Assembly: GCA_022771805.1 (NCBI GenBank)
Contig: JALELM010000019.1
Coordinates: 1 to 64,000, forward strand
Direction: 5' to 3'
Length of the DNA: 64,000 nt
DNA from: Veillonellaceae bacterium
Lineage (GTDB): Bacteria > Bacillota > Negativicutes > Veillonellales > Negativicoccaceae
A program made the position numbers and the translations under genes. Shown here in pieces: positions 1-64,000 of the stretch. A model generated the notes under the pieces. That model worked only from the letters and a program-made list of their open reading frames with translations, did not search any database and was not told the origin of the DNA. Every line of letters starts with the position of its first letter. Position 1 is the first letter of the stretch.

Positions 1-390
1 AACCTGCTGGCTGGCAATTACAAAGATCATCAGGGCTATCAGGGTGAATATCTGCCGTTGGATTACTATGATATCGAGATCAATCCGGGAGAAACTTTTG
101 CCTTGGCTGTGGATGAAAACAAATCGATCATGCTGTTTACACTGATCGGTGAGGTGGAAGTCGAAGGAGAGCTGGTTCCGGAAAAGACGGCAGCCAAGCT
201 TTCAAACGGTGACCGTGTCGAGATTACAGCGAAAGACACGAAGACGCATCTGCTCTTTGTAAGCTCCGATGCATTAAATGAACCGGTAGCCTGGGGCGGT
301 CCCATTGTAATGAACACGCGCGAAGAACTCCTCCATGCCTTCCGCGAACTCGATAACGGAACCTTCATCAAGGAGAAAATGGAATATTGA
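1..390 (+). CDS. Pirin family protein, C-terminal part (5' partial)
   Basis: The reading frame is open from the first base of the window to the TGA at 388-390, so only the last ~129 residues of the protein are present. The final segment (P-V-A-W-G-G-P-I-V-M-N-T, then an E-L-x-x-A-F-x-E-L-D-N-G-T-F-I-K ending) is the characteristic tail of pirin-like bicupin proteins. These fold as two cupin barrels and usually bind a metal; some are quercetin dioxygenases or redox-linked regulators. The N-terminal cupin with the metal-binding histidines lies outside the window, so activity cannot be judged. A strong terminator follows directly. The TTG at 58 is an internal codon, not a start. Confidence 0.85.
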   Translation, partial: NLLAGNYKDHQGYQGEYLPLDYYDIEINPGETFALAVDENKSIMLFTLIGEVEVEGELVPEKTAAKLSNGDRVEITAKDTKTHLLFVSSDALNEPVAWGGPIVMNTREELLHAFRELDNGTFIKEKMEY

Positions 391-406
391 GTGACGGAGA
401 ATAAGT

Positions 407-444
407 AAAAACAAGGACTATCTGAAAAGATAGTCCTTGTTTTT
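407..444 (+). terminator. Intrinsic terminator after the pirin-like gene
   Basis: A perfect inverted repeat of about 17 bp (407-423 with 428-444) encloses a GAAA loop. The A-rich left arm and T-rich right arm give a U-tract for the plus strand and a weaker one for the minus strand. Confidence 0.9.
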
Positions 445-691
445 CATTTGGAAAAGGTACTTGGCAAGAGAATAATGATGCAGGTAGCTTTTATGTCATT
501 ATGAATATTAAAATGAATTATTTTCTTTATTTCTCATTGTTTGTTGACCTAATAAAGTCCATTATTTATAATGCTTTTCAGAAACACTGATTAGTCGTTG
601 CCATTGGTAGGGTGCAGTCGGGAAACAAGGATACCGATTGAACGTTGCATTTGTCAGCGACCGGTAATTCGGACAATGAGGAGGAGAGAGT
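445..691. other. AT-rich intergenic region and 5' leader of the TonB receptor gene
   Basis: This stretch holds no gene. It contains the promoter at 544-572 and a leader of roughly 110 nt. Within the leader, 630-655 can form a hairpin (a CAGTCGG-like arm with a CCGATTG arm, one G-U pair). I saw no cobalamin, FMN or TPP riboswitch signature and no clear Fur box. A ribosome-binding site GGAGGAG lies just before the ATG at 692. Confidence 0.5.
544..572 (+). promoter_or_regulatory. Sigma-70-type promoter for the TonB receptor operon
   Basis: TTGACC at 544-549 and TATAAT at 567-572 are separated by exactly 17 bp. This predicts a start near 579 and a ~110-nt leader before the receptor gene. Confidence 0.75.
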
Positions 692-3181
692 ATGCAGTGG
701 AAAAAGAAATCATTGCTTTTCGCTGTGTTGACAGCAGTCGGCAGTGGAGTAATGATACCGGGACAGGCAGCGTACGACGAAAATCTGAAAGACTATACGT
801 TGGATGCAGTCATCGTGGAAGCGGATCGCATTCAAAATCAGTTTGGTGATACGATTACGGAACAATCGTACTACCGTACCGGTGGGGATGTGAAAGTTAT
901 CACCCGAGAGGAAATCGAGAAACGTCATTATACGGATTTGACGGAAGCGATTAAACGTATTCCGGGTGTCACATTCCAAAATCCGGGTTACCGTGGCGGG
1001 GAATACGGTTACTCATTCTATAATAACGGAGTCTCGATAAACGGAGATACTCGGGTTATTATCCTGGTAGACGGTCGACGTGTGGATAATGCAGCATCGA
1101 CAAGGATTAACTCTACAAGTGGTAGCGGCAGCAAGTCAACGGGAGTTAACCTGGATCAGGTGACATCTATTGAGAATGTTGAGAAAATCGAAGTAATCAA
1201 AGGCCCGGGAGCATCGGCCTATGGTGCGGATGCCACAGGTGGGGTTATTAATATCATCACGCGTAAAGGCAGCAATACACCGGAAGTTACAGTAGACCTG
1301 GCAACGGGCAGCTGGCAGCGCCATAATTACTCTTTGGCTATGTCAGGAACCGTGGGAGAGTCGGAAGATACGCATTATTTTCTGTCTTTGAGTCGCAAGA
1401 TGTCCGGCGATACGGAATATCGTGACGCGGCAACAAATACGACAGGCACGTTGGGCGGCTCGAACTGGCGTGAGCAGGCGGCGAGCATTCGTGTTGACAA
1501 AAAACTCAGTGATACGAAGAGCATTCGTATTTCGTATAACTATACAGGCGGGAAAGACGGCTATCCGATTGCCGTACCGAACTTAAAATACTGGAACGAA
1601 AAAGACTGGAAACGAATTATTTTTGCTGCGACAGTCGGGACGCATGACGAAAACTATAAATTGACAAATGTGCAGGTGTTGAAAGACCGGAAAGATAAGA
1701 TAATTTATGGTAAAGATGGAAAGCCGATTATGCGGGGCAATACTAAAGCCGGGGATATGAAAAACCCCGGGTATCACAATCTGTTTGCGTTGGACGGCAA
1801 GGCCTACGGATCATTCTCCAAGTTCAATAATAATGATTGGGATTTAGTTTATACCTTTAACCGTGTGAACGGGATGGAATCGTTTGTGCGTTTGTACAGT
1901 CAGAACCATCGGTATTTAGATCGTGACAAATTTAGCTGGTCGTTGTATCGGTACTCTGCCGACGAATATTTAAAAACATTTCCGAACGGGACAAGCGCGG
2001 AAGAGTTTAATAAGTGGATTGACACATATCTTGCACCGTTTCCGGGCGGGGACCCGGACCGCTTGCGAGATTGGGTGGAAAAAACGGGAGGTCGTGCGGC
2101 GAATCCGACGAGCTGGCAAGAAGAGAAAAATTACGGTATCCAGTTACAGTGGGCGAATTCGTCCGGACAGCATGATGTTATCGCAAGTGTAACCTTGGAC
2201 CAGGCGCGTAACTATGCAAAGCGAATTGAGAATGTAACGAACGAAGTAAAAAGCTCCTATGTGAAACGTAATTCTGTATATGGTTATGTGCAGGATAAAA
2301 TTCATGTCAATGACAGTTTTGATGTGACACCGGCATTACGTTTTACAAAGTATAATTCCTTTGAGAATCGTGACACTGAAGGCAACATAACGAATAGCAA
2401 GGGTTCCTCGCATTCACTTACACCGTCTCTCCATATGCAGTACAAGTTTGATGATACGCTGAGTTCTTATTTAGGCTGGACAAAGATACAGCGTCCGTTG
2501 CGAATGGGTGATTACAGTTTGAATGACGGTGTGTTCGGCTCACCTTTGCGGGATGAAAAAGGAAATGCCGTTACTTTAGGAGTTCGTAAGACGTTTAATG
2601 ATGACCGGACCTCCTTGGCTGTGCATTATGATATTACGAAAATGAGTAATGCGATTGCCACTCTGCCGGTGTTGCAACGCGACGGGACGACGAAAAGCTT
2701 GCTGCTGAATGCGAAAGAGGATAAGCAATCTTTTAACGTGACGTTAGACCATCAACTTGCAAATCAGGTGACTTTGAGCGCATCCTACTCTCACATGTAT
2801 GATAAATGGATGGCCCAAAAAGGAATTACATTGGATCCGAAGTTTGATTACAGTACCAGCTCGGATATTAATACGGCGATCAATTATTTGCGGCCGGCGA
2901 ATAAATATTCGCTGAATATTACGTACGACAATGACAAGTTGTACACCGGGCTGCTGATTAACTGGTATACGGGGCAGAATTTGAATGCATTTACGGCAAA
3001 ACGGTTCCTCGTAATGGATTGGAATCTTAATTATCGGGTAACGAAAAATGCTACGGCATATATTGTTATCACCAATTTGACGGATGAGGCCTATGAAACC
3101 TCATATAATGCATGGAACGGTGTCGGCGCTTTGGCAATGCCGGGGCGTGCGATTATGGGCGGCGTACGTTACCAATTCTGA
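692..3181 (+). CDS. TonB-dependent outer-membrane receptor
   Basis: An 829-residue outer-membrane gated channel that would take up a metal chelate with energy from TonB-ExbBD. Residues 1-27 form a signal peptide (KKK, hydrophobic core, cleavage near G-Q-A-A). A TonB-box-like segment (TLDAVIVEA) lies at about 36-44. The plug follows, with V-I-T-R-E-E-I-E, I-L-V-D-G-R-R-V and V-I-K-G-P-G-A-S-A-Y-G-A motifs. The rest is beta-barrel, ending in a terminal Phe (Y-Q-F). The start is fixed by GGAGGAGAG before the ATG. A binding-protein gene begins 11 bp downstream, so the receptor is the first gene of a complete chelate-uptake operon. No haem-receptor FRAP/NPDL signature was recognised, so the ligand (siderophore, haem or corrinoid) is not assigned. 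Confidence 0.9.
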   Translation: MQWKKKSLLFAVLTAVGSGVMIPGQAAYDENLKDYTLDAVIVEADRIQNQFGDTITEQSYYRTGGDVKVITREEIEKRHYTDLTEAIKRIPGVTFQNPGYRGGEYGYSFYNNGVSINGDTRVIILVDGRRVDNAASTRINSTSGSGSKSTGVNLDQVTSIENVEKIEVIKGPGASAYGADATGGVINIITRKGSNTPEVTVDLATGSWQRHNYSLAMSGTVGESEDTHYFLSLSRKMSGDTEYRDAATNTTGTLGGSNWREQAASIRVDKKLSDTKSIRISYNYTGGKDGYPIAVPNLKYWNEKDWKRIIFAATVGTHDENYKLTNVQVLKDRKDKIIYGKDGKPIMRGNTKAGDMKNPGYHNLFALDGKAYGSFSKFNNNDWDLVYTFNRVNGMESFVRLYSQNHRYLDRDKFSWSLYRYSADEYLKTFPNGTSAEEFNKWIDTYLAPFPGGDPDRLRDWVEKTGGRAANPTSWQEEKNYGIQLQWANSSGQHDVIASVTLDQARNYAKRIENVTNEVKSSYVKRNSVYGYVQDKIHVNDSFDVTPALRFTKYNSFENRDTEGNITNSKGSSHSLTPSLHMQYKFDDTLSSYLGWTKIQRPLRMGDYSLNDGVFGSPLRDEKGNAVTLGVRKTFNDDRTSLAVHYDITKMSNAIATLPVLQRDGTTKSLLLNAKEDKQSFNVTLDHQLANQVTLSASYSHMYDKWMAQKGITLDPKFDYSTSSDINTAINYLRPANKYSLNITYDNDKLYTGLLINWYTGQNLNAFTAKRFLVMDWNLNYRVTKNATAYIVITNLTDEAYETSYNAWNGVGALAMPGRAIMGGVRYQF

Positions 3182-3192
3182 TGTGAGCGGCG

Positions 3193-4275
3193 ATGAACTT
3201 CAAGAAGCAATACGTATGCTGGCTCGTGCCGTTTTTTGCCGGAATCATGTTGTACGGTTGTACTTGGTCGGAGCGTGGCAGGGAAACTTACGCCACGCTT
3301 CCTGCCATGCAGTCTGCTCGTTATGAACAGGAAACGGTGCCTGTCACGGTGAGCAACTGGGACGAGCAGGGCCGAGTATTTACGCAGGACTTTACTGTCC
3401 CGCCGCAACGAATTGTCGCAGCGTGGCAGAACTCGATCGAAACGTTGCTGGCGCTGGGAGCGGGGGATCGCATTATAGCGGCTGTCGGTTTGCCGGATGT
3501 CAAATATTTGCGGCCGGAGTATCGGAAACAATATAATGCTATACCTGTAAAAAGCTTGTATATGCTGGATCTGGAAACGGTGCTGATGCTGGAGCCGGAT
3601 TTCATCGTAGGCTGGTATTCGACATTCAGTCCGAAAACATTGCGAAGCCCGCATTTTTGGCGTTCGCGCGGTATTCACAGCTATATGGCGGGATCATCGA
3701 TTCCTGTTACCTTGGCTGGTTCGGGAGCCGCTTCGCGAACGAAGCATCGTGTAGCAGAGGAAATTCGTTATATTTTAGATCTCGGACGAATTGTTGACCG
3801 ATCTGCGCAGGCTCGGGAAATCGTCAAGGAATTGGAAAACCGTATCCGATCCGCACAACGGCAAGCCCGAAAATCTGGTGCATCGCAACGGGCATTAGTC
3901 ATAGAACTGTTGGGAAAGGATATTGTTGTATACGGTGAGAAAACATTGGCCGGAGACATGGTGCAATCGCTGGGCGGGGAATTGTTGGCCGCAGCGCAAC
4001 GAAATATCGGTCGCGAGGATATTATCCGTTTGAATCCGGATGTTGTTTTTCTGGTTGTGACTGAGACCGCTTATGATGAAGCACCGAAGTTAATGCGACG
4101 CTTGTATGATGAACCGGCGTTCAACGGGCTTGCTTTTGTGCAGCAACATCGCGCACATATCTTGCCTCTGTATACAGTTTATGCACCGGGGGTACGTGTA
4201 CAGGACGGCATAGAAATTATTTCGCACGGTTTGTATCCGGAGGTATTTCCGGCTGCCGAGGCGGAGTTGAAGTAG
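3193..4275 (+). CDS. ABC transporter substrate-binding lipoprotein, FecB/BtuF family
   Basis: A 360-residue periplasmic binding protein for a metal chelate. A lipobox (L-Y-G-C, lipidated Cys at residue 23) follows a hydrophobic signal, so it should be anchored to the inner membrane. The pattern P-P-Q-R-I-V-A-A-W near residues 70-78, then an E-x-L-L-A-L-G-A-G-D-R-I-I-A segment and a later L-N-P-D-V-V-F-L-V, is typical of class III binding proteins (Peripla_BP_2). It sits between the TonB receptor and the FecCD permease and presumably hands the ligand from the periplasm to that permease. The Shine-Dalgarno match before the ATG is weak, suggesting translation coupled to the receptor gene. Confidence 0.85.
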   Translation: MNFKKQYVCWLVPFFAGIMLYGCTWSERGRETYATLPAMQSARYEQETVPVTVSNWDEQGRVFTQDFTVPPQRIVAAWQNSIETLLALGAGDRIIAAVGLPDVKYLRPEYRKQYNAIPVKSLYMLDLETVLMLEPDFIVGWYSTFSPKTLRSPHFWRSRGIHSYMAGSSIPVTLAGSGAASRTKHRVAEEIRYILDLGRIVDRSAQAREIVKELENRIRSAQRQARKSGASQRALVIELLGKDIVVYGEKTLAGDMVQSLGGELLAAAQRNIGREDIIRLNPDVVFLVVTETAYDEAPKLMRRLYDEPAFNGLAFVQQHRAHILPLYTVYAPGVRVQDGIEIISHGLYPEVFPAAEAELK

Positions 4276-4284
4276 AGGAGACCT

Positions 4285-5340
4285 ATGCGAACAGAAGTGA
4301 AAAAAATCTCGATCGTACTTATTTGTACCGTCTTGCTTGCGGTTTTACTCATTGTCTTGTTGTGGGGGCTGTCTATCGGCACAGTATCATTAAGTGTCGG
4401 ACAGATTTATGATACTGTTGCGGCGCAACTGACCGGGGACTTGCCGATTGAGGCGCCCGGACAAGGGCCGGTACACGATATCATCTGGCTTTTACGTTTT
4501 CCGAGATTGGTGTTGGCGGCGGTTGTCGGGTGCGGTTTGGCAACATGCGGTGTGGTGATGCAGTCGATTGTCAAGAATCCTTTGGCAGATCCGTATATTT
4601 TGGGGATATCTTCCGGCGCATCGTTGGGGGCGACTGCGGCGATTATGTTGGGGATCGGTACGACGTTGGGGGACAATTTCGTCGGCATAGCTGCTTTTAT
4701 CGGTGCACTGGCCGTATCATTGGGAGTTCTCTTTATTTCTAATATGGGCGGCCGAGCGAATGCTGTCAAACTGTTGCTGGCCGGGATGGCACTCAGTGCT
4801 GTGTGCAGTGCTTTTGCCAGTTTTATTATTTATTTTGCGAATAACAAAGAGGGAATGCAGACTATTACCTATTGGTTGATGGGGAGTATGGCCGGAGCAC
4901 AGTGGGATGGGATTTTCGTCATCGGGCCGCTGGTATTGCTGGCAACATTGTTTTTTTGGACACAGAGCCGCATTTTGAATTTAATGCTGCTTGGCGATGA
5001 AACAGCGGTAACTCTGGGACGAGATTTGCACATGTACCGTCAAGTATACTTGTTAGTGAGTTCTCTGATTGTCGGATTTGCAGTTTATGCGGCGGGGATG
5101 ATCGGATTTGTCGGTCTTATTGTGCCGCATGTAGTTCGCATGTTAGTGGGAACCGATCATAAACGGTTAGTGCCGGTTTCTGCTCTGGTGGGAGCAATTT
5201 TTCTTGTCCTTGCCGATGGTCTGTGTCGGATCATTATTCCACATACGGAGCTACCTATCGGTATTCTGATTTCGCTTATCGGTGCGCCTTGCTTTGTTTA
5301 CCTGATGGTGAAACGCACGTACGGATTCGGAGGCAATTGA
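4285..5340 (+). CDS. ABC transporter permease, FecCD family
   Basis: A 351-residue polytopic inner-membrane permease for iron-chelate or corrinoid import. Hydrophobic segments run through its whole length. The family landmarks N-P-L-A-D-P-Y-I-L-G-I-S-S-G-A (about residues 97-111) and G-F-V-G-L-I-V-P-H-V-V-R (about 273-284, the ATPase-coupling region) are intact. GAGGAG precedes the ATG. The ATPase gene begins 2 bp after its stop codon. It belongs to the 692-6133 uptake operon. Confidence 0.92.
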   Translation: MRTEVKKISIVLICTVLLAVLLIVLLWGLSIGTVSLSVGQIYDTVAAQLTGDLPIEAPGQGPVHDIIWLLRFPRLVLAAVVGCGLATCGVVMQSIVKNPLADPYILGISSGASLGATAAIMLGIGTTLGDNFVGIAAFIGALAVSLGVLFISNMGGRANAVKLLLAGMALSAVCSAFASFIIYFANNKEGMQTITYWLMGSMAGAQWDGIFVIGPLVLLATLFFWTQSRILNLMLLGDETAVTLGRDLHMYRQVYLLVSSLIVGFAVYAAGMIGFVGLIVPHVVRMLVGTDHKRLVPVSALVGAIFLVLADGLCRIIIPHTELPIGILISLIGAPCFVYLMVKRTYGFGGN

Positions 5341-5341
5341 G

Positions 5342-6133
5342 GTGGACATTCGAACCGAGCAACTGATTAAATATTTTGGTGAAACACAGGTGTTAAAAGG
5401 GCTGGATGTTTCATTGCGCGACAAGGAATTTGTCGGTATTATCGGGCCGAACGGGAGCGGTAAGAGTACATTTTTAAAGTGCTTGTATCGGGTGCTACAG
5501 CCGTCGGCAGGTAATGTTTTCTTCGACGGGCGACAGTTGGATGAGTTCTCATTTCGTGAAACTGCGCTGCGGTTGGCGGTAGTAGCACAACATAATTTTT
5601 ACAGTTTTGACTTTAATGTGTTGGATGTAGTTTTGATGGGGCGGTCACCACATAAAAAAATGCTGGAACGGGATAATGCGACCGACTATGCACTGGCACG
5701 GGAGGCATTGGCTACCGTCGGTCTGGCGGGTTTTGAGGAGCGCTCGTTCACAACGCTTTCCGGCGGGGAGCAGCAACGGGTTATCCTGGCGCGTGCACTT
5801 ACGCAGCAGACGGAGACGCTGGTTTTGGATGAACCGACCAATCATCTGGATATCAAATTTCAGTTGGAAATTATGGATATCGTCAAGTAGCTGCCGCGAA
5901 CGGTAGTGGCGGCCATTCATGATTTGAATATCGCCGCGATGTATTGCGACCGGCTGATCGCATTGAAAGACGGTGCCGTCGTCGCCGACGGCACGCCGCA
6001 AGAGGTGCTGACGGAGGAGTTTATCCATTCGGTGTACGGGGTGCATACTCGCGTCCGCAACGAAAACGGATTGCTGCATATTTTGTACTTACCGCAGCAT
6101 GTGCAGGGACAGAACGGCTCGTTTGCCGAGTAA
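5342..6133 (+). pseudogene. ABC transporter ATP-binding protein, FecE family, interrupted by an in-frame TAG
   Basis: The frame starts at GTG 5342 and encodes a normal FecE-type ATPase: Walker A G-P-N-G-S-G-K-S (residues 36-43), signature L-S-G-G-E-Q-Q-R and Walker B L-V-L-D-E-P-T-N-H-L-D. It then stops at TAG 5888-5890 after I-V-K. The same frame continues without shift from 5891 to TAA 6133 with L-P-R-T-V-V-A-A-I-H-D-L-N, the expected H-loop region, and a normal C-terminus. With the TAG read as one residue (CAG/Gln would fit) the product is 263 residues, the usual length. The 182-residue product lacks the switch histidine and should not hydrolyse ATP productively. A GTG at 5906 could restart translation. 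Real nonsense mutation, programmed readthrough and sequence error cannot be told apart here. Confidence 0.8.
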
Positions 6134-6150
6134 CGGAGGCGGAAGGGCGT

Positions 6151-6507
6151 ATGAAAAAGGTGGCTGTTTTACGTTGCTTAGAAGCGGAGCGAGTCTGTGC
6201 GGGTGCATCCTGCTTTGCGGCATTCAATGAGAGAAAGGCACATTTTTCCGGTTATGGTGAAGAAGAGTTGCAAATGACGGCTTTTTTCACCTGCAACGGC
6301 TGCAAGGAGATTGCGATGAATGACGAAGCGGGTCTGCAGGAAAAACTGGAGCGAGTAGTACAAATCGGCACAGAGGTCGTTCATGTGGGTATCTGCACGC
6401 AAATCCGGACGGCGGACGGCAGCCGAAAGGTGTGTCCGGTGATTGAGGAAATGGTGCAGTATCTGCGCGGACATGGTATCGAGATCGTGTGGGGAACGCA
6501 TGGGTGA
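6151..6507 (+). CDS. CGGC-domain protein (putative metal-binding)
   Basis: A 118-residue protein resembling the CGGC domain family (PF08821 type), thought from its cysteine pattern to bind metal. It opens with K-K-V-A-V-L-R-C and carries F-F-T-C-N-G-C-K-E-I near residues 49-58 (CNGC in place of CGGC), then I-G-T-E-V-V-H-V-G-I-C-T, then V-C-P-V-I-E-E-M. GGAGGCGGAAGG precedes the ATG. It lies 17 bp after the interrupted ATPase and is the last gene of the uptake operon, so a role in handling the imported metal is plausible but inferred. The longer open frame from 5944 overlaps the ATPase and is not needed. Confidence 0.7.
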   Translation: MKKVAVLRCLEAERVCAGASCFAAFNERKAHFSGYGEEELQMTAFFTCNGCKEIAMNDEAGLQEKLERVVQIGTEVVHVGICTQIRTADGSRKVCPVIEEMVQYLRGHGIEIVWGTHG

Positions 6508-6630
6508 TGCCCGGCAGCCGAATTTTCTGCAGCATACGGGAGCGGCCGGACAGATCGTGCCGTAATATGCGAGGCTTTTTCCCGAGAGGAAGTCGGGGAA
6601 TCCCATCGTCCGTACTGCCATTCCGCAATA

Positions 6631-6662
6631 AAAAACTCCGAACGAGTTCGTTCGGAGTTTTT
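6631..6662. terminator. Bidirectional intrinsic terminator
   Basis: A 13-bp perfect stem (AAAAACTCCGAAC with GTTCGGAGTTTTT) and a 6-nt loop lie between the convergent CGGC-domain gene (+) and DUF4127 gene (-). A- and T-rich ends let it work on both strands. Confidence 0.85.
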
Positions 6663-6683
6663 CTTATTCCTTGTTCGGCGTGT

Positions 6684-8510
6684 TCAATTCGTTGCCGCGG
6701 GGTTGAATACGGCGGGGGCGACAGCGGGCGTGTCCGCTTCCGGGCTTGCTTCTTCGGGCTGTTCCGCAGTCGGCTCGGCAGCGACCGTATCGGCAGCTGC
6801 CGCAGGCATGTCGGCTCCGGCTGCTGCCGGACTGTCCGCAGCGGCGTTGGCCGGTGTCGCTTTACCTTCGGTCTCTGCACGCGCTTTGCGTTCCGCTTCT
6901 TCCTTGGCTTTGCGCTCGGCGATGATGTCGCGCATCAACGGATATTGCGGCTGTTCGGAGACGAATATTTGTGCTTCAAACAGGCGCTCCCAAGGGAAGC
7001 GGGCGGAAACGGTACGGGGATCTGCACCGAGTTTCGTTTCCGCAAAGTTTTGAACGGATTCGATCAGCATTTCTTGCAAGCAGGGGTTCAGCCGGCCACT
7101 GTACTTGACGTTGTCCGTGCGGATGCTTTCCTGCTCGCGATAGATCTGTTTGCGGATATTGGCCTGGTAGCCCCAATTGTCGAGGTATTGCTCGGTGAGC
7201 ATACGCCGGTGCGCGCTGTCGGACATTGCGGGGGCGAGAATGCTCTGCGCCACCGTGTAGCCGACGGTATTGGACGCGGTGTTCCAGCCGTTGTACGAAG
7301 CGAGGCGGTAGAGCAGATCCGCCTTTTGCATTTCTTTGAGCAGGCCGTTGTCCGCGCCGTTTGAATAGAATACATCGGCGATGGCGGTCGGGATCCCGAG
7401 ATCGAGCGCCTCCCGCACACGATTGACAAAGACTTCGGCACTCTTGCGCGGCATTTCAAAATTGGCGAAGGCTTCCGATTCGCCCGTTGTTGAGCCGAGC
7501 GGTGTGTTTATGGCGAGCAGAATGTCCGGGCGCTTGTCGGTGACGAGGCGACCGCCGACGGCATGGATATGATCGGCGACCGTTTTGCCGATGCTTTGGT
7601 TTTCATAGTGAGGCATCGTATCTTCCGCGCCGCCCAAGGGATACAGCACGGCAAAAGTCGGTGCGGTTCCCATACGATCGACATGGTAGCGGGCGATTAA
7701 GAGCAGGCCGAGTTGGTCGGCACCCGGGAAGGAACCATAACGGCTCGCCGGCAGGCTCTTCGAATGACGTTGCAGGTAGCGGCTTTCCAGTGAGGATTGG
7801 GAGAAGCCGGCCGTATCGTCATGGCCGAGACAGAAATAGGTCAGCGTGCCGTCGGCGGCAAGCTCGATCAGGCGCTCGTTGACCATGTTGTTCTTGGCAC
7901 GACGATCAAACCAGTCCTGCAGGTACTCCAGCGGTACGGACATGGTCAGAGAAAGGAGTTTGGCGGCTTCTTCGGCATTCAGCCCCTCGGTGTCTCTTTT
8001 ATCCTGCCAATAGGCGATTTCAAAAATTTTCGGACCGTATTTCGCATAATAAAACGGTTCCACTTTTCCGTCGCTGGCTCGCGGGGAGCGCATAATGGTC
8101 CCGAACGCATAGATCGGCAAGCGCGGATGCGTCCGATGTAATTCCTGTAATTGGCGCAGCCGGTTCTGTAAGGTCAAACGATCGATTTGATGTTTGCGAG
8201 AGTCGACCAGGCCGCCGTAAATCAGCGTGTCGGTCGAGAGGATGAGGGCATCGGCCTGCGGTGCTTCGGCGAGCAGCCAATTCCAGATCTCTTCCGGCGA
8301 GCCGTGGTAGCTGTTATCCGACAGGTATGCTTCCGGCGGTGTCAGGACGCGGTAGCCTGCAGCCGTTGCGGTGTCTACGGTGTAGGCATAGCTGACGGGG
8401 CGGTTGTCCTGCGGCACAAAGACGATCGTTGCGGCAAGCACCGTGCTTGTCCCGAAACATGCCAGGCAGAGCGAGCAGACGGCAAGCAGCCGTTTTGCGA
8501 AGTGTTTCAT
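6684..8510 (-). CDS. DUF4127 family exported protein
   Basis: A 608-residue protein of unknown function. It starts at the ATG at 8510 (AGGAG on the minus strand just upstream); the longer frame to 8636 would overlap the next gene. Residues 1-26 form a signal peptide (K-R-L-L then a hydrophobic core, cleavage near V-L-A-A). The mature N-terminus I-V-F-V-P-Q-D-N-R-P-V-S, followed by A-G-Y-R-V-L-T-P-P-E-A-Y-L, matches the opening of DUF4127 proteins. The last ~65 residues are a low-complexity Ala/Pro/Glu tail after a charged K/E/R stretch. It is translationally coupled to the upstream membrane-protein gene by an ATGA overlap. No function is assigned. Confidence 0.8.
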   Translation of the reverse strand: MKHFAKRLLAVCSLCLACFGTSTVLAATIVFVPQDNRPVSYAYTVDTATAAGYRVLTPPEAYLSDNSYHGSPEEIWNWLLAEAPQADALILSTDTLIYGGLVDSRKHQIDRLTLQNRLRQLQELHRTHPRLPIYAFGTIMRSPRASDGKVEPFYYAKYGPKIFEIAYWQDKRDTEGLNAEEAAKLLSLTMSVPLEYLQDWFDRRAKNNMVNERLIELAADGTLTYFCLGHDDTAGFSQSSLESRYLQRHSKSLPASRYGSFPGADQLGLLLIARYHVDRMGTAPTFAVLYPLGGAEDTMPHYENQSIGKTVADHIHAVGGRLVTDKRPDILLAINTPLGSTTGESEAFANFEMPRKSAEVFVNRVREALDLGIPTAIADVFYSNGADNGLLKEMQKADLLYRLASYNGWNTASNTVGYTVAQSILAPAMSDSAHRRMLTEQYLDNWGYQANIRKQIYREQESIRTDNVKYSGRLNPCLQEMLIESVQNFAETKLGADPRTVSARFPWERLFEAQIFVSEQPQYPLMRDIIAERKAKEEAERKARAETEGKATPANAAADSPAAAGADMPAAAADTVAAEPTAEQPEEASPEADTPAVAPAVFNPAATN

Positions 8511-9157
8511 ATACTTCTCCTTTTTGCGGGTCGCCCCGTCGGACGGGGAAGTTCCCATTTGTAATAAATTGCCGGCAAGCGCACGGTCAACACAACAAGG
8601 AAGGTCAGCAGGCCGACCTGGTGCAGCGACAGCCACGGCCTGGCGAGGCAGAAGACGATCCCGCCGGCAAGCGAAGCCGAGGCATATACTTCATGCCGAA
8701 AGATGATCGGAATACGCAAGGCGCAGATATCGCGAATGACACCGCCGCCGCAAGCCGTCATCATGCCGAGGACGATCGGCAGCAGAAACTGCGAGTGCGA
8801 ATCCGCGGCAAGACCCACGACGGCACCGGTCACGGTGAAAGAGGCCAGACCGAAGGTATCGCTCAAATGGAACAGCAGGAGCGACAATTGTCGTCGTCGC
8901 GGCGTACGGCGTAAGGTGCGTGACAGGAGAGCCAGTGCAAACACCGCTGCCAGAGAAATCAGAATATAAATCGGATCACGCAGCGAAGCCGGCGGAGTGT
9001 TGCCGACCAGCACGTCGCGAATCATGCCGCCGCCGACCGCGGTGGCCAAGGCCAACATCGACACGCCGAAGATGTCCATTTTCTTTTGCATGCCGAGAGT
9101 CGCGCCGGACAGGGCGAATGCCGCCGTGCCGAGATAATCGAAAATCGGAGAAATCAT
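8507..9157 (-). CDS. TRIC/YicG family (UPF0126) membrane protein
   Basis: A 216-residue integral membrane protein with about six to seven hydrophobic segments arranged as two repeats. Each repeat carries the family's glycine-rich motif: A-V-G-G-G-M-I-R-D-V-L in the first and A-C-G-G-G-V-I-R-D-I-C in the second. Homologues form trimeric cation channels; the natural substrate in bacteria is uncertain. A good ribosome-binding site (GAGGAG) precedes the ATG, and an extended -10 element lies ~30 bp upstream. It is the first gene of a two-gene minus-strand operon with the DUF4127 gene. Confidence 0.88.
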   Translation of the reverse strand: MISPIFDYLGTAAFALSGATLGMQKKMDIFGVSMLALATAVGGGMIRDVLVGNTPPASLRDPIYILISLAAVFALALLSRTLRRTPRRRQLSLLLFHLSDTFGLASFTVTGAVVGLAADSHSQFLLPIVLGMMTACGGGVIRDICALRIPIIFRHEVYASASLAGGIVFCLARPWLSLHQVGLLTFLVVLTVRLPAIYYKWELPRPTGRPAKRRSI

Positions 9158-9186
9158 AATAAACTCCTCTGTTTGTATATATGATG

Positions 9187-9195
9187 ATTATAACA
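9187..9195 (-). promoter_or_regulatory. Extended -10 promoter for the TRIC/DUF4127 operon
   Basis: Read on the minus strand, 9195-9187 is TGTTATAAT, an extended -10 element. It would start transcription about 20 nt before the ATG at 9157. No convincing -35 box is seen. Confidence 0.5.
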
Positions 9196-9267
9196 TGTGT
9201 AGGGCACAATTGGCGGGAAGAATTGGCGGATGTGGTACAATTTAACTATACAACAGGGAGGGATACC

Positions 9268-12183
9268 ATGAAATATATAGAGAAACAACGGTTAGCGGGA
9301 TTTATCGTTGAACGAGCCGAACGGGTGGCGGAAATCGATGCGGATGCATATGTATTGCGGCACGAGCGTACCGGTGCCCGCTTATTATATCTGGACAGCG
9401 CGGATGACAATAAAGTGTTTTCGGTGACGTTTCGCACGCCGCCGACGGACTCGACCGGCGTGGCGCATATCCTCGAGCATTCCGTTTTGTGCGGGTCGGA
9501 CAGATACCCGTTGCGCGAGCCGTTTGTCGAGTTGGTCAAGGGATCGCTGAACACCTTTTTGAATGCAATGACCTATCCGGATAAAACGATGTATCCGGTG
9601 GCAAGCCGTAATCTGCAGGATTTTCGCAATCTGACGGCGGTGTACCTGGATGCGGTCTTTGCGCCGGCGATGCGGGAAGATCCGTATATTTTGATGCAAG
9701 AAGGCTGGCATTATGATATAGAAGATCCGGCCGCACCGCTGGTATACAACGGTGTTGTTTATAACGAGATGAAGGGGGCTCTGTCTTCGCCGGATGATGT
9801 ATTGCAGCAGCGGGCGATGGAATTGCTGTTCCCCGACACGACTTACGGAGTGGAATCCGGCGGGGATCCGGAACATATCCCGGAACTGACGTTTGCAGCG
9901 TTCCGCGATTTTTACCGGCAGCACTACCATCCCTCGAACGCCTACTTCTTCCTTTACGGTGATCTGCCGCTCGAGGAAACGCTGGCCTATATCCATGATG
10001 AATACCTGTCGCATTTCACCCAAGCACCGGCGGCGGGTGAGATTGCAACGCAGGCGCCGCTTGCCGAGCGGGTGACGGCGGTGTATGAATACGGTGTCGC
10101 CGCGGAGGACAGTCTGCAGGGCAAGAGTCTGCACGCGTTGGAGATCGCTTTCCCGGCGGGAATGCAGCCTGCCGAAATACTGGGAATGAAGGTGTTGAGC
10201 TATGTGCTCGCCGCGATTCCGGGCGCGCCGCTGAAAGAGAGAATTATTGCGGCCGGTTTGGGGACGGACATTTCCGCCGCGTTTATCGAGAGTCTGAAAC
10301 AGCCGGTCTGGCATTGGGAGGTCGTCGGCTCGGAGCGTGAGCAGCAGGCGGCGGTGCTGCAGGCATTGGATGACGGTGTCGCCGAGTTGGTGCGGGACGG
10401 CATTCCGGCGGGACTGCTGGAAGCGGCATTGAATCGCTTTGAGTTCAGTCTGCGGGAAAATGATTTCCAAGGACGGCCGAAAGGCCTGTATTACAACATT
10501 GCCGCGCTGAATTATTGGCTGTATGATGAGGATCCGTTGGCCGGCTTGCGCTACGAAGACGATTTGCGTACCTTGCGCAACGGCCTGACGAACGGTTTCT
10601 TCACGGAACTTCTGCAGAAATATTACTTGGACAATACCCATCAGGCGGCGGTGACGATGGCGCCGGCGGCGGGGCTTACGGAAGCGAAAGAAGCGGCGGA
10701 AGCGGCGCGTCTGGCGGCGGTGAAGGAAGGGCTTTCGTCGGCGGAAGTGGACGCGCTGGTGGCACAGACGAAGACCCTGCGGGAACGGCAACGAACACCG
10801 GACACGGAAGAACATCTGGCGACGATTCCCCTGCTGAAAAAAGAGGACTTGCCGCACGAAACGGATGACGACAGTCTGACGGAAACATCTTGCGGCGGAC
10901 GGCCGCTGTACGGCTTTACCGGCGAAACACACGGGATTATTTACGCGAATTTATACTTCGATTTGGCGGATCTGACGGCCGAGGAGTTCCGCTATACCGT
11001 CTTGCTGGCGGATTTGGCGGGAATGTTGGCAACGGAGCATTACGGCTACGGCGAGCTGGCGCAGGCCGTCGATCGGTACACCGGCGGCATTCAGGTCGGA
11101 ATGGAACTGGTTTCGCATTATTTGGACGATACGCAAGTGCGGCGGTTTGTCACGGTGCGAGGCAAGGCCTTGACGGCGCATGCCGAGAAATTGATCGAAT
11201 TGACGGACGAGATCATCAATCGCACGCAATACACGGATACGAACCGTCTTGGTGAGCTCTTGCGGGAAAAGAAGTCGGACTGGGATTTGCAGCTGTTTCG
11301 TATGGGAAACAGCTTGATGATGAACCGGGCGCTTTCGTATGTGTCTCCTTATGAACGTTGGGCGGATGAAACGCGGCTTTCCTACTATGCATTTCTGCAG
11401 GAAGTGTTGCGGCAGGATCCGGCGGCAGTGGCGCAACGCTTGACGGCCGTCGCCCGGCGGGTGTTCCGGCGGGATGCGGTGCTCTTACAGGTCACGGGCG
11501 GCGAGGAAGAAATGGCGGCGGCGCAACGGCTGCTGCCGGGGCTGTTGGCCAATCTGGCGAGCGAACCCTGCGGCGCGGCGACACGCGATTTGCCTCTGCA
11601 CACCGGGAACGAAGCGTTCCTGAGTGTCGGCAAGGTGCAATACGTGGCGCAGGGCGGTAATTTCCGGCGTGCGGGCTTCGAATACAGCGGCAGTCTGGAA
11701 GTCATGGCCGGTATTTTGCGCTATGATTATCTGTGGCAGCAGGTTCGGGTGTTGGGCGGTGCCTATGGTGCACATGTCCAAATCAGTGCAACGGGCAATA
11801 CCGTTTTCTGTTCGTATCGGGATCCGAACTTGAAAGAAACGCTGGATGTGTATGCCGCCATGCCGCAGGCCATGGCCGCGTTCGATGTGACGGAACGGAT
11901 GATGCGACAGTATGTAATCGGCGCGTTGGCACCGACACAGACGCAGTTTACCCTGCCGATGCGGGCGCAACGGGCAATGCGGCGCTTGCTGGGCGAGATG
12001 CCGCGGAGCTACCGTCAGCGGATTCGCGAAGAATTGATCTCCTGCACGCAGGCGGATATCCGAGCTACGGCGCCCTTGTTGCAGGCGGTTATCGACCAGC
12101 AACGTATTTGTGTAATGGGAAGTGAAAGTAAGATTCATGAACAGCAGGAACTTTTCCGCGACATCATCTCCTTCGGCGAGTGA
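9268..12183 (+). CDS. M16C (PreP/Cym1-like) insulinase-family zinc metalloprotease
   Basis: A 971-residue peptidase of the presequence-protease branch, which degrades short unstructured peptides inside a closed two-half chamber. The inverted zinc motif H-I-L-E-H (residues 67-71) is present, followed by the family block C-G-S-x-R-Y-P-L-R-E-P-F and L-N-A-M-T-Y-P-D-K-T-M-Y-P. The N-half also has V-Y-N-E-M-K-G-A, which supplies the downstream zinc-ligand glutamate. The length matches full M16C enzymes. I chose ATG 9268 because GGGAGG lies 6 bp upstream; the frame is open from 9181 without a good start. No signal peptide is visible, so it is probably cytoplasmic. The gluQ gene overlaps its 3' end. 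Confidence 0.92.
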   Translation: MKYIEKQRLAGFIVERAERVAEIDADAYVLRHERTGARLLYLDSADDNKVFSVTFRTPPTDSTGVAHILEHSVLCGSDRYPLREPFVELVKGSLNTFLNAMTYPDKTMYPVASRNLQDFRNLTAVYLDAVFAPAMREDPYILMQEGWHYDIEDPAAPLVYNGVVYNEMKGALSSPDDVLQQRAMELLFPDTTYGVESGGDPEHIPELTFAAFRDFYRQHYHPSNAYFFLYGDLPLEETLAYIHDEYLSHFTQAPAAGEIATQAPLAERVTAVYEYGVAAEDSLQGKSLHALEIAFPAGMQPAEILGMKVLSYVLAAIPGAPLKERIIAAGLGTDISAAFIESLKQPVWHWEVVGSEREQQAAVLQALDDGVAELVRDGIPAGLLEAALNRFEFSLRENDFQGRPKGLYYNIAALNYWLYDEDPLAGLRYEDDLRTLRNGLTNGFFTELLQKYYLDNTHQAAVTMAPAAGLTEAKEAAEAARLAAVKEGLSSAEVDALVAQTKTLRERQRTPDTEEHLATIPLLKKEDLPHETDDDSLTETSCGGRPLYGFTGETHGIIYANLYFDLADLTAEEFRYTVLLADLAGMLATEHYGYGELAQAVDRYTGGIQVGMELVSHYLDDTQVRRFVTVRGKALTAHAEKLIELTDEIINRTQYTDTNRLGELLREKKSDWDLQLFRMGNSLMMNRALSYVSPYERWADETRLSYYAFLQEVLRQDPAAVAQRLTAVARRVFRRDAVLLQVTGGEEEMAAAQRLLPGLLANLASEPCGAATRDLPLHTGNEAFLSVGKVQYVAQGGNFRRAGFEYSGSLEVMAGILRYDYLWQQVRVLGGAYGAHVQISATGNTVFCSYRDPNLKETLDVYAAMPQAMAAFDVTERMMRQYVIGALAPTQTQFTLPMRAQRAMRRLLGEMPRSYRQRIREELISCTQADIRATAPLLQAVIDQQRICVMGSESKIHEQQELFRDIISFGE

Positions 12184-13108
12184 ATACCGGGGGCGTTTTG
12201 CACCCAGCCCGACGGGATATCTGCACTTGGGGCATGCCTGGGTGGCGTTGATTTCCCGTTGCGCCGCTCGGCGTGCCGGGGGCAAGTGGGTATTGCGAGT
12301 GGAAGATATCGATCGGGAGCGTTGCCGGGCGGAATATGAAGAGGCGCTTTACGAGGATCTGACCTGGCTCGGCCTGACTTGGGACGAGGGGCCGGATTGC
12401 GGCGGCCCGTACGGCCCGTATCGGCAGAGCGAACGGGCGGAACAATACGAAGCGGTCTTGGCCGGTTGGCGGCGGGAAGGGCTTCTGTACCCCTGCACCT
12501 GCCGGCGGGCGCGTCTGCAAGCCGTAGCGGCCGCACCGCACCGCGGTGAGCGAAGAACCGTGTATGACGGACATTGCCGACGGATTCCGGCAGCCGCGGC
12601 AGAGGCGGCACTGCGTTGGCGCGGCGAGGACGAGACGATTCGCTTTTGGGAGCATGACGGCAAGACGGCTGTCGTGCGCTTGTATGCCGCGACGGACGAC
12701 ATCATTTTGCAACGGGCGGACGGAGCGTACAGCTACCAATTTGCCGTCGCCTATGACGACGCAACGATGCGCCTGACGGAGGTGGTACGCAGCAATGATC
12801 TGTGGGATTCCACAGCTTGGCAGGTTCGCCTGATCGAGAGACTCGGCTATACCGCTCCCGTATATTGGCATGTGCCTGTTTTGACGGATCACAACGGGGT
12901 GCGTTTGTCCAAGCGCCAGCAGGGGACGACGTTGCGAGAACTGCGCGCGGCGGGAAAGACTCCGGCGGAGATATTCGGACTCCTGCTGCAGCTGGCCGGC
13001 GCAAACCCGAGCGGGCGACCGTTGAGTTTGGCGGAAGTCGAAGCATCGGATCTGCGGACGTGGGATTTGGGCGCCGATCAAATCAATGCGGAGGAGGAAA
13101 TGCGGTGA
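12137..13108 (+). CDS. gluQ: Glutamyl-Q tRNA(Asp) synthetase
   Basis: A 323-residue paralogue of the glutamyl-tRNA synthetase catalytic domain that glutamylates the queuosine base at position 34 of tRNA(Asp). The family motifs are present: R-F-A-P-S-P-T-G-Y-L-H-L-G-H (HIGH-like, residues 20-33), R-V-E-D-I-D-R-E-R, a Y-P-C-T-C pair near residue 119 with a later C (zinc-binding insertion), and R-L-S-K-R (KMSKS-like, about residue 256). The protein lacks an anticodon-binding domain, which fits GluQRS rather than GltX. It overlaps the 3' end of the protease gene in another frame. A GTG at 12122 is an alternative start and neither candidate has a strong ribosome-binding site. Confidence 0.9.
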   Translation: MNSRNFSATSSPSASEYRGRFAPSPTGYLHLGHAWVALISRCAARRAGGKWVLRVEDIDRERCRAEYEEALYEDLTWLGLTWDEGPDCGGPYGPYRQSERAEQYEAVLAGWRREGLLYPCTCRRARLQAVAAAPHRGERRTVYDGHCRRIPAAAAEAALRWRGEDETIRFWEHDGKTAVVRLYAATDDIILQRADGAYSYQFAVAYDDATMRLTEVVRSNDLWDSTAWQVRLIERLGYTAPVYWHVPVLTDHNGVRLSKRQQGTTLRELRAAGKTPAEIFGLLLQLAGANPSGRPLSLAEVEASDLRTWDLGADQINAEEEMR

Positions 13109-13476
13109 ATATCGAAGAGGCTAAAAAGTTAAAAGTTTGGGCCGTGGTGGGGGCTACGCCCAAAAAAGAAAAATTCGGGAATCGGATTTTTCATCATTTG
13201 CTGAAGAAAGGCTATGAAGTGTATCCCGTCCATCCGACAGCCACGGAAATTGACGGACATACCTGCTACCGATCGGTACGGGACTTGCCGACGGTACCGG
13301 ATATCGTGGATTTCGTTGTCGGCGAAGAGGCGGGACTGCAAGCCGTCGCCGATTGTGCGGCGGTCGGCGTACGGGTCGTTTGGCTGCAGCCGGGGGCGGA
13401 CTCCCGAGTAGTGGCGGAAGCGGCAAAAGCCGGCGGCATGGAAGTTATCTGTGATTGCGTTTTAGTAAGCATTTGA
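13105..13476 (+). CDS. CoA-binding domain protein (YccU-like)
   Basis: A 123-residue single-domain Rossmann protein of the CoA_binding_2 family. The N-terminal strand V-W-A-V-V-G-A-T-P with K-F-G-N-R-I, the Y-P-V-H-P-T segment and D-I-V-D-F-V-V match homologues related to the CoA-binding half of succinyl-CoA synthetase. Its role is unknown. The GTG start overlaps the gluQ stop (GTGA), with GGAGGA upstream, so it is translationally coupled. Confidence 0.85.
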   Translation: MNIEEAKKLKVWAVVGATPKKEKFGNRIFHHLLKKGYEVYPVHPTATEIDGHTCYRSVRDLPTVPDIVDFVVGEEAGLQAVADCAAVGVRVVWLQPGADSRVVAEAAKAGGMEVICDCVLVSI

Positions 13477-13506
13477 TAATAAAATAATTAGAAATAGGGG
13501 GAATTT

Positions 13507-13540
13507 GCACCGGATTCGGTGCGGACTCTCCTTTTTTATT
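13507..13540 (+). terminator. Probable intrinsic terminator before the dcw cluster
   Basis: A short 6-bp stem (GCACCG/CGGTGC, loop GATT) is followed 9 nt later by a T-rich run (CTTTTTTATT). The spacing between stem and U-tract is longer than ideal, so the call is moderate. Confidence 0.5.
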
Positions 13541-13711
13541 GCCCGAAAAGCAAGATATGGTATGCATCCGAGAAAACAACCCTATAAATAGTAGTTATTA
13601 CCGGCGATGACCGACAGGGCGGGAAACCGGCGAATGTGGGGCGGAATATTCTAATTAGTGGGGGATTGTGGTAATATATGGGTAAAAGTGGAGGAAAGAG
13701 AGGTGACGCAT
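13541..13711. other. Intergenic region upstream of mraZ
   Basis: No gene or known RNA motif is seen. It should carry the promoter of the dcw cluster, but no convincing -35/-10 pair was found. Repeats of a TGGGG-type sequence, the usual MraZ operator, could occur in the GTGGGGCGG...AGTGGGGGA segment near 13633-13665; this is suggestive only. Confidence 0.3.
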
Positions 13712-14152
13712 ATGTTCATGGGAAAACATTCCCACACGGTGGACAGCAAGGGACGCATGATTATTCCCGCCGCATTTCGCGAAGAATTGGGCGAGTCCTT
13801 TGTGATTACCCGCGGACTGGATGCGTGCCTCACGATTTATCCGCAGGATCGCTGGGCGGAAATGGTCGGCAAGTTGCAACGACTCTCCACGACGAAGAAA
13901 GAAGTGCGTCAGCTGGTTCGTTTCCTGCTCGGCGGCAGTAACGAGTTGGAGTGCGACCGCCAGGGGCGCGTGTTGATTCCCGTGCATTTGCGTGAGTATG
14001 CGGATATTCGGCGCGATGCGGTCGTTGTCGGAGCCGGCAACCAGATTGAAATCTGGAGCAAGGCGCGTCTCAGTGCATACGAGGAAGAATCTTTCGATAC
14101 GATCAGCGATGTGGCGGCAAGCATCGACTTGCCGTTGGACTTCAGTTTATAG
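13712..14152 (+). CDS. mraZ: Transcriptional regulator MraZ
   Basis: A 146-residue protein with two SpoVT/AbrB-like repeats. It begins M-F-M-G-K-H-S-H-T-V-D-S-K-G-R-M-I-I-P, and the second repeat has N-E-L-E-C-D-R-Q-G-R-V-L-I-P. Ring-shaped MraZ oligomers bind repeats in their own promoter and adjust expression of the division/cell-wall cluster. The start at 13712 gives the conserved N-terminus and has AGAGGTGA upstream; the frame extends back to 13658 but without family similarity. It is the first gene of the cluster and sits 8 bp before rsmH. Confidence 0.95.
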   Translation: MFMGKHSHTVDSKGRMIIPAAFREELGESFVITRGLDACLTIYPQDRWAEMVGKLQRLSTTKKEVRQLVRFLLGGSNELECDRQGRVLIPVHLREYADIRRDAVVVGAGNQIEIWSKARLSAYEEESFDTISDVAASIDLPLDFSL

Positions 14153-14160
14153 AGGCCGCC

Positions 14161-15090
14161 ATGTTTGCACATATAGCGGTGCTCCTGCGGGAATTGGTAG
14201 ACGGTGTGGTGCAAAAGCCGGGCGGTGTGTATGTAGATATGACACTCGGCGGTGCCGGCCACGCGACGGCGCTGGCAGAAATGCTGCTGCCGGCGGGGCG
14301 ACTGATCGGGATTGATCGGGACGAAGCGGCGCTTGCGGCCGCCCGGGAACGCCTGCGGGATGTGAAGTGCCGCGTGGATCTGGTTCGTAGCAATTATGCG
14401 GATCTGCCGGCCGTTCTTCGGGATTTGGGCATTGCGGAGGTCGACGGGATCATTTGTGACCTGGGCGTTTCTTCGCACCAATTGGACACGGCGGAGCGCG
14501 GTTTTTCTTACATGCAGGACGGCCTGCTGGATATGCGGATGGATCGCCGCCAGGAATTATCGGCGTATGAAGTAGTCAATTCCTACGGCGAGCAAGAATT
14601 GGCGGATATCATTCGGAATTACGGTGAAGAGCGTTGGGCGCGCCGGATTGCACAATTTATCGTGGCGGCGCGGCGGGAAGCACCGTTGCAGCGAACGAGT
14701 GAATTGGTGGACGTGATCAAACGGGCGATACCGGCGGGGGCAAGGAAAGACGGTCCGCACCCGGCCAAGAGAACTTTTCAGGCGATTCGCATCGAAGTAA
14801 ACGGGGAGCTGCGTGATTTGGAAGGGGCGCTGCGACAAGCCGTGACGGCATTGGCGCCGCAAGGACGTATCGGCGTGATCAGCTTTCACTCGCTGGAGGA
14901 TCGAACGGTAAAGAATTTATTTCGGGAGTTGGCGACAGGCTGCACCTGTCCGCCGCAGTTCCCGGTCTGCGTTTGCGGCAAGAAAGCGATTTTGCAACGC
15001 AATATAAAAAAGATTAAGCCGAGTAAAGAAGAAGTGGCAGCCAATCCGAGAGCGCGAAGTGCAATCTTGCGTATCGCGGAGAAAATGTAG
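14161..15090 (+). CDS. rsmH: 16S rRNA (cytosine1402-N4)-methyltransferase RsmH
   Basis: A 309-residue SAM-dependent enzyme that N4-methylates C1402 in the ribosomal P site. The class I motif V-D-M-T-L-G-G-A-G-H-A is near residues 24-34. D-G-I-I-C-D-L-G-V-S-S-H-Q-L-D is near 97-111. The C-terminal I-S-F-H-S-L-E-D-R-T-V-K block is intact. Length and order (mraZ-rsmH-ftsL) are standard. AGAGG lies upstream of the ATG. Confidence 0.96.
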   Translation: MFAHIAVLLRELVDGVVQKPGGVYVDMTLGGAGHATALAEMLLPAGRLIGIDRDEAALAAARERLRDVKCRVDLVRSNYADLPAVLRDLGIAEVDGIICDLGVSSHQLDTAERGFSYMQDGLLDMRMDRRQELSAYEVVNSYGEQELADIIRNYGEERWARRIAQFIVAARREAPLQRTSELVDVIKRAIPAGARKDGPHPAKRTFQAIRIEVNGELRDLEGALRQAVTALAPQGRIGVISFHSLEDRTVKNLFRELATGCTCPPQFPVCVCGKKAILQRNIKKIKPSKEEVAANPRARSAILRIAEKM

Positions 15091-15103
15091 GGAGGAATTC
15101 AAC

Positions 15104-15556
15104 ATGACGGCAAAGACGCAAACATTCCGGTATACGTTGGCAGAGACTACGGACGTAGTCGTCCCGCGAGCGCATCGAGCGGCAAGTACGGTCGGTACAT
15201 GGGAGCGCAGCGCCGGCAGAAGTGCGGCCGGGTCGTTGTGGCGAGTTCTGACCAAGCCGGTCGTCCTGTTGGCGATTGCGGGGATTTCCCTGATGAGCGG
15301 AATGTATGCCTGCAACGGCGTGTTGGCACAGCAACGTTACGATGTGCAACAGGTACGCAGCCGCGTGGTCGCTCTGACGAAAACCAATGAAGCGTTGCGT
15401 CTGGAAGTGGAACAATTGAAGTCTCCGAATCGGATTCAGGTACTGGCCGAGACGCAGCTGGGAATGTTTACGCCGTCACAGGTGCTCTACAGCAGCGCAA
15501 GTGCAAATACGGTGGCTGCCAAAGTCGATAAATCCGCGGACGGGATTCGTGATTAA
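15104..15556 (+). CDS. ftsL: Cell division protein FtsL (septum-formation initiator-like)
   Basis: A 150-residue bitopic membrane protein: a ~50-residue basic cytoplasmic tail, one hydrophobic segment (about residues 52-70) and a periplasmic coiled coil (Q-Q-V-R-S-R-V-V-A-L-T-K-T-N-E-A-L-R-L). A conserved P-N-R-I-Q-V-L-A-E-T-Q-L-G-M segment follows. Such proteins pair with FtsB/DivIC and FtsQ/DivIB in the divisome. GGGAGGAA lies before the ATG; the frame open to 15059 overlaps rsmH and is not needed. A terminator follows, and the usual next gene, ftsI, is absent. Confidence 0.85.
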   Translation: MTAKTQTFRYTLAETTDVVVPRAHRAASTVGTWERSAGRSAAGSLWRVLTKPVVLLAIAGISLMSGMYACNGVLAQQRYDVQQVRSRVVALTKTNEALRLEVEQLKSPNRIQVLAETQLGMFTPSQVLYSSASANTVAAKVDKSADGIRD

Positions 15557-15580
15557 AAGCAGCCTTCGGGCTGCTTTTTC
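15555..15580 (+). terminator. Intrinsic terminator between ftsL and murE
   Basis: AAAAGCAGCC-TTCG-GGCTGCTTTT is a perfect 10-bp stem capped by a stable UUCG tetraloop, followed by a further T. It sits inside the dcw cluster and should uncouple mraZ-rsmH-ftsL from the mur genes unless read through. Confidence 0.85.
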
Positions 15581-15595
15581 AATAAAGGGGATCAA

Positions 15596-17092
15596 ATGAA
15601 CCAGACAAAAGATATCCGAAACTTAGCTGAATTTTTGGGAGCGGAGCTGCATGGCGGAAATCCGCATACGGTTGTGCAACAGCTGACAAGCGATTCGCGC
15701 CAGGTGCGGGAAGGCGCATTGTTCGTCTGCCTGCGCGGTGCTCATGCGGACGGCCATCGCTTTGCCGCTGCGGCCGTGGCGCAAGGGGCGGTTGCGGTAT
15801 TGGCGGAGGAAGTGCTCGCATTGCCGGAGCACGTGGCACAATGCATCGTGCCCGACACCTTTGCGGCGATGCGACAGCTGGCGGCGTATTTTTACGACTA
15901 TCCGTCGCGCCGGCTGCGGTTGATCGGGGTGACGGGCACGAACGGGAAGACCACCGTCTCCCACATGATTGCACATTTACTGGAGCGCGAAGGATACAGT
16001 GTCGGTGTCATCGGAACGGTGCATGTTACCTTTGCCGGCAGAGAAGAGCCCGTGCACAATACGACGCCGGATGCGGATGTATTGCAGGAGATTCTGGCGC
16101 GCATGGTCGTCGCCAGAGTAACACATGTAGTGATGGAAGTGTCTTCCCATGCGTTGGACATGGGGCGGGTGCGCGGCTGCGAATTCGATACGGCGGTATT
16201 CACGAATTTGACACAGGATCATCTCGATTACCACGAAACGATGGAGAACTATGCGGCGGCCAAGGCGAAGCTGTTCGCGCTGGTTTCCGAGCCGGGAACC
16301 AAGGCCCTGAAGAATGCCGTCTTGAACAGCGACGATGCCTATTGGCGCTGGCCGGCGGATGCGGTAGCGACCGAGCGCTGTCGCTTGCTCACCTACGGCC
16401 GGGGCGAGGCGGATTTTCGCGCGACGGCCGTGCAGGTACGAGCGACCGGTTCGACCTGCACATTGCTTTATGACGGAGCGGAATATCCGATTCAGTTGGG
16501 CGCGATCGGCATGTTCAACGTGTACAATGCGTTGGCCGCCATTGCGACGGGGGTGGCGGAAGGTATTCCGTTGCCGCGTGTTCTGGACGGGATGCAGGAT
16601 TTTGTCGCAGTTCCGGGACGCTTTGAGCGGGTGGACGAGGGGCAGGATTTTGCCGTCGTGGTCGATTATGCACATACACCGGACGGCTTGGAAAATATTT
16701 TGAAGACCGCCCGAGAAATTACGGACGGACGCGTCCTGATCACCTTCGGTTGCGGCGGTGACCGCGATGCGACAAAGCGGCCGATCATGGGCGAGATCGC
16801 CGCAAAGTACGCGGATGTTGTATTAATCACGAGCGATAACCCGCGCAGCGAAGATCCGGATGCGATTATCGCGCAGATCCGTGAGGGCGCGGCGTATGCC
16901 CAAAGCCGCCAGGGACAGGTGCTGTGTGAACCGGATCGGCAGCGTGCCATTGCCGAGATCATCGGCATGGCGACCACCGGTGACGTGGTTCTGATTGCAG
17001 GCAAGGGGCATGAGGATTATCAAATCCTGCTTGACCGCACCATTCATTTTGATGATCGCGAAGAAGCGCGAAAGGTATTGAAAGGTAACTGA
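15596..17092 (+). CDS. murE: UDP-MurNAc-L-Ala-D-Glu:meso-diaminopimelate ligase
   Basis: A 498-residue cytoplasmic Mur ligase that adds the third peptidoglycan stem residue using ATP. Three Mur ligase domains are visible: the UDP-binding N-terminal domain with T-S-D-S-R-Q-V-R, the central ATPase with G-V-T-G-T-N-G-K-T-T-V (about residues 110-120), and the C-terminal domain with S-D-N-P-R-S-E-D-P. The DNPR motif marks meso-diaminopimelate rather than lysine specificity and agrees with a Gram-negative-type wall. AAAGGGG precedes the ATG. murF begins 1 bp after its stop. Confidence 0.96.
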   Translation: MNQTKDIRNLAEFLGAELHGGNPHTVVQQLTSDSRQVREGALFVCLRGAHADGHRFAAAAVAQGAVAVLAEEVLALPEHVAQCIVPDTFAAMRQLAAYFYDYPSRRLRLIGVTGTNGKTTVSHMIAHLLEREGYSVGVIGTVHVTFAGREEPVHNTTPDADVLQEILARMVVARVTHVVMEVSSHALDMGRVRGCEFDTAVFTNLTQDHLDYHETMENYAAAKAKLFALVSEPGTKALKNAVLNSDDAYWRWPADAVATERCRLLTYGRGEADFRATAVQVRATGSTCTLLYDGAEYPIQLGAIGMFNVYNALAAIATGVAEGIPLPRVLDGMQDFVAVPGRFERVDEGQDFAVVVDYAHTPDGLENILKTAREITDGRVLITFGCGGDRDATKRPIMGEIAAKYADVVLITSDNPRSEDPDAIIAQIREGAAYAQSRQGQVLCEPDRQRAIAEIIGMATTGDVVLIAGKGHEDYQILLDRTIHFDDREEARKVLKGN

Positions 17093-17093
17093 C

Positions 17094-18464
17094 ATGGCCT
17101 GTTTTTCCGAGGAAGAAATTCGCCGGGCAACCGGGGCGACGCTTGTTTCCGGGTCCGCGGCACGGCCGACGACTTCGGTCGCAACGGACAGCCGGACGAT
17201 CGCTGCCGGGGCGCTGTTTGTGGCGTTGCGCGGGGAACGCTTCGATGGTCACGACTTTGTGGCGAAGGCGGTGGAGTCTGGGGCGGCGGCCGTGCTGGTC
17301 GAGCGGGCTGTAGACAATCTGCCGGCAAATGTGGCACAATGGGTAGTATCGGATACCCTGCGCGCGCTACAAGATTTGGCGCGCTTTCATCGGCGGCGCT
17401 TTTCTATTCCGGTTGTTGCGGTAACGGGTTCAAATGGCAAGACAACCACGAAAGAAATGATCGCGGCGGTTCTGGCGGAGAAGTACCTCGTCTGCAAGAC
17501 AGAGAAAAATTATAATAATGAAATCGGCTTGCCGTTGACTCTGTTGCAGCTGACGGAGGAGCATGGCGCCTGCGTTGTGGAAATGGGTATGCGCGGCCGG
17601 GGGCAGATCGCGGAATTGGCAGCCGTTGCCGAGCCGACGGTCGGCGTGGTGACCAATGTCGGCGTGGCACATATTGAAATTCTGGGCAGCCAGAAGGAAA
17701 TCGCCGCCGCCAAGCAGGAGTTGATCGAGGCGTTGCCGGAGACGGGCACGGCGGTTCTGAACGTGGACGATCCGCGTGTCGCCGAGATGGCGGGTGTCGC
17801 CCGTTGTCGTGTCATCGGTTGCGGGTTTCAGCCCTCGGCGATGGTGCGGGCGATTGACGTGCAATATGCGGAAGGGCGGACGAAATTCACCTGCCGCTTG
17901 TTTGATGAAGTGTTTGCACTGACTTTGCAGCTGCTCGGCGAGCACAATGTGTACAATGCGTTGCTGGCCATCGCGGTCGGCCGTGTGCTCGGTGTGAACA
18001 GTCGCAGAATTCGCCAGGCTTTCCAGAATTTGTCGCCGGAAGGGCAGCGTCAGGAAGTGGTGCGGCTCGGGGGCATACAGTTCATCAACGATGCCTATAA
18101 TGCCAATCCGGTGTCCTTGGCGATGGCACTCAAGACTCTGTTTCAATTCGGCGAGGGTCGCAAGGTTGCCGTTCTCGGGGATATGCTCGAGCTCGGAGAA
18201 CGGGCGCGGGCATTTCATCGCGAGATGGGAACGGCCGTTGCACAGGTGGGGGTTGCCGTACTGCTGACGGTAGGCGATTTGGCAGCCGAAATGATCGAAC
18301 CCGCCGCGGCGGCCGGTGTCGAGACACATGCCTGCCGCAGTACGAAAGAGGCACTGGCGGTATTGCGCGAACTGTTACATGACGGTGATATTGTGCTGGT
18401 CAAAGGATCGCATTCGATGCACATGGAAAATATCATTACCGATTGGAAAGAAGGAAATCATTGA
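17094..18464 (+). CDS. murF: UDP-MurNAc-tripeptide:D-Ala-D-Ala ligase
   Basis: A 456-residue Mur ligase that completes the UDP-MurNAc-pentapeptide. It has T-D-S-R-T-I-A-A-G-A-L-F-V-A-L-R-G near the N-terminus, the ATP motif V-T-G-S-N-G-K-T-T-T-K (about residues 105-115) and N-D-A-Y-N-A-N-P-V-S in the C-terminal domain, all typical of MurF. It overlaps mraY by one base (TGATG), indicating translational coupling. Confidence 0.96.
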   Translation: MACFSEEEIRRATGATLVSGSAARPTTSVATDSRTIAAGALFVALRGERFDGHDFVAKAVESGAAAVLVERAVDNLPANVAQWVVSDTLRALQDLARFHRRRFSIPVVAVTGSNGKTTTKEMIAAVLAEKYLVCKTEKNYNNEIGLPLTLLQLTEEHGACVVEMGMRGRGQIAELAAVAEPTVGVVTNVGVAHIEILGSQKEIAAAKQELIEALPETGTAVLNVDDPRVAEMAGVARCRVIGCGFQPSAMVRAIDVQYAEGRTKFTCRLFDEVFALTLQLLGEHNVYNALLAIAVGRVLGVNSRRIRQAFQNLSPEGQRQEVVRLGGIQFINDAYNANPVSLAMALKTLFQFGEGRKVAVLGDMLELGERARAFHREMGTAVAQVGVAVLLTVGDLAAEMIEPAAAAGVETHACRSTKEALAVLRELLHDGDIVLVKGSHSMHMENIITDWKEGNH

Positions 18465-19417
18465 TGTGGGATTCGTTTTTGCCGACAGCACTGCTGGCTT
18501 TTGCGGTGATGTCGGTATGCGGTTTTTTGGGGTTACCTCTGTTGCGGCACTGGAATGCCCGCCAGGAAGTGCGGGAAGAAGGACCGCAAAGCCATCGCAG
18601 CAAGGCGGGAACGCCGACGATGGGCGGTCTCCTGATGGCGGCGGCTCTGATCATTACATTGGCGATCGGCGGCCGCGTAACCGCGCAGGTCGGCTGGCTG
18701 CTCTTTCTGGTGTTGGGGCATGTATTGCTCGGTTTCGTCGATGACGGAATCAAAGCCGTGTACAAGCGCAATCTTGGCTTGACGGCCAAACAAAAGCTGG
18801 CGGGACAATTGGTACTCGCGGCGATATTTACCTACGGACTGGTTGTACAATTGGAAATGCCGACGGTTCTGCACATACCCTTTTTCGGTTGGGAGTGGCC
18901 GTTGGGATACGGCTATTGGTTTTTCGCCGCACTCGTCATCGTCGGCACGACAAATGCGGTGAATCTGACGGACGGCTTGGACGGTCTGGCGGCGGGGACA
19001 TCCGCCATTGCCGCTATGGCTTTTGTTTGGGTCGCGGCCGCGCTCAATGCTCCGGTTGCGGCTGAATTTGCCGCAGCGGTGGCGGGCGTATGTCTCGGCT
19101 TTTTGCTTTTCAACTACCATCCGGCCAAGGTGTTTATGGGTGATACCGGCTCGCTGGCATTGGGCGCGGCGTTTGCCGGCTTGGCACTCTTGCTGCGGGC
19201 GGAATTGCTGCTGGTCATCATCGGCGGCATCTTTGTTGCGGAAGCGGTTTCCGTAATTTTACAGGTGGGTTCATTCAAGCTGCGCGGCAAGAGAATTTTC
19301 CGCATGAGTCCGTTGCACCACCATTTTGAACTCGGGGGAATGCCGGAAGTGCGCGTGGTGCATGTATTCTGGCTGGCTGGGGTCGTTCTGGCGATCCTCG
19401 GAATTTGTGTGCGGTAA
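18464..19417 (+). CDS. mraY: Phospho-N-acetylmuramoyl-pentapeptide transferase
   Basis: A 317-residue polytopic membrane enzyme that transfers phospho-MurNAc-pentapeptide to undecaprenyl phosphate, giving lipid I. Family motifs are present: S-H-R-S-K-A-G-T-P-T-M-G-G, G-F-V-D-D-G-I-K (catalytic aspartates), N-A-V-N-L-T-D-G-L-D-G-L-A, F-M-G-D-T-G-S-L-A-L-G and the loop M-S-P-L-H-H-H-F-E. I chose the ATG overlapping the murF stop; a start at 18443 would lie inside murF. Confidence 0.97.
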   Translation: MWDSFLPTALLAFAVMSVCGFLGLPLLRHWNARQEVREEGPQSHRSKAGTPTMGGLLMAAALIITLAIGGRVTAQVGWLLFLVLGHVLLGFVDDGIKAVYKRNLGLTAKQKLAGQLVLAAIFTYGLVVQLEMPTVLHIPFFGWEWPLGYGYWFFAALVIVGTTNAVNLTDGLDGLAAGTSAIAAMAFVWVAAALNAPVAAEFAAAVAGVCLGFLLFNYHPAKVFMGDTGSLALGAAFAGLALLLRAELLLVIIGGIFVAEAVSVILQVGSFKLRGKRIFRMSPLHHHFELGGMPEVRVVHVFWLAGVVLAILGICVR

Positions 19418-19432
19418 TCGTACCGTATCGGC

Positions 19433-19461
19433 TTGTTACACGCGGCATTTCGTACTATACT
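19433..19461 (+). promoter_or_regulatory. Internal sigma-70-type promoter upstream of murD
   Basis: TTGTTA at 19433-19438 and TATACT at 19456-19461 are 17 bp apart, in the only long gap (92 bp) between mraY and murD. It would provide separate transcription of murD-murG-murC-ddl-ftsQ. Confidence 0.6.
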
Positions 19462-19509
19462 TATGGGTATGGGTATAGATGAATAATCATTCAAGAAGCG
19501 GGGACAACT

Positions 19510-20868
19510 ATGGATTTTTCGCAACAACATGTGTTGGTGGTGGGAGCCGGTATCAGCGGCATCGGCGCGGCGCGGGCATTGGCTAAGCAGGGCGCGAAAG
19601 TCACGCTGTCCGACTTGGTCAGTCTTTCCGCCGAACGGACGGCGGCGCTGAGCGGTTTGGGCATCGAGTGTGTGTTCGGGACGCAGAAAGTCAGCCTGCT
19701 TGCCGGTGTCGACTCGGTCGTGCTGTCGCCGGGGATCGCGCGGACGGTACCGCTGGTTGCGGCGGCGGAGCGTGACGGCATCCCGGTGACTGCGGAATTG
19801 GAATTGGCCTATCGTTTGGCTGCGGCACCTTTTTATGCGATAACGGGAACGAACGGCAAGACGACGACTACCACGTTGTTGGGGGATATGATCGCGGCAG
19901 CCGGTTTGCCGCACCTGGTCGGCGGCAATATCGGCTCCGCGCTCTCGGAGCAGGCGGATACTTTGCAGGAAGACGGAGTCATCGTGGCGGAAGTATCCAG
20001 CTTTCAGTTGGAGAGTATCGTCGATTTCCGACCGCATGCGGCGGTTATTTTGAATATTACCCCGGATCATTTTGAACGCCACGGCGATATGGCGGGATAT
20101 GTACGGGCGAAAGCGCGGATTTTCGAGAATCAGGAAGCGGGCGATATGCTTATCCTGAATGCCCATGATCCGTATGCCGCGGACATGGCGCAACGGGCGC
20201 GTGCGACGGTTTGGTGGCTGGATACCGAGGCGCCGACCGAACGGGGAGCGTATATTGAAGCCGGCGTGATGTACTTACGCAAGGATGAGGATCCGGTGCG
20301 TCTTGTTGCCTTGGACGAATTGCAATTGCGCGGCAGTCACAATTGGGTGAACATGCTGGCGGCGGCCTTGCTGGCGTGGGAGGCGGGGGTGCCTCTGCGC
20401 GTGATCCGCGGCGTGCTTCGCGTATTTTCCGGTTTAGAGCACCGGGTGGAGTATGTAACGACGAAAAACGGAATTGCCTATTATAACGACTCCAAGGCAA
20501 CCAATACCGACGCAACGGTGAAAGCGGTGGCGGGATTTGCCGCGCCGCCGGTGCTGATTACGGGCGGTTATGATAAGGGAACGGATTTGACGGACTTGGC
20601 ACAGGCCATGGCGGCTTGCTGCGGCGTGGTTTTGTTCGGTGCTTCTGCGGAACGTTTTGCCACGGCGGCACAGGCGGCCGGGGCGACGGGTATGGTGCGT
20701 GCGGAGAGTATGACGGAAGCCGTGCGGGAAGCGACCCGGCTGGCGCAGGAACACCGAGCCGAAGCGGTATTGTTCTCGCCGGCGGCCTCGAGCTTTGACC
20801 GGTATCGCAATTACCGCGAGCGTGGGCGCGCGTTTAAGGCGGCTGTCGCCGAATTGGAGGAAGCATGA
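19510..20868 (+). CDS. murD: UDP-MurNAc-L-alanine:D-glutamate ligase
   Basis: A 452-residue Mur ligase adding D-glutamate. The N-terminal Rossmann-like domain opens V-L-V-V-G-A-G-I-S-G-I-G-A-A. The ATP motif I-T-G-T-N-G-K-T-T-T-T-T-L lies near residues 114-126. Y-Y-N-D-S-K-A-T-N-T-D-A-T and F-S-P-A-A-S-S-F-D-R-Y-R are classic MurD signatures. The ftsW gene that often follows murD is absent; murG starts within the murD stop (ATGA). Confidence 0.96.
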   Translation: MDFSQQHVLVVGAGISGIGAARALAKQGAKVTLSDLVSLSAERTAALSGLGIECVFGTQKVSLLAGVDSVVLSPGIARTVPLVAAAERDGIPVTAELELAYRLAAAPFYAITGTNGKTTTTTLLGDMIAAAGLPHLVGGNIGSALSEQADTLQEDGVIVAEVSSFQLESIVDFRPHAAVILNITPDHFERHGDMAGYVRAKARIFENQEAGDMLILNAHDPYAADMAQRARATVWWLDTEAPTERGAYIEAGVMYLRKDEDPVRLVALDELQLRGSHNWVNMLAAALLAWEAGVPLRVIRGVLRVFSGLEHRVEYVTTKNGIAYYNDSKATNTDATVKAVAGFAAPPVLITGGYDKGTDLTDLAQAMAACCGVVLFGASAERFATAAQAAGATGMVRAESMTEAVREATRLAQEHRAEAVLFSPAASSFDRYRNYRERGRAFKAAVAELEEA

Positions 20869-21959
20869 GGCGTGTCATTATTTCCGGCGGCGGGACGGGC
20901 GGACATATTTATCCGGCGCTGACCATCGCCGAAGAGATGGCACGGTTGCAGCCTACGGAATTTCTTTTCGTCGGCAGTGAAGACGGCTTGGAAAGCGAGT
21001 TGGTGCCGAAAGCGGGCTATCCGTTTACGACCTTGCGTGTACACGGCTTGCAGCGCCGCCTGACCTTGAAAAATTTCAAGGCGGCGGGCGAAGCGCTGAG
21101 CAGCATGGCCAAGGCGCGGACGCTGCTCCGGAAATTTCGGCCGGAGGTCGTCATCGGTACGGGCGGCTATGTATGCGGGCCGATCGTCCTGGCGGCGGCA
21201 TTGCAGCGGATTCCGACACTGATTCAGGAACAGAATGTGGTTCCGGGCATGACGAACAGTATCCTGGCTCGATTTGTCCGGAGGGTGGCGCTCGGTTATG
21301 CGGAAGCAGCAAGCGCTTTTCACGGCGCGAAATGTGTATATACGGGCAACCCGATTCGCCGAGCCGTGCTCATGGCGGAACGGGAAGAGTCCCGCGCGAA
21401 ATTCGGGATTCCGGCGGAGCAGTTTACCGTGCTGGTTGCCGGCGGCAGCCGCGGGGCGCAAAGTATCAATAATGCGATGCGGGATGTGCTGGCGTACTAC
21501 ACAGCCCGGCCGGAAGTGACCGTCATGCATGTGACGGGAGAGGCCGAGTACGAGCGGATGCGGACGGCGTTGCCGGCCGATTTGCCGCAGGAACGGCTGC
21601 GGGTATATGCGTACTTGCACGATATGCCGGCCGCCTTGGCTGCGGCGGATTTGGTGGTCTATCGAGCCGGCGCGGTAGGCTTGGCGGAATTGACCGCACG
21701 CGGGTTGCCGGCCATTTTGGTGCCGTATCCGTATGCTACGGCCGATCATCAGCGGCGCAATGCCGCAGTACTGGAGCGAGCCGGTGCGGCAACGGTCATC
21801 GAGAACAGCGCCTTGACCGGTGCCGGTTTGACGGCTGCTATCGAAGAATTGCGGCATGAGCCGAAGCGGCTGGCAAGCATGGCGGAGGCCTCCCGTCGCT
21901 TGGGAAAACCGGAGGCTGCTACGGAAATCGCCAAGTTGGCATTTTCTTTAATCGGGTGA
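20865..21959 (+). CDS. murG: Lipid II synthase (UDP-GlcNAc transferase)
   Basis: A 364-residue GT28 glycosyltransferase that adds GlcNAc to lipid I on the inner face of the membrane. The N-terminal S-G-G-G-T-G-G-H-I-Y-P-A-L, the loop G-T-G-G-Y-V-C-G-P, E-Q-N-V-V-P-G-M-T-N and the C-terminal Y-R-A-G-A-V-G-L-A-E-L nucleotide-binding segment are intact. GGAGGAA precedes the ATG, which overlaps the murD stop. murC starts 6 bp downstream. Confidence 0.97.
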   Translation: MRRVIISGGGTGGHIYPALTIAEEMARLQPTEFLFVGSEDGLESELVPKAGYPFTTLRVHGLQRRLTLKNFKAAGEALSSMAKARTLLRKFRPEVVIGTGGYVCGPIVLAAALQRIPTLIQEQNVVPGMTNSILARFVRRVALGYAEAASAFHGAKCVYTGNPIRRAVLMAEREESRAKFGIPAEQFTVLVAGGSRGAQSINNAMRDVLAYYTARPEVTVMHVTGEAEYERMRTALPADLPQERLRVYAYLHDMPAALAAADLVVYRAGAVGLAELTARGLPAILVPYPYATADHQRRNAAVLERAGAATVIENSALTGAGLTAAIEELRHEPKRLASMAEASRRLGKPEAATEIAKLAFSLIG

Positions 21960-21965
21960 TTTACT

Positions 21966-23336
21966 ATGCAATTGGAAGCATATCGACATATACATTTAGT
22001 GGGAATCGGTGGCGTGGGCATGCGCGCTATTGCACATGTGTTGCTGCAGCGCGGGGCGCAGGTCTCCGGTTCGGATAACAGCCCCGGCGACTTCGTCGAA
22101 ACCTTACGTGCCGCCGGTGCTACCATTTATACCGGGCACAGTCCGCAGTATGTCAGCGGCGCGGATCTTGTGGTCGTGTCGACGGCAATTCGGGCGGATA
22201 ATGTCGAGGTACTGGCCGCCAAAGAAGCGGGTATTCCCGTTGTTCACCGCTCCGATATCGTGACGGCGCTGATGAACGAAGGAAAAGGCATCGCCGTTGC
22301 GGGAGCACACGGCAAGACGACGACCACATCGATGATCGGTCAGGTATTGGAAGAAAGCGCTTTGGATCCGACCATCATTATCGGCGGGGAAGTGGCGTAT
22401 TTGCGCGGCAACTCCAAGCGGGGGCGCGGTGAATGGGTCTTGGCGGAAGCCGACGAAAGTGACGGCTCGTTTCTGAAGTTGCACCCGTACATTGCGGTGG
22501 TGACGAATATCGAGGACGACCACCTGGATTATTACGGTTCACTGGAAAAGATCCGGGAGACATTTGCCGAGTTTTTGGCGCATGTCCATTCCGAGAACGG
22601 TCTGGCCGTTCTTTGCACGGAAAATGAAAATATTCGGGAACTGTTGCCGCAGATGTCCTGCCCGTATACAACTTACGGCTTTTCTTCGACAAACGATTAT
22701 TATGCCACGGACATTCACTACTTGGACGGGCGGCTGCATTTTCGGGCGCATGCGCAGGGAAAAGAAATCGGCGAGATCGTCCTGCAGGTGCCCGGGCATT
22801 ACAATGTACTGAACGCCTTGGCGGCATTGGCCGTCGGCACGGCGGTCGGGCTGGAGTTTGCGGAAATTGCTGCGGCGTTGCGGCATTTTACCGGGACCAA
22901 GCGACGTTTTCAGACCTTGCTGAAAAATGATACCGTCTGGCTGGTGGATGATTATGCGCACCATCCGACGGAAATCAAAGCGGCGTTGAAAGCGGCGAAG
23001 GATGTAGCGGCACAGCGAGTGATTTGCGCGTTCCAGCCGCACCGATATACGCGCACCCGTTTATTACAGGACGAGTTTGCCGATGCGTTTCGCGATGCGG
23101 ATATCGTTATTTTTACGGATATTTATGCAGCGGGCGAAGATCCGTTGCCGGGAGTAGACGGCGCACTGTTACCGAAATTGGCGGCCAAATACAATGCCGA
23201 TGTCCGTTATGTGCCGGATGTAACGGCGCTGCCGAGCTATTTACGCAAGCTGGCACGGCCGGGTGATTTGCTGATTACGATGGGAGCCGGCGATATTTGT
23301 CGGAGTGCGTATCGTCTGGCGGCGGAGTGGAAGTAA
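21966..23336 (+). CDS. murC: UDP-MurNAc:L-alanine ligase
   Basis: A 456-residue Mur ligase adding the first stem residue. It opens H-L-V-G-I-G-G-V-G-M-R-A-I-A and carries the ATP motif G-A-H-G-K-T-T-T-T-S-M (about residues 114-124), E-A-D-E-S-D-G-S-F and V-D-D-Y-A-H-H-P-T-E-I. These motifs distinguish MurC from MurD and Mpl. The murB gene that follows murC in many clusters is absent; ddl takes its place. Confidence 0.96.
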   Translation: MQLEAYRHIHLVGIGGVGMRAIAHVLLQRGAQVSGSDNSPGDFVETLRAAGATIYTGHSPQYVSGADLVVVSTAIRADNVEVLAAKEAGIPVVHRSDIVTALMNEGKGIAVAGAHGKTTTTSMIGQVLEESALDPTIIIGGEVAYLRGNSKRGRGEWVLAEADESDGSFLKLHPYIAVVTNIEDDHLDYYGSLEKIRETFAEFLAHVHSENGLAVLCTENENIRELLPQMSCPYTTYGFSSTNDYYATDIHYLDGRLHFRAHAQGKEIGEIVLQVPGHYNVLNALAALAVGTAVGLEFAEIAAALRHFTGTKRRFQTLLKNDTVWLVDDYAHHPTEIKAALKAAKDVAAQRVICAFQPHRYTRTRLLQDEFADAFRDADIVIFTDIYAAGEDPLPGVDGALLPKLAAKYNADVRYVPDVTALPSYLRKLARPGDLLITMGAGDICRSAYRLAAEWK

Positions 23337-23347
23337 GGGATAGAGAG

Positions 23348-24286
23348 ATGAAACTGACGAAGGATACGAAAATTTTGGTCGTGCTGGGCGGCCCGTCCAC
23401 GGAGGCGGAGGTTTCCCGGCGAACCGGGGCGGCGGTTGCGCAGGCGTTGCAGACGGCGGGCTATCCGGTGGAAGTGCTGGAATTTGTCCCCGCAACGGCA
23501 CAGGCGGATATCATTGCCGCTGCGCCGGGAGTGGTATTCAATGCACTGCACGGTCGTTACGGCGAAGACGGCGCGATCCAACATATTTTGGAGATGAGCG
23601 GCATTCCGTACACCGGCTCGGGACCGGTGGCAAGCGCCGTGACGGTGGACAAAGTTGTCAGCAAGCGTCTGCTCATGCAGGCGGGGCTGCCCACGGCGGA
23701 ATTTACCGCGTATACCGAGCAGCAGACGAGGGAAGAAATATGCGCGGATATCCGGGCGCGATTTACCTTTCCCGTGGTGATTAAAGCGCCGCAGCAGGGC
23801 TCGACGATCGGGATCCGGGTGGTGCATACCGCCGAGGAATTGGCACCGGCGGTGGACGAAGCGTTTCGGTACGACTCGTTCATCATGGCGGAACGATTTC
23901 TTGCGGGCGACGAGTTCACCGCTTCGGTGCTGAACGGCAAGGTGTTGCCGCTGATCCGGATTGTCCCGCATTCCGGGATGTATGACTATACCGCGAAATA
24001 TACGGCCGGCGCGACGGACTACTTGGTGCCGGCGCCGATTTCGCCGGAATTGACGCAGGAGATGCAGGCTTTGGCCAAACAGGCCTATGAACTAATGGGC
24101 TGCTGCGGGGTGGCACGTGTCGACTTTATGACGGATACAGCCGGTAAGCCCTATATTTTGGAATTGAACACGGTACCGGGGATGACGACGACCAGTCTGG
24201 TACCGAAAGCGGCGCAAGCGGTCGGGATTGATTTCACCGAGCTGTGTGAAGACATTTTACGAACCGCCGCCTGCGGTAAATTGTGA
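23348..24286 (+). CDS. ddl: D-alanine--D-alanine ligase
   Basis: A 312-residue ATP-grasp enzyme making the D-Ala-D-Ala dipeptide used by MurF. Motifs include L-G-G-P-S-T-E-A-E-V-S, F-N-A-L-H-G-R-Y-G-E-D-G-A-I-Q, Y-T-G-S-G-P, M-A-E-R-F-L-A-G-D-E-F and N-T-V-P-G-M-T-T-T-S-L-V-P. The usual H-G of the substrate loop is followed by R-Y rather than the K-G common elsewhere. ATG 23348 is preferred over the frame open to 23297, which overlaps murC. The stop overlaps the ftsQ GTG start. Confidence 0.95.
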   Translation: MKLTKDTKILVVLGGPSTEAEVSRRTGAAVAQALQTAGYPVEVLEFVPATAQADIIAAAPGVVFNALHGRYGEDGAIQHILEMSGIPYTGSGPVASAVTVDKVVSKRLLMQAGLPTAEFTAYTEQQTREEICADIRARFTFPVVIKAPQQGSTIGIRVVHTAEELAPAVDEAFRYDSFIMAERFLAGDEFTASVLNGKVLPLIRIVPHSGMYDYTAKYTAGATDYLVPAPISPELTQEMQALAKQAYELMGCCGVARVDFMTDTAGKPYILELNTVPGMTTTSLVPKAAQAVGIDFTELCEDILRTAACGKL

Positions 24287-25158
24287 GTATGACGGGATTT
24301 CAGGATTTCGAGAGTTTCCGGCAGGAGCAGCGTGCGCGCGAAGCGGGAGAATTCCGCGAGCCGGCAGAGGTGCCGGCGGAACCGGAAGTAACGCCGCACA
24401 AGCCGCAGCGAAGACACCGCCGCATTTTGCGACGAGGCGCGGACACCCCGCCGCCGTGGTATCGCAATCGCACGGTGTACTACCTGATTGTCGTGGTCAT
24501 GCTTCTGATTCTGTTGGCGCTTTGTTTTTTGCCGCTGCCGTTCGGTACGGTAACGCTTACGGGATTGCAGACTCTGGAAGAGCAGGATGTCTATCGGGTA
24601 GCGCGCATCAGTCGACCCGTCAATACATTGCAACTGAGTACGTCGGATACGGAACGCCGTTTGCGAGGCGATTTGCGTATTGCCGATGTCAGCGTGCGCC
24701 GGGAGTTTCCGGCAACCGTCCGTATTCAGATCGAAGAGCGTAAAGCCGTTGCCGTTGCGGAAACGGAATTCGGGTTTGCCGTGTTTGACCGCACGGGGCT
24801 GGTCATCGCGCAGGCACCGGTGATCTACAACACGCAGGCGCCCGTTATCACCGGTAAAAAGTTGGGCAATACACTTTTGGGGGATCGGCTGAAAGATCCG
24901 ACACTGCTGCATGCGCTGCAGTACTTGGCCAAACTCAGCCCGAACGGCTGGAACCAGATCTCGGAAGTCAACATCAGCGATCCGCAGCAAATCGTCGCAT
25001 ATACACGCGACGACATTCCCGTTCGTTTGGGGGACGGCAGTCAGGCGGAGGAACAGGCGGGTTTGTCGGAGAATATGCTGCGGGATATTCGCCTGCGGAA
25101 ATTGGATGTGCTTTTCATCGACGCCAATGTCGGCGCACCTTATATTAAGTTGAAATGA
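24283..25158 (+). CDS. ftsQ: Cell division protein FtsQ/DivIB
   Basis: A 291-residue bitopic divisome protein. A ~65-residue charged cytoplasmic region (many R, K, E) is followed by one membrane segment (about 66-87) and a POTRA domain beginning F-G-T-V-T-L-T-G-L-Q-T-L. The FtsQ beta domain then has V-R-I-Q-I-E-E-R-K-A-V-A and the D-x-x-G-x-V-like turn F-D-R-T-G-L-V-I. The GTG overlaps the ddl stop; ATG 24289 is an alternative start. It connects FtsL/FtsB to the rest of the divisome. Confidence 0.88.
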   Translation: MSMTGFQDFESFRQEQRAREAGEFREPAEVPAEPEVTPHKPQRRHRRILRRGADTPPPWYRNRTVYYLIVVVMLLILLALCFLPLPFGTVTLTGLQTLEEQDVYRVARISRPVNTLQLSTSDTERRLRGDLRIADVSVRREFPATVRIQIEERKAVAVAETEFGFAVFDRTGLVIAQAPVIYNTQAPVITGKKLGNTLLGDRLKDPTLLHALQYLAKLSPNGWNQISEVNISDPQQIVAYTRDDIPVRLGDGSQAEEQAGLSENMLRDIRLRKLDVLFIDANVGAPYIKLK

Positions 25159-25166
25159 GGCAGGTA

Positions 25167-25853
25167 ATGAAAGGAAAACAATTCGCCCTGATCGGGGTCA
25201 GCATTTTGTTGGGGGTGTTGCTGTCCACACAATACAAAAGCAACCAGCTTTTCGAGCATGCGGCCATGAATTTGCGGTCGGAAGATCTCTACAAACAGTT
25301 GATGGAAGTGGAGCGAGAAAATTTGCAACTGAAACGGGATTTGCAGGGGATTCGGGAAGACGGTTACGAAGAAAAAGCGGCCTTGGAGATCAAGAACCTG
25401 AAGTACCTGGCCGGACGTACGGCGGTCGAGGGGCCGGGCGTGCTGATTGTCATTGAAGACAGTCATCAGCCGTTGAAAATGGGAGAGAATCAGAATTTAT
25501 ACATTGTTCACGACGAGGACATCCTGAAGGTGATCAATGAATTGCGCGCTGCCGGAGCGGAGGCGATTTCCATCAATGACCAGCGGCTCATCGGAACCAG
25601 CGAAATCCGCTGCGCCGGCCCGACGATCACGGTGAACGGAAAGCTGTTCGGCCCGCCGTTTCAGGTGAAGGCTATCGGCGATCCGAAGTTGATGGTAGCG
25701 GCGCTCAAAATGCGCGGCGGCATTGTCGACACGCTGAAATATTGGGGGATCGATTTGCACGTGGAGGAGCAGAATCACCTGCGGATCGAAGCGTACAGCG
25801 GTCCGGTGCGCGATGACTTCGCCGTGCCGGTGACGGAGGAGGTGCAGTCATGA
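25167..25853 (+). CDS. DUF881 family protein
   Basis: A 228-residue protein with an N-terminal signal anchor (about residues 5-20), a coiled-coil stretch (L-Y-K-Q-L-M-E-V-E-R-E-N-L-Q-L-K-R-D-L) and a C-terminal alpha/beta domain containing G-P-G-V-L-I-V-I-E-D and R-A-A-G-A-E-A-I-S-I-N-D-Q-R. This pattern is typical of DUF881 proteins, which sit between ftsQ and the small basic protein gene in Firmicutes and Actinobacteria. Their exact role is unknown. ATG 25167 has AGGCAGG upstream; ATG 25155, overlapping the ftsQ stop, is the alternative. Confidence 0.88.
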   Translation: MKGKQFALIGVSILLGVLLSTQYKSNQLFEHAAMNLRSEDLYKQLMEVERENLQLKRDLQGIREDGYEEKAALEIKNLKYLAGRTAVEGPGVLIVIEDSHQPLKMGENQNLYIVHDEDILKVINELRAAGAEAISINDQRLIGTSEIRCAGPTITVNGKLFGPPFQVKAIGDPKLMVAALKMRGGIVDTLKYWGIDLHVEEQNHLRIEAYSGPVRDDFAVPVTEEVQS

Positions 25854-26200
25854 TAGCGGTAAGTCTGGGCTTGTTGCTCGGGATTGTGGTCGGCACCTTG
25901 CTGCCGTGGTCCTTGCCGATTGTCTATGCGCCGTATATTTCAGTTGCGATCATGGCCTGTCTGGATGCTGTTTTCGGCGGCGCCCGAGCCGGTTTGGAAG
26001 GCAAGTATGACAGTGACGTATTTTTCAGCGGTGTAGTAGTCAATACGCTGGTAGCGGGATTGTTCGTTTTCATCGGCAAACGGTTGGGAATTGATATCTA
26101 CTATGTCGCTTTATTGAGTTTCGGCTTACGTATCTTCAACAATACTGCAGTAATTCGCAGAATTTGGCTGGAAGGTCGAAAAAAGAGTATTCCGCGGTAG
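25850..26200 (+). CDS. sbp: Small basic protein (DUF1290)
   Basis: A 116-residue membrane protein with about three hydrophobic segments. It carries the conserved P-Y-I-S-V-A-I-M-A-C-L-D-A-V-F-G-G-A-R-A block and D-V-F-F-S-G-V-V-V-N-T-L. Members are encoded just before ftsZ in many Firmicutes; the function is not established. The ATG overlaps the DUF881 stop (ATGA). Confidence 0.9.
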   Translation: MIAVSLGLLLGIVVGTLLPWSLPIVYAPYISVAIMACLDAVFGGARAGLEGKYDSDVFFSGVVVNTLVAGLFVFIGKRLGIDIYYVALLSFGLRIFNNTAVIRRIWLEGRKKSIPR

Positions 26201-26292
26201 CCTTTTTGGGGCAAATAGTGTAAAATAAACAATAATGAAATAAAAATAACCGTGCACGAGAGAATTATAAAGAACATGAAGGAGGAAATCCG

Positions 26293-27300
26293 ATGGGAGA
26301 ATTGGCAAACATCAAAGTAATCGGTGTCGGGGGTGCCGGCAACAATGCGGTCAACCGCATGATTGAGGCAAATCTGCAGGGGGTCGAATTCATTGCCGCC
26401 AATACCGAGGAGCAGATTCTGGCCACTTCGCAGGCGAGCAAGAAGCTGCAGCTGGGAGAAAAGCTGACGAAGGGCTTGGGCGCCGGCGCAAAACCCGAAA
26501 TCGGTGAAGAAGCCGCAAAAGAAAGCAAGGAAGAAATCCTGAAAACGCTCCAGGGGGCGGACATGGTTTTCGTCACGGCGGGTATGGGCGGCGGTACGGG
26601 TACCGGCGGTGCACCGATTGTTGCCGAATGCGCCAAAGAGCTCGGCGCACTGACGGTTGCGGTCGTTACCAAACCGTTCCCGTTTGAAGGCACCGTGCGG
26701 ATGCGTAATGCCAACTCGGGGATTGAATACCTGAAAGATAAAGTCGATACGATTATTATCGTGCCGAACGAACGCCTGCTGCAGGCAGTGGACAAAAAAG
26801 TCACGATCCAGGATGCATTCCGTTTGGCCGATGATGTATTGCGCCAGGGCGTGCAGGGAATTTCGGATTTGATTACGGTTCCGGGCGTGATCAATTTGGA
26901 CTTTGCGGACGTCAAAACGATTATGACCGATCAGGGCGAAGCCTTGATGGGAATCGGCTCCGGAACCGGTGAAAACCGCGCAGTGGATGCCGCCAAAGCG
27001 GCGATTTCCAGCCCTCTGCTCGAACGTACGATTGACGGTGCGAAAGGCATCATCATCAGCGTAACGGGCAGCGAAGACCTCGGCCTTTTGGAAATCAACG
27101 AAGCGGCACAGATCATTTCCGAAGCGGCGGATCCGGATGCCAACATCATCTGGGGTACTTCGATCAATCCGGACATGGGGGACGAAGTACGGATTACCGT
27201 CATCGCTACCGGCTTTGACGATGTGAGAAAGAAAGCGCAGGAATTCGGTGCCGCCAATCGTAGCGGTATCGCCGTTCCCGACTTTTTGCAAAAACGCTGA
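26293..27300 (+). CDS. ftsZ: Cell division GTPase FtsZ
   Basis: A 335-residue tubulin homologue that forms the Z ring. The N-terminal [17 protein letters not shown], the tubulin signature G-G-G-T-G-T-G-G-A (about residues 99-107) and the T7 loop N-L-D-F-A-D-V are intact. The protein is short because the variable linker is almost absent: the core runs nearly straight into a C-terminal peptide ending [10 protein letters not shown], similar to the FtsA/ZapD-binding tail of other FtsZ proteins. AAGGAGG lies 6-7 bp before the ATG. The 92-bp gap upstream is AT-rich but without a clear promoter. ftsA is not in the cluster. Confidence 0.97.
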
Positions 27301-27308
27301 TATGTTTG

Positions 27309-27337
27309 AATAAGGCCTTGTACAAGGCCTTATTTTT
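27309..27337 (+). terminator. Intrinsic terminator after ftsZ
   Basis: AATAAGGCCTTG-TA-CAAGGCCTTATT is a perfect 12-bp inverted repeat followed by TTT. It closes the dcw cluster. Confidence 0.9.
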
Positions 27338-27433
27338 ATGCGCGTGAGAGAGCGGGAATTTTTGCGCTTTCGGTAGAACGGGAAAGAGCGGCAAGAGGAA
27401 TATTGAAGAAATTAGGTATGGACGGGTAAATAA

Positions 27434-27442
27434 TGGTATAAT
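27434..27442 (+). promoter_or_regulatory. Extended -10 promoter for the yajQ-cbi operon
   Basis: TGGTATAAT (extended -10, TATAAT at 27437-27442) lies 37 bp before the start of the yajQ-like gene. No good -35 box is present at the right distance. No cobalamin riboswitch is seen between the ftsZ terminator and this promoter or in the short leader. Confidence 0.55.
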
Positions 27443-27479
27443 CGAAGAATAGGAAAAGTCAGCGGGAGGAGGCGTGAAG

Positions 27480-27971
27480 ATGGCGAAAGAATCTTCCTTT
27501 GATGTAGTGTCCAATGTGGACATGCAGGAAGTCGATAACGCGGTAAATCAGGCCAAAAAAGAAATTTTGACGCGCTATGATTTTCGCGGGAGCAAGAGCA
27601 GCATTGAGGTGGTAGACAATACGATCGTCCTGATCGGGGATGATGACTTCAAGCTGAAAGCGGTGCAGGAAATTTTGCGCGGGAAAATGGTAAAGCGCGG
27701 CATTGCGCTGAAAAACCTGGCGGAAGGGAAAGTAGAACCGGCTGCCGGGGCTACCGTCCGTCAGGTTTGGACGATTCGGCAAGGTTTGTCGGCGGAGCAT
27801 GCCAAGGAAGTTACGAAGTGCATCAAAAATGCGAAGTTGAAAGTAACGGCGCAAATCATGGGTGATCAGGTTCGGGTGGCCGGAAAAGACAAGGATACCC
27901 TGCAGGAAGTCATTCAATTACTGAAGCAACAGGATTTTCCCGTGGAATTGCAATTCGTAAACTATCGATAA
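27480..27971 (+). CDS. YajQ family (UPF0234) nucleotide-binding protein
   Basis: A 163-residue protein with the YajQ opening S-S-F-D-V-V-S-N-V-D-M-Q-E-V-D-N-A-V-N-Q and the R-Y-D-F-R-G-S block, two ferredoxin-like folds in known members. Some homologues bind nucleotides, including cyclic di-GMP; the role here is not known. GGGAGGAGG precedes the start; a GTG at 27474 is the alternative. It is 10 bp upstream of cbiD and probably shares its transcript, although no functional link to cobalamin is known. Confidence 0.9.
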   Translation: MAKESSFDVVSNVDMQEVDNAVNQAKKEILTRYDFRGSKSSIEVVDNTIVLIGDDDFKLKAVQEILRGKMVKRGIALKNLAEGKVEPAAGATVRQVWTIRQGLSAEHAKEVTKCIKNAKLKVTAQIMGDQVRVAGKDKDTLQEVIQLLKQQDFPVELQFVNYR

Positions 27972-27981
27972 CGGAGACCGT

Positions 27982-29091
27982 ATGGCAAAAAAGGTATTGC
28001 GGGAAGGATACACGACCGGCTCCACGGCGACCGCAGCCATGAAGGCGGGGTTGCTGGCGTTGCGCGGTGAATTTCCCTCGCAGGTGACGGTGGAGACACC
28101 GCAGCATCGGGAGTTGCGTATCCCCGTCGTGCAGGCGGAGGTGCGGGACGGACGAGGCTGGGCGCAAGTCTTGAAGGACGGCGGCGACGATATGGATGTC
28201 ACGCACGGCACACCGATCGAGGTGACGGTCGAAGTGACGGATACTCCGGGGGTGGTATTTATCGCCGGGGAAGGTGTCGGAACGGTGACGAAGCCGGGCT
28301 TGCAGATTCGCGTGGGCGAGCCTGCCATTAATCCCGGCCCGCGCTGGATGATGCAACGGGTGTACGGCGAGTTGTTACCGCCGGAGAAGGGTTGCGTCGT
28401 GACGGTCAGCGTGCCGGCGGGGCGTACCTTGGCGGAAAAAACGCTGAATCCCGTCCTGGGTGTGGTCGGCGGGATTTCGATTATCGGGACCAGCGGCATT
28501 GTCAAGCCGATGAGTGAAGAGGCCTACAAGAAGTCGTTGATTCCGCAGCTGACCGTGCTGCGCGCGGCGAAGAAAAAACTCTGCCTGCTGGCTCCGGGGC
28601 GGATCGGGCATGATGCGGCGTTGCGCGTGTTGCATGTGCAGCCGGAAGATTTGGTGGAAACGAGCAATTTCATCGGCTTCATGCTGGAAGAAGCCGTGGA
28701 CAAAGGGATGACGGAAATAGTCCTCATCGGCCACATCGGCAAGCTGGTCAAGGTGGCCTCGGGCAGCTTTCACACGCACAACCGCATGAGTGACGGCCGC
28801 ATGGAGACATTGGCCGCTTATGCCGCACTGAACGGAGCATCCCAAGAAACGGTACGGGAGATTCTGGGCTGTGCAACGACCGACGGCGCTTTGGAAATCA
28901 TCGTTCGAAACGGACTGGAGTGTATTTACCCGCAATTGGCGGAGCGGGCACAAGTTCGTGCGATACGCTACCTGCACAATGAGGCAAGAGTGGGCGTGAT
29001 TTTCGTGACCATGCAGGGAGAAATTTTGGCGATGAGCAGCATCGCCGAGGAAATCGGGAGACGTGAGGGATGGCTGAAACAATCATCGTAG
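27982..29091 (+). CDS. cbiD: Cobalt-precorrin-5B (C1)-methyltransferase
   Basis: A 369-residue enzyme of the oxygen-independent corrin pathway that methylates C1. The glycine/threonine-rich N-terminus R-E-G-Y-T-T-G-S-T-A-T-A-A is diagnostic, as are I-N-P-G-P-R-W-M, I-G-T-S-G-I-V-K-P-M-S and G-H-I-G-K-L-V-K-V-A-S-G. GGAGACC precedes the ATG. The presence of CbiD and CbiG rather than CobG/CobF marks the anaerobic route. It overlaps cbiE by 22 bp. Confidence 0.96.
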   Translation: MAKKVLREGYTTGSTATAAMKAGLLALRGEFPSQVTVETPQHRELRIPVVQAEVRDGRGWAQVLKDGGDDMDVTHGTPIEVTVEVTDTPGVVFIAGEGVGTVTKPGLQIRVGEPAINPGPRWMMQRVYGELLPPEKGCVVTVSVPAGRTLAEKTLNPVLGVVGGISIIGTSGIVKPMSEEAYKKSLIPQLTVLRAAKKKLCLLAPGRIGHDAALRVLHVQPEDLVETSNFIGFMLEEAVDKGMTEIVLIGHIGKLVKVASGSFHTHNRMSDGRMETLAAYAALNGASQETVREILGCATTDGALEIIVRNGLECIYPQLAERAQVRAIRYLHNEARVGVIFVTMQGEILAMSSIAEEIGRREGWLKQSS

Positions 29092-29696
29092 CGGGCATCG
29101 GGCCGGGGGATCCGGACTATGTTATCCCGCGGGCGACGGCGGCGATCCGGGCGGCAGATGTGGTGGTCGGCGGCAAGCGGGCACTGGCGACATTTGCTAC
29201 GGAGCGGCAGCTGCAGATTCCGGTGACGGGGAAGTTACAGGAATTGGCGAAGGCAATGCGCGCCGTACCGGAAACGAGTCGCATCGTGGTGCTGGTCAGC
29301 GGTGATCCGGGCTACTACAGCCTGTTGCCGTGGGTGAAGCGAACCTTTCCGGAGGCGGAAGTGGAAGTGATCCCGGGACTGTCGAGCATGCAGGTCGCTT
29401 TCGCGCGCTTGGCGGAAGTGTGGCAGGATGCCGCTTTGCTGAGCTTTCACGGCCGTGTGCCGGAGCCTGCTGAATTGGTCTATGCGCCGGGACGTAAGCT
29501 GGGCTTTTTGACGGATGCGGAACACAATCCCGGCTTTATCTGCCGGGAGCTGATGGCGCACGGTTGGCCGGCCGAAACCCGGGTCGATATGTTGGAAAAA
29601 ATCAGTTATGCGGAGGAACGGCGGCGCAGCGGTACTTTGGCGGAATGTGCCGACGAGACGGGTTTCTCGCATTCGATAGTGGTGGTGAGAGGATGA
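29070..29696 (+). CDS. cbiE: Cobalt-precorrin-7 (C5)-methyltransferase CbiE
   Basis: A 208-residue tetrapyrrole methylase that adds the C5 methyl group. The SAM-binding opening I-I-V-A-G-I-G-P-G-D-P-D-Y-V and the loop V-L-V-S-G-D-P-G-Y-Y-S-L are typical. In this genome CbiE and CbiT are separate proteins rather than the fused CobL. The ATG lies inside cbiD and the stop overlaps cbiT (ATGA). Confidence 0.94.
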   Translation: MAETIIVAGIGPGDPDYVIPRATAAIRAADVVVGGKRALATFATERQLQIPVTGKLQELAKAMRAVPETSRIVVLVSGDPGYYSLLPWVKRTFPEAEVEVIPGLSSMQVAFARLAEVWQDAALLSFHGRVPEPAELVYAPGRKLGFLTDAEHNPGFICRELMAHGWPAETRVDMLEKISYAEERRRSGTLAECADETGFSHSIVVVRG

Positions 29697-30280
29697 AGTA
29701 TAAATACGGTTTGGCGGATGAGGAATTCATTCGCGGCAATGTGCCGATGACCAAGTCGGAAATTCGGGCAATGGTCATGGTACGGGCGGCCATCGAGCCT
29801 GCCATGCGGGTGTTGGATATCGGGGCGGGAACCGGTTCGCTCACGATCGAAGCGGCCTTGCAGGCGTATGACGGACAGGTGTATGCGGTGGAGCGCAATC
29901 CGGAAGGTGTCGCATTGATTCGCCGCAATGCGGAAAAGTTCGGCCTGGACAATATTACTGTGGTGGAAGGGCGTGCCCCGGAGGCACTGGCCGATCTGCC
30001 GCAGATGGATGTCATCATGATCGGAGGATCGGGCGGCGAGTTGCCGCAGATTTTGGCTGAATGTGAGCGTTTGCTGCGCCCGGGCGGTCGCATCGTGGCG
30101 ACGGCGGTAACGGTGGAAACGGCGCATCGTCTGGCGGCGGAATGCCGGGAACGCGGCTATATGTACGAGGGGTTTCAGATGCAGGTGAATCGGCTGCAGA
30201 AAGCGGGGCCGCACCATTTATTGCAACCGTTGAGCCCGATTTATATTGTGACGGCGATGCCGAAGGGGGAAGAACAATGA
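29693..30280 (+). CDS. cbiT: Cobalt-precorrin-6B (C15)-methyltransferase (decarboxylating) CbiT
   Basis: A 195-residue class I methyltransferase that methylates C15 and removes the ring C acetate carboxyl. G-N-V-P-M-T-K-S-E-I-R-A is the CbiT N-terminal signature and L-D-I-G-A-G-T-G-S-L-T-I-E the SAM motif. GAGAGG lies just before the ATG, which overlaps the cbiE stop; a longer frame from 29564 overlaps cbiE and lacks support. Confidence 0.95.
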   Translation: MKYKYGLADEEFIRGNVPMTKSEIRAMVMVRAAIEPAMRVLDIGAGTGSLTIEAALQAYDGQVYAVERNPEGVALIRRNAEKFGLDNITVVEGRAPEALADLPQMDVIMIGGSGGELPQILAECERLLRPGGRIVATAVTVETAHRLAAECRERGYMYEGFQMQVNRLQKAGPHHLLQPLSPIYIVTAMPKGEEQ

Positions 30281-31050
30281 CACAGGTGTATTTTATCGGT
30301 GCGGGTCCGGGAGACCCGGAACTGATTACGGTGAAGGGGCGTCGCTTGATTTCGGAAGCGGATGTGGTAATCTATGCGGGCTCACTGGTGAATCCGGAGA
30401 TTTTGCAGTATTGCAAAGAAGGTGCGGAGATTCACAACAGCGCGTCCATGAGCCTGGACGATGTGCTCGTCGTGACAAAACGGGCGGTCGGCGAAGGCAA
30501 AACGGTAGCGCGCGTACATACGGGCGATCCGGCGATTTACGGCGCGATCCAAGAGCAGATGGATGCCCTGAAACCGGCGGGAATCGAGTTTGAAGTCATC
30601 CCGGGCGTCAGCTCGTTTTTGGCCAGTGCCGCCGCGTTGAAGCAGGAATATACCTTGCCGGGCATTTCACAGACGGTGATCATCACCCGCTTGGAAGGAC
30701 GTACGCCGATGCCGAAGAAAGAGCAACTTTCGTATTTGGCTGCGCATCAGGCGACCATGTGTATCTTCTTGTCCGTGCAGATGATGGACAGCGTGGTAGA
30801 AAACTTGGTGCTCGGCGGCTACAGCATTGATACGCCGGTGGCCATTGTCATTCGCGCATCGTGGCCGGATCAAAAGATCCTGCGCGGCACGCTGGGGACG
30901 ATTGCCGATATCGTTCGCGAAGAAGGCGTTATCCGCCAGGCGATGATCGTGGTCGGGCGTGTGCTCGGCGGTGATTATGAACTGTCCAAACTGTATGATA
31001 AACAATTCAGCCATATGTTCCGGGACGGTGTCGAGGCGGATTCGAAATGA
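30277..31050 (+). CDS. cbiF: Cobalt-precorrin-4 (C11)-methyltransferase
   Basis: A 257-residue tetrapyrrole methylase. V-Y-F-I-G-A-G-P-G-D-P-E-L-I-T-V-K-G, then D-V-V-I-Y-A-G-S-L-V-N, R-V-H-T-G-D-P-A-I-Y-G and V-I-P-G-V-S-S-F are diagnostic of CobM/CbiF. Start ATG overlaps the cbiT stop. Confidence 0.95.
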   Translation: MTQVYFIGAGPGDPELITVKGRRLISEADVVIYAGSLVNPEILQYCKEGAEIHNSASMSLDDVLVVTKRAVGEGKTVARVHTGDPAIYGAIQEQMDALKPAGIEFEVIPGVSSFLASAAALKQEYTLPGISQTVIITRLEGRTPMPKKEQLSYLAAHQATMCIFLSVQMMDSVVENLVLGGYSIDTPVAIVIRASWPDQKILRGTLGTIADIVREEGVIRQAMIVVGRVLGGDYELSKLYDKQFSHMFRDGVEADSK

Positions 31051-32150
31051 GCCGCTGCGCCGTTATTTCCGTGACGGAGCGCGGGGCAAGACTCGGTGCA
31101 AGGGTTGCCGCAGGTCTGGATACGGAGGTCACTCTCTATGAGCGCGAAGGTCGCGGCAGCGGGAAGCCGGCGGTTTATTTCCGCAGTACACCGGCGCTGA
31201 CGAAAGAGATCTTTGGCGAGTATGACGTGCTGCTGTACATTATGGCAACGGGGATTGTTGTCCGCTCCATTGCTCCCTGCGTGCAGGACAAGACGCGGGA
31301 TCCCGCCGTTATTGTAATGGACGAAGGCGGCAAGCACGCAATCTCGCTGCTTTCGGGGCATTTGGGCGGTGCCAACGAGTGGACGCAAGTGATTGCCGAA
31401 CTGGCGGGAGCGGTGCCGGTCATCACGACGGCGACCGATGTCCAAGGCCGTCCGGCGCCGGATGTGCTCGCGCGACGGATCGGCGCGCGGGTGACGCCGG
31501 TGGCGAAACTGAAGCCGGTCAATGCGGCGGTCGCTCACGGCGAGGAAGTCCGCTACTACGTGGATGAAAGAATGCCGTTGGCGGAAGCCATTCGTGCCGC
31601 GGCGGCCGAGCTGGGGATAGTCTGCCGGCCGACAGCGGAGCTGGCAGCACCGCAGACGCAGGCGGCAACGGTCGTGATTTCCGATCGCTGTGACTTGTCT
31701 GCGCCGGAACCGGCCGTCTACTTGCGGCCGCCGACGCTCGTTCTCGGCATGGGTTGCCGGCGCGGTACGGAGGAGGCTCTGTTGGCGAATGCCGTTCGTG
31801 AGGCTTGCGCCGCTGTCGGTCGCAGCCCGCTCGCAGTTGCACACATTGTTTCCGTGGATGTAAAAGCGGATGAAGAAGGGCTGTTGGCTCTTGCCGAGAC
31901 GTACCGTCGACCGATTACTTTTTATCCACGGCAGGAACTGGCGGAAGTGATCCGCCGCTACGGACTGGAGGAGTCCGAATTTGTAAAGAAAACGATAGGA
32001 GTGGGGAATATATGCGAATCGACAGTCATCTTAACAACGAAAAATCCGCAGCTCATACTGGGGAAAACCAAGTACAGGAGTGCGACCGTAGCACTGGGAG
32101 AGGCTACATCGCTGTCGTCGGTCTCGGCCCGGGTCATGAAGAAGAGATGA
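31047..32150 (+). CDS. cbiG: Cobalt-precorrin-5A hydrolase CbiG
   Basis: A 367-residue enzyme that opens the delta-lactone and releases the C20-derived two-carbon fragment in the anaerobic pathway. The N-terminal domain has Y-I-M-A-T-G-I-V-V-R-S-I-A-P and G-H-L-G-G-A-N-E-W; the C-terminal domain has L-V-L-G-M-G-C-R-R-G-T and a V-x-x-I-C-E-S-T-like stretch. It is unusual because its last 139 bases are also the first 139 bases of cbiH in another frame, and the conserved CbiG C-terminus lies inside the overlap. Confidence 0.93.
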   Translation: MSRCAVISVTERGARLGARVAAGLDTEVTLYEREGRGSGKPAVYFRSTPALTKEIFGEYDVLLYIMATGIVVRSIAPCVQDKTRDPAVIVMDEGGKHAISLLSGHLGGANEWTQVIAELAGAVPVITTATDVQGRPAPDVLARRIGARVTPVAKLKPVNAAVAHGEEVRYYVDERMPLAEAIRAAAAELGIVCRPTAELAAPQTQAATVVISDRCDLSAPEPAVYLRPPTLVLGMGCRRGTEEALLANAVREACAAVGRSPLAVAHIVSVDVKADEEGLLALAETYRRPITFYPRQELAEVIRRYGLEESEFVKKTIGVGNICESTVILTTKNPQLILGKTKYRSATVALGEATSLSSVSARVMKKR

Positions 32151-32836
32151 CGCCGCGAGCCTATGAGGCCATCAAGTGGTGCGATATCGTTGTCGGCTAC
32201 CATACGTACATGAGCCTGATCAAAGATCTGATCGCCGGGAAAGAACAGGTCGGCACGGGGATGAAACAGGAAATCGACCGTTGCCGGCGGGCGGTGGAAT
32301 TGGCGGCGGAGGGGAAACGTGTCGTCGTGGTTTCCTCCGGCGATCCGGGTGTGTACGGTATGGCCGGGCTCGTTTTGGAGCTTGTCGGCAAGTTGCCGGC
32401 GGAGCAGCGGCCGGAAGCGGAAATCATTCCGGGTCTGACGGCGGCAAATACGGCCGCCTCGATCCTCGGTGCGCCGCTGATGCATGATTATGCGGTAATC
32501 AGCCTCAGCGATTTGCTGACGCCTTGGGAATTGATCAAAAAACGCGCCCGCATGGCGGCGGAAGGTGATTTTGTCATCGCGTTGTACAATCCCCGCAGCC
32601 GCGGTCGGGCGACTCATTTGGACGAAATTTGCGAGATCATTCTGCAATATCGCGATCCGGCGACGCCGGCGGGGATCGTACGCAAAGCCGGGCGTGCCGG
32701 GATGTCCTACACGATTACGGATCTGGCAAATCTGGCGGCACAGGATGTCGATATGCAATCGACCGTCATCATCGGCAACAGCCGTACACGGGTGGAAGAC
32801 GGCCGAATCATTACCCCGCGCGGGTATGAACTGTGA
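32012..32836 (+). CDS. cbiH: Cobalt-precorrin-3B (C17)-methyltransferase CbiH
   Basis: A 274-residue tetrapyrrole methylase (CobJ/CbiH) that causes ring contraction and C17 methylation. The methylase domain starts only at about residue 31 (Y-I-A-V-V-G-L-G-P-G) and has V-V-S-S-G-D-P-G-V-Y-G-M-A and A-L-Y-N-P-R-S-R-G-R. The first ~30 polar residues have no family similarity and come from reading the end of cbiG in another frame. ATG 32012 is supported by AGGAG/GGGG upstream, and no ATG, GTG or TTG occurs in frame between it and the domain start, so the long overlap seems necessary. Confidence 0.92.
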   Translation: MRIDSHLNNEKSAAHTGENQVQECDRSTGRGYIAVVGLGPGHEEEMTPRAYEAIKWCDIVVGYHTYMSLIKDLIAGKEQVGTGMKQEIDRCRRAVELAAEGKRVVVVSSGDPGVYGMAGLVLELVGKLPAEQRPEAEIIPGLTAANTAASILGAPLMHDYAVISLSDLLTPWELIKKRARMAAEGDFVIALYNPRSRGRATHLDEICEIILQYRDPATPAGIVRKAGRAGMSYTITDLANLAAQDVDMQSTVIIGNSRTRVEDGRIITPRGYEL

Positions 32837-33600
32837 TCTGGGTCATCTCCGGCACGCAGGACGGGCGTGAACTGGCGGGCGAATTGCGCCGTGTCAGCGG
32901 GGAGGATGTTGTCGTCACGGTCGTCAGCAACTACGGCAAACTGCTCGCGGCGGAAGCGGTGGATGAAGTCCTGGTCGGGCGCCTTACACAGGCGGATATG
33001 GAGAACCTGATTCGAGCCAAGGCGATCCGCTGCGTGGTGGATGCCAGCCATCCGTATGCGGCGATCGTTTCGGAAACGGCCCGCGCCGCCGCAGCCGCTT
33101 GCAAGATCGATTACTTGCGCTATGAACGGCCGGAAGTCACGCTGCCCGCTTACGAAAAATTACACCATGTCGGTAATGAAGCGGAGGCCGCGGAGTTGGC
33201 GGGAAGGTTGGGCGAACGCATCTATCTGACGACCGGATCCAAGACCTTGCGCACGTTCATGAATGCGCCGGTCTTGACGGGGAAAGAAGTCTGGGCACGG
33301 GTTTTACCGACGGTGGAAGTACTGACGATTTGTGAAGAACTCGGTCTGACGCCGAAGTATATCGTGGCGGTACAGGGACCGTTCAGTTATGAGATGAATC
33401 TGGCCATGTTCGTCGATACGGCGGCGGATGTCGTCGTGATGAAGAACAGCGGCCTGGTCGGCGGTACGGATACGAAACTGGCTGCGGCGATGGCTGCGGG
33501 CTTGGAAATTATCGTAATTGACCGACCGAAACCGCAAACACAGGGATTCAAAGTGCTGCACTCGGCAGCGGAAGTTATTCGGGCATGGGAGGAATTATAA
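32833..33600 (+). CDS. cbiJ: Cobalt-precorrin-6A reductase
   Basis: A 255-residue CobK/CbiJ reductase of the macrocycle. I-W-V-I-S-G-T-Q-D-G-R-E-L near the N-terminus, V-V-D-A-S-H-P-Y-A, Y-L-R-Y-E-R-P and T-G-S-K-T-L follow the family pattern. The GTG start overlaps the cbiH stop (GTGA); the TAA overlaps the cbiC ATG. Confidence 0.93.
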   Translation: MIWVISGTQDGRELAGELRRVSGEDVVVTVVSNYGKLLAAEAVDEVLVGRLTQADMENLIRAKAIRCVVDASHPYAAIVSETARAAAAACKIDYLRYERPEVTLPAYEKLHHVGNEAEAAELAGRLGERIYLTTGSKTLRTFMNAPVLTGKEVWARVLPTVEVLTICEELGLTPKYIVAVQGPFSYEMNLAMFVDTAADVVVMKNSGLVGGTDTKLAAAMAAGLEIIVIDRPKPQTQGFKVLHSAAEVIRAWEEL

Positions 33601-34259
33601 TGGATTACATCAAACAGCCGAAAGCGATTGAAGACAGAAGCATGGAATTGATTGCGCCGCATTTGGCGGGGTTGAACCTGAATGAGGATGAAACGGCGGT
33701 GTACTCCCGCATGATTCATACCACCGGTGACGTGGAGTACGGCAAAATCGCCCGCAAGAGCGAGGGTGCGGTGGAAGCCGGTATCCGGGCGCTGGCGGCG
33801 GGGGCGCGGATTTATACCGACGTGGAAATGGTGCGGACGGGGACGAATAAACGAGCCCTGGCGCAGCTGAACGGCGAGATTTTTTGCCGCGTTTCCGATC
33901 CGGAAGTGGCGGCGTATGCCAAAGAGCAGGGAATTACCCGCTCGATGGCGGCCATGCGTATGTTCGGCAAGGATCTGGACGGCAGCATTATCGCTATCGG
34001 CAATGCTCCGACCGCATTGTTTGAAGTCATTCGGATGATGGAAGAGGACGGCATTCGGCCGGCGCTCATCATCGGGATCCCGGTCGGTTTCGTCGGCGCG
34101 GCGGAATCGAAGGATGAATTGATTAAACGTTCACCGGTACCGTACATTACCGTAGTCGGTAATAAAGGCGGCAGCCCGGTTGCGGCCTCCGTACTGAATG
34201 CTATGCTTTATAAGTTGGTGCAGCGCACGGATATGTTATATATCGAGAATAAAAAGTAA
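33600..34259 (+). CDS. cbiC: Cobalt-precorrin-8 methylmutase
   Basis: A 219-residue enzyme that moves the C11 methyl to C12, giving cobyrinate. R-M-I-H-T-T-G-D-V-E-Y carries the catalytic His region; D-V-E-M-V-R-T-G, I-G-N-A-P-T-A-L and I-G-I-P-V-G-F-V-G-A-A-E-S-K are conserved. GGGAGGAA lies upstream. cbiL, cbiA, cbiP and the lower-pathway genes are not in the window. Confidence 0.95.
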   Translation: MDYIKQPKAIEDRSMELIAPHLAGLNLNEDETAVYSRMIHTTGDVEYGKIARKSEGAVEAGIRALAAGARIYTDVEMVRTGTNKRALAQLNGEIFCRVSDPEVAAYAKEQGITRSMAAMRMFGKDLDGSIIAIGNAPTALFEVIRMMEEDGIRPALIIGIPVGFVGAAESKDELIKRSPVPYITVVGNKGGSPVAASVLNAMLYKLVQRTDMLYIENKK

Positions 34260-34271
34260 GCGGGTGACGTG

Positions 34272-35285
34272 ATGTCCGAGCACGGAACACAGGCGCAGGA
34301 AACGGACGGCAGAAGAGCACGCCGTTGGTTCGTACTGGCGACATTGCTTTTTCTACTGGTGCTCGTCTTATTCGGCAGCTTGGTCTTAGGGGCGACCCAT
34401 GTCCCTCTGAGCGACTTGCCGTCTATTTTCGCGGGCACGTACCGGGGTATGGAAGGACCGATTATTCTCAATATCCGTTTTCCGCGGAATATTGTCGGCG
34501 CCTTGGTCGGGGCGAATTTGGCGGTCGCCGGAGCGATTTTGCAGGCGGTCATGAAAAATCCGCTCGCCGATCCGGGCATCGTCGGTGTATCGAGCGGGGC
34601 GGGGCTTGCCGGTGTATGCATGTTGGTGATGTTTCCCGAATGGACATACTTGGTGACGCCGGTCGCTTTCATCGGTGCGCTGGGTGCGGCACTGTTCGTC
34701 TATGCGCTGGCTTGGAAGAACGGCATCCGGCCGTTACGGATTATCCTCGCCGGGGTCGCGGTGAATGCCTTTTTGGGGAGCGGTATTTCCGCCTTACTGA
34801 TTTTTTACGGTGATCGAGTGCAGGGCGCGTTACTTTGGATGGTCGGCGGATTGTCCGCCCGCAGTTGGCCGCAGGTGGAAACGCTGTGGCCGTACACGCT
34901 GCTCGGTCTGATCGTCGCTTTGGCCGGGGCGAAGCAGCTGAACGTCCTCAGCCTCGGTGATGAAACGGCTCGCTCGCTTGGTATGCGTGTCGAACGGATT
35001 CGTTTCTTTATGACTGCGGTGGCGGCGTTGCTGGCGGCAGCGGCGGTCAGCATCAGCGGGCTCATCGGCTTCGTCGGTCTGGTCGTGCCGCATATGGTAC
35101 GCCTGCTGATCGGCAGCGACCATCGCTTTCTGTTGCCCGCATCCGTTCTCGGCGGTGCCGTTATTATGGTCGCCTCGGACACGTTGGGGCGGGTGGCGTT
35201 CAGCCCCGTGGAAATTCCCGTCGGAATTATCATGGCCTTTCTCGGTGCGCCGTTCTTTCTTTACCTGCTGCGGAGGGGTCAATGA
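34272..35285 (+). CDS. ABC transporter permease, FecCD/BtuC family
   Basis: A 337-residue polytopic permease with N-P-L-A-D-P-G-I-V-G-V-S-S-G-A and G-F-V-G-L-V-V-P-H-M-V-R. It starts 12 bp after cbiC and is followed directly by its ATPase, so it is expressed with the corrin-ring operon. That context favours a corrinoid (BtuC-like) or cobalt-chelate substrate over an iron siderophore; sequence alone cannot separate them. A GTG at 34269 is an alternative start. Confidence 0.9.
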   Translation: MSEHGTQAQETDGRRARRWFVLATLLFLLVLVLFGSLVLGATHVPLSDLPSIFAGTYRGMEGPIILNIRFPRNIVGALVGANLAVAGAILQAVMKNPLADPGIVGVSSGAGLAGVCMLVMFPEWTYLVTPVAFIGALGAALFVYALAWKNGIRPLRIILAGVAVNAFLGSGISALLIFYGDRVQGALLWMVGGLSARSWPQVETLWPYTLLGLIVALAGAKQLNVLSLGDETARSLGMRVERIRFFMTAVAALLAAAAVSISGLIGFVGLVVPHMVRLLIGSDHRFLLPASVLGGAVIMVASDTLGRVAFSPVEIPVGIIMAFLGAPFFLYLLRRGQ

Positions 35286-36064
35286 AGAGCATTCGGGCGG
35301 AACATATCCGCGTCCGCTTCGGCGAAAAAGAAATCCTGTCCGACATCAGCTTTGCGGTGGAACGCGGTGAGATAATCAGCATTCTCGGCGCCAACGGCTG
35401 CGGGAAATCCACGCTGTTGCGTTCTCTGGTCGGCATTCAACCGCGCACGGACGGGCGTGTGTATATCGGCGAAGAAGAGCTGGAACGTTACACGCCGGCA
35501 CGGCTGGCACGCAAGCTGGCATTTCTGCCGCAGGCTGCGGAACCGCCGCAGGACATGACGGTAGAGGAGTGGGTCGGCTGCGGCCGCTATCCCTACCAGG
35601 CCTGGTGGAAACCGGTCTCGGATTATGACCGGGAAGTCGTGGCGCGATCGCTTGTGCAAACACGAGTGAGCCATTTGGCCAAGCGCATGATCCATTCTCT
35701 TTCCGGCGGCGAACGGCAACGGGTACGCATTGCGATGGCCTTGGCGCAGGAGCCGGAAATTATCATGCTGGACGAGCCGACGACCTATCTCGATCTGAGT
35801 CATCAGCTGGAAGTCATGGAACTCCTCTGGCATATCAATCAAACGGACGGCGTAACCGTCGTGATGGTCTTGCACGATGTAAACCATGCCGCCAGGTATT
35901 CGCATCGTTTACTTGTGTTGGCGGAGCGCGGGATCTACCGTCTGGGGAAACCGGAAGAAGTGCTGACTGCCGATGTGATGCGAGATGTCTACGGTGTCCG
36001 GGCGGAAATCGAAACCCGGGACGGCGGCCCGTTCTGCTATGTCCGCGGCTTGTTGCGGACATAA
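35282..36064 (+). CDS. ABC transporter ATP-binding protein, FecE/BtuD family
   Basis: A 260-residue ATPase with Walker A G-A-N-G-C-G-K-S (about residues 36-43), signature L-S-G-G-E-R-Q-R, Walker B I-I-M-L-D-E-P-T-T-Y-L-D and H-loop V-L-H-D-V-N-H-A. All catalytic elements are complete, unlike the ATPase at 5342. The ATG overlaps the permease stop. Likely drives corrinoid uptake together with 34272-35285 and the lipoprotein at 36350-37294. Confidence 0.92.
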   Translation: MKSIRAEHIRVRFGEKEILSDISFAVERGEIISILGANGCGKSTLLRSLVGIQPRTDGRVYIGEEELERYTPARLARKLAFLPQAAEPPQDMTVEEWVGCGRYPYQAWWKPVSDYDREVVARSLVQTRVSHLAKRMIHSLSGGERQRVRIAMALAQEPEIIMLDEPTTYLDLSHQLEVMELLWHINQTDGVTVVMVLHDVNHAARYSHRLLVLAERGIYRLGKPEEVLTADVMRDVYGVRAEIETRDGGPFCYVRGLLRT

Positions 36065-36301
36065 AAGCAACAAGTTTTCATTCGACGGAGAAAAAAGAGT
36101 TCGTCGCGAGGTTCCTTTGCGACATATTCGCCAAGGCGGTTGCGGGATGTATGCGGCGAGAGTCATAACCGATGCGCTGCCGGCTACGCAGCCGATGCGA
36201 TGTAAACGCAAGCGAAGCACGATCGCATGAGTGCTGTCGCTTGAAGAAAACGCCGTTCCTCTCAGTGCGGTTTCGGATGCATTGGGATGCATAAGAAAAA
36301 G
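36065..36301. other. Non-coding gap between convergent ABC genes
   Basis: No gene is supported. Short inverted repeats occur, for example CGGCT-ACGC-AGCCG around 36180-36194, and GATGCG recurs near 36171-36199, but no known RNA family is recognised. The only longer open frames overlap the ATPase and look like shadows. Confidence 0.4.
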
Positions 36302-36341
36302 AAAGAGCCCCGGTTTCGTATGAACGAAATCGGGGCTCTTT
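36302..36341. terminator. Intrinsic terminator between convergent ABC genes
   Basis: A 17-bp inverted repeat (AAAGAGCCCCGGTTTCG with CGAAATCGGGGCTCTTT, one wobble region) and a 6-nt loop. The minus strand has the longer U-tract, so it mainly ends the binding-protein gene, but it can also stop plus-strand transcripts. Confidence 0.85.
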
Positions 36342-36349
36342 TGCCTGAT

Positions 36350-37294
36350 TTATTTCTGTTGTAAGTCGGGATAGGCAAGTTCCAGCAGGTGGTGCATGGC
36401 TTCCGGGGTACGGATGCCCGGGTTCAGCAGGTAGAGATCGCTGGGGAGGAAGTAGACGCGGCCGTTTTCTACGGCTTGGAGTTGATTCCAGGCCGGATTG
36501 CCCGTCATTTCCTGTTCAAGCTTTTTCGTGATCTGATCCATTTTGCCCATGGTGACGATGAAAATGATGTCGGGATTGTCCGCGGCGAGTACCTCCAGGC
36601 TGTAGGGAACCGTCTTGGCGGAAATATTGCGGACATGGTCGAGGATGACGTTTTTCATGCCGATTTCTTCCACCATGGAGGCGGTGACGGCACGCGGCGT
36701 TTCCGCAGTCACGTCCTTGCCGGTGGCTCGCAGAACGGCAACCCGCAGGGGCGTTTGTTTTTTGCCGAGTTCTTTTTCCGCCTGAATGCGTTGTTCATAG
36801 TCGGTGATGACTTTGCTCGCTTCGACCTCCGTGCCGGCGATTTTGCCGAAGAACTCCAGCAGCGGCACATTGTCTTCGATGCCCTCGTAGTTCAACAAGA
36901 TGTAGGGGATCTTGTTGGCTTGCAGAATCGACTCCAGCTTTTGGTTTTGCGATTGCAGGCCGATTACGAGATCGGGATTTAAACCGACCAGCGTCTCCGA
37001 GTTGATCGTGGAGACATGACCGATTTCCGGCAAATCCTTCGCCTCGGCCGGGAGTTCGTTTTTCGACGTGGGGCGGGCGACGGCTTTGCCGCCGGCGGCA
37101 TAGTACATGGAGAGCAATGAATCCGAGAGCGGGATGACTCGCTGCGGTGTTGCGGCGAGTGTGATCTCCTTATCCTTGAACCGATAGGCGGCTCGGCCGC
37201 CACTTTTTTTATCCGCGCTGTCGCCGCAGCCGGCGGCAAAGCAGAGGGCAATGATGCTCAATGCGGCTGCCGCATGTTTCCAAAATGATTTCAT
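36350..37294 (-). CDS. ABC transporter substrate-binding lipoprotein, BtuF/FecB family
   Basis: A 314-residue lipoprotein: signal peptide with lipobox F-A-A-G-C (Cys at residue 23), then the class III binding-protein pattern T-P-Q-R-V-I-P-L-S-D-S and L-V-G-L-N-P-D-L-V-I-G. AGGAGG precedes the ATG at 37294; the frame open to 37324 is not needed. It faces the BtuC/BtuD-like genes and lies directly downstream of cbiK, so it probably delivers a corrinoid or cobalt chelate to that permease. A hairpin terminator separates it from cbiK and its own promoter is not obvious. Confidence 0.87.
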   Translation of the reverse strand: MKSFWKHAAAALSIIALCFAAGCGDSADKKSGGRAAYRFKDKEITLAATPQRVIPLSDSLLSMYYAAGGKAVARPTSKNELPAEAKDLPEIGHVSTINSETLVGLNPDLVIGLQSQNQKLESILQANKIPYILLNYEGIEDNVPLLEFFGKIAGTEVEASKVITDYEQRIQAEKELGKKQTPLRVAVLRATGKDVTAETPRAVTASMVEEIGMKNVILDHVRNISAKTVPYSLEVLAADNPDIIFIVTMGKMDQITKKLEQEMTGNPAWNQLQAVENGRVYFLPSDLYLLNPGIRTPEAMHHLLELAYPDLQQK

Positions 37295-37302
37295 AATTCC
37301 TC

Positions 37303-37335
37303 CTAAAGAGAAACGCCTCGGCAAGCCGAGGCGTT
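37303..37335 (-). terminator. Hairpin terminator/attenuator between cbiK and the binding-protein gene
   Basis: AACGCCTCGG (37312-37321) and CCGAGGCGTT (37326-37335) form a perfect 10-bp stem with a 4-nt loop. On the minus strand it is followed by TCTCTTT, a weak U-tract, so partial readthrough into the lipoprotein gene is likely. Confidence 0.7.
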
Positions 37336-37351
37336 ATGAGTCACGTGCAAA

Positions 37352-38398
37352 TTATTTACGCATGTGCATGCCGTGCGGAGTGTACGGCACGAGAGCCTTG
37401 CCGTTATCCAAGGAGTCCAGCGCTTCGCGTGTGCGTTCCACGAAGAGATCCTGTACCATGGCATTTTCACCGAGCCCGTGCAGGTAGGCGTCCACATGGT
37501 AACCGGCCGCCTCCAAGATGGATTTATGGCTGTCTTCTTCGTCACCGGCCATGTCGTTGTTGGCATGGTCGCCGGCCACCATCATGATCGGCATCAGCGT
37601 TACGTCATGGATACCGTTGGCAGCAAGCTTCGGCAGCACATCTTCCAGATGCGGGCGGCCTTCAACGGAGTAGACGAAGACATTGTCCATACCGAGGTCT
37701 TCGAGGCGATCCTGGATCACCGCATAGTATGCATTGGCCGGGTGCGGCGTGCCGTGTGCCATCAAGAGGACGGCATGATCCGCTTTACGCATCTTCGGCA
37801 GTTGCATTTTTACCGCTTCGAGGAAGTCCACTACCTGATCCGGCTGGTCTTCCTGACCCATGTAGTACATCAGCGGGGTGGCGAGCGTTACTTTCTTGAA
37901 GCTCTTCTGGGCGCTCTGTGCCACGAGGCGGGCATATTCGTATTCAATCCCCGGAACAATGTTGAAGTTGACGATAGCCACACGGGTGTAGCCTTCCGCT
38001 TTTAACTGATCCAGAGCCTGTTCCGGGGTCAGGTACTGAATGCCTTCGTTTTCTTTTACGCGGTCAATGATAATATGGCTGGTGAAAGCGATACGAACTT
38101 CTTTGCCCGGGAATGCGTGTTTGATTTTTTTCATTACCGCATCAATCGTTTTTTCCCGGGTATCTTTGAACGTAGTACCGAAGCTGGTGATCAGAACGGC
38201 ATCTTTATTCGGCATGTTCTGCATGGCGGTATTTTCATATACGCGCACACCGATTTCGGAAGCGCCGAGCAGGGCTGTCGTCGGGTTCTTTACTTCATCG
38301 CTCAATTCATAAGCGGCTTGGGCACCGACGCCGGTAAATCCCGCCAGAGCCAGCGCACACAGGCCGGCAACTACATAACGACGTAAGCTCATTTTCAT
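37352..38398 (-). CDS. cbiK: Sirohydrochlorin cobaltochelatase CbiK, exported form
   Basis: A 348-residue class II chelatase that inserts cobalt into sirohydrochlorin. It has V-L-I-T-S-F-G-T-T-F at the start of the domain, L-L-M-A-H-G-T-P-H-P with the metal-binding histidine, and M-M-V-A-G-D-H-A-N-N-D-M with the second. Residues 1-28 form a clear signal peptide (S-L-R-R, hydrophobic core, A-Q-A cleavage site), so the mature enzyme should be periplasmic, as known for the CbiKP type of some sulfate reducers. The ATG at 38398 has AAAGGAG upstream. Its place beside a corrinoid-type binding protein suggests a role in periplasmic cobalt or tetrapyrrole handling rather than only biosynthesis. Confidence 0.92.
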   Translation of the reverse strand: MKMSLRRYVVAGLCALALAGFTGVGAQAAYELSDEVKNPTTALLGASEIGVRVYENTAMQNMPNKDAVLITSFGTTFKDTREKTIDAVMKKIKHAFPGKEVRIAFTSHIIIDRVKENEGIQYLTPEQALDQLKAEGYTRVAIVNFNIVPGIEYEYARLVAQSAQKSFKKVTLATPLMYYMGQEDQPDQVVDFLEAVKMQLPKMRKADHAVLLMAHGTPHPANAYYAVIQDRLEDLGMDNVFVYSVEGRPHLEDVLPKLAANGIHDVTLMPIMMVAGDHANNDMAGDEEDSHKSILEAAGYHVDAYLHGLGENAMVQDLFVERTREALDSLDNGKALVPYTPHGMHMRK

Positions 38399-38508
38399 AG
38401 TCAAACACTCCTTTGACTTATAATAGGAGAACTGTGGGCAGACCTGCCGACGCCCGGAAACTCCCCTTTATTTCAAGGCGTCCTAAGAATAAGCAGTATC
38501 GCTCTATT
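38399..38508 (-). promoter_or_regulatory. Structured 5' leader of cbiK
   Basis: About 110 nt separate the predicted transcription start from the ATG. On the minus strand the RNA can form GACGCC/GGCGTC and GGCAG-GT-CTGCC stems. A CTCCT segment, 12 nt before the Shine-Dalgarno AGGAG, is complementary to it. This could hide the ribosome-binding site. It does not match the cobalamin riboswitch (no B12 box); a metal-sensing class is possible but not shown. Confidence 0.4.
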
Positions 38509-38514
38509 GGCTTC

Positions 38515-38543
38515 ATGATACAACTTAGCACATATGTTGTCAA
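38515..38543 (-). promoter_or_regulatory. Sigma-70-type promoter of cbiK
   Basis: On the minus strand TTGACA (38543-38538) and TATCAT (38520-38515) are separated by exactly 17 bp, predicting a start near 38508. Confidence 0.8.
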
Positions 38544-38662
38544 TGATTTATACTTGTTTGATAATGTATTTCAAATTTAACGGGCAAAATAAACCCGCCG
38601 GCAGATTTAACGACTCCGTAGTCCTTGAGAAACGAATATAGCCGAAAGAACATCGCATTCGG

Positions 38663-38686
38663 AATGTAAAGTGTAATGTAAAGTGT
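38663..38686. repeat. Tandem 12-bp direct repeat upstream of a small gene
   Basis: AATGTAAAGTGT occurs twice in direct succession (38663-38674 and 38675-38686), followed by related AGAGTGTAGT sequence. It ends 16 bp before the extended -10 element of the next gene, a position suited to an activator or repressor site. Confidence 0.75.
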
Positions 38687-38701
38687 AGAGTGTAGTATGT
38701 A

Positions 38702-38710
38702 TGTTATAAT
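38702..38710 (+). promoter_or_regulatory. Extended -10 promoter for the small gene at 38735
   Basis: TGTTATAAT (TATAAT at 38705-38710) lies 24 bp before the ATG. No -35 box is seen; the tandem repeat lies where a -35 would be. Confidence 0.55.
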
Positions 38711-38734
38711 AAGTAAAAAGGCAGGAGGAATCTT

Positions 38735-39058
38735 ATGGCTATTGACTTGGAGCGTAAATCGACAACGGAGAAAGGGTATTCGGACTCCCTGTATGAAGTG
38801 CGTTTCGTGCCGGTAACGGAGCGGGCGGAGTATCAGGACGGGCCGATCGCCGCCGCCTTGGCGAAATTGCGGGAAGGCATGGGCGAAAAAGACTTTGAGC
38901 GATATATCAATCAATTATTGCGGATCAATTATGACGGTAAGCGTCTGCTGTTGATCACGAAGAAAGAAATGCACCGTACCATGTTGGAAGGACATTACTT
39001 GGCACAGATTTGCGAATCCTTCGGAACGACACAGGTACGGATTGTCAGCCAGGCCTGA
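38735..39058 (+). CDS. Small protein resembling DnaA domain I, paralogue A
   Basis: A 107-residue soluble protein of no family I can name with certainty. Residues ~45-105 (L-R-E-G-M-G-E-K-D-F-E-R-Y-I-N-Q-L then R-L-L-L-I-T-K-K-E-M-H-R-T-M-L-E) follow the helix-strand pattern of the DnaA N-terminal domain (an x-F-x-x-W/Y-I-x-P-L helix, then a strand and an N-E/E-M-H-R helix). It is clearly paralogous to the protein at 45030 in this half. GGAGGAA precedes the ATG. It has its own promoter and is separated from mutA by the cobalamin riboswitch. The DnaA likeness is my reading of the pattern, not a database result. Confidence 0.75.
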   Translation: MAIDLERKSTTEKGYSDSLYEVRFVPVTERAEYQDGPIAAALAKLREGMGEKDFERYINQLLRINYDGKRLLLITKKEMHRTMLEGHYLAQICESFGTTQVRIVSQA

Positions 39059-39076
39059 TTGTGAAGTCGGCCGGTC

Positions 39077-39105
39077 TTGACAATGATAAGACCTGACAGT
39101 ATACT
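39077..39105 (+). promoter_or_regulatory. Consensus promoter of the methylmalonyl-CoA mutase operon
   Basis: TTGACA (39077-39082) and TATACT (39100-39105) with a 17-bp spacer form a near-consensus sigma-70 promoter. Transcription would begin near 39112, about 30 nt before the riboswitch. Confidence 0.85.
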
Positions 39106-39141
39106 GAAATTAATGTAATATGCGGATTTATCCGCCCAACG

Positions 39142-39288
39142 AACGGATGCGAAAGCATAAAAGAGAAATCGGTGCAAAACCGATGCGGTCACGCCACTGT
39201 GATGGGGAGCGCGCTTACATATTGTCACTGATGCAGATCGGGAAGACGTAAGTGGCGCAATGATCCTAAGCCAGGAGAACTATCCGTT
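39142..39288 (+). promoter_or_regulatory. Cobalamin riboswitch (B12 element) upstream of mutA
   Basis: The closing stem AACGGAT (39142-39148) pairs with ATCCGTT (39282-39288). Inside are the conserved core pieces: ATCGGTGCAAAACCGATGCG, GTCACGCCACTGTGA, GATCGGGAAGACG and the B12 box AAGCCAGGAGAAC (39268-39280). A hairpin terminator follows at 39351-39387. The arrangement (promoter, aptamer, terminator, gene) predicts control of mutA-mutB-meaB by adenosylcobalamin or a related corrinoid. Confidence 0.93.
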
Positions 39289-39350
39289 TAAGAATCACCG
39301 TTTGACCTACGAGCGATAGGGAGGAGATTGCGCACCGCGTTTCTTTTGGT

Positions 39351-39387
39351 AGCAAAAGCTCTCGGCTTGTGGCGGGAGCTTTTTTGC
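39351..39387 (+). terminator. Terminator acting as riboswitch expression platform
   Basis: AGCAAAAGCTC and GAGCTTTTTTGCT form a stem with the T-run on the right arm, 63 bp after the B12 element and 77 bp before mutA. It fits a transcription-terminating platform; which ligand state favours it cannot be decided by eye. Confidence 0.75.
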
Positions 39388-39463
39388 TTGCGACAAATTG
39401 GGGGAAAGGGGGAGCAGTACTGATAATCGGCAGTCGCACATATAAAGGAGGTTGAAAGAGTTT

Positions 39464-41665
39464 ATGGATGAAAAGAAAGTAAACGAAGCACAGGACGCTT
39501 CGGCTGATCTGAACTCCGCTACGGAGGAGCAGTATCCGCGCGTGACTTTTGACGAGTTTACGCCGCCGACCTATGAAGAATGGGTAGCCGCAGCGGAAGC
39601 ATTGTTGAAAGGGCGGCCTTTCGACAAAGTCATGTTCACACCGACGTATGAAGGTATTACTTTCGAGCCGATGTACACGCGGGAACGCACGGATGACATT
39701 TTGCCGACGGATTCGTATCCCGGCTATGCCGATTTTCTGCGCGGTGCACGTCCGGAAGGGTATATTCATCACCCGTGGGGCGTCGCTCAATTGTGTGACG
39801 AAACATTACCGAAAGAAAATAACGAGTTGCTGAAATTTGAAGTCGAAAAAGGTGCGTCCATTTACCATATCGGCTTGGATTCGGCGACATTACGCAACAT
39901 CCCGTTGGCGGAAACGGAACAGATCGGTGAGGGCGGCGTCAACTTGGCAGTTCTGGCGGATATGCAGGAACTGATTGCCGGGTTGGATTTTGCTAAATAT
40001 CCGGTCATGATGTATACCGGTGCATCTTCGCTGCCGATCTTGGCTTTGCTGGTTGCAGCAGTCCGAGCGGAAGGGAAAGCGGTGGAAGATTTGCACGGTG
40101 TCGTCGGCGCGAACCCGATCGGAGCCATGACGAAATCGGGCAAAACCTTCGCCTCGCTGGACGCATTGTATGATGAAATGGCTCATGCCGCGCGTTGGGC
40201 GCTCACGAATGCACCGCAATTGCGGACGGTATTTGCTCGCAGTGAAGTATTCAGCCGAGCCGGTGCCAATGACGTTCAGGAAGTGGCCTATACCCTGGCG
40301 ATGGGCGTTGCCTACATTCGTGCGTTGTTGCAGCGCGGTTTCAGCGTGAAGGAAGCGGCTTCGCAAATCGAGTTTTCTTTCTCGATGGGTGCGAACTTCT
40401 TTATGCAAATCGCCAAACTGCGCGCCGTGCGTGTGGTCTGGTCGAATATTATGGAGGCATTCGGCGGTGACGAAGACGATCAGCGGATGGTTATTCACGC
40501 TCGTCCGGCCTATTTCACAAAGACGATCTATGACCCCTACGTCAACATGTTGCGTAATACGACACAGATATTCTCCGGCGTAGTCGGCGGGATCGACAGC
40601 TTCGAAATGGCGCCGTTTGATGAGCCGATCCGCAAAGGGGACGTATTCTCGCGCCGTATCGCTCGGAATATGCAGATCATGCTGCAGGAAGAATTCGGCA
40701 TGCTGCAACCGATCGACCCGGCGGGCGGTTCCTGGGCGGTCGAAACGCTGACCCGCCAGATGGAGGAAAAGATCTGGGACGAATTCCGTCTGATCGAAGA
40801 AAAGGGCGGTATCGTGGCGGCTTTGCAGGCGGGGTATCCGCAGGAAGCGATCAACGAAGTGCTGGAAAAACGCTTCAAAGCACTGGAGCTGCGTAAAGAT
40901 GTCGCCGTCGGGAACAATATGTATCCGAATATGACGGAAACATTGCTCGATACACGCGAAGAAGATCAGGAGGTATTGCGTAAGGCTCGGACGGAAGCGA
41001 TTGAGGCGTTCCATTCGGGCAAGGCGGTTCACAGCGGGGCCTATGATCTGGCGGAACTGCGTGAAGCGGTCAGCGGCAACGAGGTCGGCGGTCTGGTGGA
41101 CGCGGTCGCGGAAGCGTTCACGCACGGTGCTATTTTGGCGGACGTACGCAAGGCGCTCACGGACGAAGAAGACGCACCGGAAGAAGTGACGGCGCTGTCG
41201 GTTCATCGGTGGACGGAACGCTTCGAAGATCTGCGCCGTACCACGGAAGAATTCAAAGAAAAAGAAGGTAAAAATGTAACCGTATTCCTGGCGAATATGG
41301 GTCCCATCCCGCAGCACAAAGCGCGTGCCGATTTCTCGACCGGTTTCTTGCAGGTCGCGGCATTCGACGTGCTGACCAATGACGGTTTCCCGGACGTCGA
41401 TGCGGCTGCGAAAGCGGCAGGCGAATCCGGCGCGGATGCGGTAGTTATCTGTTCGACGGACAAGACTTATCCGGAAATCGTACCGGAATTGGCACCGAAG
41501 CTGCGTGCGGCGTTGCCGGAAGCGACAATCTTCCTGGCCGGCGCACCGCCGAAAGACTTGGAACCGGTATATCGTGAAGCCGGTGTACAGGAATTTATCA
41601 GTGTCAAAGCGAACTGCTACCAAATTCTGCGGACGTTGCAACAAAAGAAGGGGATGATTGAATAA
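39464..41665 (+). CDS. mutA: Methylmalonyl-CoA mutase small (beta) subunit
   Basis: A 733-residue non-catalytic subunit of the heterodimeric mutase that interconverts succinyl-CoA and R-methylmalonyl-CoA in propionate metabolism. It shows the TIM-barrel landmarks ([34 protein letters not shown]). Its C-terminal B12-type domain lacks the D-x-H-x-x-G cobalt-ligating motif, as expected for the beta subunit. AAAGGAGG lies 12 bp before ATG 39464; a TTG at 39452 is too close to it. The stop overlaps the mutB ATG. Expression should depend on the upstream cobalamin riboswitch. Confidence 0.95.
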
Positions 41666-43860
41666 TGGCCTACCGGAATCCGGATTTCACAAAGATGGTC
41701 CTGGGCGAACGGCCGCAGCGTTCCTACGAAGATTGGAAGCGCGACCTCGAAGCTAAGACCGGTAAAAGTTTTGCCGAACTTGCGGGCAAGACGATGGAAC
41801 AAATCGAAGTAGATCCTTTGTACACGAAGGATGCTTACGAAGGAATGCAGCATTTGGATTTTGTTGCGGGGATTCCGCCTTGCTTGCGCGGACCGTATGC
41901 AACCATGTATGTGTTCCGCCCCTGGACGGTACGGCAGTATGCCGGTTTCTCCACGGCGGAAGAATCGAACGCGTTTTATCGTCGTAACCTGGCCGCCGGT
42001 CAGAAAGGTTTGTCGATTGCGTTCGACTTGGCGACGCACCGCGGCTATGACTCCGATAACCCTCGTGTTGTCGGTGACGTTGGTAAGGCAGGCGTTGCGG
42101 TAGACTCGATCTTGGACATGGAAATTCTTTTCAGCGGGATTCCGCTCGATCAGATGTCCGTTTCCATGACGATGAACGGCGCCGTATTGCCGATCATGGC
42201 GTTCTACATCCTGGCCGGTCAGGAGCAGGGTGTCGATCCCAAGGTTATGGCCGGGACGATTCAGAATGATATTTTGAAAGAGTTCATGGTTCGTAACACG
42301 TACATCTATCCGCCGGAAATTTCGATGCGAATTATCGGCGATATCTTCTACTACACTACGAACTACATGCCGAAGTTCAACAGTATCTCCATCTCCGGTT
42401 ACCATATGCAGGAAGCCGGCGCGACTGCGGATATCGAGCTCGGCTACACGTTGGCCGACGGTTTGGAATACATCCGTACCGGCGAAAAAGCAGGCCTGAA
42501 GGTCGACGACTTCGCAAAACGTCTGTCGTTCTTCTGGGCTATCGGCAAGAACTACTTCATGGAAGTGGCAAAGATGCGTGCGGCTCGTGTATTGTGGGCG
42601 AAGATCGTTAAGTCCTTCGGGGCGGAAAACCCGAAATCGATGGCTCTGCGTACACACTCGCAGACATCCGGCTGGTCCCTGACGGAACAGGATCCGTTCA
42701 ACAACGTAGCCCGTACATGTATGGAAGCTATGGGTGCGGCGCTCGGACATACACAGTCGTTGCACACGAACGCGTTGGACGAAGCGATTGCGTTGCCGAC
42801 GGACTTCTCGGCGCGTATCGCGCGTAACACGCAGCTGTACATCCAAGACGAAACGCGCGTCTGCAAGATCATCGATCCGTGGGGCGGCTCGTACTATGTA
42901 GAAGCCTTGACGGATGAAATCATCCGTCGTTCTTGGGCGCATATCCAGGAAGTCGAATCGCTCGGCGGTATGGCGAAGGCGATCAGCACGGGTCTGCCGA
43001 AGATGCGTATCGAAGAAGCGGCGGCTCGCCGTCAGGCGCGTATCGATTCCGGCAACGAAACGATCGTCGGGATCAACAAGTATCGCTTGGACAAGGAAGA
43101 TCCCTTGGATATCTTGGATATCGACAACACGGCCGTGCGCCAGGCGCAGATTCGTCGTCTGGAAAAATTGCGCGAAAGCCGCGACGAAGATACGGTAGCC
43201 GGTTGCCTGGAAGCCATCACGAAGTCGGCGGAAACAGGTGAAGGAAACCTGCTGGCGCTTGCTGTCGAAGCGGCGCGCGCACGTGCTTCGCTCGGCGAAA
43301 TCTCCGATGCGGTTGAAAAAGTATCCGGCCGTTATGCGGCGGTTATTCGTTCGATTTCCGGCGTATACTCCGCCGAGTTTACGGATGATGAAGTGATTCA
43401 GCAAGTTCGCAACATGGCGGACGAATTTGAAGAGGTCGAAGGTCGTCGCCCGCGTATCTTGGTAGCCAAGATGGGTCAGGACGGACATGACCGCGGCCAA
43501 AAAGTTATTGCCACAGCCTTTGCGGATATGGGCTGGGACGTAGATATCGGACCGCTCTTCCAAACTCCGGAAGAAACGGCACAGGATGCGGTGGACAACG
43601 ACGTACACATGGTCGGCTTCAGCTCGCTGGCAGCCGGTCATAAGACATTGCTCCCGAACCTGGTCGACGAGCTGAAAACGCGCGGGCGTGACGATATCCT
43701 GGTAGCAATCGGCGGCGTAATCCCTGCACAGGACTATCAATACCTTTATGATCATGGCGCCGCTGCCATCTTCGGACCGGGTACTGTTTTGCCGGTAGCC
43801 GCGAAGAAGTTGTTGGAAGAGCTGTTGGCTCGCGCGAAACGCGAAGCTGCAGATGAGTAA
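41665..43860 (+). CDS. mutB: Methylmalonyl-CoA mutase large (alpha) subunit
   Basis: A 731-residue catalytic subunit. The substrate barrel includes [18 protein letters not shown] and [12 protein letters not shown]. The C-terminal B12 domain has the base-off motif D-G-H-D-R-G (His 608 binds cobalt) followed by G-F-S-S-L-A-A-G-H and I-G-G-V-I-P. Length is normal. It overlaps mutA by one base and meaB by 8 bp. Confidence 0.98.
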
Positions 43861-45004
43861 TAAGGACACCTACAAACCCAGCTGGGTCCCCGAGAAAGAC
43901 GATGACGCTTTTGCGTGCAGGGTCATGAAGGGAGTCAAAGGCGGCCATGACGGGGTAATGGGAACGCAGGATCAGAAGTTGACGCATACCGGAGTGGTAA
44001 AGGCGCGACGGACATTGACGGTTCAAGATTACATTGACGGTGTAGCAGCGGGCGACAGGGTTATCCTGTCGCGCGCCATCACCCTGGTGGAAAGCAATGC
44101 CGTGCGGCATTTTAAGCCGGCGCAGGAGGTAATTCAGGCACTGCTCCCGCGCACGGGCAAGGCATTGCGGATCGGTTTTACCGGTGTGCCGGGTGCCGGG
44201 AAGAGTACGGCGATTGAAGCGTTCGGTACCATGCTCGCCAATGAGGGACACAAGGTCGCAGTACTGGCGGTCGACCCGACGAGCTCCGTGACGAAAGGCT
44301 CCATTTTGGGCGACAAAACCAGGATGGAAGAGCTGACGCGACACCCGAATGCCTTTGTACGACCATCACCGGCCGGCGGTACGCTGGGCGGTGTGGCGAG
44401 AAAAAGTCGGGAGACGATGCTGCTTTGCGAAGCGGCCGGATACGATGTCATTCTCGTTGAAACGGTAGGGGTCGGACAGTCGGAAACGACGGTTCGCTCG
44501 ATGGTGGACTTCTTCATGTTGATCGTGCTCACCGGAGCCGGAGACGAGTTGCAGGGTATCAAAAAAGGTATCATGGAGCTTGCGGATGCCATTGTGGTCA
44601 ACAAGGCGGACGGCGACAATTTGGCGCGTGCCAAGGTGGCTCGCGGCGATTATGAGCGTATGATCGACTACATTCGCCCGGCAACGGACGGGTGGCGGAC
44701 ACGCTCGATGATGTGCTCGGCAATCAAGAAAACGGGTCTGAAAGAACTTTGGGAAACCATTCTGGAGTTCGAACGTGTCACGAAAGAAAGCGGTGTTTTC
44801 CAGCGGCGTCGTCAGGATCAGACGATAAGCTGGGTATACAGCATGATTCACGAACATTTGCATACCATTTTCTTCCAAAATCCGGTGGTGCGCGGTCGCC
44901 TGCCGGAAGTGAAGGATGCGGTTCTCGGCGGTAAGGTCTCTCCGAGCCAGGCAGTGGACGAGCTGATCCATGTTTTTGAAGGCTCCGCCTTGCGTAAGCA
45001 GTAG
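43853..45004 (+). CDS. meaB: Methylmalonyl-CoA mutase G-protein chaperone MeaB
   Basis: A 383-residue GTPase that gates adenosylcobalamin loading and protects the mutase. P-loop G-V-P-G-A-G-K-S is at about residues 110-117, V-D-P-T-S-S is the Mg/switch region, [10 protein letters not shown] the switch II region, and N-K-A-D the guanine-specificity motif. The ~50-residue N-terminal extension makes it longer than many MeaB proteins (about 320-340). The first codons lie within mutB. Confidence 0.96.
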
Positions 45005-45029
45005 AGACGGATCTGCAGAAAGGGGCATT

Positions 45030-45392
45030 ATGCAAACAATGGAAACAGCAGTGTTTTTGAATGAGTATGATTTGAACGAAGCGGACAGACTGATGCCGGT
45101 TTGGCAAGAGCCGAATCCGTACTTGCGCGGCGAACAGGCGCGTCCCATTTCCGAACGGTTGGAAAACCGGATCGGCGAGGTGGAAGAGGGCTTGGCTCGT
45201 TTACGTGAAAGTCTGGGGGCAGATGCGTTTGCCCGCTACATCGAACCGTTGTCTCGCATCACGGTAAGCAATCGCCGAGCGTTGTTGATTGCACCGACGG
45301 AAATGCATCGCAGTTTGCTGGAGAGGGGATTTATTCCGCAAATTTTGGCGGCATTTGATGTGGATATCGTTCGTATCGTTGCGTCTCGATAG
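45030..45392 (+). CDS. Small protein resembling DnaA domain I, paralogue B
   Basis: A 120-residue soluble protein, last gene of the mutase operon (25 bp after meaB, AAAGGGG before the ATG). Residues ~60-118 (L-R-E-S-L-G-A-D-A-F-A-R-Y-I-E-P-L, then R-A-L-L-I-A-P-T-E-M-H-R-S-L-L-E, ending V-R-I-V-A) align throughout with the protein at 38735. They also follow the DnaA N-terminal domain layout. The N-terminal half, rich in acidic residues, is not shared. Co-transcription with meaB suggests a mutase- or B12-linked role, but none is known. Confidence 0.75.
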   Translation: MQTMETAVFLNEYDLNEADRLMPVWQEPNPYLRGEQARPISERLENRIGEVEEGLARLRESLGADAFARYIEPLSRITVSNRRALLIAPTEMHRSLLERGFIPQILAAFDVDIVRIVASR

Positions 45393-45399
45393 GGGAAAG

Positions 45400-45430
45400 G
45401 GAGATGGTGTATTGTCATCATCTCCTTTTT
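45400..45430 (+). terminator. Intrinsic terminator of the mutase operon
   Basis: GGAGATGGTG (45400-45409) pairs with CATCATCTCC (45416-45425, one G-U pair) around a 6-nt loop and is followed by TTTTT. Confidence 0.88.
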
Positions 45431-45471
45431 CTGTAACGGGAAACAGTATCAAAAAGAAGTGTCAAAAGCTT

Positions 45472-45499
45472 TTGCTACTTAAATATCGATTTGTATTAC
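45472..45499 (+). promoter_or_regulatory. Possible promoter of the tetrapyrrole-processing operon
   Basis: TTGCTA (45472-45477) and TATTAC (45494-45499) with a 16-bp spacer lie ~40 bp before the receptor gene. It is a weak match but is the only candidate in the gap after the terminator. Confidence 0.35.
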
Positions 45500-45537
45500 A
45501 GGGAAAAGATAGATATATTTCAGAAAGAGGGAATATA

Positions 45538-47478
45538 ATGAAGAAAAGACAAAGGGTGCTTTTAGCCGCTTTGATGTGTTGCAGTATCGGCTTGGTTGCC
45601 GGTGCGGCGGATCCGGTATATGAATTGAATCCCGTCTTGGTTACGGCGCAACGGATGCAGACAGATGATCTGCGCACGCCGGCAACGCTTCAAGTAATTT
45701 CGGGGGGGCAGATAGAGAAGAGCGGAACCTACAGTGCGTATGATGTTTTGCGCAGAACCGTCGGTATGAGCGATTACGCCTATGATAACGGCTACGGCTC
45801 GATCGGACCGAGCGTAGCGCGAGTGTACCTTCGCGGTCTGGATAAAGGGACGTTGGTCTTGGTCAACGGCACGCCGCTGAACCAGATGAACTATGCCGAG
45901 CCGGGAGCGATTCCGGCGGAAGCCATCGAGCGCATTGAGATCGTCAAGGGATCGAATGCGGTTCTGTACGGAGCGGAGGCGATGGGCGGTGTCGTGAATA
46001 TTATTACTAAGAGTTCACAGATGACGAAACCGATGATCGCCGTGACGGGCATGCTCGGGAAGGATGAACGCCGTATCGGCCTGACGGCTGCCGGCGACGG
46101 CTACTTTGTCTCGTACGGACAGACGACGGCGGACGAGAGAGCCAATGCACAGTACCCGTACTACAGCAAGGGCTATGTGTCCGGCTACCATCGATATACG
46201 AAGGAAGAAGGCTTTGCTTCCGTGCGCTTGTCGCCGGAATGGACGCTGAACTGGGCACACGGGAAGATCAAGAACGGGATGTTTTATGACTCGATTACTA
46301 AGCCGGGAGTACGGGACAACGGTTCGGGCGTGGCCGGTTATAAATATACGGACACGCGCGACAATGTCAATTTGCAATACGCCAATGAGCGGGGAACGCA
46401 ATTGCGCTTGGCCTATAATACGAAGAAAATCATCGCAGATCGGGAAATGACGTCCGGGGCGGTCGTTCCCTCCGGCAGCGGGAGCAATTATCGCGTCAAC
46501 AACTTTTATTTTGACGCGCAGCAGGAAGCGGACGTTACGAACGGTAAATTGATTTACGGCCTGACGGCATATCGGGAAGAGTATAAACAGGTGCGCTTGG
46601 GTACGGGGAATGCCATCGGGCGCAATCAAGTGGCGATTTTCGGCTCGTACGAAAGGGAAATCAACGATCGCTGGAAGCTGACTTTCGGCGCGCGCGAGCA
46701 TTTCTCTTTGGACAACGGCTGGGATGAATCGCAACGGGTATTTTTGCCGCAGTTGCAGAGTTCCTACATGATTCGGCCGGATCTGAACTGGTATATTAAC
46801 ATCGGCAAATCATTTGAGATGCCGGCCGTTAATAGTAAATTCAGCCGATCCACAACGGCTAGCGGGCCGTTGAAGCCGCAGTCCGGTTGGACGTATGAGA
46901 CGGGCGTGAAGTGGATACGTGCAGAGGACAGCTTGAAAATCGCGGCATTCTACATGGATGTGGATAATCTGTTCGGTTGGGAAAAAGTGAAAAATCTCTT
47001 CCCGAACTATACGGAACTGGGCTTGGATCCGAACGGTGATGTCCAGATCAACCGCGGCGATTTCCGGAATAAAGGCATCGAGGCGGAATATCGTCGGCAA
47101 GTGACACCGGAGTTCGGTTGGTTTATCGGCTACACCGTACAGGATCCGAAGAACAAAGAAAAGCCGACGACACCGTGGGCACAAACAGAAGCGAAGCAAA
47201 TGGGAGTATTCGGCTTTGATTGGACGCGGGATCGTTGGAGCTGGTCGCTGGACGGATATGTGGAAGCGAAACGGCCGATAAATGCACGTACGGCAGATTT
47301 CGGCAAGAAGCCCATTCCGGATCGGATCAGTCTGAACAGCACGTTTCTGCACAATGTATCTCCCGAGACGCAGCTGCAATTGACAGTGCGAAACATTTTG
47401 AATCGGGAGAACTACACTCGTTATTTGTGGGAGGAACGCCCGCGCAGCATCCTGCTTCAAATACGACATCAGTTCTGA
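45538..47478 (+). CDS. TonB-dependent outer-membrane receptor
   Basis: A 646-residue receptor, of the size of BtuB/haem receptors. Residues 1-23 form the signal peptide (K-K-R-Q-R, hydrophobic core, A-G-A). A TonB-box-like N-P-V-L-V-T-A-Q-R (about 31-39) is followed by the plug (V-I-S-G-G-Q-I-E-K-S-G, L-V-L-V-N-G-T-P, I-E-I-V-K-G-S-N-A-V-L-Y-G-A-E-A-M-G-G-V-V-N-I-I) and a barrel ending L-Q-I-R-H-Q-F. AGAGGGAA precedes the ATG; an open frame from 45289 runs through the terminator and is not real. It heads the nitrogenase-like/CobN operon, so its ligand is probably the substrate of that pathway, perhaps a metallo-tetrapyrrole. Confidence 0.92.
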   Translation: MKKRQRVLLAALMCCSIGLVAGAADPVYELNPVLVTAQRMQTDDLRTPATLQVISGGQIEKSGTYSAYDVLRRTVGMSDYAYDNGYGSIGPSVARVYLRGLDKGTLVLVNGTPLNQMNYAEPGAIPAEAIERIEIVKGSNAVLYGAEAMGGVVNIITKSSQMTKPMIAVTGMLGKDERRIGLTAAGDGYFVSYGQTTADERANAQYPYYSKGYVSGYHRYTKEEGFASVRLSPEWTLNWAHGKIKNGMFYDSITKPGVRDNGSGVAGYKYTDTRDNVNLQYANERGTQLRLAYNTKKIIADREMTSGAVVPSGSGSNYRVNNFYFDAQQEADVTNGKLIYGLTAYREEYKQVRLGTGNAIGRNQVAIFGSYEREINDRWKLTFGAREHFSLDNGWDESQRVFLPQLQSSYMIRPDLNWYINIGKSFEMPAVNSKFSRSTTASGPLKPQSGWTYETGVKWIRAEDSLKIAAFYMDVDNLFGWEKVKNLFPNYTELGLDPNGDVQINRGDFRNKGIEAEYRRQVTPEFGWFIGYTVQDPKNKEKPTTPWAQTEAKQMGVFGFDWTRDRWSWSLDGYVEAKRPINARTADFGKKPIPDRISLNSTFLHNVSPETQLQLTVRNILNRENYTRYLWEERPRSILLQIRHQF

Positions 47479-47482
47479 GTTT

Positions 47483-47513
47483 CGGCAGGGAGCCGGCGGC
47501 GGCTCCCTTGCCG
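47483..47513 (+). repeat. Strong hairpin without U-tract between the receptor and NifH-like genes
   Basis: AGGGAGCC (47487-47494) pairs with GGCTCCCT (47501-47508), and flanking CGGC/GCCG extends the stem. The lack of a T-run argues against a terminator; it may stabilise or process the transcript so that the receptor is made in excess. Confidence 0.6.
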
Positions 47514-47545
47514 TAACGGTAAGGAGAAATATAAAGGGTGATTTT

Positions 47546-48358
47546 ATGAAGAAGCTGGCATTATATGGTAAGGGCGGGATCGGGAAATCGACAACGGCTT
47601 CGAATATATCGGCGGCGTTGGCGTTGGCGGGGAAATCCGTCTGTCAAATCGGCTGCGATCCGAAGAACGACTCGACGCGCCTGTTGCTGGGACGTAACTG
47701 CCGGTCGACGGTGCTGGATACGGTGCGCGACAAAGGAGATGCGGTCACCTATGACGATGTCGTGCATACGGGATTTGCCGGCGTTCGCTGTATTGAGGCG
47801 GGCGGTCCGGAACCGGGTGTCGGCTGTGCGGGACGGGGAATTATCGTAGCCCTGCAAACATTGGAAGAATTGGATGCCGTCGGCGAACCGGACGCGATTT
47901 TATATGATGTGTTGGGCGATGTCGTTTGCGGCGGATTTGCCGTGCCGATTCGCGAAGGCTATGCGGAAGATATTTACATCGTGACCTCGGGTGAAATGAT
48001 GGCACTCTATGCCGCGAACAACATTGCCAAGGGCGTTCGCCGCTTTGCGAGTCGCGGCAAAGTGCGCTTGGGCGGTATCATTGCCAACAGTCGCAAGGTG
48101 CATAATGAAGAAGAACTGATTATGGCCTTTGCCAAGCGATTGAATACGCAGCTGGTGGCATTCATTCCGCGCGACCCGATTGTCCAGCAGGCGGAGATTC
48201 GTCGGCAAACGGTACTGGAGTATGCTCCCGACAGCGCGCAGGCGGAAGTGTATCGGCAGCTGGCGACACGGATTTGGGAGAGTACGGGGTCGGATATTCC
48301 CACGCCGATGGACTTTGAAGAATTGGAAGCGATGGTGTACCATTATGGCAGTCGGTAA
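47546..48358 (+). CDS. NifH/BchL-like iron-sulfur ATPase (nitrogenase-like reductase component)
   Basis: A 270-residue homologue of nitrogenase iron protein, which passes electrons from a [4Fe-4S] cluster to a partner in an ATP-dependent way. P-loop G-K-G-G-I-G-K-S is at residues 8-15, switch C-D-P-K-N-D-S-T near 37-44. The two cluster-ligating cysteines are present: Cys94 in G-V-G-C-A-G-R-G and Cys128 in D-V-V-C-G-G-F. Genes of this type occur with dinitrogenase, dark-operative protochlorophyllide reductase, chlorophyllide reductase, CfbC of coenzyme F430 synthesis and other reductases. With chelatase genes next to it, a tetrapyrrole reductase is more likely than nitrogen fixation. It overlaps the NifD-like gene by 14 bp. 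Confidence 0.93.
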   Translation: MKKLALYGKGGIGKSTTASNISAALALAGKSVCQIGCDPKNDSTRLLLGRNCRSTVLDTVRDKGDAVTYDDVVHTGFAGVRCIEAGGPEPGVGCAGRGIIVALQTLEELDAVGEPDAILYDVLGDVVCGGFAVPIREGYAEDIYIVTSGEMMALYAANNIAKGVRRFASRGKVRLGGIIANSRKVHNEEELIMAFAKRLNTQLVAFIPRDPIVQQAEIRRQTVLEYAPDSAQAEVYRQLATRIWESTGSDIPTPMDFEELEAMVYHYGSR

Positions 48359-49631
48359 GCGTCGCTGGTTGGCAGCGAAAACCTCCTGCAGCTGTTCGAT
48401 GCCGGGGGTCTGGCGGGCGGTCGCGCACAATCCGGGCGCGGCGGTGGTCTATCACTCGCCGAAAGCCTGCACGCATATTACCGGACGGATGGATTTATAT
48501 CAGTATTATCGTGAAGAGCGACCGGGACAGGCCGTATATACCGCGCCGCTCATTTCTTCTCAGATTGAAGAAAAGCATGTAATCTTCGGGGCGCATCGGG
48601 TATTGAGCGATTGCCTCGACTATGTAATTGCCACATATCGGCCGGCATATATTGTCGTTGCAAATTCGTGTCTGAGCGGGGTCATCGGCGACGACTCGGA
48701 AGGAATCTGCAAGGAAAAGGAAGCGGAAACCGGGGTGCCGATCTTGAATGTCGACGCGCGTGGCTTTTTGGACGGCGAATACTACGGCGGTTTCTTCGAA
48801 GCGGCGAAAGCACTGGCGGATCGGTTCATGCAACCGGCAACGGAGCGGTTGGACGGGATCTGCGTGCTCGGCGAGAAAGGCGGGCCGGCCTCCGCTTTTT
48901 CGCGCGATCTGCGCGATTTACTGGCGCCGTTCGGTTTGCCGACGGAGCAGCGTTTTCCTGCCTATTCATCGTTGGCGGATTTGGCGGCCGTTCCCCGCAA
49001 TCGTCTGTTGTTGCCGGTGGGCGGTTCGGCGTCGGCGTTTACCTGGATGGAAAAGCTGGCCAAGTATATGGCGGAGCGTTTTGATCAGGAATATTTTCCG
49101 CATGATTATCCCATCGGTCGGCGAGCGACGAAAGCTTGGCTGCAGGAATTCGCACGCTTCATCGGCAAGGAAGAGCAGGCAGCGGAGGCCGTTCGTCTTC
49201 AGGAAGAACATTTGAACGAAGCGTTACGGAAGTATCGCCCGCAGCTGGCGGGGAAACGGGTAGCGATCGCTCTCGGCAGACAGGTGCGGCAGGCATCTCT
49301 GCGCTGGTTGACAGATATGCTCGACGATGCGGGAATGGTAACGACCGGCATTGTCTTTCTCAGCGAGACGGATGCGGCAGCTGCCGCCAAGCAGCAGGCC
49401 GAGTGGGATCTTCCCGCCGTGCCGACCTATACGGAGGCGGACGGAGAGGATCTGCTCGACGCGGCGGATTTGATTTTGACGAATATGGAGCTGGAGGGAG
49501 AAAACTATCGCCAGATGTACATTCCGATGGTGCCTCCCGTCGGCTTGATCGGGCTGGTGCGTTTGTATGAAAAATTGTACCGACTGGCCTGTCGGCGGCG
49601 GCGTAGCGGGGTGGTTTTATATGGCTGGTAA
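48345..49631 (+). CDS. NifD-like nitrogenase-superfamily subunit
   Basis: A 428-residue homologue of nitrogenase component 1 alpha subunits, shorter than true NifD (~480-540). Candidate [Fe-S] ligands lie where NifD has its P-cluster cysteines: Cys15/Cys17 (T-S-C-S-C-S-M-P-G), Cys42 (S-P-K-A-C-T-H) and Cys109 (N-S-C-L-S-G-V-I-G-D-D). I see no cysteine/histidine pair like the FeMo-cofactor ligands in the C-terminal half, so nitrogen fixation is unlikely. The start within the NifH-like gene gives the conserved N-terminus; a frame from 48180 is open but overlaps nifH-like fully. It presumably pairs with the 49621 product and receives electrons from 47546. Confidence 0.88.
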   Translation: MAVGKRRWLAAKTSCSCSMPGVWRAVAHNPGAAVVYHSPKACTHITGRMDLYQYYREERPGQAVYTAPLISSQIEEKHVIFGAHRVLSDCLDYVIATYRPAYIVVANSCLSGVIGDDSEGICKEKEAETGVPILNVDARGFLDGEYYGGFFEAAKALADRFMQPATERLDGICVLGEKGGPASAFSRDLRDLLAPFGLPTEQRFPAYSSLADLAAVPRNRLLLPVGGSASAFTWMEKLAKYMAERFDQEYFPHDYPIGRRATKAWLQEFARFIGKEEQAAEAVRLQEEHLNEALRKYRPQLAGKRVAIALGRQVRQASLRWLTDMLDDAGMVTTGIVFLSETDAAAAAKQQAEWDLPAVPTYTEADGEDLLDAADLILTNMELEGENYRQMYIPMVPPVGLIGLVRLYEKLYRLACRRRRSGVVLYGW

Positions 49632-50907
49632 ACACTGGGAGAATCATTGCGAGTCGCTGAGCAGTTGTGCGTTGTCCGGCGCGGCTGCGTTCTTTGCGGG
49701 AATTCCGGGCGCAGCGATTGTCGTGAACGGTCCCGCCTGGTGCTATTTCTATGCGCTGCGGCAATTGGATATGCCCGAGTTGCAAATTGAAAAACGTTTT
49801 TTCTCTACCTACCCGGACGGTCGTTCGGTCGTCTTCGGGACGGAAGATAAATTGACCGATGCCTTGCAGGCGATCCGCGGCCTGCCGCAACAGCCGACGG
49901 TACTGCTGATTCAAAACAGTTGCGCAATCAGCCTGATCGGCGACGATGTCGCGGGAATTGCCGCCGGCATGAATTTGCCCTTTCCGGTAGTGACCATGGA
50001 TTCGGGCGGGATTACCGGCGGGCATTGGGCCGGGTATCGCAAAGCGGCAAGGGCTTTTTTCGCCGAGTTGGAGCAGGAAGATGTCCCTGCCGAGCCGCTG
50101 ACCGTGAACCTGATCGGCAGCGATGTGAGTTATTTCAGCGAGACGGATGACATTCGAGAGCTGCGTCGCCTGCTGGGGTTGATCGGCGTACGGGTGCAGG
50201 CAGTAGTCGGCAACGGCGCCTCTTTGGCGCAGCTGCAAACGTTGCGGCGAGCGGTACTGAATATTGTCGTACATGATGAATGCGGTACGGATATGGCGGA
50301 ATACCTGCAGGAAACGACAGGGTTGCCGTTTATCCGGCCGGAACTGCCTTACGGCTTGAACGGTACGCGGCGTTGGCTGCGTGCGGTCGGCGAGGCCTTG
50401 GGCTTGCCGGAAGAGGCATATACGACGGCGGAAGCCGAGATCCGGCAAATGGATGAGCGCTTATATCAATATACGCACGAGGCGCAGAAGATGTGGGGCG
50501 AGCCTTGGTTTGAGCGCGTGGTTGTCAGCGCGCCCGGCTCCGTTGCAAGCGGTTTGGCGGGAGCCGTGCAGGAAGAATGGCTGGATGCGGCGGAGGTGCT
50601 GGCCTTCGCACAGGATGAGCAGTTGCCGGGACAAAGCGGCACGCAATCCTGCGGCAATGTTGGCCCGGCCTTGCAGGCAGCGCTGACGGGTGAAAACGGA
50701 CTGCTGCTGGGCTCCGCCTACGAACGGAAATGGCTGGCGGAAAATGGTGCTCACGGCTGGTCGTACATCACGATCGCCGTGCCGGATTTTCTCACCGTGG
50801 CATTGCGGCCGCATCCGTATGTCGGCATTCGCGGTACGGAAACCATGGCGGAAGAAGTATGGCGGGCATACCTGGCGCATTGTTGGCAGGCGGAGGAAAT
50901 GTCATGA
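49621..50907 (+). CDS. NifK-like nitrogenase-superfamily subunit
   Basis: A 428-residue second component-1 subunit, the same length as its NifD-like partner. Cys16 (S-S-C-A-L-S-G-A; Cys10 also near), Cys41 (N-G-P-A-W-C) and Cys101 (Q-N-S-C-A-I-S-L-I-G-D-D) occupy P-cluster-type positions. V-N-L-I-G-S-D-V-S-Y-F is the usual middle-domain motif. GGGGTGG is upstream of ATG 49621; an earlier open frame from 49567 overlaps the D gene. The stop overlaps the CobN-like start (ATGA). Likely forms a heterodimer or heterotetramer with 48345-49631. Confidence 0.88.
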   Translation: MAGKHWENHCESLSSCALSGAAAFFAGIPGAAIVVNGPAWCYFYALRQLDMPELQIEKRFFSTYPDGRSVVFGTEDKLTDALQAIRGLPQQPTVLLIQNSCAISLIGDDVAGIAAGMNLPFPVVTMDSGGITGGHWAGYRKAARAFFAELEQEDVPAEPLTVNLIGSDVSYFSETDDIRELRRLLGLIGVRVQAVVGNGASLAQLQTLRRAVLNIVVHDECGTDMAEYLQETTGLPFIRPELPYGLNGTRRWLRAVGEALGLPEEAYTTAEAEIRQMDERLYQYTHEAQKMWGEPWFERVVVSAPGSVASGLAGAVQEEWLDAAEVLAFAQDEQLPGQSGTQSCGNVGPALQAALTGENGLLLGSAYERKWLAENGAHGWSYITIAVPDFLTVALRPHPYVGIRGTETMAEEVWRAYLAHCWQAEEMS

Positions 50908-53900
50908 ATATCGTATTCACCTCACAAAAAAAGCAGGCGTTGCGCCTGCAAAAGACGGCAGAGACGAATGCCGCGGCGGTGCAGGTTTATTTTATCGCGC
51001 CGAATGAAGGCTGGACGGCAGAATATGCTGCAGCCGTACGCTCGGCCGGCGCGGTGGCGGTGCTGGGTGATCAGGCCGCTTTTGCGCCGGAATTTACCGC
51101 CGGTCTGGAGGCATCTTTGCCTGCGGAGGTGAAGATATTGTTGCCGCCCGGGCTGACCGTAACGGGAGCTCACAGCTTCCAAGCGGAGGAACGCTTGCGG
51201 GCATATTGTGCCTATGATGGTGAGAATAACCGCCGTTTTTTCCTGGCGGCGCTGGGCGCGCCCGAAGGGGAGACGTTGCCACCGCCGGAACGGGTCGCGC
51301 AGGCGGTCGTGTGGCATCCCGAACGGGAAAGTATGGCCTGGGAAGACTGGTGCGCCACGGCGAAAACACGGAAGCCGGGCGCTATCGGGTATGTATTTCA
51401 TCGGGAGCAGTGGCTGGACGGAGAAACCGGGATCATCGAGGCGCTTATCCGGGCGACGGAGGAGCAGGGGGTACCGGCATTCGGGCTGGCTTGTCGTTTC
51501 GGCGCGCTGCCGGAAATCGGCTACGCCGGGATCGACGGCATCCTGCGGGATATCGGCAGATTGCCTTCGGCGGTGTCGGTATTGGTGACTTTGCAGCAGC
51601 AGAGCATGAGCGGCATGAACGGGTTCCGACCCGACGCTTTGCAGGCGGCGGATGTGCCGATACTGCAGGCGTACACACTCTACACGACGGAGAAGAGCTG
51701 GGAAGAAAACCCCGACGGCATGGGCGTGACAGAATTGGGTACACAGGTAATTCTGCCCGAGACGGACGGCGTTCTGCACAGCCTTCCCGTCGCAGCGGTG
51801 CAGACGACCGTACCCGCCCGCACATACGCACCGGTGACGGAGCGGGTACAAGCTACGGCTCACAAGGCGGTACGCTGGAGCCGGTTGCATCGGATTCCAC
51901 CGGCGGAGAAGCGTGTGGTCATCGTTTTGCATAATTATCCGCCGCGTAATTCTAACATCGGTTCGGCCGCGGGTCTGGACACGCCGGCGAGCCTGTGGTT
52001 TCTGTTGCGGCGGTTGAAAGACGAGGGATATTGTACGGGATCGTTGCCGTCCGATCCCGCCGCGTTGATGGAGCGGATTTTGGCCGTGGCAACGAATGAC
52101 CGGGACTTTTTGACGGAAGAACGCTTGCAACGGGCGGAAGGGAAATTCGGTACGGCAGCATATGAGGCGTATTTTGCCGCTAGGACGGCCAAGGTGCGGG
52201 AGGATATGAGCGAAGCCTGGGGCGAACCCCCGGGGGAAGTGTTTCTATATGACGATGAACTTTTAATCCCGGGACTGTCGTTCGGAAATGTCTGGGTGAC
52301 CGTCCAACCGCCGCGAGGTTTCGGTGAAGATCCGGGTGCGGTATACCATAGCCCGACCTTGCCGCCGACACATCATTACCTGGCCTTTTATGAATGGTTG
52401 CGAACCGGCTGGCAGGCGGATGCGGTGGTGCATCTCGGTACTCACGGATCGCTGGAGTGGCTGCCGGGGAAAGGCACGGGACTGTCCGCCTCCTGTTACC
52501 CAGATGTGACTTTGGCGGAACTGCCGAATGTGTATCCGTACTGGCTGACGATCGTCGGCGAGGGCATTCAGGCGAAACGGCGCAGCTCGGCCTGTCTCAT
52601 CGGGCATCTGTCGCCGCCCCAGACACAGGCGGGTCTGTACGGCGACTATGAAGCATTGGCCGAAGCCGTTGATACATACCGGGTGCTGGCGGCGCAGGGA
52701 CCGGTCGCGGCAGAAACCGAGGCGGATTTACGCAGACGGATTGAGGCGCTGGAGCTGCTCTCTGCAGAGGAGTTGGCGGCACCGCCGGAAGATTGGTTGG
52801 GGAAGGTGCATGCACGCCTGGAAGATTTACTGTACCTGACCATCCGCACCGGCTTGCATATATTGGGGAATGTACCGACCGGCGAACTGCTGGAACAATA
52901 TGTGGCGATGCTGACGGAAACGGCCAACGGCGAAGTACCGTCATTACCGGAAACGCTGACAGTGCTTGCCGCAGAACAAGAGGAAGATGCCTCCGCGGCA
53001 AAAGCGACGGCCTATCGCTGGCGAGACGAGTACATCGCTTTTTTGGCAGAGGCGAATTTTACCGTGCCGACCGCGGCAGATGTACGCGCATGGCGCGCGG
53101 AGCGCAGTTCCGTAGCGGCGCGGGACGAGGAATTGGAACGGATTGCGGCCTATTGCGGTGAAGTGCTCGTGCCGGCGCTGCTGCAGACGGAGAATGAACT
53201 GGCACATACGCTCACGGCGTTGGCCGGGCATTATATCGAAAGCTCTCTCGGCGGAGCGCCTACGGCGGGAAGGGCGGATATTTTACCCAGCGGGCGCAAC
53301 TTCACTTCGGCAGATCCGCATACCTTTCCGACACCGAATGCGGAGCGGCTCGGCAAGGAGCTGAGCGCGCAGGCGTTGGCGCGCTTTGTCGCGACCGAGG
53401 GACACTATCCGGAAAGTATCGGCATCGTGCTTTGGGCGACGGCGCAGATGCGAACGGAAGGGCAATGTCTGGCGGAAATCTTCGACTTGCTCGGGGTACG
53501 TCCTTTACGCGCGCCGAGCGGGCGCTTGACCGGTTTGGAATTGATTCCGCAGGAAGAATTGCAACATCCGCGTTTGGATGTATTGATGCGGATCAGCGGC
53601 CTGTTTCGCGATACGATGCCGATGTCGGCCGCCTGGCTGGATCAGGCGATTCGCTTGGTCGCGGCGGCAGACGAATCGACAGAATGGAATTATGTGCGTA
53701 AGCATGCACTGGAGGATGCGGCCGCTCTGGAAGCGGAAGGAGCGGCGGCGGACAGCGCCTGGGAAGCCGCCTGCCTGCGCGTGTTCGGCGATCCGCCGGG
53801 AGCTTACGGCGCCGGCGTGGGATTGGTGCTGGAGCAGAAAAACTGGGAGACGACGGACGACTTGGCGCAAGTGTATGAGACCTGGTCGGGCTATGCGTTT

Positions 53901-54500
53901 CGTCCCGGCGGACCCGCGAAAGAAGAGAAACGAATGTTCCGTCGCCGGTTGGAGCAAGTGGAGCTGACCTTGCAGAATGCGGACAATCGGGAAAGTCATT
54001 TGTTGAATTCGGACGATTATAATGCCTACCACGGCGGTTTGAATGCTGCGGTCGAAGCGGTGCGGGGGCAAGCCCCGGTCGCACTTACGGGCGACAGCTC
54101 GCGCCGCAATGCGATACAGACGCGCAGCGTGGCGGAGGAAACGGATCGCTTGATCCGCGGGGAGGCGTTGAATCCGAAGTATATCGAGGGAATGCAGCGC
54201 CACGGCTATAAAGGCGCACAGGAATTGGCGAATTACGTGGCGCACTTTTATCAGTGGGATGCAACGAGCCATGTGGCGACGGACTGGCATTATGATGCGC
54301 TGGCGGATCGCTACGTACTGGACGAAGCGCTGCGGCAATGGTTTGCGGAAACGAATCCCTGGGCTCTGCAGCGGCTTACGGAAGTGTTGCTCGAAGCACA
54401 ACGCCGCGGCATGTGGGAAACGAGTGACGAGAGACTGGCGGCGTTGGAAGAGAGTCTCTTACAGACGGAAGGTGCGCTGGAAGAGGCCGCGGAAATATAG
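50904..54500 (+). CDS. CobN/BchH-like chelatase large subunit, copy 1
   Basis: A 1198-residue protein of the CobN/magnesium chelatase H family, which holds the tetrapyrrole during ATP-driven metal exchange with AAA+ partners. Core motifs are present: N-Y-P-P-R-N-S-N-I-G-S-A-A-G-L-D-T near residue 345, V-T-V-Q-P-P-R-G-F near 465, H-L-G-T-H-G-S-L-E-W-L-P-G-K near 510 and Y-W-L-T-I-V-G-E-G-I-Q-A-K-R-R. GGAGGAAA precedes the ATG overlapping the NifK-like stop. Homologues act in cobaltochelatase, or in anaerobic haem use (HmuS-type). The dehydratase context here (reductase, transporter) fits metal removal or insertion on an imported ring; direction not known. Confidence 0.9.
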   Translation: MNIVFTSQKKQALRLQKTAETNAAAVQVYFIAPNEGWTAEYAAAVRSAGAVAVLGDQAAFAPEFTAGLEASLPAEVKILLPPGLTVTGAHSFQAEERLRAYCAYDGENNRRFFLAALGAPEGETLPPPERVAQAVVWHPERESMAWEDWCATAKTRKPGAIGYVFHREQWLDGETGIIEALIRATEEQGVPAFGLACRFGALPEIGYAGIDGILRDIGRLPSAVSVLVTLQQQSMSGMNGFRPDALQAADVPILQAYTLYTTEKSWEENPDGMGVTELGTQVILPETDGVLHSLPVAAVQTTVPARTYAPVTERVQATAHKAVRWSRLHRIPPAEKRVVIVLHNYPPRNSNIGSAAGLDTPASLWFLLRRLKDEGYCTGSLPSDPAALMERILAVATNDRDFLTEERLQRAEGKFGTAAYEAYFAARTAKVREDMSEAWGEPPGEVFLYDDELLIPGLSFGNVWVTVQPPRGFGEDPGAVYHSPTLPPTHHYLAFYEWLRTGWQADAVVHLGTHGSLEWLPGKGTGLSASCYPDVTLAELPNVYPYWLTIVGEGIQAKRRSSACLIGHLSPPQTQAGLYGDYEALAEAVDTYRVLAAQGPVAAETEADLRRRIEALELLSAEELAAPPEDWLGKVHARLEDLLYLTIRTGLHILGNVPTGELLEQYVAMLTETANGEVPSLPETLTVLAAEQEEDASAAKATAYRWRDEYIAFLAEANFTVPTAADVRAWRAERSSVAARDEELERIAAYCGEVLVPALLQTENELAHTLTALAGHYIESSLGGAPTAGRADILPSGRNFTSADPHTFPTPNAERLGKELSAQALARFVATEGHYPESIGIVLWATAQMRTEGQCLAEIFDLLGVRPLRAPSGRLTGLELIPQEELQHPRLDVLMRISGLFRDTMPMSAAWLDQAIRLVAAADESTEWNYVRKHALEDAAALEAEGAAADSAWEAACLRVFGDPPGAYGAGVGLVLEQKNWETTDDLAQVYETWSGYAFRPGGPAKEEKRMFRRRLEQVELTLQNADNRESHLLNSDDYNAYHGGLNAAVEAVRGQAPVALTGDSSRRNAIQTRSVAEETDRLIRGEALNPKYIEGMQRHGYKGAQELANYVAHFYQWDATSHVATDWHYDALADRYVLDEALRQWFAETNPWALQRLTEVLLEAQRRGMWETSDERLAALEESLLQTEGALEEAAEI

Positions 54501-54509
54501 GGAGGCAAT

Positions 54510-55547
54510 ATGATACAATCCGGTCGAGGAAAATCGGCAATGTTTATATTTTTGGCAGGCGTGCTGGTCGTTCTGGTTTTGATCGCCATGCACATGGGGC
54601 AAATCTCCGTGCCCGTGGCGGCGGTCTGGCACAGTCTGGCGGCGCCGCTGGGCTGGGAAGGCGGCGTACCGATGACACCGGAGCAGGCGGCCGTGCTTTG
54701 GTACATTCGACTGCCGCGGATTTGTGTTGCGATCCTGGTCGGCAGTGCGTTGGCGATTGCCGGAGCGGTGATGCAGGGGGTGTTTGCCAATCCGTTGGCG
54801 GATCCGGGCATTATCGGCGTTTCGGCGGGAGCCTCGTTCGGAGCCGTTATCGCCGTGAGTATGGGCTTGAGCTCGGCGGGGATGTTTTACATGCCGGCAT
54901 TTGCTTTTGTCGGTGCGTTTGCCTCGGTGCTGCTGACGATTTCACTGACGATGCGCGGCGGCAAAATCCCGACGATGAGCCTGCTGCTCGCCGGGGTTGC
55001 GGTGAGCATGTTGCTCGGTGCGCTGACCTCCGGCGTACTGACATTCATGAACGAATACCGGCTGAAGGAATTTCTTTTTTGGATGGTGGGCGGTTTGGAT
55101 TATCGCCGCTGGGAGCATGTATATCTTGCGCTCGTACCGATCATCGGAGGTACGGGGATACTCTGTCTGTTGTCGCGCCATCTGAATGTACTCGTGCTCG
55201 GTGAAGTGGAAGCGAAGGCGCTCGGTCTGCCCGTGGTGTTTTATCGTATGCTCTTTTTGTTCCTGGCCTCGCTGGTGACGGCGACGGCGGTTTGCGTCAG
55301 CGGCTCCATCGGCTTCGTCGGTCTGATCGTGCCGCATATCATGCGGTTGTTGATCGGCCCGGATCATCGTTTGCTGTTGCCGACAGCCGCCCTGGCCGGC
55401 TCGATTTTCCTGCTTTTTTGCGATACCTTAGGAAGAACGATCATCCCGCCGACCGAGGTGCGGGTGGGGATTATGACGGCACTGCTCGGCGCCCCGTACT
55501 TCTTATTTCTGCTGCGGCGGATGCGTAAACACGGAGGGATGTTCTGA
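54510..55547 (+). CDS. ABC transporter permease, FecCD family
   Basis: A 345-residue polytopic permease with N-P-L-A-D-P-G-I-I-G-V-S-A-G-A-S and G-F-V-G-L-I-V-P-H-I-M-R. GGGAGG precedes the ATG, 9 bp after the CobN-like gene. With 55547 (ATPase), 60751 (lipoprotein) and the receptor at 45538 it forms a full outer-to-inner membrane import route inside the operon. Confidence 0.92.
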   Translation: MIQSGRGKSAMFIFLAGVLVVLVLIAMHMGQISVPVAAVWHSLAAPLGWEGGVPMTPEQAAVLWYIRLPRICVAILVGSALAIAGAVMQGVFANPLADPGIIGVSAGASFGAVIAVSMGLSSAGMFYMPAFAFVGAFASVLLTISLTMRGGKIPTMSLLLAGVAVSMLLGALTSGVLTFMNEYRLKEFLFWMVGGLDYRRWEHVYLALVPIIGGTGILCLLSRHLNVLVLGEVEAKALGLPVVFYRMLFLFLASLVTATAVCVSGSIGFVGLIVPHIMRLLIGPDHRLLLPTAALAGSIFLLFCDTLGRTIIPPTEVRVGIMTALLGAPYFLFLLRRMRKHGGMF

Positions 55548-56728
55548 TGCAAACGGTATTGACGGCGGAACATATTTCCGTCACATTGGGCGGACGCGAG
55601 ATCATTCATGATATTTCCTTCAACCTGCAGCGGGGAGAATTTGTCGGGATTATCGGCCCGAACGGCGCCGGTAAAAGTACATTGCTGAAGGCGATTCGCG
55701 GGATCTATCATGCCGGTGCCGGAGAGGTTACCCTGCTCGGCAAAGATCTGCAGCATATGAAAGAAAAAGAGATTGCGCGCGAGCTGGCATACATGCAGCA
55801 GGATGTCCAAATCGGCTTCGGTTTCACGGCGGAAGAGATCGTATTATCGGCTCGGTATCCGTACCTGAGCTGGTGGGAGAACGAAGGGGAAGAAGATCGG
55901 AAGATCGTCGAGGAATGCATGCGTTTCACCGGCGTGTATACGCTGAAAGACAAAGCGGTGCAGCAACTGTCCGGCGGCGAGCGGCAACGTGTGCTGTTGG
56001 CGAAGGTGCTGGCGCAGCAGACGCCGATCATCTTTTTGGACGAGCCGACGGCAAGTTTGGATCTGGTTTACCAAGAGGAGATTTTTCGTTACTGTTGCCG
56101 CTTGACCGAAGCGGGCAAGACGGTGGTAATGATTTGCCACGACCTGGAAATGTCGGCACGCTTCTGCTCCCGTCTGGTGCTGATTGCGGAAGGACGGATT
56201 CATGCGGACGGCAAGCCGACCGAGGTGCTGACGCAAGAGAATCTGCAGACGGCATTCGGTCTGCAATCCGTCGTATACCGAAATCCTCTGACCGATAATT
56301 TGAATATTTACAGTTACGAGGGAAATGCGACGGGAGTGCCGCGTGCCGCCGCGGCGGTTTGCGGCGACGGCACGGCTGCCATGCGGATTTTGCGGGCGCT
56401 GCATAATAGCGGCATCCCGGTGCTTCTCGGCGGCGCGGCGCCCGATTCCCTGGTGGCGTACGGTGCCGAAGCGTTCGGCGTGACGCGGCAGGCCGGGACG
56501 GATATTGCCGCGGCGTTCTGCTACGGGATACATTCGCATTCGGCTTGGGCGGCGGCGTATCCCGTGCTCGCTCGGGCGCAGCGGGTATATTTCAGCCGGG
56601 CGGAGACGGAAGACTACTGGTCGGCGGCGGAGGCGGCATGTATTCAAGAGAAACTGGCCGCCGGCAGCTGGCAGGATTGTTCGGCGGAACAGGCGTACGC
56701 AGCGGCCGTCAGCGGGGGCTCGGCATGA
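55547..56728 (+). CDS. ABC transporter ATP-binding protein with C-terminal Rossmann-like extension
   Basis: A 393-residue ATPase, ~130 residues longer than ordinary FecE proteins. The ATPase part (1-255) has Walker A G-P-N-G-A-G-K-S, L-S-G-G-E-R-Q-R, I-I-F-L-D-E-P-T-A-S-L-D and H-loop M-I-C-H-D-L. The extension opens A-A-V-C-G-D-G-T-A-A-M-R-I-L-R-A-L, a strand-glycine-helix pattern, and continues with G-I-P-V-L-L-G-G-A and A-E-A-F-G-V-T. A comparable appendage occurs in some corrinoid-type importer ATPases of archaea; the match is from memory of that pattern. Overlaps permease stop (TGATG) and radical SAM start (ATGA). Confidence 0.88.
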   Translation: MQTVLTAEHISVTLGGREIIHDISFNLQRGEFVGIIGPNGAGKSTLLKAIRGIYHAGAGEVTLLGKDLQHMKEKEIARELAYMQQDVQIGFGFTAEEIVLSARYPYLSWWENEGEEDRKIVEECMRFTGVYTLKDKAVQQLSGGERQRVLLAKVLAQQTPIIFLDEPTASLDLVYQEEIFRYCCRLTEAGKTVVMICHDLEMSARFCSRLVLIAEGRIHADGKPTEVLTQENLQTAFGLQSVVYRNPLTDNLNIYSYEGNATGVPRAAAAVCGDGTAAMRILRALHNSGIPVLLGGAAPDSLVAYGAEAFGVTRQAGTDIAAAFCYGIHSHSAWAAAYPVLARAQRVYFSRAETEDYWSAAEAACIQEKLAAGSWQDCSAEQAYAAAVSGGSA

Positions 56729-57819
56729 CCCGCACAACCGGCGCAACCGATGCGGGAAGCTCGGCGAAGACGGTCGCACCGCCGCTCGGCATGCTGATCT
56801 TGGCGTTGACGGGGGCGTGTAACTTTCGTTGCAGCTATTGTTATGCCGCCGCACAGCCGGCGTGCAAAATACCGCGGGAAGCGCTGCGTTGGGCGTTGGA
56901 TCTGGGCGGCGCGAGCGGGGAGCCGTTTACGGTTCAGTTTACCGGCGGCGAACCGCTCCTGGCGTTGGATCGGCTGCTGTATGCGGTGGAGTATATCCGC
57001 GCACGCAAGTATCGTGCCACGCTGCAAATCCAGACCAATGCAAGTTTGCTGACACCCGAAATCGCCGCGTATTTCGCCAAGGAGCGCATCGGCGTCGGGA
57101 TCAGTCTGGACGGCGATGTCGAGGCGAATGACGCGGCGCGGGTCTATCCCGACGGCAAGGGCACGGCTACGTCGATTATGCGCGGCTTGGAGATGCTGCG
57201 GGATGCCGGGCTCGGTGCCGGGCTGACCTGTGTGGTGGGACGGCATAATATCGCCACCTTGGAGACATTGGTCGATATGGCGTATTATGCCGGCAATGTC
57301 CGCAGGATCGGTTTCGATCTGTTGCGCCCGCAGGGGCGCGCGGATGCGGCCGCAGCCGTAAGCGCGGCGGAAATGCAGGCGGCCTTGCAGCGAGTGTTGC
57401 GCCGGGCGGATGAGTTGGCTACGTTGGCCGGGTATCGCATCCGTTTTGCACACGCCGAACGGGTGGAACAACTGGCCGCCGGCCGGACGCAAGTGTTTAC
57501 CCATTGCTATGCGCTATCCCGCCGGGCGCTCTTTGTCGGACCGACGGGGGATTGCTATTCCTGTGCATCGCTTTCGGGATATCCGGAGTTTCGGATCGGT
57601 TCGTATCGGGACGGGCGTGACGAGAAGGCGGAGCAGGCTGTTGCGGCCAGACTGGAGCGGACGATGGCGCGCTGCCGTGAATGTGAATACCTGGAGCGTT
57701 GCGGGGGCGGTTGCTATGCCCGCTGGATGGGTATGGAAGATGCATATGCGGCGGAATGTGTATTGAAGCAAATGTTCATTTATCGATATGAGGAAAAGAA
57801 AAAAGGGGTCGGAGTATGA
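56725..57819 (+). CDS. Radical SAM/SPASM domain protein
   Basis: A 364-residue radical SAM enzyme. The cluster motif C-N-F-R-C-S-Y-C (Cys32, 36, 39) is followed by [10 protein letters not shown]-terminal SPASM-type region contains G-D-C-Y-S-C near residue 278 and [18 protein letters not shown] near 310-330. That architecture is usual for enzymes modifying peptides or proteins (anaerobic sulfatase maturases, peptide maturases), although some SPASM-like proteins act on small molecules and cofactors. No short precursor peptide gene is seen nearby. It may mature a component of this operon or modify the tetrapyrrole. Both neighbours overlap by 4 bp. Confidence 0.9.
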
Positions 57820-58838
57820 AAAGACAAAACTATCCGTTCACTGCCATTGTCGGGCAGGAGCTCATGAAAAAAGCATTGCTGTTGAATGCCATCAATCCTG
57901 CTATCGGCGGGGTTCTGATCAAGGGTGAAAAGGGCACGGCGAAATCGACGGCTGTGCGTGCGTTGGCGGACGTTCTCCCGCCGATTGAGGCGGTAGAGGG
58001 ATGCACTTTCCGCTGTGATCCGGCGGAACCGGGGCTCTTGTGCAGAGACTGCCTGGCCAAACAGCGTGCCGGTGCGGAACTGACGGCGCACACCCTGCGG
58101 ATGCGGGTAGTGGAATTGCCGGTCAATGCGACGGAAGACCGGGTAGTCGGGACGCTTGACTTGGAGCATGCCATTGCCGAGGGCAAGAAAAAATTTGAGC
58201 CGGGTATTTTGGCGGAGGCCAATCGCAATATTTTATATGTAGACGAAATCAATTTACTCGATGATCATGTGGTGGACGTCTTGTTGGACGCGGCGGCGAT
58301 GGGTGTCAATACGGTAGAGCGTGAAGGTGTTTCCGTATCGCATCCCGCAAAATTTGTGCTGATCGGAACAATGAATCCGGAGGAAGGGGATATTCGCCCG
58401 CAGCTGTTGGATCGCTTCGGTCTTTCGGTCGAAGTCATCGGCGAGCACGAGGCGGCACAGCGGGTGGAGGTCATCCGGCGACGGCTGGCCTATGAAGCGA
58501 ATCCGGAAGCGTTTGCCGCGGAATATGAACAGGCGCAGACGGCATTGGCCGAACAATTGGCGACGGCAAGAGAACTGCTGCCCCAAGTTCGGGTGGCGGA
58601 TGAGCTTTTGCTGAAGACGGCCGATCTCTCCATCGCCTTGGGCGTGGACGGACATCGCGCGGACATTACCATGCTGAAAACGGCGTTGACGGTGGCAGCC
58701 TTGGCGGGGCGGGACGAAGCGACCGCGGCCGATTTGCGTGAAGCCGCTTTATTGGTGCTGCCGCATCGGATGCGGCGCAAACCGTTTGAAGAAGCGACGC
58801 TGGATCGGGACATCGTAGCCCGGGTTCTGGGCGAATGA
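57816..58838 (+). CDS. Magnesium chelatase ChlI/BchI-like AAA+ ATPase
   Basis: A 340-residue AAA+ subunit. P-loop G-E-K-G-T-A-K-S (37-44), Walker [14 protein letters not shown], sensor I G-T-M-N-P-E-E-G and arginine-finger region L-L-D-R-F-G-L are intact. A four-cysteine insert (G-C-T-F-R-C-D-P ... L-L-C-R-D-C) near residues 62-81 resembles that in longer BchI/CobS-type proteins. It likely forms a hexameric motor with the ChlD-like subunit and drives one or both CobN-like proteins. Start overlaps the radical SAM stop. Confidence 0.93.
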
Positions 58839-60745
58839 TGAAGTACGAATATATTTATCCCTTTGTCGCGCTGGTCGGCCAGGAGGATTTGAAAGAAGCG
58901 CTGGCTATCGCGCTGACCAATCCGCAGGTCGGCGGGCTGCTGATTTCCGGTACGAAGGCGACAGGGAAAAGTACGGCGTTGCGGGCAGCCATGGCGATGA
59001 GCGGGCGGCGGCTGGTCGAGTTGCCGCTTTCCGCGACGGAAGATCGGGTATTCGGTCATATTGACATCGAAAAAACATTGGCGGACGGGGCGAGGGTGTT
59101 TGCGCCCGGTCTGCTTGCCGATGCGGACGGTGCGGTTCTGTATGTGGACGAGATCAACCTCTTGCGCCGGGATTTATTGGCGGGAGTCTTGCAGGTGCAT
59201 GACGTCAAAGAGAATCGTGTCGAGCGGGAAGGCGTATCGTATCGGCATCCGACGGAGTTTTTACTCGTAGGCAGCATGAACCCGGAAGAAGGTACATTGA
59301 GCGAGGCCTTGCTGGATCGGTTCGGGCTGTTCGTTCAGGCCGAACCGTTGGCGGAGCCTGCGGCAAGGGCGGAAATCGCGCGGCGGGTCTTGGCGTACGA
59401 GCGGGATCGGGTCGGTTTCGTCGCCGCCTATGCCGAAGCGACGGAAACGTTGCGGCGGCAATGGGCGGAGGCGCGGGAACGTGTAGCCCGGATCGAGCTG
59501 CCGGAGGCGATGCTGACACTTGCTGCGACATATAGCGAAAAGGCGGGGATCGCAGGGCATCGCGGCGATATTATCCTGCTGGAAGCGGCGAAAGCAATAG
59601 CGGCCTTGGCCGGGCGTACGTTCCTGATCCCGGACGATATGGAACGAGCGGCATACTTTGTCCTGCCGCATCGTATGCGTCAGCCGGAGCGGCAGTCACA
59701 GCCGGAGCCGCCACCGCCGCCACCGGAAGAGTCTCCCGAGCAATCGGAGTCGAATGACACGGATACGCCGGAGCCTCCGCAGAATACGGAACCGGATGCA
59801 CCGGCTCCGGAGCCGCCGCCGGGAGATGCCGACGATCACGAAGATACGGAAACGGAAGACGAGCAGGAACCGCCGGAAATGAGCGGTGCGGTTTTGCCGC
59901 CGGAAGCATGGGAAGACATAGATAAAGCGTTTGCCGCCCTGCAGATGCAGGTTCGGTTGCAGCCGGATCGATTCAAACGACGCGGCAGCGGCAAAAGGCA
60001 ACGGACAAAAACGGATTTGCGGCAGGGACGGTATATCCGTGCCGTACCGATGGGGCGCGAGGTGACGGATCTGGCTTTGGATGCAACGATTCGTGCGGCA
60101 GCGCCGTACCAGCGTATGCGACAGAGCAAAGGGCTTGCCATTTCCCTGGAACGGGATGATTTGCGGCGTAAAGTGCGCGAAAAAAGGACGGGGAGCGTCT
60201 TTTTGTTCTGCGTGGACGCATCGGGCTCGATGGGCGCACGACATCGCATGGGGGCGGTAAAAGGTGCGATTTACGGTTTGTTGCAGGATGCCTACCAAAA
60301 ACGGGATCGGGTGGGAATGATTAGCTTTCGGCGCAACAGTGCGGAGGTATTGCTCCCCGTGACGCGCAGTATCGATCTGGCGCAGAAACTGCTGCGTGAT
60401 CTGTCCACCGGCGGGAAGACACCGTTGGCGGCCGGTCTGGAACGTTCGCTGGCGGTGCTGGCGCAATTGCGCTACCAGGATCCGCAGGTACGCCCCATCT
60501 TCATCCTGGTCACGGACGGTCGGGCAACGGCGGCGCTTTCGGGAGGAAATCCGGTCGAGGAAGCGCTGACCTTGGCGGCGAAGTTCAGGCACAGCGGTGC
60601 CACTTGCGTCGTCATCGATACGGAGACGGACTTTATCAGTATGCAGATTGCCCGTAAGGTCGCGCAAGCGATGGGGGCGACATACCATCACATCCGGACG
60701 CTTACGGAAGCGAAGGTATTGCAGATTATGCAGGAATATCATTGA
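58835..60745 (+). CDS. Magnesium chelatase ChlD/BchD-like subunit (AAA+ and VWA domains)
   Basis: A 636-residue protein: N-terminal AAA+ domain with P-loop G-T-K-A-T-G-K-S (40-47) and [12 protein letters not shown], an acidic Pro/Glu-rich linker at about 284-352, and a C-terminal von Willebrand A domain with the MIDAS motif C-V-D-A-S-G-S-M near 459-466. In chelatases D bridges the I ring and the H subunit. The retained Walker motifs suggest it may bind ATP, unlike many degenerate BchD proteins. Overlaps ChlI-like stop by 4 bp. Confidence 0.93.
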
Positions 60746-60750
60746 GGCAT

Positions 60751-61791
60751 ATGATGAAAAATTTTCGGCTGCTCGGGTTGCTGTGTCTTTTCGTGGCGTT
60801 ACTTCTCGGCTGCGGCTTGCCGAAAGAAACGGCGGAAACACGGACACGTACGGTTACCGACGAGCTCGGCTTGCGGGTCGAGGTACCGGTTCGGCCGCAG
60901 CGGATCGTGACTTTGGATATCGGGGCGACGGAAAATACCATGCTGTTGATCGGCACGGAGCGTCTGGTCGGTGTCAGTTACTTCATGGACGACCCGGGCA
61001 TTTGCAACTTGTTCGCCGAGGCACAGGCGGTGCCTGCCCGTGTGGAACGCAATATCGAGCATATCGTGGAACTGCACCCCGACCTGGTCATCGCCAGCTC
61101 GCCGATCAAAGAAGAGGTCGTCACCCAACTGATGGATCTGGGGATTCCCGTGTTTCAGATTGAGCGGCCGACCGAGACGGCAACGATCGTCGGCAATATA
61201 CGAGCGCTCGGCGATCTGCTGCAGGAAGAGGAAAAGGCGGCAGCGCTTATTGCCGCCATGCAGGCGGATCTGGAGTCCGTTCGGGACGCGGTGCGGGAAG
61301 TGACGGCAGTGCGCCCGCCGGCGCGTGTTTTGCGGATCAGCATGACCGGTCCGAGCGGCGGTACAGGAACGGTTGTGGATGCCATTATCCGGGAGGCTGG
61401 CTGTATCAATGTGGCAGCGGAAAAAGGATTGCACGAAGGCTTGCTGTCGCGGGAGCAATTTCTGACGTCTGAGGCGGAGTGGCTGATGATGCCGACCTGG
61501 GATTTCCGCAGTGCACACGGAGTGGCGGGTTTGCGTGCGAAATACTTGGCGGATCCGGCTATCGTCAATGTACCGGCGGTGGCAGAGGAGAATTTCCTCT
61601 ACATCCCCGATTATTACACTGCGGCGCAAACGCCGTATCGGGTATTTGCAGTCGTCGCGCTGGCGGAGGAAGTGTACGGTATCCGGCACACGAGCCGTTT
61701 GGAGGCATTGCTGCCCGCAGGAACGGTACGGCGCGCGGATTGGCGCCAGGAAGCAACAACGGAAAGTGTGGCGTATAATGACAGTTTGTAG
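60751..61791 (+). CDS. ABC transporter substrate-binding lipoprotein, FecB/BtuF family
   Basis: A 346-residue lipoprotein with lipobox L-L-G-C (Cys21 from ATG 60751; ATG 60754 and TTG 60742 are alternatives). V-P-V-R-P-Q-R-I-V-T-L-D-I-G and E-L-H-P-D-L-V-I-A-S-S-P are the binding-protein landmarks. It is separated from its permease and ATPase by the radical SAM and chelatase genes, which ties import and ring processing into one transcription unit. GAGG lies just upstream. Confidence 0.88.
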   Translation: MMKNFRLLGLLCLFVALLLGCGLPKETAETRTRTVTDELGLRVEVPVRPQRIVTLDIGATENTMLLIGTERLVGVSYFMDDPGICNLFAEAQAVPARVERNIEHIVELHPDLVIASSPIKEEVVTQLMDLGIPVFQIERPTETATIVGNIRALGDLLQEEEKAAALIAAMQADLESVRDAVREVTAVRPPARVLRISMTGPSGGTGTVVDAIIREAGCINVAAEKGLHEGLLSREQFLTSEAEWLMMPTWDFRSAHGVAGLRAKYLADPAIVNVPAVAEENFLYIPDYYTAAQTPYRVFAVVALAEEVYGIRHTSRLEALLPAGTVRRADWRQEATTESVAYNDSL

Positions 61792-61803
61792 AAAGGGGTC
61801 GCC

Positions 61804-64000
61804 ATGAGCAGGATCGTTTTTTTAACAAATATGGATCGCCAATTCGCAGCGGTGCAGCGAGCGCAACAGGCCGGTCTGTTTGGCGACTTTGAAGCGGAAC
61901 TGCGGAGAATCGATGCGGAGACGCTTTGGGATTCGACATGGGAGACGCTGTTCCGCACGGCGGATTTCGTTCTGCTGACTTATATGGGAAGCGGCCTGGA
62001 TACGCCGTTTCTGCGCAGCTGCTCCCGTTTCGGCAGGGCGCAGGGCTGTCGCTTTGTCATGCTGATTGACAGTGAAGTCACGGAAGAAATGCAGGCCGGG
62101 CTGACTGCCGATGATATCGCCGAATTGCGCCGCTATATGACTTACGGCGGTACACAAAACTACGGCCAAATGTTGCGTTGGTGCGCTGTCCGTTTCGGCG
62201 GGGCGACAATCGAATATGAAGAACCGCAGGAAATGCCGTTGGAGGGGATCTGGCACCCGGCGGACGGGAACATTTACCCGACGCTGGCGGCGTATCGTGC
62301 TGCGGTGGATTTGCCGGAGCGCCCCTGTGTCGGAGTCCTGTTCTACCGGGAGGAGTGGCTGGCCGGGGACTTGGCCTATCAACGTGCCTTTGCCGAGGAA
62401 TTGGAGCGAGTCGGTTTGCAGGGGATACTTTGTTTTGCCCAACACGCGCGCGGCGGCGCCCCGGAAACAACTGCCGCTGCAAGTTTGCGCCGACTTTTCG
62501 GCAAGCCGGACGGAAGTTTGGATCTGTCGGTTCTGATCCGTTTGGGCAAATTTTCGCTGATCGGTTTGCGGGAGATGACTGCGGACGATTGGGCGGCGTT
62601 TGATGTGCCGGTGTTGCAGGGCTACTGCATGAGCAGCAGTGAGGAAGAATGGCGCGCGGATGTGCAGGGACTGAATGCCATGGATGTCAACTTGGCCGTT
62701 ACGTTGCCGGAAATGGACGGTGTCTTGCATGCGGGAGTGGCGGCGGGCAGTCGCCTCGATGAAGGCGGAAATCGGTACTACGAGCCGATACGGGAGCGGA
62801 TCGCCGCCATCGCCCGGCGGGCAAAGAAATGGTCGGTATTGCGAACAAAACCGAATGCGGAGAAAAAGATCGCGCTGGTTTTTCATAACTACCCGCCGGA
62901 CAATGCGAATATCGGCAGTGCGGCGGGATTGGATTCCATCGAATCCGTACGTCGTTTGCTCTTGCGGCTGCGGCAGGAAGGCTATGTAGTGGAGCGAATT
63001 CCCGAAGATACGGCGGAATTCATTGATTTGCTGACTACCCATGCGACGAACGATCGGGAGTTCGTCAATGAAGAGTTTTATCGTCAGGCCGACGGCAAAC
63101 TGAAGCCGGAAGCCTATCGCAGCTGGTTTTCGCAGCGCGGAGAGAAGGTTCGCGAAGCGATGCGGCATGATTGGGGCGAAGCGCCGGGGAACTTGTTTTA
63201 CTATGAAGACTCCGTGATCATTCCCGGCTTTTGGAACGGCAATATTTTTATTACCATGCAACCGCCGCGCGGGTTCAGTGACAGTCCGGAGAAACTCTAC
63301 CATTCGCCGGATATGACGCCGACGCATCATTACGAGGGCTTTTACTATTGGCTGCGGGAAGAAGCCGGAGTGGATGCCATGCTGCACATCGGGACGCACG
63401 GCACATTGGAATGGCTGCCGGGGAAAGGTGCCGGCTTGTCCGCCGACTGCTATTCGGAAATGGCGACGGACGAAATGCCGAATATTTATCCGTATTGGAC
63501 AAATATTGTCGGAGAAGGTATTCAGGCCAAGCGGAGAAGCTCCGCCTGTCTTGTCGGGCATTTATCGCCGCCGCAGGATCGCAGCAGTTTATATGAAGAA
63601 ATGGAAGAACTGCAGAATTTGCTGGACGAATACTTCCATTTCCGCACGGAAAAACCGGAAGCGATGCCGGCGCTTATGGAACGAATTATCGAAAAAGCGA
63701 AAGAAGCACATATGCTGGAGGAGATCCCGCAGGCGGAGTCCATGTCCATAGAAGATCTGACGTCCGCCTTGCATGCGTATCTGTCGGATTTGAGTCAGGT
63801 GCCGATGTGGGTCGGCCTGCATATCTTCGGGCAAGCTCCGGAGGGGAGGAAAAAACTCCTGCAAGTTACCAATCTTACGCGAGTTCGCAACGGGGAGATC
63901 CCGAGTCTGCCGGAAACGGTGGCGGAAGCAAAAGGGTTTACCTGGGACGAGCTGCAGGGGGATCCGAAACGGGTAGCCGACGACGGACTGTTGTACAGCG
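61804..64000 (+). CDS. CobN/BchH-like chelatase large subunit, copy 2 (3' partial)
   Basis: The frame from ATG 61804 (AAAGGGG upstream) stays open to the window edge, giving at least 732 residues. It parallels copy 1: N-Y-P-P-D-N-A-N-I-G-S-A-A-G-L-D near residue 362, M-Q-P-P-R-G-F near 485, H-I-G-T-H-G-T-L-E-W-L-P-G-K near 528 and Y-W-T-N-I-V-G-E-G-I-Q-A-K-R-R-S-S-A-C-L-V-G-H-L-S-P-P. The N-terminal ~250 residues differ strongly from copy 1. The C-terminus lies outside the window. Two large subunits with one I/D pair suggest two substrates or two steps sharing one motor. Confidence 0.92.
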   Translation, partial: MSRIVFLTNMDRQFAAVQRAQQAGLFGDFEAELRRIDAETLWDSTWETLFRTADFVLLTYMGSGLDTPFLRSCSRFGRAQGCRFVMLIDSEVTEEMQAGLTADDIAELRRYMTYGGTQNYGQMLRWCAVRFGGATIEYEEPQEMPLEGIWHPADGNIYPTLAAYRAAVDLPERPCVGVLFYREEWLAGDLAYQRAFAEELERVGLQGILCFAQHARGGAPETTAAASLRRLFGKPDGSLDLSVLIRLGKFSLIGLREMTADDWAAFDVPVLQGYCMSSSEEEWRADVQGLNAMDVNLAVTLPEMDGVLHAGVAAGSRLDEGGNRYYEPIRERIAAIARRAKKWSVLRTKPNAEKKIALVFHNYPPDNANIGSAAGLDSIESVRRLLLRLRQEGYVVERIPEDTAEFIDLLTTHATNDREFVNEEFYRQADGKLKPEAYRSWFSQRGEKVREAMRHDWGEAPGNLFYYEDSVIIPGFWNGNIFITMQPPRGFSDSPEKLYHSPDMTPTHHYEGFYYWLREEAGVDAMLHIGTHGTLEWLPGKGAGLSADCYSEMATDEMPNIYPYWTNIVGEGIQAKRRSSACLVGHLSPPQDRSSLYEEMEELQNLLDEYFHFRTEKPEAMPALMERIIEKAKEAHMLEEIPQAESMSIEDLTSALHAYLSDLSQVPMWVGLHIFGQAPEGRKKLLQVTNLTRVRNGEIPSLPETVAEAKGFTWDELQGDPKRVADDGLLYS

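Follow-up and report, generated by a model that had tools for sequence, protein, structure and literature searches.

An exported CbiK-type chelatase widespread in Negativicutes and its possible role in salvaging an early cobalamin precursor

What would a cobalt chelatase of corrin synthesis do on the outer side of the cytoplasmic membrane? The question is raised by a gene in the window, a 64,000-nucleotide stretch of contig JALELM010000019.1 (positions 1 to 64,000) from a Veillonellaceae bacterium (assembly GCA_022771805.1), which encodes a CbiK-type class II chelatase of 348 aa with an apparent signal peptide (37352..38398, minus strand; PF06180, 5.3e-85). To our knowledge, every described step of corrin ring synthesis takes place in the cytoplasm, and no transporter is known that brings in an early macrocyclic precursor of B12.

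The reading frame runs from the ATG at 38398 to a stop at 37352, with AAAGGAG 5′ of the start. In the Pfam run, which used a 350-aa frame with a TTG start two codons 5′ of this ATG, the PF06180 CbiK domain covers the length of the protein at 285 bits against a cutoff of 26.2; the cutoff of the NCBIfam equivalog SiroCoChCbiK is missed (219.5 bits vs 400). The N-terminus, MKMSLRRYVVAGLCALALAGFTGVGAQA followed by AYELSDEV, reads by inspection as a classical Sec-type signal peptide (residues 1-28; 38315..38398, minus), with a predicted cleavage between AQA and AYE, and aligned homologues likewise carry one before the conserved Y30. Behind it, ahead of the chelatase domain, the mature protein begins with a conserved extension of some 34 residues (approximately residues 29-62; 38213..38314, minus) with the motif Y.L..EVK..T.AL..A..IGV, in which Y30, L32, V36, T40, L43, A46, G50 and V51 are invariant in alignments of 15 and of 24 sequences. 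Equally invariant in both alignments are Glu152 (37943..37945, minus), aligned with Salmonella Glu89, His215 (37754..37756, minus), aligned with D. vulgaris chain His154, and His278 (37565..37567, minus), aligned with D. vulgaris chain His216; we take these three to correspond to the catalytic Glu89, His145 and His207 of Salmonella CbiK. An AlphaFold2 model (mean pLDDT 86.0) finds its structural matches in Salmonella CbiK (1qgo), D. vulgaris CbiKP (2xvx/2xvz) and P. gingivalis FetB (9b86), with Foldseek TMt of 0.92-0.94 to 1qgo and 2xvz. Salmonella CbiK shares the chelatase domain, the Glu and, by alignment, the two His, but it starts at the chelatase domain (query residues 67-330 align with chain residues 2-257) and has neither an export signal nor the extension.

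Downstream of cbiK, past a terminator-like hairpin (37313..37334, minus; read from the sequence, unscored), the adjacent gene encodes a lipoprotein substrate-binding protein (SBP) of a FecCD-type importer (36350..37291, minus; PF01497 Peripla_BP_2, 1.6e-26; lipobox AAGC). The original prediction had described this neighbour as BtuF-like and as a binding partner for uptake. The PF01497 lipoprotein with its lipobox agrees with the uptake part, and the BtuF label holds at the level of fold but fails for BtuF proper, the score against the NCBIfam BtuF model being 41.6 bits against a cutoff of 234. Convergent with cbiK and the SBP gene lie genes for a BtuC/FecCD-type permease (34269..35285, plus; PF01032, 4.8e-96; best NCBIfam match BtuC, below cutoff) and a BtuD/FecE-type ATPase (35282..36064, plus; PF00005; best NCBIfam match FecE, below cutoff). 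Running into this pair is a series of corrin-ring genes (27982..34259, plus; delimited by ORFs and similarity clusters), which we take to be CbiD, E, T, F, G, H, J and C; their names also rest on similarity to an operon of Megasphaera micronuciformis (L193), whose members were named by NCBIfam. The genes for SBP, permease and ATPase adjoin cbiK, and the closest gene for a TonB receptor lies 7 kb off. At the level of sequence it is established that the window gene encodes a CbiK of the exported type, that its active-site residues are intact and that it has an importer partner.

The sole Rfam gathering-level match within the window is a cobalamin riboswitch (RF00174, 88.6 bits; 39128..39301, plus) that is divergent from cbiK and precedes genes presumed to be of the methylmalonyl-CoA mutase type; the Rfam scan found no riboswitch upstream of the window's exported cbiK. 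These mutase-type genes are flanked by small proteins at 38735-39058 and 44970-45392, the latter matching DnaA_N (PF11638) and the former similar to it by eye. Further along, positions 45289-64000 of the window together with positions 1-2520 of the adjoining locus L032 hold a cluster of TonB receptor, NifH-like, NifD/K-like, CobN and BtuC/BtuD-like importer genes, along with genes for a radical SAM protein, ChlI-/ChlD-like AAA+/VWA proteins, an SBP and a second CobN, which looks like a nitrogenase-like, Mg-chelatase-like system for tetrapyrrole modification or salvage. Near the second CobN gene, outside the window, is a gene for a CbiZ-type amidohydrolase (PF01955; L032 3425-4564), which suggests corrinoid remodelling.

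A search for a second, cytoplasmic CbiK or CbiX had been put forward as a check on the idea of export. Outside the window, the host genome does encode an unexported CbiK of 284 aa that has no signal peptide (G000:C6:70076-70864, plus) and likewise falls below the SiroCoChCbiK cutoff (188.3 bits vs 400). No separate CbiX was found in the host genome, where the single PF01903 match falls inside the exported CbiK gene. As originally predicted, the exported CbiK probably acts in the periplasm while the remaining corrin synthesis is cytoplasmic. The host also carries one contiguous tetrapyrrole cluster (L192), whose order we take to be CysG-N, HemA, HemC, CobA-HemD, HemB and HemL, HemC being assigned by Pfam; it should therefore be able to make precorrin-2. 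Searches of the host genome found no ferrochelatase, CbiM, NicO or CbtA.

Whether the chelatase and its partner look suited to haem can be read from aligned residues. The best-scoring NCBIfam model for the window SBP is IsdE, at 118 bits against a cutoff of 299. The IsdE haem ligands are an axial Met and an axial His, and the aligned positions in the window SBP are Ser and Met. All 12 SBPs of an alignment keep this Met, M248, and it could, as a matter of speculation, bind the metal of some other tetrapyrrole. In the chelatase, Glu and Gln align with His96 and His103 of the D. vulgaris CbiKP chain, which we take to be its haem-binding histidines.

The exported CbiK is by no means peculiar to this host. 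PF06180 matches occur in 91 of 100 genomes examined, host included, and the best 80 of 300 relatives come from Negativicutes-named records (Veillonella, Selenomonas, Mitsuokella, Megasphaera, Phascolarctobacterium, Pectinatus, Negativicoccus and others), with one labelled Acholeplasmataceae (L068). All 80 of these loci contain the extension motif, and in 76 it is preceded by a signal-peptide-like hydrophobic segment, as judged with a crude threshold by a hydrophobicity heuristic that works by frame position and can also count untranslated upstream sequence. Among the four below the threshold, L107 and L108 show a signal peptide by eye and L125 and L128 do not; L127, counted as positive, is doubtful. 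Copies of CbiK that have no signal peptide are found in L038, L161 and L045. A signal peptide arising by chance was rejected in view of its retention across the class, and the original claim of export is borne out to this extent. In these same best 80 of 300, cbiK is followed on its strand by an SBP gene within 400 bp in 22 loci, and the other 58 have no SBP within 400 bp 3′ of it.

In a tree of 73 sequences (70 hand-picked from 250 rows, plus three PDB chains), all 34 extension-type rows form one clade (support 100/99) with L180 as its sister, and both unexported CbiKs and short exported CbiKs fall outside it. Four rows labelled by hand as having no signal peptide sit inside the clade. The placement of CbiKP and FetB is unsure because of long branches, and the extension clade is not grouped with CbiKP; descent from CbiKP found no support either way. 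Three genomes of one family group (f4; L039, L040 and L041) each have three close-set CbiK paralogues, one exported and two unexported, with one of the unexported pair very divergent.

Regulation by B12 is a feature of part of this clade. CbiK coordinates were compared with Infernal matches to RF00174 in 60 hand-picked genomes, using a single extension-type gene per genome and 59 in all (the signal-peptide-less genes of G018 and G020 and the split gene of G046 among them, the second copies G027:C17 and G099:C2 set aside). For 21 of the 59 genes, a match on the same strand lies no further than 1 kb upstream of the CbiK domain, against a rough chance expectation of less than 0.001 per gene; in four more it lies 4.9-5.1 kb upstream, and 34 have neither. 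By family group, the matches within 1 kb are distributed as 0/4 (f1), 0/7 (f2), 10/15 (f3, the Megasphaera family), 7/28 (f4) and 4/5 (other families). Rfam scans of 11 chosen loci placed a riboswitch directly before cbiK in five (L104, L131, L126, L109, L055) and at the head of an operon in two (L123, L075), and found none in four (L119, L058, L062, L111). In Megamonas (L104) the order is riboswitch, cbiK, TonB receptor, SBP and TonB receptor. A molybdenum/tungsten riboswitch stands 3′ of the exported cbiK of Mitsuokella multacida (L126 7093-7233) and precedes a permease and an ATPase gene, and these neighbours are therefore probably unrelated to cbiK. From the sequence record it is established that the extension-type exported CbiK constitutes a widespread Negativicutes clade, part of whose members are linked to B12 regulation.

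The most complete arrangement is found in the Megasphaera family, where 4 of 17 genomes have an operon in the order TonB receptor, SBP, BtuC, BtuD, exported CbiK, CbiD, CbiL, CbiF, CbiG, CbiH, CbiJ, CbiET, CbiA and CbiC. The four loci are L193 (Megasphaera micronuciformis, G026; identical to L123), L195 (Colibacter massiliensis, G038; identical to L075), L197 and L199, and in each of them a riboswitch leads the operon, so that TonB receptor, SBP, permease, ATPase and exported CbiK all stand under one B12 riboswitch. In L193, CbiD, CbiL, CbiF, CbiH, CbiJ, CbiE and CbiT score above an NCBIfam cutoff, CbiG and CbiC have these as best matches below cutoff, and CbiA was left out of the comparison; its TonB receptor is nearest to a B12-receptor model and its SBP to IsdE, neither reaching the cutoff. 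The pathway kept here begins with CbiL, which uses what CbiK makes. Two further loci, L210 and L211, have the same operon without cbiK, and at L201, L202 and L203 cbiK is placed elsewhere, behind a riboswitch of its own. Beside the riboswitch-led TonB-SBP-BtuCD-cbi operon of G011 there is a CRISPR array (RF01317 repeats; L210 18692-19859).

Some members of this family appear to have lost the means of making the ring. A four-part query of HemA, HemB, CobA and CbiC was run against 18 genomes, namely the host and the 17 genomes of the family among the 100. Within the family, CbiC is found in 15 of 17, HemB and CobA of at least 58% identity in 10, and HemA in 8. In seven genomes (G011, G020, G023, G026, G038, G046, G048) no HemA, HemB or CobA match of at least 58% identity was found and HemC is absent too, and all seven have CbiC; their weaker matches to the CobA part lie in cbi operons and were read as CbiF, CbiH and similar methylases. 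The stated completeness of the seven is 99, 99, 99, 98, 89, 88 and 78%, three of them being only 78-89% complete, and G011 is listed as one contig of 2,652,760 bases. Corrin genes beyond CbiC, CbiL included, are present in G011, G023, G026, G038 and G046, the G020 operon (L220) has a corrin set without CbiL, and G048 has CbiJ, CbiET, CbiA and CbiC alone on the pieces fetched; at the usual operon place, CbiL was not found in L212, L213, L215, L217 and L220, a result for those positions only. By their gene content, these seven genomes seem to have no way of making precorrin-2 although they retain corrin genes, and since CobA is missing too, the ring would seem to come from outside as sirohydrochlorin, precorrin-2 or a metalated form.

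The chelatase is retained in these same genomes. Each has one PF06180 gene and no separate CbiX, PF01903 matching either the CbiK gene itself or nothing. In five of the seven, the search for chelatases of the CbiK/CbiX type turned up a single one, an intact CbiK with an evident signal peptide; the CbiK of G046 starts with a signal peptide, its gene being split over two frames, and that of G020 has no signal peptide and is missing most of the extension. The two CbiC-less genomes of the family, G029 and G040, have no CbiK whatever. As CbiK is present with corrin genes and absent from these two, the exported-type chelatase tracks the corrin pathway in this family. Across f1-f3, a CbiK bearing a signal peptide is the only CbiK match in 19 of 33 genomes; CbiC was shown for 13 of the 19, with a separate CbiX in none of the 13. 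Eight CbiC-positive genomes of the Megasphaera family have HemB, HemC and CobA, yet have the exported CbiK alone (for two of these, G017 and G042, the query gave no HemA). If these eight make sirohydrochlorin in the cytoplasm, the ring must exit the cell or CbiK must act before export. CbiM is absent from five of the seven genomes without precorrin-2 genes vs two of the eight with them (15 CbiC-positive genomes of the family), and NicO and CbtA were each found in none of the 60 genomes searched; the notion that the exported CbiK replaces the CbiM cobalt importer was set aside, the difference not being significant (Fisher p = 0.13).

The hypothesis that best fits these data, to which we would give about an even chance, is that the exported CbiK serves B12 synthesis as a cobaltochelatase in the periplasm, loading a scavenged sirohydrochlorin-type ring, and that the neighbouring ABC importer takes up the product. 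A sirohydrochlorin-type tetrapyrrole would reach the periplasm, for the most part by scavenging from the surroundings via a TonB receptor, and the exported CbiK would insert Co2+ into it there. The resulting cobalt-sirohydrochlorin is what CbiL acts on; the partner SBP and the BtuC/BtuD-like importer would carry it to the cytoplasm, leaving the cbi enzymes there to complete the ring. We infer the location, the substrate, the insertion of cobalt in the periplasm and the import of the product from signal peptides, conserved residues, riboswitch linkage, operons and the absence of HemA, HemB, HemC and CobA. For the Megasphaera-family relatives that have no precorrin-2 genes, the exported CbiK would be the only entry into corrin synthesis. 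The window's organism has precorrin-2 genes as well as an unexported CbiK, and there salvage would run in parallel as a second route; this is the weakest link, because neither the riboswitch nor the precursor loss is seen in that organism.

Exported CbiKs are already known, and it is the proposed salvage role that would be new. Passages of PMC10913741 describe ihtABCDE of P. gingivalis as TonB receptor, CbiK-like lipoprotein, SBP, permease and ATPase; parts of PMC3764172 describe IhtA as homologous to BtuB and place a coenzyme B12 riboswitch upstream of it, and a section of PMC6461909, citing Roper et al. 2000, gives the species as lacking the steps to precorrin-2. An exported CbiK homologue with these four partners (IhtB/FetB, 9b86), the upstream riboswitch and the reported lack of precorrin-2 synthesis are thus shared with relatives of the window gene. 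IhtB differs in being described as a lipoprotein with a published role in haem, the window CbiK having no lipobox, and in the Megasphaera relatives the exported cbiK sits, unlike its ihtABCDE counterpart, inside a cbi operon. Much like the window protein, the periplasmic D. vulgaris CbiKP has the CbiK fold and a Glu/His/His site, and linkage to B12 riboswitches is described for sulfate reducers in parts of PMC11124144 (a cobalamin riboswitch by cbiKP) and PMC545781 (a Desulfovibrio B12 riboswitch before cbiK-cbiL and btuCDF). The window protein departs from CbiKP in its extra N-terminal extension as well as in the missing His96/His103. By what these reports describe and the present data, the combination of exported CbiK, FecCD-type importer and B12 riboswitch is common to three phyla. 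The tetrapyrrole precursor salvagers of Shelton et al. 2018 (PMC6461909) similarly keep the corrin pathway and have lost early tetrapyrrole genes; the type tested was that salvaging ALA, and the passages at hand name no import or cobalt-loading machinery. The literature searched contained no paper joining exported CbiK, B12 riboswitch and precursor loss, and the supplementary tables of PMC6461909 may list some of the species as precursor salvagers.

Other explanations would also place an exported CbiK among uptake genes. It could be a non-catalytic or accessory protein that binds Co2+ or a corrinoid in the periplasm and passes it to the SBP, with no metalation of a tetrapyrrole. The B12 riboswitch and the TonB/ABC neighbours fit uptake in general, and HemC is present in 50 of 60 genomes, so that the majority of the organisms with this CbiK show no evident requirement for a ring from elsewhere. 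We nevertheless think this unlikely, since Glu152, His215 and His278, for which we presume catalytic roles, are invariant, and an enzymatic role is needed in the 13 CbiC-positive genomes where this is the only CbiK/CbiX-type chelatase, unless one of the CobN type serves. It is more improbable, though short of negligible, that the exported chelatase is an ordinary biosynthetic CbiK active in the cytoplasm before, or instead of, export. That the signal-peptide-bearing CbiK is the sole CbiK of 19 f1-f3 genomes would suit such a dual location, as would the signal-peptide-less members inside the clade, one of them in the precursor-lacking G020; the retention of the signal peptide in most of the best 80 of 300 loci across the class, the separate unexported CbiK of the host and the coupling to TonB and SBP genes all argue against it.

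A role in haem or iron handling, the lead followed by the original prediction and also the proposal made for IhtB, would have the exported CbiK remove iron from haem, or hold haem, for the ABC importer. IhtB/FetB of P. gingivalis is called haem-binding, HaeR, a regulator that responds to haem, binds the promoter of ihtA and does so more strongly under hemin shortage (parts of PMC3764172), and ihtB expression dropped in an hmuS mutant. On the side of our own data, IsdE is the best NCBIfam match of the window SBP, far below cutoff as it is, the window has two CobN-like genes (the second extending past its end), and ferrochelatase was found in none of the 33 f1-f3 genomes. The reading is nonetheless not borne out, and the evidence favours B12 instead, as the regulation and operon partners of the relatives are related to B12 and the two D. 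vulgaris histidines are replaced. Moreover, ferrochelatase is present in all 27 f4 genomes of the 60 searched, which also carry the exported-type CbiK; IhtB production is independent of PgFur according to a section of PMC10913741, and a cbiK disruption in B. fragilis, mentioned as unpublished in part of PMC6460266, left haem-iron use unaffected. We regard a haem or iron role as improbable, a little less so than the dual location and a little more so than the accessory one.

Returning to periplasmic cobalt loading, a wider form of the proposal falls somewhat short of even in our estimation: Negativicutes, and by extension P. gingivalis with IhtB, may insert cobalt into scavenged sirohydrochlorin in the periplasm and import Co-sirohydrochlorin, which would be the sole entry to B12 where precorrin-2 cannot be made and would also serve for cobalt uptake where CbiM, NicO and CbtA are missing. 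If true, periplasmic cobalt insertion would resolve the 'enigma' of how P. gingivalis makes cobalamin, and the question posed in 2000, of how this species feeds its corrin pathway, would become testable by single-gene deletions. The same step would assign a function to an exported chelatase that is widespread and has a relative in P. gingivalis interpreted in terms of haem. The salvage role would account for microbes that produce B12 but not the compound from which its ring starts, and it would point to a new kind of cross-feeding, of sirohydrochlorin or Co-sirohydrochlorin, among anaerobes of the mouth and gut.
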